From IMG/VR virus record IMGVR_UViG_3300027607_000007, positions 1-40,762 of that record: 40,762 nt of DNA. One strand, given 5' to 3'. How positions within the stretch are numbered: the stretch's first letter is position 1; each line of letters begins with the position of its first letter. The translations under genes and the position numbers were made by a program. This document shows, in pieces, positions 1 through 40,762 of the stretch. This DNA is from a virus. The notes under the pieces are model-generated. The model ran no database searches, was not told the origin of the DNA, and saw only the letters and a program-made list of their open reading frames with translations.

Positions 1-202
1 CGAGGTCGGCGAGTACATCGACCGGCATGAACGTATCGCGGTGCCGATCATTGCCGGTGTTGGAATAGTCGTTGAGCGTCTTGCGACCGACACGGGTGAT
101 ATCTGCAAAGGCATCCAGACCGCCCGCCTGCTTTATGCTTCGGTGCGTTGCAACTTTTAGCCGCTGCCGCACCGGATCATTGACGCCGCCAAAGCCCGTC
201 AT
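1..202 (-). CDS. Phage CII-like regulatory protein, N-terminal part (partial)
   Basis: This gene runs off the left edge. The minus-strand frame from the ATG at 202 is open for 67 codons and shows a conserved pattern (AGGLDAFADITRVGRKTLNDY, then FMPVDVLADL) that I associate with small CII-type or YmfL-type regulators of alphaproteobacterial phages. Such proteins sit directly after a Cro-like gene and set the lysis-lysogeny balance. The ATG overlaps the stop codon of the upstream Cro-like gene (ATGA), so translation is probably coupled, and a GGGGGTGG stretch before it can serve as ribosome-binding site. The family match is inferred from the motif and gene order. Confidence 0.6.
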   Translation of the reverse strand, partial: MTGFGGVNDPVRQRLKVATHRSIKQAGGLDAFADITRVGRKTLNDYSNTGNDRHRDTFMPVDVLADL

Positions 203-468
203 ACATCCACCCCCACTTTTTCTCGATTTTGTGGGGATGACTGAGGCTCGGAAATTAAAGATGATGCCCCTGAAACATCAAAACCAAACAGATCACCTGC
301 CGTAACAACGCCGTTTGTCGCTCGAACGATTCGACTTGCAAGCGCTCGGCCTGGGAAGCGTTTGCCGCTGATAATGCGGCATATGGTGGAAGGCGTAGAA
401 CCGACTGTTTCAGCAAACTCAGTTTGTGAAATTTTGTTGACGGTCAAATATGTCTCAAGGCGTGACAT
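199..468 (-). CDS. Cro-like helix-turn-helix protein
   Basis: This 89-residue protein has an XRE/Cro-type helix-turn-helix near residues 13-40 (ISQTEFAETVGSTPSTICRI). It is the first gene of a leftward operon with the CII-like gene, with which it shares an ATGA overlap. It diverges from a CI-like gene, which is the classical lambdoid immunity layout. There is no Shine-Dalgarno sequence before the ATG: the 17-base palindrome at 470-486 almost abuts the start codon. The mRNA may therefore be leaderless, and a bound repressor would block it. The C-terminal tail (residues 60-89) is low in structure. It could alternatively be a YdaS-type antitoxin-like regulator. Confidence 0.7.
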   Translation of the reverse strand: MSRLETYLTVNKISQTEFAETVGSTPSTICRIISGKRFPGRALASRIVRATNGVVTAGDLFGFDVSGASSLISEPQSSPQNREKVGVDV

Positions 469-469
469 A

Positions 470-486
470 GCGGCAATTATTGCCGC
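470..486. promoter_or_regulatory. Perfect 17-base palindrome, likely Cro/CI operator
   Basis: GCGGCAATTATTGCCGC is a perfect odd palindrome lying one base upstream of the Cro-like start codon. The core CAATTATTG recurs in another palindrome at 2570-2584. Its position between divergent regulator genes makes an operator the simplest reading. Confidence 0.6.
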
Positions 487-534
487 AATATTTCCAAAGA
501 GGCAACATGCTTGATCAAAAACATGATGATTTTG

Positions 535-575
535 ATTGCCAAATAGGCCCTAGTACATTGTTCCTATTTGGCAAT
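535..575. promoter_or_regulatory. 13-base inverted repeat, likely second immunity operator
   Basis: ATTGCCAAATAGG (535-547) is repeated in perfect inverse at 563-575 with a 15-base spacer. The same TTGCCAAATAGG word recurs at 2550-2561 in non-coding DNA. It lies just upstream of the preferred start of the CI-like gene, a place where a repressor would autoregulate its own promoter. Confidence 0.55.
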
Positions 576-584
576 AATAAATGT

Positions 585-992
585 ATGCACAAGAGCCCAA
601 TCAAACTTGCCAAGCAGATCACTGGCTATACGCAAGAGCGACTTGCCGAAGAATTAGGTATTTCGCCTGGGCATCTATCCCGCATGAGCAACAGCAAACG
701 CCGGATAACGACGGACTACATTGAGCGCCTCGCAAGCGTTTGTGACGTCACCACGGACGAGTTCTATCGACTGCTCGGCACCGAGCCAGGAGACGTTGAA
801 AACGCTTCCGAAAACTTGGTTGGTCACACAGCGAACGAACCACTTGTGCTAAATCCAAGCGTTTTTAAGAAAGCGTATGAACGCGCAAAGGCAATCGAAA
901 AAACCACCTTGGGTGGCAGAGGTTCGAATGCCGATTTCGCAGTAATTTTTGACGAAGTTTACGCTGATTTTTCCGAACAAGAAGGAGACTAA
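585..992 (+). CDS. CI-like repressor (XRE HTH, no peptidase domain)
   Basis: This protein of about 135 residues has a clear XRE helix-turn-helix (YTQERLAEELGISPGHLSRM), followed by a recognition-helix region and a tail without an S24 LexA-type peptidase domain. SOS autocleavage as in lambda is therefore not expected. I chose the ATG at 585 because it leaves the inverted repeat 535-575 non-coding. It has no good Shine-Dalgarno sequence, so the transcript may be leaderless like lambda cI from PRM. The alternative ATG at 507 does have an AGAGG sequence before it and would add 26 residues. The gene diverges from the Cro-like gene and is followed two bases later by the next gene, so it heads a rightward operon of three. 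Confidence 0.75.
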   Translation: MHKSPIKLAKQITGYTQERLAEELGISPGHLSRMSNSKRRITTDYIERLASVCDVTTDEFYRLLGTEPGDVENASENLVGHTANEPLVLNPSVFKKAYERAKAIEKTTLGGRGSNADFAVIFDEVYADFSEQEGD

Positions 993-994
993 CT

Positions 995-1276
995 ATGTGG
1001 CGCCCCGATTTCATCGCACTGTACAGGTGTAAAAAGCCCTACAACTTAGAAGACACACACTCGGATAATCTCGCGTGGATCAGGCAGGAAGAGTGCTACG
1101 GTCTCGCAAAAAGCTTCTCTCTCGCCGTGTCAGGCCATGAGCGATACAGTGACCTCAAAGGCGATGAAATACTGAGGTTCGACGATCTCCTTAGACCTTT
1201 CTTGATGGCTTCGCAGAAACAGCGCAAACTGTTGATGCAACGCCAAGAGCAAGTCGCAAGACGACGAAGAAAATGA
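995..1276 (+). CDS. Hypothetical protein, basic C-terminus
   Basis: This 93-residue protein is not recognised. It follows the CI-like gene by two bases and has a good GAAGGAG ribosome-binding site. The C-terminal 25 residues are strongly basic (QKQRKLLMQRQEQVARRRRK), which suggests nucleic-acid or partner binding. Its stop overlaps the start of the next gene (ATGA), so the three genes from 585 to 1959 look like one transcript. Confidence 0.6.
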   Translation: MWRPDFIALYRCKKPYNLEDTHSDNLAWIRQEECYGLAKSFSLAVSGHERYSDLKGDEILRFDDLLRPFLMASQKQRKLLMQRQEQVARRRRK

Positions 1277-1959
1277 ACGGTCTAGTCATAGAGCAACCCA
1301 TCAAGATTTTGACGCAATCTCGGCTAGACGAGTTTGCCTGTACTTTGCTTTCAAAATGGCAGAAATCCGAGGGCTATCTGACAGGAGATTTTGTTGTCGA
1401 TGTCGAGAAGTTGGTAATCCTTGATCAGCCGTCAGCAAATCAGCCATCTCCTGAAATTCTTTTTTGCGGCGAAGACGCTTTAGCGTCCCGAACCATTGGA
1501 GACAGCTGGTTAATCCAACCTGTCAAGGCCGAGGCATTTGAATACGAATTCAGATGTTTAATCGGCACCCACTACAAAAAAGCGCAAAAGACAAATCAAC
1601 CAGTTCTAGGCCTCGTTTCAGCGCCTACCTTCGTCAATCAGAAACTTTTTAATTTCAACTATGAACGGCTTATTTTGCCTATGAGGACAGCCGGCGGCTC
1701 TCAATTTCTATACTGTTATAGTTTTTTGCCGACGGTCACAGATCGTAGGTCAGCTCCCGCACGACCTGGCGTATTCCTCGGCGATCAATTCCTACAAAAT
1801 ACACATCCCGCAAATCAACTTGCTTGGGAGGAACACGCCATTCAATTCCTCTCGGATAGACGATCGTGTATCCCCAACGCGCCGCATAACCAGCAAGTAC
1901 TTTGTCAGGGCGCATCCAGCCATATGTTAACTCAGGCTTCCACTCATCATAGGCCATGA
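1273..1959 (+). CDS. PAS_5-like protein with apparent read-through tail
   Basis: The first ~155 residues match the general pattern of PAS_5 (DUF1388-type) single-domain proteins common in alphaproteobacteria: an N-terminal helix with a Trp, a central beta-rich stretch, and an ERLILPM...GGSQFLYCYS strand pair near residues 130-150. The role is presumably sensory or regulatory. The last ~75 residues (from about position 1735) run antisense through the 3' end of the leftward gene at 1736 and read like the shadow of that gene. The native stop may therefore have been lost by a rearrangement and the tail may be non-native. It starts with ATGA overlap to the preceding gene. Confidence 0.55.
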   Translation: MNGLVIEQPIKILTQSRLDEFACTLLSKWQKSEGYLTGDFVVDVEKLVILDQPSANQPSPEILFCGEDALASRTIGDSWLIQPVKAEAFEYEFRCLIGTHYKKAQKTNQPVLGLVSAPTFVNQKLFNFNYERLILPMRTAGGSQFLYCYSFLPTVTDRRSAPARPGVFLGDQFLQNTHPANQLAWEEHAIQFLSDRRSCIPNAPHNQQVLCQGASSHMLTQASTHHRP

Positions 1960-2485
1960 GGATCAGTAGCCTTTGGATCAGGCCTAAGAGATCGCCACCC
2001 CGATAGTCTTTGGCGATCCAGCCGTCTCCAATGTAAGAAAATGGTCCAGTTATTCCGCTGGCATACAAGCAGCTATTGGGTGCCATTTCTGCGAAAACGC
2101 CATCCTCTTCCGCAGGATATATTCGGGACCAATGAGCAGACAGGAAGTCTTTTAGGTCCCAACCTGGACGATCGTCATAACGGGCTCCACACATACCTAT
2201 TGGCAATCCAGCCTCATTATAGGCAGCAATTATCATTGCCTGTTCGGGCGATATGTCATTCATGTTTCTTGCAAAGTGCGGCCCAAGATCACCCTTACCG
2301 ATCTGCTGAGAAACAAGCTCCATTTCTGAGATTTGGTTTAGAAGTCGAATTGACCTCACTCCAGAAACTGCCATTGCCTGCGATCGCAAAGACTCGCATG
2401 CAGAATGAATGTCGAGCTTGTTTATCGATCTGGACAACTTGAAACCCCGCCTCGACCCAGAACCCGCCAAAAGTCCGCAGAACAT
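1736..2485 (-). CDS. Putative GNAT-fold acyltransferase-like protein
   Basis: This protein of about 249 residues has a mixed alpha/beta composition. A central stretch (FSYIGDGWIAKDYRGGDLLG, then LLILMAYDEWKPELTYGWM) resembles the acetyl-CoA-binding loop and following helix of GNAT-type acyltransferases, which would make it a cytoplasmic transferase. This is a pattern resemblance only. The ATG at 2485 is used here; a TTG at 2515 is also possible, and neither has a good ribosome-binding site. The 3' end overlaps the rightward PAS-like gene by 224 bases. Operator-like palindromes at 2550-2584 lie just upstream, so it may belong to the same repressor regulon as the immunity genes. Confidence 0.5.
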   Translation of the reverse strand: MFCGLLAGSGSRRGFKLSRSINKLDIHSACESLRSQAMAVSGVRSIRLLNQISEMELVSQQIGKGDLGPHFARNMNDISPEQAMIIAAYNEAGLPIGMCGARYDDRPGWDLKDFLSAHWSRIYPAEEDGVFAEMAPNSCLYASGITGPFSYIGDGWIAKDYRGGDLLGLIQRLLILMAYDEWKPELTYGWMRPDKVLAGYAARWGYTIVYPRGIEWRVPPKQVDLRDVYFVGIDRRGIRQVVRELTYDL

Positions 2486-2549
2486 TAGACAATATTGATC
2501 ATCAAGCGAACCCAAACGTACGCATTTTCAACAGTAGCTAGAAATTGTC

Positions 2550-2584
2550 TTGCCAAATAGGCAATTTCCTGACAATTATTGTCA
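2550..2584. promoter_or_regulatory. Pair of operator-like palindromes
   Basis: TTGCCAAATAGGCAA (2550-2564) shares a 12-base word with the inverted repeat at 535-575. TGACAATTATTGTCA (2570-2584) shares the CAATTATTG core with the palindrome at 470-486. The pair lies upstream of the leftward GNAT-like gene and of the rightward small gene at 2689. Confidence 0.55.
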
Positions 2585-2688
2585 TGCGAGGTGCGCAATA
2601 ATGACATATGCAATGAAAACGTTGGCAATGAGTGTTGCCTTATTGGAAAGTCAAAACAGCGAACTGAAACTTGGAAAGGCCACCTGTC

Positions 2689-2946
2689 GTGAAAAAACTG
2701 ATTGCCCGATTTCGAGCCCGTTTCGTATTTTGGCTTCTTCCGGACATCGAAGGGCATCTGATCATACGGTCGATGAATTTCAACAAACGGTCAGTTGGCC
2801 CCGAAAGCAAGTATCGGGACCCCGCCGAGTTCATCTATCCGCGACTTTATCCGGAAGGGTACAGCGACCCCTTTATCAAAAAGAAAAGTCCCGGTACGAA
2901 ATCCGGCCTTCCCGCGCCTCGAGTGCCATATCAGCATCTTCAATAA
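2689..2946 (+). CDS. Small hypothetical protein
   Basis: This 85-residue frame starts at a GTG with GGAAAGG nine bases before it. The N-terminus is basic then hydrophobic (KKLIARFRARFVFWLLPDIEG), which could be a membrane-associated helix; the rest is polar. The last ~70 bases overlap the convergent gene at 2876-3166, so one of the two may end earlier or be spurious. I do not recognise a family. Confidence 0.4.
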   Translation: MKKLIARFRARFVFWLLPDIEGHLIIRSMNFNKRSVGPESKYRDPAEFIYPRLYPEGYSDPFIKKKSPGTKSGLPAPRVPYQHLQ

Positions 2947-3166
2947 TTTCTAGGAGTGAGTGGAGAACTCTGAATTCTTCGTGCGGGTCGCCACGCAGGC
3001 CGATCAGAAACCTGCACCACTTAACGAGATCATCGCGATCCAGATCGTGGTTCATCTGCGCGTACGACAAGAACATCGAGAGAAACTCTCGTAGGTCACC
3101 CTGCTCGCGCTCCAAAAAAGAAACCCTTTCTTCAAGCGTGCGTTCTTGGTTGTCGGTTCCAGCCAT
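2876..3166 (-). CDS. Small acidic coiled-coil protein
   Basis: This 96-residue protein has an N-terminal coiled-coil segment (RTLEERVSFLEREQGDLREF), followed by an acidic helical domain with RDDLVKWCRFLIGLRGD and EEFRVLHSLLEIIEDAD. A strong ribosome-binding site (TGGAGAAGAGAC) precedes the ATG. It diverges from the gene at 3339. Function is unknown; small accessory phage proteins often look like this. Confidence 0.6.
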   Translation of the reverse strand: MAGTDNQERTLEERVSFLEREQGDLREFLSMFLSYAQMNHDLDRDDLVKWCRFLIGLRGDPHEEFRVLHSLLEIIEDADMALEAREGRISYRDFSF

Positions 3167-3197
3167 GTCTCTTCTCCAGTATGGTGTGGTTGGACAA

Positions 3198-3230
3198 GGG
3201 CGCGCTGTTCAGGCCAATGACAGCGCGCCC
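3198..3230. repeat. 11-base perfect inverted repeat (hairpin)
   Basis: GGGCGCGCTGT and ACAGCGCGCCC form a perfect 11-bp GC-rich stem around an 11-base loop, between two divergent genes. There is no T-run on either side, so it is not a typical terminator. It could be an operator or an RNA structure. Confidence 0.6.
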
Positions 3231-3338
3231 ACTCATTCCACGGTTAAGTTGGACGAGAAGTTACAATCTCAGGCTGCAGGAAAATTGCAATTAGAGTTGG
3301 TAGCGTTTCCCCACAATGCACACGCATGAGATGCAACC

Positions 3339-3791
3339 ATGACAGCCAGTGTGAAGAACACTCTTTCGGCAATCCGTGTTCTGGAACAGGCGCTGCATGA
3401 AGCCGAAACCCGGCAAGGCCCGCCGAAAAAACTCCTGTGCATCGCCTTCAATCTGAAGACGCTGCTCAACTCCGTTTGTAAATGCGTTGACAGCCTGGCG
3501 GCTCAGATCCGCTTCTACCAAAGCGCCAAAAGCCCGACCCGCGCGTTGATCGTCACCCATGACGATGGACGCGAGGAATACGTGAGCGGTCAGAAAGTGC
3601 AGACGCTCTGCCTGCACCTTCCCGATCAGGCAGAAGACGCAGTCATATTTGGCAAGCCGGAAGCCTTGAGCGCGATCGCCGCCGCTCTTGCCGCGTCCGG
3701 ACAACAAGTCACCGGCCCCGCCCAGATCCACGATCTTGCAAAGCAGCTCGGAGCGACAGCACCGGGCGCAGAAAGGCAGCGCCAGCCATGA
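3339..3791 (+). CDS. Hypothetical phage-type protein
   Basis: This 150-residue protein is predicted to be mostly helical, with an N-terminal helical hairpin around residues 5-60 and a small beta segment near residues 68-95 (RALIVTHDDGREEYVSGQKV). It is not recognised. The ribosome-binding site is weak. It overlaps the next gene by four bases (ATGA), so 3339-4331 is a tight three-gene operon ending in an AlpA-type regulator. Confidence 0.55.
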   Translation: MTASVKNTLSAIRVLEQALHEAETRQGPPKKLLCIAFNLKTLLNSVCKCVDSLAAQIRFYQSAKSPTRALIVTHDDGREEYVSGQKVQTLCLHLPDQAEDAVIFGKPEALSAIAAALAASGQQVTGPAQIHDLAKQLGATAPGAERQRQP

Positions 3792-4075
3792 GCAGCAGCC
3801 TAATCGAACTCATTCGCAGCACAGCCCCCTTTGCGCTCATGTCGCTCTCCGGGCTTTGCATCGCCATCATGTTTTTGAATCTGCGCAAGGGCAGCAATGC
3901 CGACGCGCGACCCAGCTTCGGCCATTGGCCGGACACCGCGAAGCGGACCTCCCCTCAGACCGTTCGGCTGGAAGCAGCCGCGCGACGTCTGTCCCTTGGC
4001 CTCGCCGTTGGAATAGCCACCGGCGAGGCCCTTTTCTTTCTCTTTCCTGGGGAATCAAATGAGAGAACCGGTTGA
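3788..4075 (+). CDS. Small membrane protein
   Basis: This 95-residue protein has two predicted membrane helices: residues ~12-30 (APFALMSLSGLCIAIMFL) and ~70-88 (LGLAVGIATGEALFFLF). An Arg-rich loop lies between them. It is coupled to the upstream gene by an ATGA overlap and overlaps the next gene by 17 bases. Function is unknown. The layout is compatible with a small holin-like or superinfection-exclusion-like protein, but nothing specific supports either. Confidence 0.55.
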   Translation: MSSSLIELIRSTAPFALMSLSGLCIAIMFLNLRKGSNADARPSFGHWPDTAKRTSPQTVRLEAAARRLSLGLAVGIATGEALFFLFPGESNERTG

Positions 4076-4331
4076 GATGTTGAGCGCTCGCGAATTGGAA
4101 GCTATTTCCAGTGACACAGCGATCATGACAATCAAGGAAGTTGCGGCGGACACCAAGCTTGCCGAACCGACGATTTACGAACTGGTTCGCAAGAAGAAGT
4201 TTCCGGCGAGCTTCAGCCTGATCGGACGAAAGAGTGTCTGGCTTAAATCAGAGGTCGAATCTTGGAAGCGATGGCGCATTGAAACCGCCAAAGGCAAAGA
4301 GCGCTGGCAACCACCCGTTACTGACAGCTGA
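4059..4331 (+). CDS. AlpA-family HTH regulator / excisionase-like protein
   Basis: This 90-residue protein has a winged-helix MerR/AlpA-type DNA-binding domain: MTIKEVAADTKLAEPTIYEL at residues 23-42, then RKKKFPASFSLIGRKSVWLK, and a C-terminal SEVESWKRWR helix. AlpA-like proteins commonly act as recombination directionality factors or as activators of integrase genes in prophages and ICEs. A GGGGA ribosome-binding site precedes the ATG. It is the last gene before the non-coding interval 4332-4616. Confidence 0.75.
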   Translation: MREPVEMLSARELEAISSDTAIMTIKEVAADTKLAEPTIYELVRKKKFPASFSLIGRKSVWLKSEVESWKRWRIETAKGKERWQPPVTDS

Positions 4332-4616
4332 TTGCCGCAGCACGCACACCTGGGGTCAGGAGCCATTAATCTCAACGATGCCGAATGACTGCTTGGAAGC
4401 CAGTGTGACTAATGCTGCGCCGCACCAATGCGTTTTTCCGCAGTCTGGGTAAAGTCTTTCCAATAACAACGAGGTTTCAATTCGTTTTTTTAGCTCTAGT
4501 CCCTCGGTACTGGACGTGAAAAAGCACTATCGCAACCCTGTAGCTTCCCTTAAACAGTGTAACGCTATGAAGTACTATGCTAAAATTCAAGGCTAAAGTC
4601 AGAACCGGAGAGCGTA
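4332..4616. other. Intergenic region
   Basis: This 285-base stretch holds no convincing gene. The base composition shifts towards A+T near 4450, and the sequence TACTATGCTAAAAT around 4573-4586 could be a -10 region for the three-gene cluster that follows. No matching -35 or terminator is clear. Confidence 0.35.
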
Positions 4617-5900
4617 GTGTCAGACAGCAGCAGCAATTACACAGTTTCTCGCCGGAGTCTCCTTCAAGCGCTCGCATTTACACCCGCGTTTACAGTCCCA
4701 GCAGTTTGGCCAATTCAAGCCGCTGCGGATGCTCTAGTTGCGCTAAAAGGTGCCAACTTGGCCTTAGGTGCCATAAGTGCTTTCGCGCGCCCAGGCAACG
4801 GCCTAGGCGCTATGCTTCGTGCTCAAATGCAAATGCTGCAACTTATCTCCATCCAATTGAACAATATTCACATTGAACTCGCCAGACTTCATGAGACTAT
4901 TAAAGACACGTCAGAGGACCAAAAAGCCTTTATAAACCAACGCTTCCTTGACAAAGAGACTTCCAACATATCGGGCGCAGCTCGCCGATACAGCGAAGCG
5001 CTTACAGCAAGTGGCGGTGATCCAGGCCATTTCACAATTCCCAGCGTCATGGCAGACATTGAAGACATTCGCAATGTTGTCGCTCAAACGCGAACTTCTA
5101 TTCAGGGTGTAAATGGTGGATTAGGTGCAGATGCGAGTCTTGTTTTGCCAGTTTCATGTGCTGTGGAGATCGCTGTTCGGCTTCATCTCAATCAACCTAC
5201 TTCCACGGTTAAGGAAACGCTCAACGGCTACCTAGATTGGCTAAATCGTATACTTGGTGATCAACCGGGGTCCATTTCTAGTGAAATGTCGTCTCTTGCA
5301 TCAGAACACGACGAAACTGTCGACGATATCCCCGATTATCACTGGCTTTCAGAACAGATGCGAAAACAGTTAAAAGTTGGTAGCGATTGGAGAAATTTTG
5401 ACGCCAATGAATGCTATCTTTTTGTCTCAGGCGTTGTCCCTGGACATAACCTAAGTTTCGATATTGCAGAAGGAATTGAGCCATATGCACGGCAGAATCT
5501 TGACGTGTACACATACTCGCGGAGCGTTAACTTCTCTCGTAATTTGAACGACGAGCTGGGGGCTTATCTATTTGAAGTCGACTATGCGAATTCGGGCATC
5601 CGAGGGGTTTCCATTACCCTCCGAGGTGGCCGTACCCAAGGCTTCCCACCCCACAGGTTTAGCGAGTGTCGCAAGACAAATCGGGCTCCCGCCGGTCCCC
5701 GTATGAGAAATGCTTCACAAGTAATTGAGTACATTGAGAATACTGCTCTGCATAAAGAATTTAAGTCGCAGGAGCGAGAGTTCGCGTCTTTCATAACATT
5801 CCTCAACAAGTTTAGAGCAAAGCTTGCTTACCACGCGATAGCACGCGTTGTAGCAATTGAAACACGCAACGAAGTGCGCGCAAGATTGAGTATTATCTGA
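4617..5900 (+). CDS. Tat-exported protein of unknown function
   Basis: This 427-residue protein starts at a GTG with CCGGAG six bases upstream. The N-terminus is a good twin-arginine signal: SRRSLLQ at about residues 11-17, a hydrophobic stretch, then an AxA-like cleavage site near IQAAADA. The product is therefore probably folded before export to the periplasm. Residues ~45-110 contain a hydrophobic Gly/Ala segment and a long amphipathic helical region (MLQLISIQLNNIHIELARLH), which resembles helical pore-forming or membrane-interacting proteins in general character only. The stop TGA overlaps the next ATG by one base. I do not recognise the family. Confidence 0.65.
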   Translation: MSDSSSNYTVSRRSLLQALAFTPAFTVPAVWPIQAAADALVALKGANLALGAISAFARPGNGLGAMLRAQMQMLQLISIQLNNIHIELARLHETIKDTSEDQKAFINQRFLDKETSNISGAARRYSEALTASGGDPGHFTIPSVMADIEDIRNVVAQTRTSIQGVNGGLGADASLVLPVSCAVEIAVRLHLNQPTSTVKETLNGYLDWLNRILGDQPGSISSEMSSLASEHDETVDDIPDYHWLSEQMRKQLKVGSDWRNFDANECYLFVSGVVPGHNLSFDIAEGIEPYARQNLDVYTYSRSVNFSRNLNDELGAYLFEVDYANSGIRGVSITLRGGRTQGFPPHRFSECRKTNRAPAGPRMRNASQVIEYIENTALHKEFKSQEREFASFITFLNKFRAKLAYHAIARVVAIETRNEVRARLSII

Positions 5901-6958
5901 TGGTAAGACACAATTTTTTCCGCATATTCAGTGTTTCTATCTGGTTTCTTGCGTCACTTCTTTTTGCCGATTATTCACTGGCCCAAGCACGATCACCAAC
6001 ACTGGAGCGTGTCAACTTCTACCGCGACGTAGGTAGGTTAATTCGACAAACGCGCTCTTACATCACTGACTCGTCGCGAAATGCTGCCGCAAAGAATGCC
6101 GTTGATGGACTAGGCAAAGAGATATCTGAGTATTTGACCTGGACCTCTGATCGAGGAGCGTTGATCGAAGTTCGGGTTGAGAAGCACCCGAATCCTGACA
6201 TCGGTATTGCGTCAATCCTTGGCAGCCCCGTCCTGCTTGGATACGGTGATACGCCAACCAACGTTTTGGCGGCGTCAACATTAACGGAGCGTTTTCCGAG
6301 TCCTCGAGACGGGTTCATTGAAGCACCAGACCTAAGTTTTTTCATATGGGCTGAGCATCGAGAGTATTTCTTGGGTTTCCGCTCTGCGCTCCATTATGGT
6401 TACATTCCGTCAGAGTTCAGCGAAAAAATAAGAAGGGATGCGTTGCGGATACGTTCTGATCAAGGCGTTATCGATTCAATTCGAACGGTCCGTAAAGCAG
6501 CGATCCGGCGCTCAGCTGTAGAAAGGCTCGCGGAGCTCGCTGACGACGAAGCTCAAGCGCTTCGTATTAGAAATATTTATGATTCTATTGCCAGTAATCA
6601 AGAAATAATTTCTAGTATTCAAAATCAGCTAAATCGCGATTTAGAAGACTTGCGTAAGGCTAATGACCTTTATGCTCGCATCAATCAGCTAAAAGCAATA
6701 CTTGACGTCTCAATTTTTGTTACAGAATACAAGGCGTCTTTCCCAGAGGACGCTGAAGAAGTTGAAAATGTTCGCGATCCGGAAGTCCTGAAGGAATATG
6801 TAGAAAAAACACGCATTGAAAAGGATGGATATGTTATCGAAGGGGAAAGACAGTTGACACTTCTGCGCGACAATAATCAGAGATCATCTGCCGAGATAAG
6901 GAGTGAGCTAGTACAGAAGGGCGCGCCGCGTAATGTCCAAAAAGAATTCGAGCAGTAA
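5900..6958 (+). CDS. Secreted coiled-coil protein of unknown function
   Basis: This 352-residue protein has a Sec signal peptide (about 28 residues, ending SLAQA). Residues ~30-180 are mixed. The region from ~185 to the end is highly charged and helical, with coiled-coil stretches (NQLNRDLEDLRKANDLYARI). It shares one base with the upstream stop codon and overlaps the next gene, so the three are translationally coupled. It is probably a periplasmic partner of the Tat substrate encoded before it. No family is recognised. Confidence 0.6.
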   Translation: MVRHNFFRIFSVSIWFLASLLFADYSLAQARSPTLERVNFYRDVGRLIRQTRSYITDSSRNAAAKNAVDGLGKEISEYLTWTSDRGALIEVRVEKHPNPDIGIASILGSPVLLGYGDTPTNVLAASTLTERFPSPRDGFIEAPDLSFFIWAEHREYFLGFRSALHYGYIPSEFSEKIRRDALRIRSDQGVIDSIRTVRKAAIRRSAVERLAELADDEAQALRIRNIYDSIASNQEIISSIQNQLNRDLEDLRKANDLYARINQLKAILDVSIFVTEYKASFPEDAEEVENVRDPEVLKEYVEKTRIEKDGYVIEGERQLTLLRDNNQRSSAEIRSELVQKGAPRNVQKEFEQ

Positions 6959-7316
6959 TAACATGCTCTCAAAATTTAACATAGGGAATTTAAATCGAGA
7001 CTCATATTTGCCCAAAAGAGCTCCCTATATCTATTTGTTTGGAATTAGTTTTATCTCTTACTTTTATCATGAATTTATTTATTATGTGCATTTTCCAATA
7101 GAATCGCGAAATCATGATTGGGGTGGGCTTATTCATCTTGATTATCGACTTATTGGGGCAACTCTGGTATTCTTAATTACATACTTTTTTGGAACAATTA
7201 CTCTTATTTTTTTCAGCTTCCGTAAAGGATTTTTTTCATCAACTATTAAGAAGCCGCAATTTATTTTAGGCTGGATTATGGCATTATTATGCACAGGAAT
7301 TCTAATATTTACCTAA
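6933..7316 (+). CDS. Small membrane protein, third gene of the exported cluster
   Basis: This 127-residue protein has three predicted membrane helices: ~32-50 (YIYLFGISFISYFYHEF), ~72-95 (IGATLVFLITYFFGTITLIF) and ~108-126 (ILGWIMALLCTGILIF). It is strikingly AT-rich compared with its neighbours. The start may be the ATG at 6933 (overlapping the previous gene by 26 bases) or the ATG at 6963, four bases after the upstream stop. It is likely the inner-membrane member of the cluster. Function is unknown. Confidence 0.55.
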   Translation: MSKKNSSSNNMLSKFNIGNLNRDSYLPKRAPYIYLFGISFISYFYHEFIYYVHFPIESRNHDWGGLIHLDYRLIGATLVFLITYFFGTITLIFFSFRKGFFSSTIKKPQFILGWIMALLCTGILIFT

Positions 7317-7490
7317 TAGTTTCAAAGTACTTTGTAGTTGGCACCAGCGAGTCAAGCAATCTAGCGGTTATTTCGAAGCGAAATCATCAATAACAAGAAG
7401 AAGAATTACTGCCGTGTCCCTTGACTCGGTCATGCGCCACTACGGGGATTCAGACTGTGTGAACGGTATGGTTCAAATACGCAGGAGGAA
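7317..7490. other. Non-coding, degenerate region
   Basis: No gene is seen here. It is the start of a decayed interval between the exported cluster and the tRNA scar. A strong ribosome-binding sequence (GCAGGAGGAA, 7481-7490) at its end belongs to the transposase remnant that follows. Confidence 0.4.
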
Positions 7491-7496
7491 TTGCAC

Positions 7497-7556
7497 ATGT
7501 CTGATCACTATTGGCTAACTAAACCCAGCTTGAGCGTATCCAACAATACTTCCCAC
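7497..7556 (+). mobile_element. IS5-family transposase remnant (5' end only)
   Basis: Downstream of a strong AGGAGG the frame begins MSDHYWLTK. After restoring one missing base it continues TQLERIQQYFP, which is the typical N-terminus of IS5-group (IS427-like) transposase OrfA proteins. The similarity stops after about 20 codons. The element is therefore frameshifted and truncated and cannot be active. Flanking inverted repeats were not found. Confidence 0.5.
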
Positions 7557-7674
7557 GATCTCGTGGAATTCGGTTCAATTTCGCTCTTTTTATGGCAACC
7601 CTTCACGCCGCAGTGTGGTGGTGCGGCTGATGACAAGCGCCCAAAAGGGGCGAAGTGAATTGGATTCTTGAACA

Positions 7675-7869
7675 GCTAATGGCCTGGATCGTGGAAATCC
7701 TGCACATTACGGCTTCATCAATCGCCAGCACTTTCAACGAAAGTTCGACATCTTCGAACCGCACGCTGTAATCGATTTTCGGCAGTACCAGAAAAGGAAC
7801 CCCGGCGCGATGGAATACGACAGAAGCCGAAAGGCATATATCGCCAGATCGAAGGCGAGTTCTAACTCT
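7675..7869 (+). pseudogene. Fragment of WYL-type HTH regulator
   Basis: In this frame, which opens directly after an in-frame TGA, the stretch around 7723-7842 reads FQRKFDIFEPHAVIDFRQYQ, then PGAMEYDRSRKAYIA. This fits the conserved N-terminal HTH of WYL-domain transcriptional regulators, where an R/L-x-x-RF-x-IS-x-PQAS-x-D pattern is followed by YDRS-x-K-x-Y. There is no start codon in place and the WYL domain is absent, so it is a remnant. Confidence 0.45.
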
Positions 7870-7889
7870 AAGCTTATGTGCTATTCTAT

Positions 7890-7936
7890 TGGAACCCAGA
7901 AATTGAAATTTCCGTTTTGGGTTCCAATTGGGTTCC
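7890..7936. repeat. GGAACCC/GGGTTCC cluster, left copy
   Basis: This block contains GGAACCC, an inverted GGGTTCC and a further GGGTTCC. The same arrangement, with one additional base and few changes, recurs at 8147-8196 on the other side of the tRNA scar. It is a candidate arm-type integrase binding region or the relic of a former integrase leader. Confidence 0.5.
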
Positions 7937-8064
7937 ACAACATCTCATCTCGCCACATAGCACGACAGCGGTCAGTACACTCAATTGCCTTTTAATCCGC
8001 AGTTATCTGCGATAAATATATGCCCACTGTAGTTCCGCATAGTGGGCAATAATGATCGCAAAAC

Positions 8065-8111
8065 GACTTTTAATCAGTAGGTCCAGGGTTCGAACCCCTG
8101 TCGGCTCACCA
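8065..8111 (+). other. Attachment-site scar: 3' half of tRNA-Lys(UUU)
   Basis: The sequence reads as the anticodon loop (CTTTTAA), variable region, a perfect T-arm (CAGGG TTCGAAC CCCTG), the 3' acceptor strand TCGGCTC, discriminator A and CCA. No matching 5' half (GAGCCGA acceptor, D-arm) is present upstream and the 5' side of the anticodon stem does not pair. It is therefore an att duplication left by integration at a tRNA-Lys gene, not a functional tRNA. It lies 98 bases upstream of the integrase start. Confidence 0.8.
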
Positions 8112-8146
8112 AAAAATCCTAAAAATACAATCACTTATGACAGCTC

Positions 8147-8196
8147 TGGAACCCAGAGATTGACACCTCTTGTGTTTTGGGTTCCGAATTGGGTCC
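8147..8196. repeat. GGAACCC/GGGTTCC cluster, right copy
   Basis: This is the near-copy of 7890-7936: GGAACCC, then inverted GGGTTCC and GGGTCCC. It lies between the tRNA scar and the integrase start, the usual location of arm-type sites. Confidence 0.5.
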
Positions 8197-8209
8197 CGGA
8201 GGTGTCACT

Positions 8210-9493
8210 TTGGAAACCCTAAGAATGACGGATCGCTGGCTTCAAGCGCTAAGACCGTCGAAAGAACGTCGAGAGTTTGCTGATAGCATTTGCCCCGGCC
8301 TTCGTCTGCGTGTCGGAGCACGTTCGATGGTTTGGTCAGCGTTGGTACGCGGTCCTGATGGTCGTAAGCGCATCGCGCTCGGAAGTTATCCTAAGGTCAC
8401 ATTACAGACCGCCCGGCAACTGGTTGATGAGGCAAACGAGGTGGCCAAGACAAGCACCACTTCTGCCACCAAAGAAATCGGCAAGCAGGGCAGCGTCCGC
8501 GACCTCTTCAATTTTGTGGTGACACAAATGCGATCGGAGGGCGTATCCACGGTCGATCAATATGAGGCCTACCTCATCAACCGCGCTGATAGCGCATTGA
8601 ATGTGATCGGTGTAGACGACAGCGGCGTTGATCTTCCCGCGAACCAGATTACGCCCGATGATGTGACCCGCTGGTTGCGCGGCTTTCATGAAATCGGCGC
8701 CCTCACCGGCCATCCACGCGCTTATCTGTCCGCCGCTTTTGGACGCGGACTTTCTGCGGATTACGATCCGACGAACCCAAACCCTGAAATCCGGTTCAAC
8801 CTGGCGTCAAACCCGGTCACACACGTGGGCGGCAAGATGAAAGGCAGGCCCAGGAATCGAGCGCTCACGATAAACGAACTGACTGCCTTTTGGCACGGCT
8901 TCTCGGGACGCGGTGTCAGCCCTTCAATGAAACTATTGTTTCGTCTCATTATAAGTATGGGTGGCGTTCGGATCACTGAAATCGTTCGTTGCGAGAAATC
9001 TTGGTTCGAAACACGCGAGAAACGGCTTTGGCTCGCCCTGCCGCGCACCAAAAACGATCACCCCCACGATTTGCCGCTAACCAAGATGGCGAACGCTGTG
9101 CACTCCGCCGCCGTTCAAATTTCCGATCCCGCGAGCAACTTTCTGTTTCCGAAGCACCACAAGCCAGGCGAACCGCAGACGCTCAACAGCATCAGCCAGG
9201 CAACAAGAAAGTGGTGCGATAGACATGAGGCATCACGGTTTCAGCCCCGCGACATTCGTCGCACCTTTAAAACCTTATTGATTGAAAGAAACCCAAGCCT
9301 CAATCGCGACTGGATCGACGTATGGCATAATCACGGACGTGCGGCAGACGTCGCGCGCAAGCACTATGACCGCGCTGAATACACCGAAGTTAAGAAGGCC
9401 ATCGCCAAGGCAATCGATGATCTTTTGATCGAAATTCAAGATAGGAGATGCGTTGATGTCGCGACGCAGGAGTCGAGGGACAATCAGTATTAA
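8210..9493 (+). CDS. int: P4-type tyrosine integrase (DUF4102 arm-binding domain)
   Basis: This integrase of about 427 residues has an N-terminal DUF4102-type arm-binding domain (ADSICPGLRLRVGARSMVWS, then GRKRIALGSYPKVTLQTAR), a central SAM-like domain, and a C-terminal catalytic domain. The catalytic Arg is in SMGGVRITEIV, the Lys in RTKNDHP, the Arg of the second box in RDIRRTF, and the Tyr in ARKHYDRAEY. I prefer the TTG at 8210 because GGAGG lies seven bases upstream; an ATG at 8225 is also possible. It starts just after a tRNA-Lys scar, which is the typical target of this family. It would integrate and excise the element to its right. Confidence 0.9.
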   Translation: METLRMTDRWLQALRPSKERREFADSICPGLRLRVGARSMVWSALVRGPDGRKRIALGSYPKVTLQTARQLVDEANEVAKTSTTSATKEIGKQGSVRDLFNFVVTQMRSEGVSTVDQYEAYLINRADSALNVIGVDDSGVDLPANQITPDDVTRWLRGFHEIGALTGHPRAYLSAAFGRGLSADYDPTNPNPEIRFNLASNPVTHVGGKMKGRPRNRALTINELTAFWHGFSGRGVSPSMKLLFRLIISMGGVRITEIVRCEKSWFETREKRLWLALPRTKNDHPHDLPLTKMANAVHSAAVQISDPASNFLFPKHHKPGEPQTLNSISQATRKWCDRHEASRFQPRDIRRTFKTLLIERNPSLNRDWIDVWHNHGRAADVARKHYDRAEYTEVKKAIAKAIDDLLIEIQDRRCVDVATQESRDNQY

Positions 9494-9683
9494 AATCGCT
9501 CTTGAAAAGCTCGGTAACGGACGAGCGGGCGCCGTCCAGGTTATGCGCGAAGCGAAGATTGGATCACCGGAATACAAATGCGCTGGATATGTCGCCGACG
9601 CAATTGATGATCTTGCCGAAAAGCTCACTGGTGATCGCACTCATTTCCATACTCGGCCAGCTTCAACAGCGCCAAAGGGCTGA
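9456..9683 (+). CDS. Small hypothetical protein following integrase
   Basis: This 75-residue basic protein overlaps the integrase 3' end by 38 bases, with TAGGAG about nine bases before the ATG. The conserved-looking part is KIGSPEYKCAGYVADAIDDL. It could be an accessory recombination factor, judging only by position and size. Confidence 0.5.
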   Translation: MSRRRSRGTISIKIALEKLGNGRAGAVQVMREAKIGSPEYKCAGYVADAIDDLAEKLTGDRTHFHTRPASTAPKG

Positions 9684-9702
9684 CCAGATCACGTCATTTC
9701 CG

Positions 9703-9975
9703 CTAGAATAATCGCAATAGAATAGGCACCATTTGAAAGACGGTGCCCCCAGAGATGCAAATTAGACCTCTCTTTGCCCACCTGGAAGAAGCGAGTAGAT
9801 TCTGAACCAGCGGCAGTTTCAAATTTTCCTCGTCATTGTCTCCCGCCCACCTAGGAACCCCGATTCTTATTGCGTCGGCTGGACGTAGTATAACCGCCCA
9901 AGCAGTGACAACCGCCCCCACCAATGTGAGCAAGAGCCCAACAAGAACGGTCAAGTCGGCTAAGTTCTCAGACAC
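9703..9975 (-). CDS. Small two-helix membrane protein
   Basis: This 90-residue protein has a GTG start with GAGGAG seven bases upstream. Residues ~8-30 form a clear membrane helix (LTVLVGLLLTLVGAVVTAWA). A second hydrophobic stretch is at the C-terminus (ICISGGTVFQMVPILL). It follows the 59-residue gene by 12 bases in the same operon. Function is not recognised. Confidence 0.6.
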   Translation of the reverse strand: MSENLADLTVLVGLLLTLVGAVVTAWAVILRPADAIRIGVPRWAGDNDEENLKLPLVQNLLASSRWAKRGLICISGGTVFQMVPILLRLF

Positions 9976-9987
9976 TTTTCCGCTCCT

Positions 9988-10167
9988 CTAGTCCCAATCT
10001 TCGCGCCCAGCAATCTGGTTGGCCTGCTGAGCAAGTGCCTGTTTCTGATCGTCAGGAAACGTGTCCCACATCCCCTGCACTTCTTCGCTTATATAGTTGC
10101 GCCAATCATGCACCTTGCCAGCGCTGCTCCAATCGGGCTTTTCCCAATTTTTCGGCGTCCCTTCCAC
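9988..10167 (-). CDS. 59-residue hypothetical protein
   Basis: This small gene has a GTG start with AAGGAG nine bases upstream, inside a repeated ribosome-binding block seen at four places in this segment. The product is rich in Trp and charged residues (DWRNYISEEVQGMWDTFPDD) and ends GREDWD. The composition and the excellent start signal argue that it is real. It sits between the 110-residue gene and the membrane protein, all leftward. Function is unknown. Confidence 0.6.
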   Translation of the reverse strand: MEGTPKNWEKPDWSSAGKVHDWRNYISEEVQGMWDTFPDDQKQALAQQANQIAGREDWD

Positions 10168-10172
10168 GGCCC

Positions 10173-10190
10173 CGGCTCCTTACATGTCAC
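10173..10190 (-). promoter_or_regulatory. Repeated ribosome-binding block, copy 1
   Basis: On the minus strand it reads GTGACATGTAAGGAGCCG. It directly precedes the GTG start of the 59-residue gene. Related blocks lie at 11403, 12135 and 13118. Confidence 0.6.
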
Positions 10191-10624
10191 GTTTGGTTTC
10201 CTGAATTTCACGGATCAGCTGACCCCAAATAGACGCCCTGACCACCACACGAGCACCGCACAGAATGCGATTAGAATTACGAGGGCGACGAAAATTCTTT
10301 TGTCACTCGAGGTTATGAAGTCGGGTCTCTTTTTTCGCATCGTCTCAAGAACGTCTTCCCGGCTGAATACGCAAACACTGTGAGGTTTCCCAATCGCATT
10401 ATCGCCACTTGATTCAATTCGCTGGCGAAGCATATAAGGGCTTCTACTTAGTACCCGCCCGACATGATGATCATTTGGTGATCCGCATCTCCTGATGATC
10501 GCATGCAAAACGGTCTTTGCAGCAATAACAGACGCATGGTTTCCCAACCACTACCCCACTAACGTGCGTCAATACTAGATACCTTTCTCCCGGCACGCAG
10601 CTGTCGGGATTTTCTTTTGACCGT
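10174..10624. repeat. ~450-bp duplicated module, copy 1
   Basis: This block is repeated at 12136-12586 with roughly 90 percent identity by eye. It carries the 110-residue gene, its upstream region with a hairpin followed by TTTTCTTTT, and the repeated ribosome-binding block at its left end. Each copy is followed by a different leftward gene. Confidence 0.85.
10215..10547 (-). CDS. 110-residue membrane-anchored protein, copy 1
   Basis: The soluble N-terminal ~80 residues include SPYMLRQRIESSGDNAIGKP and a helix EDVLETMRKKRPDF. The C-terminus is one membrane helix (IFVALVILIAFCAVLVWWSG). The start is a TTG; no better start is available near it. A paralogue with the same length lies at 12177-12509. 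Conservation of the reading frame in both copies supports it being a gene. Function is not recognised. Confidence 0.6.
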   Translation of the reverse strand: MGNHASVIAAKTVLHAIIRRCGSPNDHHVGRVLSRSPYMLRQRIESSGDNAIGKPHSVCVFSREDVLETMRKKRPDFITSSDKRIFVALVILIAFCAVLVWWSGRLFGVS

Positions 10625-10708
10625 CCAGTTTCCCAAGAGTCACACAAAAAATTCGGACGCCGGCCGCGAAGAACGACCGCAATTAGCACCCCGTGCTCCG
10701 CCTTCTGC

Positions 10709-11209
10709 CTAGACAGCTACCGATAGAGAACCCCAAGCATCGAGCAATGTGTCGACATACTTCTTCGTGGCCGGGTCAGAGGTCAAAATGGGAAAGTCAC
10801 GATCTTCAGGCAGCTTTTCTGCGTCAGCGCAGCGACGCTGTATCAGCCACTGGCCATTTTGCTTTGCAAAGGTGTCCTTGTAGAGACCCGTCATAATAAC
10901 CCGGTACCCGTTTCGCGTTGCCACCGTCACAACCGTTGTGCATTGCCCTTGCGCACTTAACCCATCGTCAGAAGTTTTAAATAGGGGTGACGCTGTAATG
11001 TGGCGGGTGCCCAATTGGGCGTGTACCTGAGCGTAGGCAGCGAGCTTTTCTCGTCCAACGATTTGCGTTTGACCCATCTGAAAAGCGCCGTTTTCAGTGA
11101 AAGTAGCCGCCCAACCCGCCGGGTCATGCGCATCAATGGTCAGCGTGTATCGGGCCATCAGGTCCAGAATTTCAAATCTGTCGATGCACGCTTGAAGGTT
11201 CATAGGCAT
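10709..11209 (-). CDS. SnoaL-like (NTF2 fold) protein
   Basis: This 166-residue protein has the SnoaL_4/NTF2-like pattern: an N-terminal helical pair with RFEILDLMARYTLTIDAHDP, then WAATFTENGAF, an IVGREKLAAYA helix, an RHITASP strand, and late strands GYRVIMTGLYKDTFAKQNGQ and WLIQRRC. Members act as isomerases, dehydratases or hydroxylases on small molecules, or as non-catalytic binding domains; the substrate cannot be told. GAGGAG lies five bases before the ATG. It is located between the two copies of the duplicated module, which suggests cargo status. Confidence 0.8.
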   Translation of the reverse strand: MPMNLQACIDRFEILDLMARYTLTIDAHDPAGWAATFTENGAFQMGQTQIVGREKLAAYAQVHAQLGTRHITASPLFKTSDDGLSAQGQCTTVVTVATRNGYRVIMTGLYKDTFAKQNGQWLIQRRCADAEKLPEDRDFPILTSDPATKKYVDTLLDAWGSLSVAV

Positions 11210-11456
11210 CTCGACTCCTCTATTTACCCGGTGTTAATCGGAATCATTCACGTTACAGTTGCAAGCATGAAGTTGGTATCCACGCAGTCTTACCCCTCCA
11301 CTTGAAGGCTGCGTGGACTCCTTAGATTTGTGTGACATTTATCGACCACAAAAGATCTTGTGTTGCGTTTCACGCCGATTTTGAAACACAAAACCAGCGG
11401 TCCGGCTCCTTATGAGTCACAAGAGACTGTCAGTTGTTCAAACTGGGCTTGTACAG
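11210..11456. other. Intergenic region with third ribosome-binding block
   Basis: This 247-base interval holds the block GTGACTCATAAGGAGCCG (minus strand, 11403-11420). No convincing gene follows it: a short frame of about 33 codons is open but its start is not well placed. It may be the remains of a small gene. Confidence 0.4.
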
Positions 11457-12056
11457 TCAGCACATATAATACCGACAACTGGCACCAAGTTCGATCAATC
11501 GCGCCTTAACCATTCGAAGGTTTTTAAGCACGCGTTTTCGTTTCTTTTCTTTCACTCCTGATATCGGCTCCGAAAACCTAATTTCTGCGCCTGAAACCCA
11601 GTCCATGTAATTCATCTCGAAACGACCCAGAGTTCGGTAATTGATGGCCTTTTGCACAGACTCATCATCCAAAAACACCAAAAGAGACTTTTTTGATTGA
11701 GTTCCAAGAATGACAGTCTGAAACAATGAAGTAGCTATTCCATGGTTTAGACTTGAGACTACGGTGCAATACGCATAGTTATCTATAAACGCCAAGGTCG
11801 GCCTACTGCCATAGAATAAGCTATATCCGTCTTTCAGCTCTTCAATTACTTCTTTTGATGCCTTGGCGTTTGTGAGAGCACCGCAAAGTCGCGCGACGAT
11901 TTCTGCAATGGGTGAGTGGTCACCCATAAATCGATCATACATTGCTTCGGACTGCTCCACCTCTTGATGCTCGCGTCCTGTTCTTTCGAGCTGACCAAGA
12001 CTCGCGGTGGCAGACGTTGCAACAACGTAGATGGTAACAAGTACTCGCAACAACAT
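11457..12056 (-). CDS. Secreted protein of unknown function
   Basis: This 199-residue protein has an N-terminal signal peptide (MLLRVLVTIYVVATSATASL). The mature part is mixed alpha/beta with a Cys pair candidate (C in RLCGAL, YCTVV, and C-terminal CRYYMC). A basic stretch KEKKRKRVLKNLR lies near the C-terminus. GGAG precedes the ATG by nine bases. It follows the second copy of the duplicated module. No family is recognised. Confidence 0.6.
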   Translation of the reverse strand: MLLRVLVTIYVVATSATASLGQLERTGREHQEVEQSEAMYDRFMGDHSPIAEIVARLCGALTNAKASKEVIEELKDGYSLFYGSRPTLAFIDNYAYCTVVSSLNHGIATSLFQTVILGTQSKKSLLVFLDDESVQKAINYRTLGRFEMNYMDWVSGAEIRFSEPISGVKEKKRKRVLKNLRMVKARLIELGASCRYYMC

Positions 12057-12134
12057 ATTTTATTCTCCGACAACAAAATCAAAATATTGATTATCTTTAC
12101 GTTCTTGCCTCCTGCCTACATTTTTTCGCTCCAC

Positions 12135-12152
12135 GGGCTCCTTATGTGTCAC
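12135..12152 (-). promoter_or_regulatory. Repeated ribosome-binding block, copy 3
   Basis: On the minus strand it reads GTGACACATAAGGAGCCC. A GTG follows immediately and opens a frame of 24 codons that ends just before the secreted-protein gene at 12056, so it could drive a short leader peptide coupled to that gene. Confidence 0.5.
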
Positions 12153-12586
12153 GTTTGGTTTCCTGAATTTCACGGATTAGCTGACCCCAAATAGCCGCCC
12201 CGACCACCACACGAGCACCGCACAGAACGCGATTAGAATTGCAAGTGCGAGGAAATTTCTTTTGTCACGCGGAGTGATGAATTCGGGTCTCTTTTTTCGC
12301 ATCGTTTCAAAAACGTCTTCCTGGCTGAATACGCAAACACTGTGAGGTTTTCCAATCGCATTATCGCCACTTGATTCAATTCGCTGGCGAAGCATATAAG
12401 GGCTTCTACTTAGTACCCGCCCGACATGATGATCATTTGGTGATCGGCATCTCCTGATGATCGCATGCACAACGGTCTTTGTAGCAACAACAGGCGCATG
12501 GTTTCCCAACCACTACCCACTACATGCGTCAAAACTGAATACCTTTCTCCCGGCACGCCACTGTCGGGATTTTCTTTTTTGACCCT
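12136..12586. repeat. ~450-bp duplicated module, copy 2
   Basis: This is the second copy of the block at 10174-10624, in the same orientation about 1.96 kb away. The two copies flank the SnoaL-like and secreted-protein genes as direct repeats. Confidence 0.85.
12177..12509 (-). CDS. 110-residue membrane-anchored protein, copy 2
   Basis: This is the paralogue of the gene at 10215-10547, identical in length with about 15 substitutions. The C-terminal membrane helix (FLALAILIAFCAVLVWWSGR) and the central block SPYMLRQRIESSGDNAIGKP are retained. The start is again TTG. Function is unknown. Confidence 0.6.
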   Translation of the reverse strand: MGNHAPVVATKTVVHAIIRRCRSPNDHHVGRVLSRSPYMLRQRIESSGDNAIGKPHSVCVFSQEDVFETMRKKRPEFITPRDKRNFLALAILIAFCAVLVWWSGRLFGVS

Positions 12587-12603
12587 ACTCTATTGAAATG
12601 CAG

Positions 12604-12810
12604 TTAGTTCTTTGTATTCCGCTTTCTCAATACGGCACGCATTAACTCGCCAATACGGTCGAGTTCGGCTTTAAGCTTGCCAATTTCAATGTCTACTTCA
12701 GCTTCACTTTGGCACTTTGAACAGAGACGGTTTTTTGTCGGGAACACAGAAACACCGTTCTCTCCGTCGTTTTCGTAGGAAAATGCACCCAAACCGCACG
12801 ACTCCCTCAT
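12604..12810 (-). CDS. Small protein with CxxC and coiled coil
   Basis: This 68-residue protein has a CSKC motif near the middle, then a predicted coiled coil (IGKLKAELDRIGELMRAVLR). The single CxxC could bind metal in a dimer. It is coupled by an ATGA overlap to the upstream membrane-protein gene, so the two probably act together. No family is recognised. Confidence 0.6.
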   Translation of the reverse strand: MRESCGLGAFSYENDGENGVSVFPTKNRLCSKCQSEAEVDIEIGKLKAELDRIGELMRAVLRKRNTKN

Positions 12811-13163
12811 TTGGAACTACTATTTCGAAACAGCAACGTCAGGGCAAGATTGATCAGCCAGATTATGAGAAGGCTGACCGCAGCAGAGAGCGAAACAGCA
12901 CCTACGCTTAATTCCCGAGAATCCGGAATCGTTTGTAGATTTGCTTCGAGAACAATCGCAACGAAAACAGCGCTGCAGACCATTTTAATGAAGGACATTT
13001 TGAAAGCACGGTCTAAATTTCGAATGATTGCGACTATTACAAAAGCGAGTATCCACCTCAATGGATCGAGAAACATTCCTGCGAAGACCAACACCCAAAG
13101 CGTCACCAACACGGCTTCGGCTCCTTGTGAATCGCGTGTTCTTTCCGAAAACGTCTCGATCAT
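12807..13163 (-). CDS. Multi-helix membrane protein
   Basis: This 118-residue protein has four predicted membrane helices (VLVTLWVLVFAGMFL; WILAFVIVAII; MVCSAVFVAIVLEA; SLSAAVSLLIIWLINLALTL). The ATG at 13163 has AAGG upstream. A GTG at 13112 is preceded by the repeated block AAGGAGCC at 13118-13135 and may be the real start, which would remove 17 residues. It overlaps the next gene by four bases. Confidence 0.6.
   Translation of the reverse strand: MIETFSERTRDSQGAEAVLVTLWVLVFAGMFLDPLRWILAFVIVAIIRNLDRAFKMSFIKMVCSAVFVAIVLEANLQTIPDSRELSVGAVSLSAAVSLLIIWLINLALTLLFRNSSSK
13118..13135 (-). promoter_or_regulatory. Repeated ribosome-binding block, copy 4
   Basis: On the minus strand it reads GCGATTCACAAGGAGCCG, followed after a few bases by an in-frame GTG. 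The same AAGGAGCC-N6-GTG spacing is seen at the 59-residue gene (10167), which supports GTG 13112 as a start of the membrane protein. Confidence 0.45.
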
Positions 13164-13322
13164 TGTTTCAACCTTGGCCGTGATATCGCTCTGCCATGGC
13201 TCGGCTTTGCCACTTTTGATTGTTTAACGAGAGTTTACTATTTTCAGGGCTTATGATATTTGACAAGTGTTCTTTTTAGAAAGCGATAGCGTTTCTAGTC
13301 TATTTTATTGTTGGGGGATCCA

Positions 13323-14099
13323 ATGAAAAAGCACCTAATCGCCGGAGCTCTGGCAAGCCTGCTTTGCGCAGGGCCTGCCTTGGCAACACCCGTCTTCGTG
13401 CTTGACGGCAGTCAGGGCTGGGCCAATACAGACACCCGGCCCGGCGGCACAACATCAATAGAAAACGGACCGGGGAATGTCGGTGCATTGAAACTCAGCA
13501 CCAATGCGACGAACGCGGCCAAGGCAGAGGTCGGCATCTTCGGCAATTTCGGGACGGTCAGTAGTCTAATCAGCAACGGCTTCAGCATCAGCTACGACTG
13601 GTTCGATGTCTCCGGAACGGGTGTAGCAGCCCCTTCAATAAAGCTCGCGTTTTATAATGCGGGGTTTGCTGGGGACGGTTATGGGCAGCTTGTCTTCGAG
13701 CCCTATGCACAGGGGGCGAGTGCCACGAGTTACATCACACCCACTCAAGACGTCTGGAACACGACCACGGTCGATCTGAACAATGGCCGGAGTTGGAACA
13801 CGGGCATGTTCGGTGTAGGAAGTTCATTCGCGGGGCCACCGAACAATACCCTGGCCGAATGGCTGCCGCTGTTTGACTCAGCATTCCAAAATGCCCAACT
13901 CGTGGGCGTGTCGATCGGTTTGGGATCTTTTAATCCGTCTGAGATGGGCTTTGTCGATAATGTCAACATTTCCGGCACTCTTCTGGACGACAACTATGAT
14001 TTCAGCGTCGTCCCGGTGCCAGCTGCCCTGCCCCTGATGCTCACCGCACTGGGCTTCTTCGGAATTGGCGCTTGGCGGCGCTCGTCCAGGACCACCTGA
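13323..14099 (+). CDS. VPLPA-CTERM-like exported protein
   Basis: This 258-residue protein has a Sec signal peptide (KKHLIAGALASLLCAGPALA), a beta-rich domain resembling laminin-G or choice-of-anchor domains, and a C-terminal sorting signal: VPVPAALPLMLTALGFF, a short membrane helix, then an Arg-rich end (AWRRSSR). This tripartite tail is typical of VPLPA-CTERM proteins processed by an exosortase, so the product is likely a surface or matrix protein. GGGGGA precedes the ATG at 13323. TTGACA at 13260 could be a -35 element. A strong terminator follows. Confidence 0.8.
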   Translation: MKKHLIAGALASLLCAGPALATPVFVLDGSQGWANTDTRPGGTTSIENGPGNVGALKLSTNATNAAKAEVGIFGNFGTVSSLISNGFSISYDWFDVSGTGVAAPSIKLAFYNAGFAGDGYGQLVFEPYAQGASATSYITPTQDVWNTTTVDLNNGRSWNTGMFGVGSSFAGPPNNTLAEWLPLFDSAFQNAQLVGVSIGLGSFNPSEMGFVDNVNISGTLLDDNYDFSVVPVPAALPLMLTALGFFGIGAWRRSSRTT

Positions 14100-14127
14100 T
14101 GGCGATCAGCCAGATCCGGCCTGAAAA

Positions 14128-14166
14128 AACACAGCGCCCCGGCACATCCGCGCCGGGGTGTTTTTT
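14128..14166 (+). terminator. Rho-independent terminator after VPLPA-CTERM gene
   Basis: A CCCCGGC/GCCGGGG stem (14137-14143 with 14152-14158) is followed by TGTTTTTT. It lies 28 bases after the stop codon. Confidence 0.85.
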
Positions 14167-14180
14167 GTGGGACCGCTCCT

Positions 14181-14804
14181 CTATTTCTTCCGCATCTTTC
14201 CGGCTTTCTGCAGTTCAGCCGTCCAGTTGTTCCGCAATGTGACCAGCGAAATCCCATACTTTTTCGCTATCGAATTCATGCTCTGAGCAGGATCTTTGAC
14301 ATCCGCCAAGATCTGTTTCGCCTTGGCCGGTTCGTCCCGCTCCCATTTCTCGCGCTTCGGAATCGCACCGACCTGCTTTCCGGCTTTTCGCGCCGCCTCC
14401 ATTCCGGCCTTTGTCCGCTCTGAGGCAAGCTCGCTTTCCATCTGAGCGAATGACGCCATCATTCGGAACATCATGCGGCCATTGGCACTTTTGAAATCAA
14501 CCGGCTGATGAAGGCAGACCAATTCAATTTCGCGCTCTTCCAGCCAAGAAACGAATTGCTCCAGTTCGATTAGGTTCCGGCCCAAGCGGTCAAGCTTGGT
14601 CACCACGACCTTATCTCCCGGCTGAAGCGAGAATTTCAGCCATTTCAGCTGATCACGCTTCATGTTTTTCCCCGACTGCTTTTCCTCAAAGATTTCGTCG
14701 CAGCCGTATTCCTTCAGTGCCTGCAATTGATGCCGCAGATCCTGGTCCTCTGTGCTGACACGGGCATAACCCCAAGTCCGCGTCACATAGGGATATTTGT
14801 TCAA
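14181..14804 (-). CDS. Serine recombinase (resolvase/invertase family)
   Basis: This protein of about 207 residues has a complete resolvase N-terminal domain: catalytic Ser in GYARVSTEDQD (about residue 17), VVTKLDRLGRN, FRMMASFAQMESELASERT. A linker and a C-terminal HTH_7-type helix-turn-helix (MNSIAKKYGISLVTLRNNW) follow. Such enzymes catalyse inversion or resolution of short sites. The start is a TTG with a weak ribosome-binding site; a GTG seven codons later is an alternative. It diverges from the small-gene array, whose promoter region may hold its site. Confidence 0.9.
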   Translation of the reverse strand: MNKYPYVTRTWGYARVSTEDQDLRHQLQALKEYGCDEIFEEKQSGKNMKRDQLKWLKFSLQPGDKVVVTKLDRLGRNLIELEQFVSWLEEREIELVCLHQPVDFKSANGRMMFRMMASFAQMESELASERTKAGMEAARKAGKQVGAIPKREKWERDEPAKAKQILADVKDPAQSMNSIAKKYGISLVTLRNNWTAELQKAGKMRKK

Positions 14805-14850
14805 ATGATCGATTCCGAGCGAATTTCCTAACAGTTCTTAACTTTTATAA

Positions 14851-14879
14851 TTGACGTGGGAGTTTGTCAATGCTAGAGT
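14851..14879 (+). promoter_or_regulatory. Sigma70-type promoter of the small-gene array
   Basis: TTGACG (14851-14856) and TAGAGT (14874-14879) are spaced by 17 bases. The -35 overlaps an inverted repeat TTGAC...GTCAA (14851-14870), a candidate operator. A TAGGAG ribosome-binding site follows before the ATG at 14907. Confidence 0.6.
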
Positions 14880-14906
14880 GCAATTTATAACGTAGGAGAT
14901 TTACAA

Positions 14907-15110
14907 ATGAAGCGTCTGTACAAAAACGGCAAAACCGAAATCTGGGGCTTCTGCTCTGACGGTGTTTTCGAGTTCGGCGTTTATGGCGTCTACGACAGCG
15001 GCGAGCCGCGCATGTGCCCGTCAATCGGCATGGCTCTGGACGTTGCAGGCGTGTCTGGCGACGAAGCGAAAGAGATCATTGATCAGCTGCCGCCGAACGC
15101 ACGGGACTGA
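14907..15110 (+). CDS. 67-residue phage protein, copy 1
   Basis: This small protein has the pattern LYKNGKTEIWGFCSDGVFEF, then MCPSIGMALDVAGVSGDEA. It is the first gene after the promoter, with TAGGAG eight bases before the ATG. A paralogue about 90 percent identical is the last gene of the same array (17071-17274). Function is not recognised. Confidence 0.65.
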   Translation: MKRLYKNGKTEIWGFCSDGVFEFGVYGVYDSGEPRMCPSIGMALDVAGVSGDEAKEIIDQLPPNARD

Positions 15111-15113
15111 TCC

Positions 15114-15827
15114 ATGCTCTCGTTGGACCTGTTCAGCTGTATCGGATGCCACGCTATCGGCTTCGAACGCGCCGGCATTGAGGCCGCAGCCCTCTGTGAA
15201 GTGAACGAATGGCGTCGCGCTAGGCTAAAAGAACAGTTTCCAGGAACGGAGATTTATGAAGATGTCCGCACCGTCCCAACCACGAAAGCAAACATCGTTT
15301 TCGGCGGCCCGCCCTGCCAGCGAACAAGTGTTGCTGCCGCTATTCACGGGAAACGAGATGGTGAAAGCCTTTGGCCATACATGCTCAAAGCCGGGCTCGA
15401 TGCCGGAGCAGAATGGATTGTCGTGGAGCAGCCCCCAGGCAACGCGGAATGGGAAGCAGCCGTATCGCGAGACCTTTGCGCAGCTGGCTTCCACGTCGCC
15501 CGACTTGAGTACGGCGCTTGCGACGTTGGCGCGGTCTATCCGAGACGGCGTGTCTACCTTCTGGCCTGCACCAGCCTGTCGAGACTGGAGATCGCCTGGT
15601 CTGCGGTCCCATCCGAGATTGAAAGCGTCAAGAGGGCAGCAGATGCCAGAGCTTCTTGGTGCCCGGATATCCTCGCAACTTTACCAGTGGTCGCTGTCGA
15701 TGCCGGTGAAATGGACCGGGGAGCAAAAAGCCGGGAACGCCGACAATGGATCGAAGCTCTAGGCGACAGCAACCCGCCCGAGATGGCGGAAGTAATTGGC
15801 CGCGCGATCGTGCGTGCGGAATCTTGA
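15114..15827 (+). CDS. Divergent C5-cytosine DNA methyltransferase
   Basis: This 237-residue protein has the Dcm-type motif order: motif I LDLFSCIGCHAIGFERAG, motif IV GGPPCQ with the catalytic Cys at about residue 68, a motif VI-like VVEQPPG, motif VIII YPRRRVY, and a C-terminal motif X (NPPEMAEVIGRAI). It is shorter than usual C5-methyltransferases (>300) because the target-recognition region is very short. Two departures are notable: Gly residues of motif I replaced by Cys, and ENV of motif VI replaced by EQP. Activity is therefore uncertain. It likely protects phage DNA from host restriction. Confidence 0.85.
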   Translation: MLSLDLFSCIGCHAIGFERAGIEAAALCEVNEWRRARLKEQFPGTEIYEDVRTVPTTKANIVFGGPPCQRTSVAAAIHGKRDGESLWPYMLKAGLDAGAEWIVVEQPPGNAEWEAAVSRDLCAAGFHVARLEYGACDVGAVYPRRRVYLLACTSLSRLEIAWSAVPSEIESVKRAADARASWCPDILATLPVVAVDAGEMDRGAKSRERRQWIEALGDSNPPEMAEVIGRAIVRAES

Positions 15828-15844
15828 TCAGAAAGGCCCGGCAG

Positions 15845-16039
15845 ATGCGAACACCGCGACAGATCTTGGGTGATGACGCCTACTCGCAACTCGTTTTCGA
15901 AGGTTACGAGGTGGTGCCGATAAAGCCGACAAAGGAAATCGAAGACGCTCATTTCAAAGCGCATGCGGAAGCGAAAACCGTCTTCGCAGACTTCACCGAT
16001 TTATGGCGCGCGATGATCAGCGCCGCGAACAGAAAATAG
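15845..16039 (+). CDS. 64-residue hypothetical protein, tandem copy 1
   Basis: This small helical protein starts MRTPRQILGDDAYSQLVFEG and ends in DLWRAMISAANRK. GAAAGGCCCGGC precedes the ATG, a leader shared by most genes of the array. The same gene is repeated identically in the next 206 bases. Function is not recognised. Confidence 0.6.
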   Translation: MRTPRQILGDDAYSQLVFEGYEVVPIKPTKEIEDAHFKAHAEAKTVFADFTDLWRAMISAANRK

Positions 16040-16050
16040 AGGCCCGGCAG

Positions 16051-16245
16051 ATGCGAACACCGCGACAGATCTTGGGTGATGACGCCTACTCGCAACTCGT
16101 TTTCGAAGGTTACGAGGTGGTGCCGATAAAGCCGACAAAGGAAATCGAAGACGCTCATTTCAAAGCGCATGCGGAAGCGAAAACCGTCTTCGCAGACTTC
16201 ACCGATTTATGGCGCGCGATGATCAGCGCCGCGAACAGAAAATAG
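16051..16245 (+). CDS. 64-residue hypothetical protein, tandem copy 2
   Basis: This is an identical second copy of the gene at 15845-16039. Its leader is AGAGGCCCGGC because the junction joins the end of one unit to the start of the next. Confidence 0.6.
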   Translation: MRTPRQILGDDAYSQLVFEGYEVVPIKPTKEIEDAHFKAHAEAKTVFADFTDLWRAMISAANRK

Positions 16246-16252
16246 AGGCCCC

Positions 16253-16489
16253 ATGTCCGACGACATCGTGAAAACACTGCGCGAAGGCCCTCTCAAGGAG
16301 GGTGAGCAACACGGCATTGAACTGTTTGATGTGCCGACTGCACAGGCCGATATGGCTTTTGCTGCCGATGAAATTGAGCGCTTGCGGAAAGTGGTCTGCA
16401 TTTACGGCGACCGCATCAGGATGGCGAACGCGGCTGACCCCGCCTTGCAGCAGTCAATCGACGACGCATTCACCTATTCCGAAACATAG
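16253..16489 (+). CDS. 78-residue hypothetical phage protein
   Basis: This is an acidic, helical small protein, with IELFDVPTAQADMAFAADEI and a helix ERLRKVVCIYGDRIRMA. The GAGGCCCC leader precedes the ATG. It is part of the rightward array. No function is recognised. Confidence 0.6.
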   Translation: MSDDIVKTLREGPLKEGEQHGIELFDVPTAQADMAFAADEIERLRKVVCIYGDRIRMANAADPALQQSIDDAFTYSET

Positions 16490-16505
16490 ACTCGAAAGGC
16501 CCCTC

Positions 16506-16844
16506 ATGCCTAGAAACATGTCTTTTGCGATGACGACCAGCCAAGTCTATCGGCGCGAGAAGGATGTCACTCGGCGCTTTGGTTGGTGGTTTCTGAAGCC
16601 GGGCGACGTCGTCAACGCAGTGGAAAAAGCGATGGGATTGAAGCCGGGCGAGAAGATTGTCCGGATCTGTCAGATACGCGTCATCGACGCTCGACCCGAA
16701 CCGCTGAACGCGATCACAAAGGAAGATTGCAAGCGCGAAGGCTTCCCGGAATTCGAACCGTCAGACTTCGTCGGCATGTTGACATCGCACTACAAATGCG
16801 AGCCGACCAAGACAGTCAACCGCATCGAATTCGAATACCTCTAA
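16506..16844 (+). CDS. ASCH-domain-like phage protein
   Basis: This 112-residue protein has the ASCH/EVE-like pattern common in phage early regions: MSFAMTTSQVYRREKDVTRR, FGWWFLKPGDVV, AMGLKPGEKIVRICQIRV, then a C-terminal RIEFEYL strand. ASCH domains bind RNA or modified nucleotides. The basic cluster and the VTRR segment would line the binding cleft. The ATG at 16506 follows CGAAAGGCCCCTC. Neighbouring genes are small phage-type genes and the methyltransferase. Confidence 0.7.
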   Translation: MPRNMSFAMTTSQVYRREKDVTRRFGWWFLKPGDVVNAVEKAMGLKPGEKIVRICQIRVIDARPEPLNAITKEDCKREGFPEFEPSDFVGMLTSHYKCEPTKTVNRIEFEYL

Positions 16845-16868
16845 ACCATTGCTCAGAAAGGCCCGGCT

Positions 16869-17057
16869 ATGGCGACCTATGCAATTCACCTGGAAGGCTC
16901 AGCAAAGAGCCGCGAAGAAATCGCCGATTTATTGGCACGAACGGCGGACATGGTGCGCGGTGGCATGACCCTTTGCTGCAATAAGCATCTCGACTTCGAA
17001 GTGACCGAAGATCACGAGGATTTTGAACCGCCCACCGTCAACAACGAAGTCGTATAG
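16869..17057 (+). CDS. 62-residue hypothetical phage protein
   Basis: This small protein reads ATYAIHLEGSAKSREEIADL in its first part and ends with an acidic tail. CAGAAAGGCCCGGCT precedes the ATG, the same leader as its neighbours. Function is not recognised. Confidence 0.6.
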   Translation: MATYAIHLEGSAKSREEIADLLARTADMVRGGMTLCCNKHLDFEVTEDHEDFEPPTVNNEVV

Positions 17058-17070
17058 GAAAGGCCCGGCA

Positions 17071-17274
17071 ATGAAACAGCTTTACAAAAACGGCAAAACC
17101 GAAATCTGGGGCTTCTACTCAGACGGCGTTTTCGAGTTCGGCGTTTATGACGTCTACGGCAGCGGCGACCCGCGCATGTGCCCGTCAATCGGCATGGCTC
17201 TGGACGTTGCAGGCGTGTCTGGCGACGAAGCGAAAGAGGTCATTGATCAGCTGCCGCCGAACGCGCGGGACTGA
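17071..17274 (+). CDS. 67-residue phage protein, copy 2
   Basis: This is the paralogue of the gene at 14907-15110, differing at about seven residues. GGAAAGGCCCGGCA precedes the ATG. The two copies bracket the array, so the middle could be lost or amplified by recombination between them. Confidence 0.65.
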   Translation: MKQLYKNGKTEIWGFYSDGVFEFGVYDVYGSGDPRMCPSIGMALDVAGVSGDEAKEVIDQLPPNARD

Positions 17275-17277
17275 TCT

Positions 17278-17322
17278 TTGGCCGCCTACTACAACGAGAA
17301 CAACAAGGACGCGGCACAATGA
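17278..17322 (+). pseudogene. Possible N-terminal fragment of a second phage gene (methyltransferase-like)
   Basis: The short frame reads AAYYNENNKDAAQ then a TGA, followed by LK in frame. A motif of the form AYYNExDxxAAxWLR opens many phage-encoded Dcm proteins, so the TGA may replace a TGG Trp codon. After about 20 codons the resemblance is lost. It is likely a broken gene at the end of the array. Confidence 0.35.
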
Positions 17323-17455
17323 CTCAAATGCCACATCTCCTGGCATCCGTTAGCCACATCACGTTGCGCGTCCCAGAACTATGTAGCCCACCGCCCAATG
17401 GGGGGCATCTTGCTTGGCCTTGGCAATTTTGGGCACGTCACCAATTGGGCAACCT

Positions 17456-18013
17456 TCACCACATGCGCGCAGCAATCAACCGCTCTTCAGGGCCAACCGC
17501 CTGCGCGTAGATCGCCGTCGTCTTCATGTCCGCGTGCCCAAGCCAACGTTGGAGCATGTGAAGCGGAACATTTGACGCGATCGCGTGAATGCCGAAGGCA
17601 TGTCGCAGCCCCTTCGGATTAGCCTGCGGCCCGTCGATCCCGGCGATCATCATGACGTGTTTCAAATGCCGCCAAGCCGTTTGCCGGGAGATAGGCCAGA
17701 ACGGCGAAGGACCTTTCGCAAACGTCGTGCCTATGTCCGCGACCAGAGACGGCGGAAGCGGGATCTCACGAAACACGATCTTGTTCCGCTTCTTGAGCGA
17801 CTGAATGGACACCACACCGGTTTGCGTCTGGAAGCTTTGCGCTGACAACGAAAGCGCTTCTGAGATCCGGCACCCGGAATATGCCATCACCTCACACAGC
17901 AGCCGGGTCTGGTCCGGAGACCGCTGCGCAGCCTCAAGGAATGCATGCCTTTCGCTGCCATTGAGATAAAGGCGCCTGCCATCAGGCGCGTAAAGTTGGA
18001 GACCGCCGTCCAC
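17456..18013 (-). CDS. Minimal tyrosine recombinase (catalytic domain only)
   Basis: This 185-residue protein contains the catalytic residues of tyrosine recombinases: Arg49 in SGCRISEAL, a Lys pair at 74-75, Arg137-His138 in PKGLRHAFG, His160 in WLGHADM and Tyr169 in TAIYAQA. The N-terminal core-binding domain is almost absent, so it is about half the usual size. It may need a partner or be a specialised short integrase, as found on some phages and plasmids. The GTG start at 18013 has AGGG seven bases upstream. It diverges from the acyltransferase across a repeat-rich region. Confidence 0.85.
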   Translation of the reverse strand: MDGGLQLYAPDGRRLYLNGSERHAFLEAAQRSPDQTRLLCEVMAYSGCRISEALSLSAQSFQTQTGVVSIQSLKKRNKIVFREIPLPPSLVADIGTTFAKGPSPFWPISRQTAWRHLKHVMMIAGIDGPQANPKGLRHAFGIHAIASNVPLHMLQRWLGHADMKTTAIYAQAVGPEERLIAARMW

Positions 18014-18024
18014 GTCGCAACCCT

Positions 18025-18160
18025 ATTGGTTATAGTGTTTCACAAGCACTGAGGGTTGCGTAAAAATACTCAAGCGTTTCAAGTTGAACGCTACGCAACC
18101 AAGAATTAGTTGTCAATTACAGTTTCCAAATGCACCGTCCATCGAAACACTATAACCAAT
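18025..18160. repeat. 17-base inverted repeats facing both divergent genes
   Basis: ATTGGTTATAGTGTTTC (18025-18041) and its perfect reverse complement (18144-18160) each lie just upstream of one divergent gene. On the coding strand of each gene it reads GAAACACTATAACCAAT. It contains TATAAC, a possible -10 hexamer, so it may be a duplicated promoter or operator. Confidence 0.6.
18054..18100. repeat. Nested palindrome between recombinase and acyltransferase genes
   Basis: GGTTGCGTA (18054-18062) pairs with TACGCAACC (18092-18100), and inside it AGCGTT (18073-18078) pairs with AACGCT (18087-18092). A further CGCAACCC lies at 18016-18023. It is a candidate recombinase binding site. Confidence 0.55.
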
Positions 18161-18175
18161 TCTGTTTTATGAGCA

Positions 18176-19078
18176 TTGAGAGCGTCGAGAAAGACCTTTT
18201 CAATGCTTGCTTTTACTGCCGCTCAGACCTTTCCGAGAGCGCAACCCAATCAAAAAACAAGAAACGGGAGTGTCGACCTGCTTCGGTTCGTTGGCGCTAT
18301 CGGCATCATTCAGTTCCATTGCGCCGCGCCTGGTGGTTGGATCGGCCTTGCCGCCTTGCCGATGTTTGTCATGCTGCTTGTGTATTTCGGAGCGGCCAAG
18401 CCGATCGAACAGCAGGCGAAGAGGCTGCTCTTGCCCTGGCTTGTTTGGAGCGCGATTTATGGCGCCCTCAAGCTTACGCAGAGCATCGTCAGCGGCACAT
18501 CCCTTTCTGGCGAGTTCGCGCCCTGGATGGTGCTGACTGGAACAGCCTTGCACCTATGGTTCTTACCGTTCTCGTTTCTGTTCTTGCTGATTTGCGCAGC
18601 GATACCGGCGCGGGCACCCCTGCCCTTGCTTTCAATAGTTTGTGTGCTGCTATCAGTCACTGCCCTTTGGATTTTCAATTCAGCAGAGCTGCCAATCCCA
18701 TTTGCGCAATGGTTTTCGGTCATTCCAGCCGCATGCGCCGGACTATTGATGCAACGCGCCGCGACCAAGACAGTTGCCCCGATGGCTCTGGCGTGTGGCG
18801 GCATAGCTGCTCTCTATGGCGGCATGGAGATGATGACACCCCAGCTAGCGATTTCCGGACTAGTCGTACTGATTGCAATGGCAATCCAGTTGCCTCAAAC
18901 AAAACTTGTCGAAACCTTGTCCGGACTATCGCTCGGAATGTACCTTGTCCATCCAGCCGTTATTGCGCTCACGCTGCATGCGATCCCTAGAGACGGATCA
19001 CTTTTGTTTCCAATCGTTTTGATCGGCTCGATCCTGATCGCAGCTGTTCTCAAGCGTTTGGTGCCGGAAATCGTGTAG
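18176..19078 (+). CDS. Acyltransferase 3 family membrane protein (O-acetylase-like)
   Basis: This protein of about 300 residues has many membrane helices and the acyltransferase-3 signature: R-x10-H in LRFVGAIGIIQFHCAA near residues 36-48, and the late LSLGMYLVHPAVIAL helix. Enzymes of this family O-acetylate surface polysaccharides; phage-borne members cause serotype conversion and block superinfection. The start is a TTG at 18176 or an ATG at 18203. It stands as a rightward gene between the recombinase and the leftward tailspike gene, a typical location for a lysogenic-conversion gene. Confidence 0.8.
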   Translation: MRASRKTFSMLAFTAAQTFPRAQPNQKTRNGSVDLLRFVGAIGIIQFHCAAPGGWIGLAALPMFVMLLVYFGAAKPIEQQAKRLLLPWLVWSAIYGALKLTQSIVSGTSLSGEFAPWMVLTGTALHLWFLPFSFLFLLICAAIPARAPLPLLSIVCVLLSVTALWIFNSAELPIPFAQWFSVIPAACAGLLMQRAATKTVAPMALACGGIAALYGGMEMMTPQLAISGLVVLIAMAIQLPQTKLVETLSGLSLGMYLVHPAVIALTLHAIPRDGSLLFPIVLIGSILIAAVLKRLVPEIV

Positions 19079-19128
19079 GCCACGGATGTTCGTGCCGCAG
19101 CCAACATGACGACAATTGGCCAGGCGAG

Positions 19129-22100
19129 TTAAACCGCACTCAGCGAGATATCGTCATACTCTGAGTACTGCCCCAACGTGGCGCTACCAGCTCTCAAGGT
19201 CAGGTAGCAAACCGTGGAAGTTGCTGTGAAGGTGACGGACCGCACGCCTGACGCCGTGCTGGAAAGGTACGCACCGTTGTTTACGCCAGTTCCTAGACGG
19301 ACATATGGGCCGCTCGCCGTTCCCACGAAGGCTGTGTAGTCAAGTCGATACTGCTGACCGACCACGAGATCCGGCATCCGCTGATTGACGAAACCGGTTT
19401 TCGAATCTGAGTTTGTGACACGAAGGCGACCAGCGACGATCGTGTCGACCCCGCCCGAAACTGAAGCGTAGTTGCCGGTTGTGTCCGTCTCAAAATCATC
19501 GCTGAAGACCACGACCGGCGGACCGGCTTCCGTTGTGAATTCAGCGGAAGTGACGACATTGGATCGATTGCCGACTGCATCCAGCTGGACGTAGTGCACA
19601 CGGAACGCCGTATTCGGATTGAGCCCTGCTTGATCAGGCACGTTTTGCAGGCCTGTTCCGTTGACAGGCTGGTTGCCGTTGATAACTGCGCCTGTACCAT
19701 CAATGATTGCCGGTCCGTCCGGAGTGTCTGAAGTCGGATAGACACCCCAATAAAGGGTTACGTTGTCCTCATCAGTCACCACCGAAAGGCCTGTTGCACC
19801 TTCTGATCCATTTGCGGCAGCCGTTGGGACCGACAGAACAGGTGCTGTTGTGTCGCTGGAAGGCGGATTGAGCTGAGGCCAATAGTCAGCCCAGACCTGT
19901 TGCGTCCAAGGTGTCGAAGCATGCGGGGCGTAGTCCCATGTCGCTGAAGGCGTATTTTCCAGCATGCTGTATTCCACCATGCGGAGCGCAGCATTCCAGC
20001 TTGGGTGCCAGATGCCGAAGAATTTGAGCCCCATTATGTGGCTGGCCCATGCGTTGAGCGCTCGATAGACGGCGTGCGGTGACTGGCTGAACTTGTTGAA
20101 CTCACTCACACCGGAAATGCCCCACTGCGCATCGCCAACTGCGGGCGTGAACGGCGCAATGCAATAGGTGTCTTCAGTACCGGATACGGCAAAGCCCGTA
20201 GCATCATCAACGGTCAGAATGATGCTGTCACTTGAACCGCTCCAATCGGTCTTGTTCTGGGAGATCACGAGCGCAGTGTTTGTTCCATCCGTCAGCGTAA
20301 AACCGGTAAAGGAGATCTGCGGGGGGTCGAACTGCTGGCCCGTCCGCGTAACCTCAACTGTGATGGTGTTCGCACCAGTGTCAACGGCCAGAATTCTGCG
20401 TTGCCTATATGGATACGGGTCGGTGCCATTGGAGTGCGGAACCATGCGGCTGACATGATCGGCCGTGACTTCGAACGCCTGGGAGTAGTTACCCGCCATA
20501 ACCGTAAACAGATTGGCAAGTTCAGCTTCCTGCCCGGACCACGAAAGAAAGAGGGCGACTTTGAACCAATGGAACTGGAAATGGCCGCCGTTGCGAGGAT
20601 TGAACGACCCGTTGCCTTCGAATGCATCCCACCACTGCTTACCCTTGGAGATCATTGCAACTGCAATCTGACGTTTCTGGGCAGTGGTAAAGCTGCTTGA
20701 CATCAGCGCCATGATGGCCGGATCGACCATCTGCTGGTTGATGTACAAGCCATAGTTTTCTCCGGCAGCTGTATCGTGCGGGAAGGACTGGCGGTACCAA
20801 TCAAACGCAGCGGATGTTTGGGCAAAAATCGGCGTGAAATGACCGACGCGCGACATGATACTTTCAAAAGAGGGAATACCGGTATGCGCTGATGTATCAA
20901 GCGGCGCTGGGGATGCAGCCAGACGAGCATCAACATCAATCACTGAATGCTCTGGTGTGCCCCTGGACGGCCAGCCGACAGCAGCGGGAGAAAACGAGTT
21001 TGCTGGCGGTGCCTCGGCAACGATGTAGCAAGCCGCATAGCCTTCCGGAACTCCCTGCCGCTTCAAACTATCCGAGTTGATGAGCACCGTGGGGCGACCT
21101 ACAGCCTTCAAAATGACATCCCCAGCCTGCACCACGGCAGGGAAAGACGCGTTTCTCGATGCGTTCCAATGCATCATTCGTTCGTCGTAACCCTGCTGAT
21201 CGTTCATCTGCGGATTGATTTCCGCACCGTGCGTGATTTTGCTCTCAAAGGCATCGACAGTTTGTGCAGGCGTGGGCTCATATGCGGTTACCTGTCCCGC
21301 ACCAGCCACGAAGTACCCAGGGCCGTCCTCGTAGTTCCCGTTAGGTTGCGCTGTAGCGAAGGGAAACCCAACAGGTGTCGTGATGCCCAATGTCTGTGTG
21401 ATAGAATTGGAGCTTGACGAAGCAGCAACCGTGAAGTTTCCGTAATTGACAAGCTGGATGGGATTGCCCGCGAGATCCTGAAGACTGTCAGTCAGGAACC
21501 GGAAGTTAACAGCCGCACCAAGTGTGAGATCTGCCGTTGGGGTGATCGTCAATGTGAGCCCGTCGCCGCTGATGACAGCGGAAGCGCCAGACGCGCCAGT
21601 GAAGTTTTCAACATCAGCAAATCCGCCTCCAGTATCTTCTTGGAGTTTGACCGCGCTACCTCCGCCCCACTGCACCGGCTCAGGAAAGGAGAACACGAAC
21701 TCCTGATTTACTGGCAAGTTTGTCGTCCCGGCAACGGGGACTGATGCGTCGATTGTCGGGGCAACAACATCGTGCGCCGGGGCCGCTTCTTCCACCGAAA
21801 TCCGCACAGTAGAGCCACAAAAACCGGCAGCATTTTCCGCGCGGATCTGCAAATCGTGGAACGCCGCAACAGCACCGTCAACGGCTGAACTAAGCAGGAT
21901 GTCCGTACCGTTTGCTGCCATGACAAACTTATTGTCCGGGTCGCTGGTTATAGAATAAGTGACTGGCGCGTCGCCGTTTCCGCTGATCGTTGCAACTCTC
22001 GAACCGACCGATAGGTCGTCAGTGATCGAGACCTCTGACAAGTTGAAGTAACTCGGCGGCTGCCCCAGCGGATTGGAAGACAAAGATGTGCCAGACAGCA

Positions 22101-22161
22101 GTTGACCAACGCCGAAATGGGACCCGCCGCCGAATCCCGCGCCAAAGTGAGAACCACTCAT
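19129..22161 (-). CDS. Large multidomain tailspike/fibre-like protein
   Basis: This 1010-residue protein begins with a Gly-rich tail (SGSHFGAGFGGGSHFGVGQ). A cadherin/Ig-like domain (~45-125), a Big_5 (SbsA-type) Ig-like domain (~130-250, VPVAGTTNLPVNQEFVFSFP), and a large central domain of unknown type (~265-760) rich in Trp and His follow. The C-terminal part has a fibronectin-like domain (~765-885) and a carbohydrate-binding-like beta sandwich (~890-1010) that ends QYSEYDDISLSAV. The order suggests a host-surface-binding or polysaccharide-degrading appendage. The central domain is not recognised. It is the last gene of the structural operon. Confidence 0.7.
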   Translation of the reverse strand: MSGSHFGAGFGGGSHFGVGQLLSGTSLSSNPLGQPPSYFNLSEVSITDDLSVGSRVATISGNGDAPVTYSITSDPDNKFVMAANGTDILLSSAVDGAVAAFHDLQIRAENAAGFCGSTVRISVEEAAPAHDVVAPTIDASVPVAGTTNLPVNQEFVFSFPEPVQWGGGSAVKLQEDTGGGFADVENFTGASGASAVISGDGLTLTITPTADLTLGAAVNFRFLTDSLQDLAGNPIQLVNYGNFTVAASSSSNSITQTLGITTPVGFPFATAQPNGNYEDGPGYFVAGAGQVTAYEPTPAQTVDAFESKITHGAEINPQMNDQQGYDERMMHWNASRNASFPAVVQAGDVILKAVGRPTVLINSDSLKRQGVPEGYAACYIVAEAPPANSFSPAAVGWPSRGTPEHSVIDVDARLAASPAPLDTSAHTGIPSFESIMSRVGHFTPIFAQTSAAFDWYRQSFPHDTAAGENYGLYINQQMVDPAIMALMSSSFTTAQKRQIAVAMISKGKQWWDAFEGNGSFNPRNGGHFQFHWFKVALFLSWSGQEAELANLFTVMAGNYSQAFEVTADHVSRMVPHSNGTDPYPYRQRRILAVDTGANTITVEVTRTGQQFDPPQISFTGFTLTDGTNTALVISQNKTDWSGSSDSIILTVDDATGFAVSGTEDTYCIAPFTPAVGDAQWGISGVSEFNKFSQSPHAVYRALNAWASHIMGLKFFGIWHPSWNAALRMVEYSMLENTPSATWDYAPHASTPWTQQVWADYWPQLNPPSSDTTAPVLSVPTAAANGSEGATGLSVVTDEDNVTLYWGVYPTSDTPDGPAIIDGTGAVINGNQPVNGTGLQNVPDQAGLNPNTAFRVHYVQLDAVGNRSNVVTSAEFTTEAGPPVVVFSDDFETDTTGNYASVSGGVDTIVAGRLRVTNSDSKTGFVNQRMPDLVVGQQYRLDYTAFVGTASGPYVRLGTGVNNGAYLSSTASGVRSVTFTATSTVCYLTLRAGSATLGQYSEYDDISLSAV

Positions 22162-22219
22162 GATTTTGAGCCTTGAAAGATAGAGAGATCAGGAAGCGAA
22201 GAGCGCGTAGCCGAACGAA

Positions 22220-22489
22220 TTAGCCGCGCGTGACCGTCACCTGATGGGTGTGATTTACGGCGCGCACGTAAACCTTCTGCGTGGCCGTCAAGCCGTTGTA
22301 TGAGACGGGAAACCAGGCACGACCGCGGCGTTTCGGAACATTTTCCACTGGGTCTGCGGGCTCTGCGGTTCCCATGAAAACCCAGAAATCATCGGTGCTC
22401 TCAGACTCGACGAGAACAGAAGAATGGCCGTCAGAAATCTCGAGCCACGCATCACTTGGAGCATCAAAGGGTAGTTGTTCAGGCATCAT
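22220..22489 (-). CDS. Small virion-associated hypothetical protein
   Basis: This 89-residue beta-rich protein has GLTATQKVYVRAVNHTHQVT near its C-terminus. GAGGAG precedes the ATG. It lies between the lysis genes and the large tailspike gene and may be a fibre-associated or baseplate accessory. No family is recognised. Confidence 0.5.
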   Translation of the reverse strand: MMPEQLPFDAPSDAWLEISDGHSSVLVESESTDDFWVFMGTAEPADPVENVPKRRGRAWFPVSYNGLTATQKVYVRAVNHTHQVTVTRG

Positions 22490-22515
22490 TCTCTCCTCGT
22501 ACGCCGACGGGCGTG

Positions 22516-22908
22516 TCAGTCAGATGGTTTGAAAACTTGTTTGAGTTCCTGGGCGAGTTGCCCTGGCATCGCCTCTAACCTTGAATCGAGACGCTCGATG
22601 GCCTGCGCCAGGCGCGTTTCGACTTCCTTCAGGTGATCAACGGAGGCATACTCGCGCTGCGCCAAGAGCTGGTACTCGCTGAAATCGTTTCTCAGCTTTG
22701 ACAGTTCGCGAGAGAATTCTTCCCGTACGCGGCTCAGTCGATCATGCAGTTTGTTGTCGCCGTCTTGCGCCTTGTCGTCGGACTCGCGCAGCTGGCGCTG
22801 CAAGGCGCGATCTCTTGCAACAACCCCGCCGAGAACCGTTGCAAAAAGCGCAATAAGGGTGATTCCGGTCCCGATTACCCAAAGATCGCCTCCATCAGGA
22901 GTGCTCAT
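22516..22908 (-). CDS. Single-pass coiled-coil membrane protein (lysis cassette)
   Basis: This 130-residue protein has an N-terminal membrane helix (LWVIGTGITLIALFATVLGG) and a long coiled coil (residues ~35-120, REEFSRELSKLRNDFSEYQL). The shape is that of an i-spanin or of small DUF2730-like phage proteins. It overlaps the holin gene by four bases (start ATG 22908). I place it in the lysis cassette by position. A separate outer-membrane spanin lipoprotein is not seen. Confidence 0.6.
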   Translation of the reverse strand: MSTPDGGDLWVIGTGITLIALFATVLGGVVARDRALQRQLRESDDKAQDGDNKLHDRLSRVREEFSRELSKLRNDFSEYQLLAQREYASVDHLKEVETRLAQAIERLDSRLEAMPGQLAQELKQVFKPSD

Positions 22909-23387
22909 CGGCGCCCCCTGATCGCGCTCGAAACTGCCTGCTTTGCGCCTCCCATCAGCCCAAGGCCGAGCGCACCGCCAACGAGTGCATATGCCCACTG
23001 CAACAGGTCGTCGCCTGTTCGGGGGAAGCCGCCTCCGAAAAATTTGACGTAGACCGGGATGCCGATCTGGTACCAAAGCAAAACAAGGGTCTGCGACCAG
23101 ACCACAAATGCCCAAGCACGCCGAACCATCGGGTCCTCAGACTGGAAACTGGCCTGGATTGTTTTTTGCGCTTCACCGAAGACATCAGCGGCATTTGCCG
23201 CAAGAGCTTCGGTCATCCGCGCCTGCGCGTCCACCCAGGCGACATCAACCTTCGCTTCGGCTTCTGCCACGGTCACCTTCCCATCAGCGACGTCTTTGAG
23301 CAGCGATTTGATTCCGCCAACGAAATCGCCGACCAGTATCGACGACACGATCTTGAGGACCGGCCCGACAAACGAAAGCGGCCCCAT
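22905..23387 (-). CDS. GTA-type holin (three membrane helices)
   Basis: This 160-residue protein matches the holin_3TM / GTA_holin pattern: amphipathic N-terminus (GPVLKIVSSILVGDFVGGI), a charged middle helix, a MVRRAWAFVVWSQTLVLLWY membrane helix, and a final QWAYALVGGALGLGLMG helix. It makes the membrane lesion that lets the endolysin reach the peptidoglycan. The ATG at 23387 overlaps the endolysin stop codon (ATGA), so the two are coupled. Confidence 0.75.
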   Translation of the reverse strand: MGPLSFVGPVLKIVSSILVGDFVGGIKSLLKDVADGKVTVAEAEAKVDVAWVDAQARMTEALAANAADVFGEAQKTIQASFQSEDPMVRRAWAFVVWSQTLVLLWYQIGIPVYVKFFGGGFPRTGDDLLQWAYALVGGALGLGLMGGAKQAVSSAIRGRR

Positions 23388-24289
23388 CAGTCCACCTCGC
23401 GCCCGAACATTGTGTTGATGCGACGCTGGATCACATCCCGATAGCGCCAGGCGAAATAGGCCACCGCGACGACAGCAACGCCGGCGGCGATCCAACCCCA
23501 AGGAAGACCGGAGAAGAACGCCCCGATGGTCGACACCGCCGTCACGCCCCCACCCGTTTGAACGCTGTCTTTGACGGCAACAGCATCGCGGCGCAGCTGC
23601 GCCATCGTTGCCGGGCCGATGATGCCGTCATTGTTCAGGTGCGGATGTGTCTTCTGGTACGCGAGAACAGCCGCTTTCGTGTTCTTGCCCATCCAGCCAT
23701 CAATTTCCCCCGGGTCGAACCCGAAGCGCTTCAAAGCTTCTTGCGCTTCCTTGACCTCTGGATCCGGCTCTGCAGGCGCATGATCGGCCGCAACGTGCTG
23801 CTTGCGGTCATAAATACCCGCATAATTGCCAGTCAGGAAAAGGTCCGCCTCCTCACGCCGGCGTCGAACCAGGCCGGGCAGCTTTCGCCCACCGGCTTTA
23901 TTGTAGTTTTCAGCCCAATGCTGTGCCGCGGCTACCCGCTCGCCAGCCTTCCAGAGCTGCGCCGCCTTCCAGCCCATGAACCGGGGACCGAGATTGAATG
24001 TTGCAGATACTGCCGCATCGAACTCGTTCTGCGTGGCATCGTCAGGCATGCCAGCTTCGACAGGCGGCTCGTACTCCTCAGCCAACGCTTCTTTCAAGAT
24101 GCGTTGGTTCTGCTCCCGGGTGATCGTGTCGCCAGGCTTGAGTTTTCCATCCCACATCTTGCGGAACACAGCACTGCGGTTCGTGAACCCGGTTCCGATA
24201 GTCAAGACGCCGACCGGGTCGAGATAAGCCCTCGACACGAACCCTTCGTGCGCCTCAACGAAGGCAACACCCCTTTCACTGGTATCCAT
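23387..24289 (-). CDS. Endolysin: GH24 lysozyme with peptidoglycan-binding domain and C-terminal membrane helix
   Basis: This 300-residue protein has a T4-type GH24 lysozyme domain with the E-x8-D-x5-T triad at Glu15, Asp24 and Thr30. It cleaves the MurNAc-GlcNAc bond. A PG_binding_1 domain follows (~190-240, GFDPGEIDGWMGKNTKAAVL), then a C-terminal membrane helix (GWIAAGVAVVAVAYFAWRYR, ~260-285). AAAGGA lies seven bases before ATG 24289. It is the first gene of the lysis cassette after a terminator. Confidence 0.9.
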   Translation of the reverse strand: MDTSERGVAFVEAHEGFVSRAYLDPVGVLTIGTGFTNRSAVFRKMWDGKLKPGDTITREQNQRILKEALAEEYEPPVEAGMPDDATQNEFDAAVSATFNLGPRFMGWKAAQLWKAGERVAAAQHWAENYNKAGGRKLPGLVRRRREEADLFLTGNYAGIYDRKQHVAADHAPAEPDPEVKEAQEALKRFGFDPGEIDGWMGKNTKAAVLAYQKTHPHLNNDGIIGPATMAQLRRDAVAVKDSVQTGGGVTAVSTIGAFFSGLPWGWIAAGVAVVAVAYFAWRYRDVIQRRINTMFGREVD

Positions 24290-24309
24290 GTGATTTCCTT
24301 TCAGACACG

Positions 24310-24332
24310 AAAAAACCGCCCTGAAGGCGGCT
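24310..24332 (-). terminator. Terminator between fibre and lysis genes
   Basis: On the minus strand CCGCC-TTCAG-GGCGG is followed by TTTTTT. It separates the tail-fibre genes from the lysis cassette. Confidence 0.8.
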
Positions 24333-24365
24333 GGAAAAGTTTGCAAAATTGAAGCTTTCGATCCG

Positions 24366-24959
24366 TCAAACGTCCCAAGTCATCGGGGACAGACCGAGCG
24401 AGACGGCGAGTGCGTTTGCGTTTGCCTGCGCGGTTTGAAGAATGCTGGCGTAGTTCACCGGATCGCTTTCGGCCTCCAATGCGACCCGTGTCGCGCGCCG
24501 AAGCCCTGCGATCGAGCCGGCGATCTGCCGAAACGAGGTCGCGTTGGAGAGGATTGCATTTGACAGATCCGAGAGGCTTTCACCGGTCTGGTCGGCTTCC
24601 GCCTGCAACATCGCGATCTGATCGGCCGTCGCGTTGCCTGCGATATGTGCCTCGGCCGCCGCTTCCTTCACGGTCCAGGAGAGCTTCTCACCGATGGAAA
24701 CATTGCCGGCTACATGGGCCTCAAAAGCCTCGGCATACGCAACAATCATCGCCATTGCGCTTTCCAGCGTGTACTTGGCCTTGGGGCTGAATACCCAATC
24801 ATTCAATACAGGGTCATAGTCGTAGTCCTCGCCGGGAGGCACGGGAACACCTGAAACATAACCGTCAGGATAGCTGGCAAGGATTTCAGGGGTCGGTTCT
24901 GAAATCGGAAACCAGGGCTGACCGCCGAAACGATCGGGATGATAAAAGCCGGTTTGCAT
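24366..24959 (-). CDS. Tail-fibre assembly-like protein (DUF4376 type)
   Basis: This 197-residue protein begins with a YHPDRFGGQPWFPISEPTPE segment and a YDPVLNDWVFSP motif, typical of fibre-assembly and DUF4376 proteins. A helical C-terminal domain (GESLSDLSNAILSNATSFRQ) follows. AAGGGG precedes the ATG. It follows the fibre gene directly, as fibre chaperones usually do. Confidence 0.65.
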   Translation of the reverse strand: MQTGFYHPDRFGGQPWFPISEPTPEILASYPDGYVSGVPVPPGEDYDYDPVLNDWVFSPKAKYTLESAMAMIVAYAEAFEAHVAGNVSIGEKLSWTVKEAAAEAHIAGNATADQIAMLQAEADQTGESLSDLSNAILSNATSFRQIAGSIAGLRRATRVALEAESDPVNYASILQTAQANANALAVSLGLSPMTWDV

Positions 24960-24969
24960 GAGCGTCCCC

Positions 24970-26256
24970 TTAGGCGAGTTCGTAAATGTTGGTCACAAGA
25001 CTGCGGGCGCGGTAGTAGTGGCCTGGTGGAACGATGACGCTGTTCATCTGGTTCGCGCCGGCAACCGAGTTGTTGTCCATCGTGACATCGGCAGTGACAC
25101 CATCTTGCGAGATATCGATGGTTCCCGAGCCGTTGTTACCGCCCCTGATGACGACCATGATCGGCTTGCCGGTTGTGTTCTGATGCCAAACGTTGAGGGC
25201 ACGGCTCGGCTCAGACCAGGTCTGGCCAATGCCAATGCCATCGAGCCGGTGCATGGCCCCGGCGCTGTCCTCGTATTCAAAGCGCTGGTTGGCGTCATTC
25301 CAGCCAAAGGACCGGTGAACGTCTGCCGTATCGTCCCAATAGCGACCGAAAGAAGAGCCACCGGCTTCCTTGCCGATGTAGTAGCCATCCTCAGCGAGAA
25401 GACGGCCGCTGATGGTTGCACCTTCGTTGTCGGTCGCAAGCTTCTGCACACCGTCATAGAGAAGGACGGTTTGAAGTCCCGCAATCAGCTCAACACCGCG
25501 ACGGACAACGCCATTCGCCTTTGCCGATGACAGGCCGAAGGTTGCGCCTGCTGCCCGGCTCTCGATGATGATGTTTCCGGTGATGTTCCAAAGTGTCGTG
25601 TTGGTGCCATCATGCATGACGTTGAAATCGCCACCGGTACCGAATGACGCGGCGCGGTTATCGAGCCATTTCGTGGCCGCATCAATATCGGTCGGAACAT
25701 CGTTGCGGACGAAATTCGATGTATCCAGCGAAGCAGCAGCAGCAACGGCTGCATCGCGCGCTGCTTCCGAGTCCGTCTTGGCAGCTGCAGCAAGGGCAGC
25801 TGCGGTCTGCGCGTTGGCGATGTCGGAAGCATCCGGCCCTGGAATGGGCTGGCCGTCCCCGTCAAACATGACCACGGTTCCAGCGCGTGTCGCAGCATCG
25901 GGAAACGGGTTGATCGATTCTCCGACCGGAACACGAAGCGATCGCGAAAGATCGGTCTCAGGCAATGGCCCGATCCGCGTCCAATCACCGGCACCAACAT
26001 CTCCAGACTTCTGATAAACTCCCCGGTTTCCGATAACCGGATCGCCCCAGACGCGCGCCAAAGCTCCTGCTATCCAGCTCAGATCTGCTTGAAGTTCAGC
26101 GAGCGTTGAATAGTCGTCCCCGCGAGAAGCTTCGAGTTGTGTCGCCAATTGCGCCACCGGGATCACGGCGGTCGTTTTTTGCCCCCCGACTTCAACATGA
26201 CCCATCAGTTCGCTGATCACCGACACCGAGTTAAAGCTGTCTGTTCTAACGCCCAT
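24970..26256 (-). CDS. Tail fibre protein
   Basis: This 428-residue protein has an N-terminal tail-binding region, a heptad Ala-rich coiled coil at ~145-180 (AAAKTDSEAARDAAVAAAAS), and a beta-rich distal part with SFGRYWDDTADVHRSFGW repeats. This is the layout of trimeric phage tail fibres. AAGGAG precedes the ATG. It lies between the J-like tip and the fibre-assembly gene. Confidence 0.8.
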   Translation of the reverse strand: MGVRTDSFNSVSVISELMGHVEVGGQKTTAVIPVAQLATQLEASRGDDYSTLAELQADLSWIAGALARVWGDPVIGNRGVYQKSGDVGAGDWTRIGPLPETDLSRSLRVPVGESINPFPDAATRAGTVVMFDGDGQPIPGPDASDIANAQTAAALAAAAKTDSEAARDAAVAAAASLDTSNFVRNDVPTDIDAATKWLDNRAASFGTGGDFNVMHDGTNTTLWNITGNIIIESRAAGATFGLSSAKANGVVRRGVELIAGLQTVLLYDGVQKLATDNEGATISGRLLAEDGYYIGKEAGGSSFGRYWDDTADVHRSFGWNDANQRFEYEDSAGAMHRLDGIGIGQTWSEPSRALNVWHQNTTGKPIMVVIRGGNNGSGTIDISQDGVTADVTMDNNSVAGANQMNSVIVPPGHYYRARSLVTNIYELA

Positions 26257-26267
26257 GAAGGCACTCC

Positions 26268-29264
26268 TTAAGTAACGGTCACCGTGAACGGTCCGGCGAG
26301 CGGTCCCGCCTGGTCATCTTGGTTCAAAGGTTCGAGGTAGTAGTCGTAATCGCCGGCAGGCAGAAGACTGGTGTCCTGGCCGGTCGCATCACCGTCCGTG
26401 ACAACGAGGGTGGCAGATTTGGAAACCAGATGGCTCCCGATGCCGTGCAATGCCCTATCGAGCGTACCGCCAGCCGCCAGCCTATAGATGACCACCGAAA
26501 CAACGTTGTCGTCATTCTGAGTGACGATGGTGATATCCGCGTGCGCGACATCGCCGACAACTCCGCTGCCGGCTCCAAGCGCCATCGGCAACCCGGCGTC
26601 TGTATCGCCGATCGTAACGATCGCGATTGTGTTGTAAGGACCTGGCGTGCCGTTCGGGGTCAGGGCGCGCGCACGCAAGTCAACGTCGTCGCCGTTGACG
26701 TATCCCGAGATTGGTGAGCCGCCATCCCCCGACGAAATGACGATTGTGGTCCATATCGCCGTACCGGTAAGGCGGTGGTCAATTTCGAAAGTCGCCACGG
26801 ACGCGGCGCTTCCAGTTCCCTGGCTGATGAGAACATCCAGACCATCCGGGTCACCGGTTCCTGCAAAGCCAGTTCGAACCGAAGTGAAGACCGGCGCGGC
26901 TGGGACCAGCAAAGGATCATTGAGTTCGCTTCCGACAACGCCAGACCATGTTGGCGGTGTTTCTGCGTCGGTGAGTGTATCGACGACCGGAGATGCATCG
27001 ATCATCGTAACGTGGCTTGTGAATGCCTCGCCGGACTCAACACCCTTGATGATCAGTGCCTTGCTTTCTGAGACTGCCTTCCCGAAATGAACGACGGCAC
27101 CTTCCGTCGGCAGGACACCGCCACCTTCCAGAGTAACCGCATTCGAAACACCTTCGATGGTTTTAACGCCTCGCACAGTGGAAACTCCGACCGTGTCATC
27201 CTCGGAAAGACCAGAGCGGAACCGGATCGCGTAGGTTTCACCAGCTATCATCGTAATCTCTTCGTCCAGGACGACGATCTGGTCTTCAACTCTGGCAACG
27301 CGTGCTGCGATCTGGGTCTGCTCAAGCTCATCAAACGAACCCATGACCAAGTCGCCACGTGTTGCAACGCGCGCAGCGCCATCTTGAAGCGCGCTATAAA
27401 TGTTCGGTCGATGGATCAGCTCATACTGACGTCGGCGCGCTTCAATCCAGATTTCGTCCGGATCGGTCTTCCCGGGCAGCTCAATTTCTTCCGTGAGCGT
27501 GACCTCGCCGGAAAAACCCGGCCACGGCACAATCCGTTCTGCGGGCTCATAGTCGTTGGTTTTATCGAAGAACGGCACGCGAAACGCATCAGGCGGGTCA
27601 AGATAGATCCGTTGCCACCGGAAGTTTTCTGAGTTGCGTGGGTTGATATGGTCGATGACGAGATCCTGAGGCTTGTCGACCACAACGCTCCATTTGACGC
27701 CATCATGACGGGGTGAGGCCCGTCCTGCTCCGGCGATCAGCTGCAGGACCTCCAAAAGAGACAGATCGGTATCGAGAACGAAGTTGAATTCCAGGCCTTT
27801 CAACGCGCAGAAATCATGCCACGCGGCAAGCTGATCGAGATCTATTGCGCTGTCAGGCACCGGATACGCATTGACCGTCGACTGGAGCAACCACCTATAG
27901 AGCGAGGCTGGGTTGGTCGTCGCGCGTTCGATCCAGGTACCAGAGCTGCTGTCCCAATCGGGACAAACGCGCTTGGCAATGCCATTCAGATCGTCGAGCG
28001 CTCCGTTCAGCTGATAGGTTGCCTTCACCCGCACGGCGACAATTGCAAGCGGCTCCTCGTAGTTGATCGGATACTCTGGCCGTATGGTTTGAACGGCAAC
28101 CAGCACGGACCTGTCCTGAACGCGCGCACTGGTCCGCTCGTCGGTCATTCGGGTGACTTCGATCTCGTAGCGGCCGCGCGCCGGGAAGTCCCAAGTGTGC
28201 TGTCTATAAAAGGCTTCACGCTTTGCCGCGGCAACGTTCAGCGTCGTGACATCGATCCAGGGATCTTCACTATCCTGCGCCCGATAGCGAATGCGAACTG
28301 AAACACTGAGAGATTGTAGATTGCCATTGTTGTCGTACTGGAACAGTCCGCCCGGGAAAGAGACAATCACCGATGCGCCGGTTCCGTTTGCCGCCGAATA
28401 GCGAACGACCGGCTCCTCGGTCGACGGTCCGGAAATCACATTGCCTGCATCGTTGCGCGGCAATGGCCGCGTGAGATCGGTACCGGCGGGGTCTTCCAAT
28501 ACTTGTCTTGGGAACAACGTGACCGGCTCGTCATCAGGGCGCCCTTCCCTAATTTCCATCTCGACCTCGTCGTACTCGTCGATATCGGTAGTGCCGATCT
28601 TGAATTCTGAAAGATCGATCGGACCTGGACCGAAAACGAACAGTGCGCGAATGTACTGAATGTCTCCGACAATCTCGGTGTATGGCCGGGCTGCAAAGGG
28701 CGGCGCATAGCGGTGCTCACCAAATGGAACCGGAAGCGGCGCGTCTGGCGCCAAGCGATTTTTCCAGCCACTGACGGTGAAAGACTGCTTCACTTCACTG
28801 TCCGAAGTCGCAGCTGACGTGTCGGGACTCGCAGGCGGGACGAGCGCATTGATCAGGAGATTGCCGAGGGCGGTGACACCAAGTGACAAACCTGCTTGCG
28901 CCAGGCCAACGGAAATTCCGAAAGCACCAGCAAGAACCGGCGCAAAGAAGGCACCAATTGCGATCGCCGCGATGGCGACCACGACCTGGAGGATCGACCG
29001 CAGGGCGTTCTTTCCCGGCAACACCCTGATGACAACCCGAACGCCCGGACGCGGTCTGACGAACTGCCAGTTCTTGCGCTGAATGATCTCTGCGCCTTTA
29101 TCGGTCACGAGAGCAACGCGGATCGGCAGGTCCTCACCGACCGCTTCAGGCAAAGCAGTCGCAACGATTTCTGCAAGCGACAGCCCTTGCGGTAGCGTCA
29201 GATCGATCCGGCCAATACCCGGGTCGAACAGCGGCGCAGCAATGACGGGGACGGTCTCAGTCAA
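26268..29264 (-). CDS. J: Tail tip / host-specificity protein J-like
   Basis: This 998-residue protein has two hydrophobic helices near residues 85-135, a segment typical of gpJ-like tip proteins (GKNALRSILQVVVAIAAIAI, then GVTALGNLLINALVPPASPD). The central region carries the tip-attachment fold (DDLNGIAKRVCPDWDSSSGT). The C-terminal third has fibronectin-like repeats. The start is a TTG with GGAG seven bases upstream. It overlaps the NlpC/P60 gene by eight bases. It is the baseplate hub that holds the fibre and contacts the host receptor. Confidence 0.9.
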   Translation of the reverse strand: MTETVPVIAAPLFDPGIGRIDLTLPQGLSLAEIVATALPEAVGEDLPIRVALVTDKGAEIIQRKNWQFVRPRPGVRVVIRVLPGKNALRSILQVVVAIAAIAIGAFFAPVLAGAFGISVGLAQAGLSLGVTALGNLLINALVPPASPDTSAATSDSEVKQSFTVSGWKNRLAPDAPLPVPFGEHRYAPPFAARPYTEIVGDIQYIRALFVFGPGPIDLSEFKIGTTDIDEYDEVEMEIREGRPDDEPVTLFPRQVLEDPAGTDLTRPLPRNDAGNVISGPSTEEPVVRYSAANGTGASVIVSFPGGLFQYDNNGNLQSLSVSVRIRYRAQDSEDPWIDVTTLNVAAAKREAFYRQHTWDFPARGRYEIEVTRMTDERTSARVQDRSVLVAVQTIRPEYPINYEEPLAIVAVRVKATYQLNGALDDLNGIAKRVCPDWDSSSGTWIERATTNPASLYRWLLQSTVNAYPVPDSAIDLDQLAAWHDFCALKGLEFNFVLDTDLSLLEVLQLIAGAGRASPRHDGVKWSVVVDKPQDLVIDHINPRNSENFRWQRIYLDPPDAFRVPFFDKTNDYEPAERIVPWPGFSGEVTLTEEIELPGKTDPDEIWIEARRRQYELIHRPNIYSALQDGAARVATRGDLVMGSFDELEQTQIAARVARVEDQIVVLDEEITMIAGETYAIRFRSGLSEDDTVGVSTVRGVKTIEGVSNAVTLEGGGVLPTEGAVVHFGKAVSESKALIIKGVESGEAFTSHVTMIDASPVVDTLTDAETPPTWSGVVGSELNDPLLVPAAPVFTSVRTGFAGTGDPDGLDVLISQGTGSAASVATFEIDHRLTGTAIWTTIVISSGDGGSPISGYVNGDDVDLRARALTPNGTPGPYNTIAIVTIGDTDAGLPMALGAGSGVVGDVAHADITIVTQNDDNVVSVVIYRLAAGGTLDRALHGIGSHLVSKSATLVVTDGDATGQDTSLLPAGDYDYYLEPLNQDDQAGPLAGPFTVTVT

Positions 29265-29679
29265 AGGAACGCTCCACTAGATCAGCATGGCGGTAGTGAC
29301 CGAGCAGCCGCGGCTTCCAGGCACCGCTTTGATAGCTCTCTACCTTGACCTGGTCTTCGCCTTGGACGTGGAGCATCACACCACTTTTAACGACGACGCC
29401 GCAATGCGCAGCCAGATTGCCTATGCGAAACAGCGCGATATCGAAAGGCTTGGCAGCGCCCTCGATTTTACGCCAGGGGCCGAAGTCAATCGCGTTTGAA
29501 AAGAGAACGTTGAGTTCGCTGCGCTCATCGCAGCTGACATAGTCGCCTGCGTAAGAAAGGAGCTGCATGCCAAGCTCTTCTGCATAAACGAGAACTGCAA
29601 GGCCGTAGCAATCGCAGCCCTTGCTCTCGCGGCCGAATTCCTTGAATGGAATGCCGACGTATTTGTTGCTCCAACTCAT
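29257..29679 (-). CDS. NlpC/P60 tail-tip peptidase (gpK-like)
   Basis: This 140-residue protein has the NlpC/P60 Cys-His-His triad: Cys24 in GCDCYGLAV, His92 in AAHCGVVV and His104 in MLHVQG. Phage members cut peptidoglycan peptide bonds during DNA entry or tail-tip assembly. It lies between the DUF1833 gene and the J-like gene, with four-base and eight-base overlaps, as in lambda-like tails. Confidence 0.9.
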   Translation of the reverse strand: MSWSNKYVGIPFKEFGRESKGCDCYGLAVLVYAEELGMQLLSYAGDYVSCDERSELNVLFSNAIDFGPWRKIEGAAKPFDIALFRIGNLAAHCGVVVKSGVMLHVQGEDQVKVESYQSGAWKPRLLGHYRHADLVERSFD

Positions 29680-30200
29680 CTGTGAAGCCCCGGAAATCGC
29701 TGTTTTGTCATGCGCACGGAGGGAAAACTCTCTTCTTCGATCGGTTGACGGCTCAAAAAGAGCGAGATTTCGGATGCGTCGCCTTCGGCGCGCACGAGAC
29801 GCAAATCACGATATTCAGCTTCAAGCTGATCGGGCGATGAGGCGAGCACGACCGCCATGTCGACCGTCGCCTGCGTGGTGATCATCTGCAGGAGATCGGC
29901 GATGCCCTTTGTCACGTTCTCAAGAATGAGGACCGCTTCTGCAGGTGCTTCTTCAAGGTCACTCGGCAAGTCGGCAGAGACGAGCACGAATTGAAAGGGC
30001 TCGCTGACCGGGTTGGCACCATTGAACGATGACCGTGTTCCATAGGCCAGCGGTTCAACGGAAAGTCGTTCGGTATTGTCAGTTGAAAGCCGAATGGGCT
30101 CCGACAGAGCCGTATGCTCGATATGAAACAACGCAACTTCAATCTCGTTGGTCGAGTTTTCTTCCTGCGAAAGTCGCTGGTTCAAAGAAACCCGTCTCAA
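29676..30200 (-). CDS. Tail protein, DUF1833 family
   Basis: This protein of about 174 residues has strand-rich sequence with LSEPIRLSTDNTE, a central FQFVLVSADLPSDLEEAPAE segment, and a late EAEYRDLRLVRAEGDASEI stretch, as in DUF1833 tail proteins (the gpL-like position). I place the start at the TTG at 30200, which overlaps the upstream stop as TTGA; a TTG at 30185 is possible. It overlaps the NlpC/P60 gene by four bases. Confidence 0.75.
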   Translation of the reverse strand: MRRVSLNQRLSQEENSTNEIEVALFHIEHTALSEPIRLSTDNTERLSVEPLAYGTRSSFNGANPVSEPFQFVLVSADLPSDLEEAPAEAVLILENVTKGIADLLQMITTQATVDMAVVLASSPDQLEAEYRDLRLVRAEGDASEISLFLSRQPIEEESFPSVRMTKQRFPGLHR

Positions 30201-30616
30201 GGCATCACCGTCACAGGAAAGGTGACAACAAACTGGAGACCAGGTTTGCTCGTCACCGGCATATTGTCTCCAAAAAGAACCAGCCAATGCGCAGCTATCA
30301 AGAGCGGCTCATCGTCTGGTGTGAGAAGCGCGTTCCCGTCTGGCGCAAGCAACGGCCACCCATCGGTAACGGGATCCGGCATGAGGAACGGCAAAGCTCC
30401 GAACTGCGTCTCTTCCCGATGGAACTTCTCAAAGATGGCGAGCTCTTCGCGCGAGATCTTGATGCTCAACGACACCAGCTCACCGACAGAGGAAAAACGG
30501 CGCTTATATCCCGGCGTTCCGGTTTCAGCGCGCTTGCGAACGCGCGGGTCTTGAAGTTGTTTCTGGAACCCGGATCTCTGCGGCTTGGGAAGCTCCGCAG
30601 GCCAAACTGGAATCAT
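30197..30616 (-). CDS. Minor tail protein (gpM-like position)
   Basis: This 139-residue protein starts IPVWPAELPKPQRSGFQKQL, a conserved N-terminus of small distal-tail proteins in alphaproteobacterial phages. FGALPFLMPDPVTDGWPLLA is in the middle. It overlaps the tape-measure stop by four bases. It presumably caps the tape-measure protein at the tip. Confidence 0.75.
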   Translation of the reverse strand: MIPVWPAELPKPQRSGFQKQLQDPRVRKRAETGTPGYKRRFSSVGELVSLSIKISREELAIFEKFHREETQFGALPFLMPDPVTDGWPLLAPDGNALLTPDDEPLLIAAHWLVLFGDNMPVTSKPGLQFVVTFPVTVMP

Positions 30617-33600
30617 CGCTTAGCCCTTTGCTTCTTGACGCCATAGGTACGCCCAAGCGTGCGCTGCGCGGCGCCGCCTGGTGTGTTCAAGGCATCTGCG
30701 ACTTGCTCTGAAAGGATAAACTTGATGCTTCGGCCGCCGCGGTCGTCACGCTCCTCTTCAACATCGACCTGCGCACCGGAATAGTTGTGCATTTCGATCT
30801 TGAGCTGATCGTCATTTGCCGCCCTGGAGCGCATCTGTTGACCGCCACCGGTCGAAGCATATGGCGTCACGTAGCCGCCGGAACGAAAGCCCCTCAGTGA
30901 ATTGCTGTGCAGCGCATCAAGGACACCGACACCAATGCGACGTGTCGCAGGCGCGCTGAATACATATTCGTTCGCATGAACAAACCCTGCGACATCGCTA
31001 TCAGCGCCAGGTCCAGTCGCTCCACCCCGGTTGAACCCGAACAGGCCGCCGATCGCTTTGAAAATACCGGAAAAGAGACCTCCGAAACCGCCACCACCAG
31101 CGGCGCTTCCACCTTCTCCGAGCCCACCGACAATGTTCTGAAGGCCTTCCGTCATGGACCCGGCCAGCTCCTGAGACTGGCCCGCAAAGGACGTTGCAGT
31201 GTTGGCAAGCGAGTTGCTGCCATCGGCAAGCGATCCAATCGCCTTGCTGATCCCGCCATCGAAGCGGGTCAGGCCTGTCGATGCGGTTTGAAGATCACCA
31301 CCAAAGACGTTGAGAGCTTCTTCAGCCGCTTGCAATCGGCCGGTCCAGTTGTGCATGGCCTCCGGATTAGCATAGGAAAATCCGGAAGGACGCTCGAAAC
31401 CGCCGAAGGCCGCAGTTGCCTCCCGCACATTCCGGCTCGAAAGAAGATCGCGGAACGCCCGGTTTTCGGTGGTCTGGAGTTCGTGCCAGGCGAAGTCCAG
31501 CTGACCGCGCACATTGCCGAGGTTCTGCCGGCCGCCGATAAAATCAAACAGGTCGAAACGCCGATTATTGTGCTGAAACAGCCCAAAGGCATTTCCACCA
31601 TCCCCGATCGCAAACGGATTGAATGCGCTTTCAGCAGATACATTGCCGACGATCCCTGCCACCTGGTGCGGCTGCAGCCCCTTGCCGAGGAAGTAACGCC
31701 ACACCTGAGATGCAACCGATCCACCGGTTGACGGCGCGATCGCCGAGGCCGCCGCGGTTGCCGGAAGAGACGCAGCAGCAGCAACAGGCGGGCTGTAACT
31801 TGAAACCGACGTCGTTCCCGCAACCCTGCCACCGCCGAGACGACCGCCAGTGATCGCCCCGAAGAGACGCGACAGGAAATCGGTCGGCGCTGGTCCACCA
31901 AAGAGGAAATTGAGCTGCCCGGAGATGAAGTCTCGCAGGATCTGCTTGGCAAGATTTTCAAGAACGTCTGAGAGTTCCTCGCCGTTGACGATGGCGTCGG
32001 CCAGACCGTCGGCAAGCTCTTCACGCAGAGGTACCGTTGCTTCTCTGAGATCATTCGTGCGGCGCTCGGCAACAACCAGCTGAGCCGCATATGCACTCGG
32101 ACCATTGCCGGAGGCGATCTCTTCAAGACGCTCCAGAGCCGCGGCAGCGTCATCTGTTGCCGCAGCATAGTCCCGCATTGCCTTGGCACGGGCGTCGTCG
32201 GCGCTGCCGCCGGCACGTGAGAACAGACCTTCACTTTCCAGTTCGGCGATGCGCCGGAGCCGTTCTGCCAACTCTTCAGCTGGCGTGCGGCTCGCCTCAA
32301 TCAGCTTCTTGACTTCGGCCAGACGTTTTTCGAGCTCTTTGTTGCCAGTGGCATTGAGCTTGTCGACGACCTTTTCGTAATCCTCGGTCGCCTTGGCACG
32401 GGCATCTGCCGCCTGCGTTGCTGTCAGCAGGCCTTGTTTTTCGGCGTCAGCAATATCTTTGAGTGTTGCCTGATATTCATCCGCCGCCGGAGTGATCCGT
32501 TCGATCCAGGTATCAGCAATTTTTTCGAGACGCTTGCGTTCTTCTTCAGCCTGGAAATTGGCTTCCTGGCCGGTCGTTGAAGGCGTCGTAGCAGCACCTT
32601 CCGGAGGTTTACCATTGCGGACGTCAAGCAGCTCGCGAAGAGCGGCTGCCTCTGCTTCAATCAGAGCGAGGCGTTCCCTTTGAACTTTCAATCGCGCAGC
32701 TGCAATAGAATCGTCGCGCCTTTCGAGACCTGCAATCGACTCTCGGAGAAGTATGCCTTCATTGACGAGCTTAATGTAACGCTCTTGAACACGCAGCGTC
32801 GATTGGTCTTCAACGTCACGCGTTAAATCAATCAGAGAGCTAAAACCATCCAACGCTGTTGCGAGAAATTCGGTGAGCGCTTGCATTGCTGGCGCCGCAT
32901 CAAGCAGTGCCCTAGTCAAACTGCGATTTATTGTCTGCGATGCTTTAGTCAGTTCACTATCCAGCTCTTCAGCCCGCTTGATGACATCCGCATCAAAGAT
33001 CAAGCCGAGATCACGCGACTCCTGGATCATGCGACGCAAGTTGTCTGAGCCGCGGTCGATCAGCTCGACAAAGCGTTCGCCGGCGGTGCCACCGAAAATT
33101 TCATCGGCGATCCGGATTTGAGCAGCGCGATCGAATTTCTCAAGGCGCTCAATAATTTCAACGAGCAGGTCGGATGGGTTTTCGAGCTCCCTTTTCAGTT
33201 CCGCCGCGCTGAAACCAAGCCGCTGGAATGCCTCGGCCGCAGATCCGGCTCCGGTAAGGATGAACTCGTCCGCACGAAGGTTCAGTTCTTTCATTCCGTC
33301 GGTCAATGCGTCGACGGCAATCCGATTCCGCTCAGCAAATAGCTGCAGTTCCTGAAACGGCACAAAATCTAGGCCCGCGCGGCGAGCTGCATCTCCGATC
33401 TCAGCCACCGAGCGTGCTGCATCACGGGACGAGGTCACAATTTTTGCAAAGCCGAGCGACAATGCACCAATGCCAATTGCGGCAGCTGCCCCAGCCGGTC
33501 CCATCGCTCGTAATCCAGCACCGGCTGCACCGAGATTGCTCGACATGCCGGACGCGCTTGTCTTCAAATCGTCAACGGCAGCGTCAACGGCTTTCAGACT

Positions 33601-33741
33601 ACGCCTGGCGGGCTTGCTTGCGCGTTCAATCCGCTGGAGAGCCTGTTCGCCCTCAACGCCGAATTTACGCAACTCGCGCTGAACGACTTTTCCGTCGACA
33701 GCAGCAAGCCGAATGCCAACCTGAGGCATCCTACCTCGCAT
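30613..33741 (-). CDS. H: Tape measure protein with tail lysozyme domain
   Basis: This 1042-residue protein is long and helical, with a hydrophobic Ala/Gly region near residues 65-100, coiled coils through the centre, and a second Gly-rich hydrophobic region late (FGGLFSGIFKAIGGLFGF). An embedded Phage_lysozyme2-type domain lies around residues 670-810 (QVAGIVGNVSAESAFNPFAI, Glu as likely acid). It sets tail length and helps to pierce the cell wall. ATG 33741 has GGAG six bases upstream and overlaps the chaperone-extension stop. Confidence 0.9.
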   Translation of the reverse strand: MRGRMPQVGIRLAAVDGKVVQRELRKFGVEGEQALQRIERASKPARRSLKAVDAAVDDLKTSASGMSSNLGAAGAGLRAMGPAGAAAAIGIGALSLGFAKIVTSSRDAARSVAEIGDAARRAGLDFVPFQELQLFAERNRIAVDALTDGMKELNLRADEFILTGAGSAAEAFQRLGFSAAELKRELENPSDLLVEIIERLEKFDRAAQIRIADEIFGGTAGERFVELIDRGSDNLRRMIQESRDLGLIFDADVIKRAEELDSELTKASQTINRSLTRALLDAAPAMQALTEFLATALDGFSSLIDLTRDVEDQSTLRVQERYIKLVNEGILLRESIAGLERRDDSIAAARLKVQRERLALIEAEAAALRELLDVRNGKPPEGAATTPSTTGQEANFQAEEERKRLEKIADTWIERITPAADEYQATLKDIADAEKQGLLTATQAADARAKATEDYEKVVDKLNATGNKELEKRLAEVKKLIEASRTPAEELAERLRRIAELESEGLFSRAGGSADDARAKAMRDYAAATDDAAAALERLEEIASGNGPSAYAAQLVVAERRTNDLREATVPLREELADGLADAIVNGEELSDVLENLAKQILRDFISGQLNFLFGGPAPTDFLSRLFGAITGGRLGGGRVAGTTSVSSYSPPVAAAASLPATAAASAIAPSTGGSVASQVWRYFLGKGLQPHQVAGIVGNVSAESAFNPFAIGDGGNAFGLFQHNNRRFDLFDFIGGRQNLGNVRGQLDFAWHELQTTENRAFRDLLSSRNVREATAAFGGFERPSGFSYANPEAMHNWTGRLQAAEEALNVFGGDLQTASTGLTRFDGGISKAIGSLADGSNSLANTATSFAGQSQELAGSMTEGLQNIVGGLGEGGSAAGGGGFGGLFSGIFKAIGGLFGFNRGGATGPGADSDVAGFVHANEYVFSAPATRRIGVGVLDALHSNSLRGFRSGGYVTPYASTGGGQQMRSRAANDDQLKIEMHNYSGAQVDVEEERDDRGGRSIKFILSEQVADALNTPGGAAQRTLGRTYGVKKQRAKR

Positions 33742-34072
33742 GGGCAGCTCCGTGATGTTCCTGGAATGACTTCAAGAAGGCGGCCTCGTAACGGACAAGG
33801 AATCCTGAAACGATGGCCGTTTGTGCGGCGGTTAGGTCGCCTGCTCGCGCAAGCGCCTCACTTATGAGGAGACCGGTGCGACGTCCATCCTGGTCGGACA
33901 CGCGCCACACCCCTGCCCCCGTCGCCAACCGCACGGCCAAATGGCCGAGCCCCGTTTGCGGCTGGTTCCGATCCATCGGACACTTCTGTCCGCAATTCTG
34001 GTTCAGCTCTCTGCAGCCTTCGCAGTATCGTCCTCCGCCTCGCCCGAACCAGGCTGCGAGACGGTCGATCCG
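33731..34072 (-). CDS. Tail chaperone extension read by -1 frameshift (gpGT-like)
   Basis: This 113-residue extension is reached by a -1 shift at GGGAAAC (34072-34078). It begins RIDRLAAWFGRGGGRYCEGC and continues NQNCGQKC, giving a possible Cys4 cluster, then a helical C-terminus that ends before the tape-measure gene. Fused to the upstream chaperone, the product has about 273 residues. As in lambda gpGT, the fusion should recruit tail-tube subunits to the tape measure. An internal ATG (33976) opens the last 81 codons, but I see no ribosome-binding site that would favour independent expression. Confidence 0.8.
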   Translation of the reverse strand, partial: RIDRLAAWFGRGGGRYCEGCRELNQNCGQKCPMDRNQPQTGLGHLAVRLATGAGVWRVSDQDGRRTGLLISEALARAGDLTAAQTAIVSGFLVRYEAAFLKSFQEHHGAAHAR

Positions 34073-34551
34073 TTTCCCTCTTCTCGAACCGCGACCTGGA
34101 CAGAATACGCGACCTTGTCGAAGGCTCGTTTCATGTCGGGATGGAGCAGAAAGCGGCCAATGGTGGTGCGATTGATCGGAAGCACATCATCGTCGTCACC
34201 AGTGACGTTTTCCCAATTCGTCACGATCTGCTCAAATAAGAGCACGCTCGAAATGAACGAGGAGAGGCCAAGAAAGTTGCGCAAACGATCAGCAACGAAC
34301 TCTTCATCATCTTCATTCTCGCAATCGTCGCCCGACTGTCCGAGCCGCAGGTCGTGCTCGATCAAGCTCTGCGGCACTCCATAAACCGTCAGCGCGTTGC
34401 GGGACATGACCATGTCCCGAATAGAGGTCGAGGCCTCAGCTTGCGCCTGGTCAACATCGATCGAGTTTGCCGGACGCATGGTGAGGACCACGCCGTAAGG
34501 AAACGGAACGGCGCGGTCCTCGAAGGAAAATTCCGAAGGATTAAAGGACAT
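34003..34551 (-). CDS. G: Tail assembly chaperone (gpG-like)
   Basis: This protein of about 182 residues starts MSFNPSEFSFEDRAVPFPYG and is helical and acidic in its second half. It ends in a disordered tail (SGEAEDDTAKAAES). ATG 34551 overlaps the tail-tube stop by 11 bases. It lies between the tail-tube and tape-measure genes, the standard location of gpG-type chaperones, and holds the slippery heptamer near its end. Confidence 0.75.
   Translation of the reverse strand: MSFNPSEFSFEDRAVPFPYGVVLTMRPANSIDVDQAQAEASTSIRDMVMSRNALTVYGVPQSLIEHDLRLGQSGDDCENEDDEEFVADRLRNFLGLSSFISSVLLFEQIVTNWENVTGDDDDVLPINRTTIGRFLLHPDMKRAFDKVAYSVQVAVREEGNGSTVSQPGSGEAEDDTAKAAES
34072..34078 (-). promoter_or_regulatory. 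Slippery heptamer GGGAAAC
   Basis: On the minus strand it is in the X-XXY-YYZ register (codons GAG GGA AAC) inside the chaperone gene. Shifting back one base enters an open frame that runs past the 0-frame stop at 34003. Confidence 0.8.
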
Positions 34552-35515
34552 AGGCGTCAACGTTGTTGGTGACGGTCACGGTCAGCATCGGAGCGCCTGT
34601 CGTTTGCTCGGCGCGGAAACCGAATTCCGACTCCAGCCGGCCAGGACCATTGATCGGCGCAAACGGTGCACGGTCAAAGCGAACCGCGGGCATTGCAAAG
34701 TTGATCCGCGCATCGGCCGCTTCACCGAATTCAAGCTCCAGTGCGACCGGTGCTCCTGCATTCATGATGTCGTAGTAGGTGTCATCGGTATAACGCACTC
34801 GCCCGTTTCCGGTGAGCTGCGCCTCCGTGTCGAGATCATATCCGGACACAAACTTTGTGCCATTAATCGACTCATCATCGGCAAAGCCGTTTTGGTAGTT
34901 GATCGACGCGCCGAGGAAGTTGCCCGCGAGGGCGCCGTTCACGCGGAGCAGCCCCTGCGATGCCGGGAGCAGCGAGGTTGGCACCATGGCAGGAGGCGTG
35001 CCGCCGCCCGAAGTGGTGAGCTTGACCTGGTTTCGGGCGAGGCAGTTCAAGGTCACCTGCCTGAAGCCGCCGCCTCGGGTTGCGTCAAGCGACATGCCGT
35101 TCGCGACGACACCGAGGGTCTGGTAAAAAGCCAACCCGGCGCGCTTTTCGACCTCAATGGTGCGCCACGGCAAGACTTCGCTGCCAGACGTCCAGACATG
35201 GGTGTACGGCCCTGCCCCGGTCGTATTGGGCTGACCGAAGAGCATGGTCAGCCAATACGGGAAATGGTTGGCGTCAAGCGGCACGACGATGTCGCCGGCA
35301 GCGCTCAACAGTCCCGGCTGCGGCTCGGTCGCATCGCGGTTGTTGTTCCGCGAAAGGCCGATCAGCGGGTTTTCCTCGAAAGGCTCGGTTTCGCCGAGGT
35401 TCTCCGAATAGAAGAATGTCGACAGGTAGTTCCCGGTTGCCGCCTGGTCGAACTGTGTCTGCGTGCCAAACAGAAGGTTTGCGGTCTTGCCGCGCGGCTT
35501 TGCGCTCGTTGCCAT
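34541..35515 (-). CDS. V: Major tail tube protein
   Basis: This 324-residue protein is beta-rich with PLIGLSRNNNRDATEPQPGL, FPYWLTMLFGQP and PYTHVWTSGSEVLPWRTIEV, which fits phage tail-tube proteins of the TTP family with Ig-like decoration. AAAGGAG precedes the ATG by seven bases. It polymerises around the tape-measure protein. Position between tail terminator and chaperone supports the call. Confidence 0.85.
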   Translation of the reverse strand: MATSAKPRGKTANLLFGTQTQFDQAATGNYLSTFFYSENLGETEPFEENPLIGLSRNNNRDATEPQPGLLSAAGDIVVPLDANHFPYWLTMLFGQPNTTGAGPYTHVWTSGSEVLPWRTIEVEKRAGLAFYQTLGVVANGMSLDATRGGGFRQVTLNCLARNQVKLTTSGGGTPPAMVPTSLLPASQGLLRVNGALAGNFLGASINYQNGFADDESINGTKFVSGYDLDTEAQLTGNGRVRYTDDTYYDIMNAGAPVALELEFGEAADARINFAMPAVRFDRAPFAPINGPGRLESEFGFRAEQTTGAPMLTVTVTNNVDAYVL

Positions 35516-35532
35516 GGGAAAGCTCCTTTGGA

Positions 35533-35712
35533 TCAGCCGCCAATCGCGGCAATGGATTTTTCAAGATCGGTTGCCCGGCGGATTTTCCCGTCGAGCTTCT
35601 TGATCGCGTCCGGCTCAAGCCAGAGAACCTTGCCGCGGCGGTTGCCGCCGCAGTCCTCAAGCAAAATGAAATAGCCAGCCTTCGAAGAGGCGGCGGTTCG
35701 CTTCTCGCTCAT
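35533..35712 (-). CDS. 59-residue hypothetical protein in tail operon
   Basis: This small basic protein reads SKAGYFILLEDCGGNRRGKV, then WLEPDAIKKLDGKIRRATDL. CAGGTG lies five bases before the ATG and the frame fits neatly between the tail terminator and tail tube genes. Lambda has no gene here. Function is unknown. Confidence 0.65.
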   Translation of the reverse strand: MSEKRTAASSKAGYFILLEDCGGNRRGKVLWLEPDAIKKLDGKIRRATDLEKSIAAIGG

Positions 35713-35730
35713 GTTTCACCTGTTGGATCG

Positions 35731-36186
35731 TCAGAAGGGTTGGTCGGAGGTCAGCTCGATCTCCAGGCCGACGATCAGACCGGAGAGATTTGGAACACCG
35801 TCCGTCGCAAGGCCTGATCGTGTGATCCCGGCAAGGCGAGAATGCGCACACGCCCCTCCGAGGGTTGGATCGGCATCGACGGCCACCGCAACGGCACCAA
35901 CGATCGCAGACAGGGACGCGCGGCGGTCCGCATCGGCGTCGCCCTGGACGATGACTTCGAGGTCCGGCAATAGGGTCAGCTCATAAACAGCGCCATCGCC
36001 GATTAGGACATTGTCGACACGAACGTCCCCGTCGATCAGATTAGCAAAACCCTTTGCGCCGTCTTCGAGCGCTTCCAGCATCTTCTCCAGTGGTTCGTTT
36101 CTGTGAAACGACGGCACGGAGGTTTCAGACGTGGCGAGCGTCGTTAGAACGCTCTGCAGTGCAGTTAGCGCGATGTCAGAGTTCAT
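35731..36186 (-). CDS. Tail terminator protein (gpU-like position)
   Basis: This 151-residue protein has an N-terminal helix (DIALTALQSVLTTLATSETS), then strands VYELTLLPDLEVIVQGDADA, and a last strand GLIVGLEIELTSDQPF. The alpha/beta layout fits phage tail terminators, which stop tail-tube growth. It overlaps the DUF6441 gene by four bases. Confidence 0.7.
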   Translation of the reverse strand: MNSDIALTALQSVLTTLATSETSVPSFHRNEPLEKMLEALEDGAKGFANLIDGDVRVDNVLIGDGAVYELTLLPDLEVIVQGDADADRRASLSAIVGAVAVAVDADPTLGGACAHSRLAGITRSGLATDGVPNLSGLIVGLEIELTSDQPF

Positions 36187-36860
36187 TGACCAAGCTTCCT
36201 TGAAATTCCAGCCGTGACCCGTTGGACGAACAGCCGTTCTGCGACGGCAGCAACGGAATCAATGTCAAAGCGCTTGGCAAGCCGGACCTGTTTGACAAGC
36301 ACGTACATCAAGACCGGTTGCGACTTGATCCGGCCACCTTCCTTTACAACTCGCGACCGGCGCTTCTTGCCGCCCGATCGCCTGAAGCCCTTTTCGGCAA
36401 CGGCGTAGAAAACCCGGTTGCCGCTGCCCGGTTTTGGAAAGACCTTCAAACTGTCCAGGCCGAAAGTCTCCAGAAAGTCCTCCATCGACATTCGCCGACG
36501 GCGAGCGCCTCGTTTGCGGCTTGCCGGCGCAAAATCCGTTGGAATAGCCAGAAACCCGGCAGACCTGGTCGACCGGATTGGATCGGCAGACGAAAACGCA
36601 GAAACGATGTGCGGTGCCTTCGACCAGATGAGCGCGGCCGGTTCCAGTGTCAGGACATTGCGGCTCGGGAAGGTTCTGTGACGCCATGTCTTTGCAAGCC
36701 GGTTTCCCAGACCTGCGGAATTGATTTGTTGCCGGAACCGTTTCTTGACGGCCACCGCGACATCATCGGTCGCCTCGAAAATGGCGCGCGCGACTTCGTC
36801 GGATTGCCGGTTCAGCTCCTTTTGCAGGTTGCCGAAAGCTGCGAGTTGAATATCAGGCAC
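36183..36860 (-). CDS. DUF6441 head-tail protein (gpZ-like position)
   Basis: This protein of about 225 residues shows the DUF6441 hallmark QINSAGLGNRLAKTWRHRTF, then SAFSSADPIRSTRSAGFLAI and a basic KRGARRRRMS segment. I prefer the GTG at 36860, which begins VPDIQLAAF and overlaps the upstream stop by eight bases; an ATG at 36902 is possible. Upstream codons in this frame are antisense shadow of the connector gene. It takes the lambda gpZ place, the minor tail or neck protein. Confidence 0.75.
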   Translation of the reverse strand: MPDIQLAAFGNLQKELNRQSDEVARAIFEATDDVAVAVKKRFRQQINSAGLGNRLAKTWRHRTFPSRNVLTLEPAALIWSKAPHIVSAFSSADPIRSTRSAGFLAIPTDFAPASRKRGARRRRMSMEDFLETFGLDSLKVFPKPGSGNRVFYAVAEKGFRRSGGKKRRSRVVKEGGRIKSQPVLMYVLVKQVRLAKRFDIDSVAAVAERLFVQRVTAGISRKLGQ

Positions 36861-37164
36861 TTTGGAGAACCACGCGGCAACGCCAGACAAGCCTGGCGTC
36901 ATCTTTGAGAATTGGCTTGGCGACGATCTTGTGCGTTTCGCCGTTGACTGTAAAAACGCCGCCCTCGACCGGGGTGACTTCGCTTTTGCGCACAAGGAAA
37001 ATCGTTTCCCGCCCCACCGGCCGAGAGACGAAATCGCCCATGTCGACGCCGACATCGTCATCGCTCTCAAACATGAGCTTGCACGGTGCGGCACTATAAA
37101 GGCTGTCGACGCCAAGCCGTACAAAGGCGGCGTCGACAGCTTTGGTTGCAATGTCAGAGCGCAT
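36853..37164 (-). CDS. Head-tail connector (gpFII-like)
   Basis: This 103-residue protein has a small beta-barrel pattern (AAPCKLMFESDDDVGVDMGD, FTVNGETHKIVAKPILKDDA), as in lambda gpFII-type head-tail attachment proteins. It follows the capsid gene by 10 bases. It joins the filled head to the tail. Confidence 0.7.
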   Translation of the reverse strand: MRSDIATKAVDAAFVRLGVDSLYSAAPCKLMFESDDDVGVDMGDFVSRPVGRETIFLVRKSEVTPVEGGVFTVNGETHKIVAKPILKDDARLVWRCRVVLQSA

Positions 37165-37174
37165 CTGCGTCCGA

Positions 37175-38224
37175 TCAGTTCGAAGTGATGACTTCGACTA
37201 GGAGGTTCGGCTGCTTGCAGACCGCAATCCGGTTGGACTGCGACTTCATCTCCACACCAGCTCCATGATCGAGGACCTTGCTAGACACATAGATCGGATC
37301 GGATGCGTCAGGCGCGATATTGACCATATCAACGTGGTGAACCGGTCCTTGATAGGTGCGGAACAGGTTTTGCGTACCTGCGGGATATGCATGACCTTTG
37401 CCCGCTTCGACAATCGCTTCTGATGTGATCACGCCCGAAGAGTTACGAACCGGGAACGTTCCCTTGTACTCACGGAACAGGATCTGCCCGAATTCGAACA
37501 CCCGACCCCAGTTCCCACCGAGGTTCTGGCGCTCGATATCCTGCAACCTCGACGCCTGCTGAGTTTGAATCCAGAACTTCTCGACGTTTGGATGTGACAC
37601 CAGCTTGTTGAAGAAGCTCGGCGAAACAATCACTTCAACCTGCGTGGAGGTCTCACCTTTCAGATTGCTCTGAATGTGGTCGATCACCTCTTCGCATTTC
37701 TCATACACATTGGTGCCCGCAGTGCCGAGAACGAAGTCGATGGTTTTCTTCGAGAGATTGAAAACACTGTAAAGGTCATAAAGCGTGACACCGCGACCAT
37801 CCTTGATAAGGCCGCGCAACATGCCCATGCGGATGTATTCCAGCGTGATCGCGTGATGGCCACGGATCGTGTTCAGTCGACGTGCGGTTTCCGTATTTAG
37901 ATTCCGTGCGCTCATCATCCCATTGATGACTTCAACACCGCCGACGAGGTCTTCGGTCTTGATCGTTTCCAGATGCGGAAAATGTGGGATCAAGAGAATC
38001 GTTCCGCCAACCTCGTCCTGCTCGGACATTTGACCTGGTGCACCTGCTTCTGACGCAGCCAGAACGACCAGTTGACCGTCGCGGAAGTCGAGGCGCACAT
38101 AGCGTGATGCCATCGGCTCATCCGGAGCCAGGTTCAGTGCGTTGAGCATCCCGAAGTTGTTTGGAATGCGGTTGACCTCCTCGGTCAGCTCGACATTCGA
38201 GTAAGGAAAGAGAATTTCCGGCAT
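37175..38224 (-). CDS. E: Major capsid protein (lambda E family)
   Basis: This 349-residue protein has the Phage_cap_E pattern: NRIPNNFGMLNALNLAPDEP near the N-terminus, IPHFPHLETIKTEDLVGGVE, then AREYIRMG-like LEYIRMGMLRGLIKDGRGV, and a late GPVHHVDMVNIAPDASDPIY. It has an HK97-like fold. AGGAG precedes the ATG. It follows the decoration protein across a terminator-like hairpin. Confidence 0.9.
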   Translation of the reverse strand: MPEILFPYSNVELTEEVNRIPNNFGMLNALNLAPDEPMASRYVRLDFRDGQLVVLAASEAGAPGQMSEQDEVGGTILLIPHFPHLETIKTEDLVGGVEVINGMMSARNLNTETARRLNTIRGHHAITLEYIRMGMLRGLIKDGRGVTLYDLYSVFNLSKKTIDFVLGTAGTNVYEKCEEVIDHIQSNLKGETSTQVEVIVSPSFFNKLVSHPNVEKFWIQTQQASRLQDIERQNLGGNWGRVFEFGQILFREYKGTFPVRNSSGVITSEAIVEAGKGHAYPAGTQNLFRTYQGPVHHVDMVNIAPDASDPIYVSSKVLDHGAGVEMKSQSNRIAVCKQPNLLVEVITSN

Positions 38225-38263
38225 AGCCTTTCACTCCTGATGATGTCCGGCTCTGCCGGAGAT

Positions 38264-38288
38264 AAGAAAAAGGCCGGCAATGCCGGCC
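38264..38288 (-). terminator. Terminator/attenuator between decoration and capsid genes
   Basis: On the minus strand GGCCGGC-ATT-GCCGGCC is followed by TTTTTCTT. It lies in the 80-base gap between D-like and E-like genes, inside the structural operon. Confidence 0.75.
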
Positions 38289-38304
38289 CCGTTAGGTTGC
38301 TGGG

Positions 38305-39012
38305 TTACGCGGTACGGACCACGATCCCCTGTTTTTCAAGGTCCTCAAGGGCAAGTGCCTTCTGCGCGTCGGTGACCCCGTCTGGCCAGACGATACCGTT
38401 GGCGAAACACAGAACATCGCGGCGCAGCGCGATAAGACCGATCGAGAGGTCAATACCGTCCGGTGCCTCAGCATCTGTCGCGGCGATTCCCCAGGGAACC
38501 TCAGACCCGTCCGATGCCGTCGGGTCCCACGCAACCACCTTGCCGGCATTGGGGTTGATGTCCGCGCCTGAGACCGTAATCTCAAAGCGATCACCTGCAG
38601 CAAAGTCATTGCTGCCGTCCGCAATGGTGAAGCGGACCTGCTTGGTGAAAGCAGCACCGACCTGTGCGGTACCGATGGACTCCCCGTTCGGGTCGCTTAC
38701 CTCAAACGTGCCGCCATTGGCCGCCGGTTCGGTGCAGACAACGGTATAGACACCCTCTTTGGCTTTGCCGGTAACGGCCGGCGCTGCCATCGTGAGAACG
38801 CCATTGCCTGTGTTGCTGGCATCAACTGAAACGGCAGCAGAGATGTTTGCGGTTGTTGCAAGCATTGCCAGAATCATGCCGACAGCAACGGTGCGAACAG
38901 AGCCGTTCCCAGCGAGCAGCACAACGCTTTCGCGGGAGAAATCCGGATTGGCCTCCCATTTCAGAACCGAAGTCAGACCCTTCGGCTGGGTCATGGAGTA
39001 GTGCGGCAACAT
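38305..39012 (-). CDS. D: Head decoration protein (lambda D family, extended)
   Basis: This 235-residue protein has a D-like N-terminus (TSVLKWEANPDFSRESVVLL) and a C-terminal D-like part (GIVWPDGVTDAQKALALEDL, then GIVVRTA). A ~100-residue insertion between them (SAAVSVDASNTGNGVLTMAA, TYTVVC-like strands) is known from many alphaproteobacterial phages. It trimerises on the mature capsid and stabilises it. AAAGGA precedes the ATG. It has no partner terminase in this window. Confidence 0.85.
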   Translation of the reverse strand: MLPHYSMTQPKGLTSVLKWEANPDFSRESVVLLAGNGSVRTVAVGMILAMLATTANISAAVSVDASNTGNGVLTMAAPAVTGKAKEGVYTVVCTEPAANGGTFEVSDPNGESIGTAQVGAAFTKQVRFTIADGSNDFAAGDRFEITVSGADINPNAGKVVAWDPTASDGSEVPWGIAATDAEAPDGIDLSIGLIALRRDVLCFANGIVWPDGVTDAQKALALEDLEKQGIVVRTA

Positions 39013-39101
39013 GTTGAAAATCCTTTCAATCGGCCGAGTAAAAGCGTTCCCCGGCCCTGAAACGGGTCGAGGTCAGATTTCGTGAAACGGTGTCTGCTGA
39101 G

Positions 39102-39491
39102 TTAGTTGGCGTAGCGGTCGACGGCCTTGGACAGGCTGGAGCGCTCTTTTTTGGCCTTAAGCGGCCCGCCGAGTTCAACCGCGGCATCGGCAGAGGCGCT
39201 TTCCTTGCGTTTGCCGAAGTCTTCATCATCGGTCTCGACCTTGGCCTTCGGCGATTTGCCGAGCGCGGCATTCGCCGCTTCCGGGGTCTGGTCCGTGTCG
39301 AAGGCAAAATGACGGGCCAGGTCTTCCCGGCCCTTTGCCTCCTCGCCATCCAGAATGGCCTTGATGCGGGTCCGTTCGGCACCGGTTGCCGAAGCGATGG
39401 CATCTGCAACAGCCAGTTCAACAGCCTGGTCAAGCTGTTCCTGAGTAAAGCCCGAAGCAGATGCATCGGGCTGCTGGTTATTCCCGCTCAT
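39102..39491 (-). CDS. Scaffold protein from internal start (Nu3-like)
   Basis: An in-frame ATG at 39491 inside the protease gene has AAGGGGAC placed eight bases upstream. The 129-residue product (SGNNQQPDASASGFTQEQL start, coiled, Lys/Glu-rich end) would equal the C-terminal scaffold domain of the protease. Lambda makes Nu3 in the same way from gene C. The internal start signal is seen; expression is inferred. Confidence 0.7.
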   Translation of the reverse strand: MSGNNQQPDASASGFTQEQLDQAVELAVADAIASATGAERTRIKAILDGEEAKGREDLARHFAFDTDQTPEAANAALGKSPKAKVETDDEDFGKRKESASADAAVELGGPLKAKKERSSLSKAVDRYAN

Positions 39492-40400
39492 GGATAGTCC
39501 CCTTTGCTGCGAGAGTGAGCGCCCGACGCGGGCGCGGGATAGATCTTCCAAAACCTCATCGAACGTGCCGACCTCATCGGCGAGCCCCGCCGAGAGCGCT
39601 TCGTCGGAAAACAAGGTATTTGCCTCAAGGCCCCGGATCGCCTCCTCATCAACCCCCCGATGTTCGGAGACGAGAGAAACGAAGCGCGACATGATCGCGT
39701 TGATCCGACCTTCGATGTTTGAGAGCGCCTCGCCTTCGAGCGGGCTGAACGGATGACCGTCAACCTTCCGGGCGCCAGCATGGATGATGGTTGCTTTGAC
39801 GCCGCGATTTTCCATCTGTTTGCTACGATCAAAGTGCAGCCAGAGAACACCGATAGATCCGACTTCGGAGCTTTCGGTCATGACGATTTTGGATGCGCCG
39901 CTGACAAGGCCATAACCTGCCGACGCGGCCAGTGAGTTGACGACGGCCACAACCGGCTTTTGCTCCGAAACCGAGCGCACAAGACGTGCGGTTTCCATCA
40001 TGCCCGCTGCCTGGCCACCTGGTGAGTTGACGTCGAGCAGAATTGTCGAAACTTCCGGATCAGCGGCAGCCCGGGTCAGCTGCTCGGTAAAGCCCTCATA
40101 GGAGGTCATTCCGGAGTATGAACCCATCCAGGCACCGCGATTGACCAACTCGCCCATGAGCTGGATGCGCGCGACATTGCCTTCGCGGGCATATCCCTGC
40201 CATTCGGGACCGTTGACTCCCTGCTCGATGACCTCTTCGCCTCGAAAACGATTGCCCTGCGGCTCCGGCGTCGACTGACCAAGCATCCTCGCGGCAAGGT
40301 ACTCGCCGATCAGAAGCCCTTGGCTCTGTGACAGGAGCAAAGGCGTGTCAAACACCTGCGAGGCGGCCCGCAGGTAGCTCAATTCATTGATTTCCGGCAT
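39102..40400 (-). CDS. C: S49-family capsid protease (gpC-like) with scaffold domain
   Basis: This 432-residue protein has an SppA/S49 domain: Ser160 in SLAASAGYG and Lys212 in GARKVDGHPF form the expected Ser-Lys dyad. DVNSPGGQAAG lies near residues 123-133. The C-terminal ~130 residues are charged and form the scaffold part. The protein cleaves scaffold and portal during capsid maturation. It follows the gpW-like gene by 12 bases. Confidence 0.9.
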   Translation of the reverse strand: MPEINELSYLRAASQVFDTPLLLSQSQGLLIGEYLAARMLGQSTPEPQGNRFRGEEVIEQGVNGPEWQGYAREGNVARIQLMGELVNRGAWMGSYSGMTSYEGFTEQLTRAAADPEVSTILLDVNSPGGQAAGMMETARLVRSVSEQKPVVAVVNSLAASAGYGLVSGASKIVMTESSEVGSIGVLWLHFDRSKQMENRGVKATIIHAGARKVDGHPFSPLEGEALSNIEGRINAIMSRFVSLVSEHRGVDEEAIRGLEANTLFSDEALSAGLADEVGTFDEVLEDLSRARVGRSLSQQRGLSMSGNNQQPDASASGFTQEQLDQAVELAVADAIASATGAERTRIKAILDGEEAKGREDLARHFAFDTDQTPEAANAALGKSPKAKVETDDEDFGKRKESASADAAVELGGPLKAKKERSSLSKAVDRYAN

Positions 40401-40412
40401 TGGATCGCTTTC

Positions 40413-40655
40413 CTAAAATCCGCCGCGCATGGCAAAGCGAGTACGGATGCCTTGCTTGCGGTTGCACTCGCCTTTGAGGCGGGTAATCAAAACCTCAAGC
40501 TCTTGAATGCTGGCAGGTTGCACAGTGACGTCGAATTCCTGGTACTTCACACGGACTTCGGTTTCGCCGGCGACGAGCTTGTAATAGGCGGTCTGCAGAA
40601 CTGGCCAGACAAGGCACGGATCAGTCGTGTCGATACCGTCAAAGATGCTCGCCAT
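40413..40655 (-). CDS. gpW-like head-tail connector
   Basis: This 80-residue protein has WPVLQTAYYKLVAGETEVRV, then YQEFDVTVQPASIQELEVLI and a basic end. This is the short helix-hairpin-helix pattern of lambda gpW. AAGGAGGACC precedes the ATG at 40655, which shares one base with the upstream stop. In lambda gpW precedes the portal gene; here it appears to follow it. Confidence 0.65.
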   Translation of the reverse strand: MASIFDGIDTTDPCLVWPVLQTAYYKLVAGETEVRVKYQEFDVTVQPASIQELEVLITRLKGECNRKQGIRTRFAMRGGF

Positions 40656-40762
40656 CACTGGTCCTCCTTGTTCTTGTCGCCGGCTTCATCGTTGCCGTCA
40701 TTATCGTCGTCATCGTCTTCACCGTCGTTTTCATCCGCGCCGGCGAGCGGTGATCCTTTCGA
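40655..40762 (-). CDS. Acidic C-terminus of portal protein (partial)
   Basis: This is the last 35 codons of a gene that enters from the right edge. The sequence is extremely acidic (ENDGEDDDDDNDGNDEAGDK) and ends NKEDQ. Many lambda-like portal proteins end in such a disordered acidic tail, and the neighbouring genes support portal. The identity is inferred from gene order only. Confidence 0.45.
   Translation of the reverse strand, partial: SKGSPLAGADENDGEDDDDDNDGNDEAGDKNKEDQ

Follow-up and report, generated by a model that had tools for sequence, protein, structure and literature searches.

A translationally coupled cluster of three orphan genes in a variable slot beside the attP of a temperate phage

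The left part of a 40,762-base virus record (the window, meaning the whole stretch of DNA analysed here) carries three tightly packed genes close to an attachment site, and to the right of these are found integrase, tail, capsid (Phage_cap_E, 4.6e-64) and protease genes. The locus raises the question of why a phage would carry, at this position, three genes whose products are predicted to be targeted to the cell envelope, and whether they might act against other phages. An earlier note on this DNA had proposed an unrecognised exported cluster lying just within one end of an integrated element, and perhaps serving as a toxin that acts on the envelope, or as an exclusion or defence system. The relevant features of the window and of two sister prophages, one in Labrenzia alba and the other in genome G481, are given in Table 1.

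Table 1. Features of the cluster, the attachment site and the slot (window positions unless another source is given)
Feature	Location	Strand	Remarks
AlpA/Xis-like excisionase-regulator gene, left border of slot	4059..4331	+	Pfam Phage_AlpA 2.6e-8; PHROG excisionase 2.3e-10
Extended -10 promoter-like site TGCTAAAAT	4578..4586	+	consensus match only; ~30 nt upstream of gene 1 GTG
Gene 1	4617..5900	+	GTG start, 427 aa; orphan, no family match
Gene 2	5900..6958	+	ATG start, 352 aa; orphan, no family match
Gene 3	6933..7316	+	ATG start, 127 aa, or 117 aa from ATG 6963; orphan
Relic of IS5-family transposase start, frameshifted	7481..7571	+	73.9% identity to annotated IS5 family transposase, E 9e-5; broken frame
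P-side integrase arm-type sites	7890..7936		repeat in common with 8174-8196; counterpart precedes attR core in G481
attP core	8065..8112	+	48 nt, 3' part of L. alba tRNA-Lys(UUU) gene, 100%; 98% to attR copy in G481
P'-side integrase arm-type sites	8146..8198		counterpart between tRNA-Lys core and integrase in L. alba
Tyrosine integrase	8177..9493	+	listed from TTG; Arm-DNA-bind_3 2.2e-9, Phage_integrase 2.4e-9, PHROG integrase 2.7e-24
HsdM-PrrC-HsdS-HsdR, anticodon-nuclease-guarded type I R-M, complete sister prophage	L089 (G481 C3:1032000-1046000) 1129-8202	-	between AlpA and attR
Four unrelated small genes in L. alba slot	L088 4812-6449	-	opposite strand; membrane/signal segments by inspection; no confident family match

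Coupled genes and their predicted products

The open reading frame list and the sequence of the junctions bear out the coordinates, overlaps and translational coupling that had been described for the cluster. Genes 1 and 2 share a single nucleotide in a TGATG junction, and gene 3 either overlaps gene 2 by 26 nt, if translated from the ATG at 6933, or begins 4 nt past the gene 2 stop, if translated from the ATG at 6963. In dinucleotide-preserving shuffles the observed lengths of genes 1 and 2 were never reached (0/500 for each) and that of gene 3 was reached once (1/500), so the three frames are not the product of chance. A GGAG ribosome site is present upstream of the gene 1 GTG, and the extended -10 sequence is possibly the cluster's own promoter. 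A generic promoter and terminator scan detected nothing resembling a promoter immediately ahead of gene 1, nor any terminator-like site along the plus strand. In a lysogen, the genes would probably form one transcription unit that is read from its own start.

Export and membrane assignments were made from motifs and hydropathy rather than with a trained predictor. Protein 1 carries a twin-arginine motif (SRRSLLQ), followed by an uncharged stretch up to residue 37 and an AxA site (AAA) at residues 35-37, which is the sequence pattern of a Tat substrate, and it is predicted to be exported in the folded state by this route. The signal of protein 2 is of the Sec type and ends in YSLAQA, so this protein would leave the cytoplasm via Sec, and it contains a long predicted helix at about residues 188-280, while protein 3 shows three hydrophobic segments and would reside in the inner membrane. 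The Tat, Sec and three-helix membrane signals reported earlier are all recovered in this way, and it is from signal motifs and hydropathy only that all three products are predicted to be targeted to the envelope. Taken with the coupling of the genes, this targeting makes it likely that the products act together in the envelope, where they may form a complex.

The first half of protein 1 is predicted to be helical and the second half mixed, and there are two fairly hydrophobic stretches at about residues 39-57 and 169-187. A helical, partly hydrophobic protein encoded together with a small membrane protein could amount to a toxin that acts on the envelope, in which protein 1, perhaps aided by protein 2, is directed against competitors or the host and protein 3 provides immunity or an anchor. 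However, no toxin family is matched, the cluster has no recognised gene for release or delivery, and the single-sequence AlphaFold model of protein 1 (pLDDT 34) gives no confident fold, so that a toxin is improbable here. The model of protein 2 had a pLDDT of 42, and both values are too low for fold comparison. Helical periodicity was weak in the several segments tried.

The cluster remained unrecognised in every library tried. None of the three proteins had a significant match in Pfam, NCBIfam, PHROGs or PADLOC (the PADLOC models gave 0 families for all three), proteins 1 and 2 had none in the PDB, and tblastn against phages and plasmids found no match to the cluster. In IMG/VR, five scans with different peptides returned an identical contig as the sole match, and a representative-genome scan with gene 1 was empty; both types of scan reach close relatives only. 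Genome searches with genes 1 and 2 covered 87 genomes of the family and a phylum sample of 398, and those with gene 1 only covered an order sample of 397 and a class sample of 385, their sole positive control being the match in the window's own record. More sensitive searches of the sampled Pseudomonadota genomes with genes 1 and 2 gave chance matches only. Several candidates were rejected: a gene 1 match in G466 (E 6e-4, 33% over 78 aa) lies within a frame that encodes a cytochrome c-type protein and is adjoined by no cluster, a match in G041 (C7) is interrupted by stops, those to M20_dimer, LRV, HsbA and staphylopine were under the cut-offs, and PDB matches at E 0.7-1 were unrelated. An Rfam search gave nothing useful, and a literature search found no papers joining Tat with exclusion or prophages.

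The cluster had also been described as AT-richer than its flanks. This is true of gene 3 (31% GC), but genes 1 (48%) and 2 (46%) are near the 48-50% GC of the window's leftmost 3 kb, and are lower only in comparison with the structural half (57.7%). Gene 3 is strongly unlike genes 1 and 2 in codon use as well as in GC. This disparity, the homologues not found and the IS5-family relic adjoining the cluster are compatible with there being no functional system at all, just three drifting orphan genes that were imported with mobile DNA and became coupled by chance. Against such an origin, all three frames are intact and long, they are tightly coupled and carry export signals, and shuffled sequences rarely or never reach their lengths; it is considered quite unlikely.

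The attachment site and the variable slot

The cluster was thought to lie beside an attachment site and just within the terminus of an integrated element. The first part of this is correct, as the 48 nt core is real, but the second part does not hold. In L. alba the order is intact tRNA-Lys, right-hand arm, integrase. In G481 the core comes after the left-hand arm and is succeeded by different DNA, with the intact tRNA-Lys located beside the integrase 53.6 kb away. The window has arm-type repeats on both sides of the core (7914-7936 and 8174-8196) and, since it carries both arms, it contains a complete, joined attP. The DNA therefore represents a circular, excised (or tandem) temperate phage rather than the end of an integrated element. 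The integrase, the true start of which is probably downstream of the listed TTG, has 69-70% identity to the integrases of the two sister prophages.

A 15,792-base contig matches positions 1-8116 of the window except for about one base, and ends 4 nt past the core. Another contig (L007/G002) spans the right end of the window and extends to overlap the far end of the 15,792-base contig within a repeat-rich, leucine-rich-repeat (LRR) gene. These overlaps, and the fact that the G481 prophage measures 53.6 kb, fit a circular phage genome of ~53 kb, the last join being tentative because of the repeats. The LRR protein gene is part of the same phage (L006 15021-15791, plus strand) and is located at the contig end, where its repeats probably broke the assembly. 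Capsid relatives with 74-88% identity are found in Labrenzia and Roseibium genomes, and for this reason the host is very probably a bacterium of the Stappiaceae (Roseibium/Labrenzia).

Several other features of the phage can be described. An ORF at 13308-14099 (plus strand) encodes a protein that has a signal peptide and, at its C terminus, a segment similar to the VPLPA-CTERM sorting domain (TIGR03370, under the cut-off), and an acyltransferase-3 family ORF (18176-19078, plus strand) beside the tail end genes may be a surface-modifying conversion gene. Two ~450-nt copies (10174-10618 and 12136-12578) are about 93% alike, each with a minus-strand ORF of 110 aa, and could have arisen by a recent duplication. 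The region 15114-16245 contains a cytosine C5 methylase-like ORF, after which 206 nt are exactly duplicated in tandem (15834-16039, 16040-16245), and probably represents either a gene that has been broken or a duplication of recent date. A serine recombinase (14181-14804) and a 185-aa tyrosine integrase-type ORF (17456-18013), both on the minus strand, are situated in the stretch that separates the tail genes from the main integrase, where other mobile DNA may have entered.

The left border of the slot is formed by an AlpA/Xis-like gene, and the corresponding genes in the two sister prophages are 69% and 62% identical to it. Relatives of AlpA at E<1e-12 occur in 2 of the 87 family genomes, and both of these also have the integrase. 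Synteny with the two sisters, which are complete or near-complete, takes in tRNA-Lys, integrase, capsid, AlpA, cargo and att. The slot of G481 holds HsdM, PrrC, HsdS and HsdR (PADLOC 1e-155, 2e-130, 1e-121 and 0, respectively), that of L. alba, where the contig stops short of attR, holds four small genes, and that of the window holds genes 1-3 and then the IS5-family relic. A PADLOC SAVED_TM match to one of the L. alba slot genes (8e-4) was partial, probably an artefact of membrane helices, and was discarded. Across the three phages, AlpA, the integrase and the att core are conserved and the slot contents are unrelated, and one of the three known occupants is a recognised defence system. Two hallmarks of a cargo or defence hotspot are present, namely conserved borders enclosing unrelated contents, and at least one recognised anti-phage occupant (in G481). 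There is good support for the AlpA-to-attP interval being a variable cargo slot and for the cluster being accessory cargo of the phage, and the earlier view of an exported, operon-like cargo at an attachment site agrees with the finding that a sister houses PrrC and a type I R-M system in this slot. Since this slot is bounded by the AlpA/Xis-like gene and attP, integration would place the cluster at the attR edge, as lysogenic-conversion cargo of the ~53-kb Stappiaceae phage.

What the cluster may do

In broad terms, the three genes are probably cargo by which the envelope of the host cell is altered or protected. The location of the cluster, the contents of the sister slot and general patterns suggest a role in superinfection exclusion or anti-phage defence, a tentative reading to which we give somewhat less than an even chance. 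The products would act at the level of the envelope, either on an incoming phage (adsorption or DNA entry) or on phage release. Searches of Pfam, NCBIfam, PADLOC and PHROGs, and of the PDB for proteins 1 and 2, yielded no domain, fold or homologue that ties any of the three proteins to defence. A more specific proposal, that of a new three-part envelope exclusion system with an effector that leaves by Tat in its folded state, a periplasmic partner and a membrane anchor, housed in an undescribed defence slot of Stappiaceae phages, is unlikely to be correct.

An accessory slot with products that are all predicted to be envelope-targeted would also suit a lysogenic conversion unrelated to phages, in which altered envelope or surface interactions (adhesion, stress, marine-host association) raise the fitness of the lysogen. 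The same phage carries the acyltransferase-3 gene and the possible VPLPA-CTERM protein, which are other possible conversion genes. However, the sole slot occupant of known function, that of G481, is a defence system, and although conversion of this kind merits some weight it appears rather unlikely. Exported and membrane proteins in a phage could instead serve the lytic phase, as an accessory acting on the envelope in lysis or release, but a lysozyme with a peptidoglycan-binding domain is encoded among the structural genes on the other strand (23387-24346), and the cluster occupies a variable slot and is missing from sisters that retain the rest of the phage, so that a lytic role would be surprising.

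Most prophage cargo is unreadable from sequence. The slot recognised here in a marine phage lineage is short and has sharp borders, and it houses both a known defence system and genes for predicted envelope proteins that are wholly orphan. It thereby offers a few candidates, open to testing, for new systems of exclusion or defence. That the three genes are orphans also indicates that family libraries are incomplete for phages of marine Alphaproteobacteria.

Comparison with known systems

SieA of P22 and Cor of phi80 are membrane or periplasmic superinfection-exclusion proteins of temperate phages, and are one- or two-gene systems. Like them, the cluster is phage-carried and accessory, and its products are predicted to be directed to the envelope; it differs in having three genes, and no sequence relation to these proteins was detected. 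We know of no exclusion protein of the SieA/Cor type that uses Tat export.

The PrrC and type I R-M genes of G481 are a closer parallel in position, as they occupy the same AlpA-att slot in a phage that shares the integrase and att core, but they specify unrelated proteins with a cytoplasmic mechanism and have the opposite orientation.

Anti-phage hotspots of phages and their satellites have been described between psu and int in P4, near cos in P2, and between cI and int in K139-type phages (PMC9122126). The AlpA-attP slot belongs to another phage lineage and position and has three known occupants, but it resembles these hotspots in being a short interval at a fixed place in syntenic phages that is filled by unrelated sets of genes, known defence among them.
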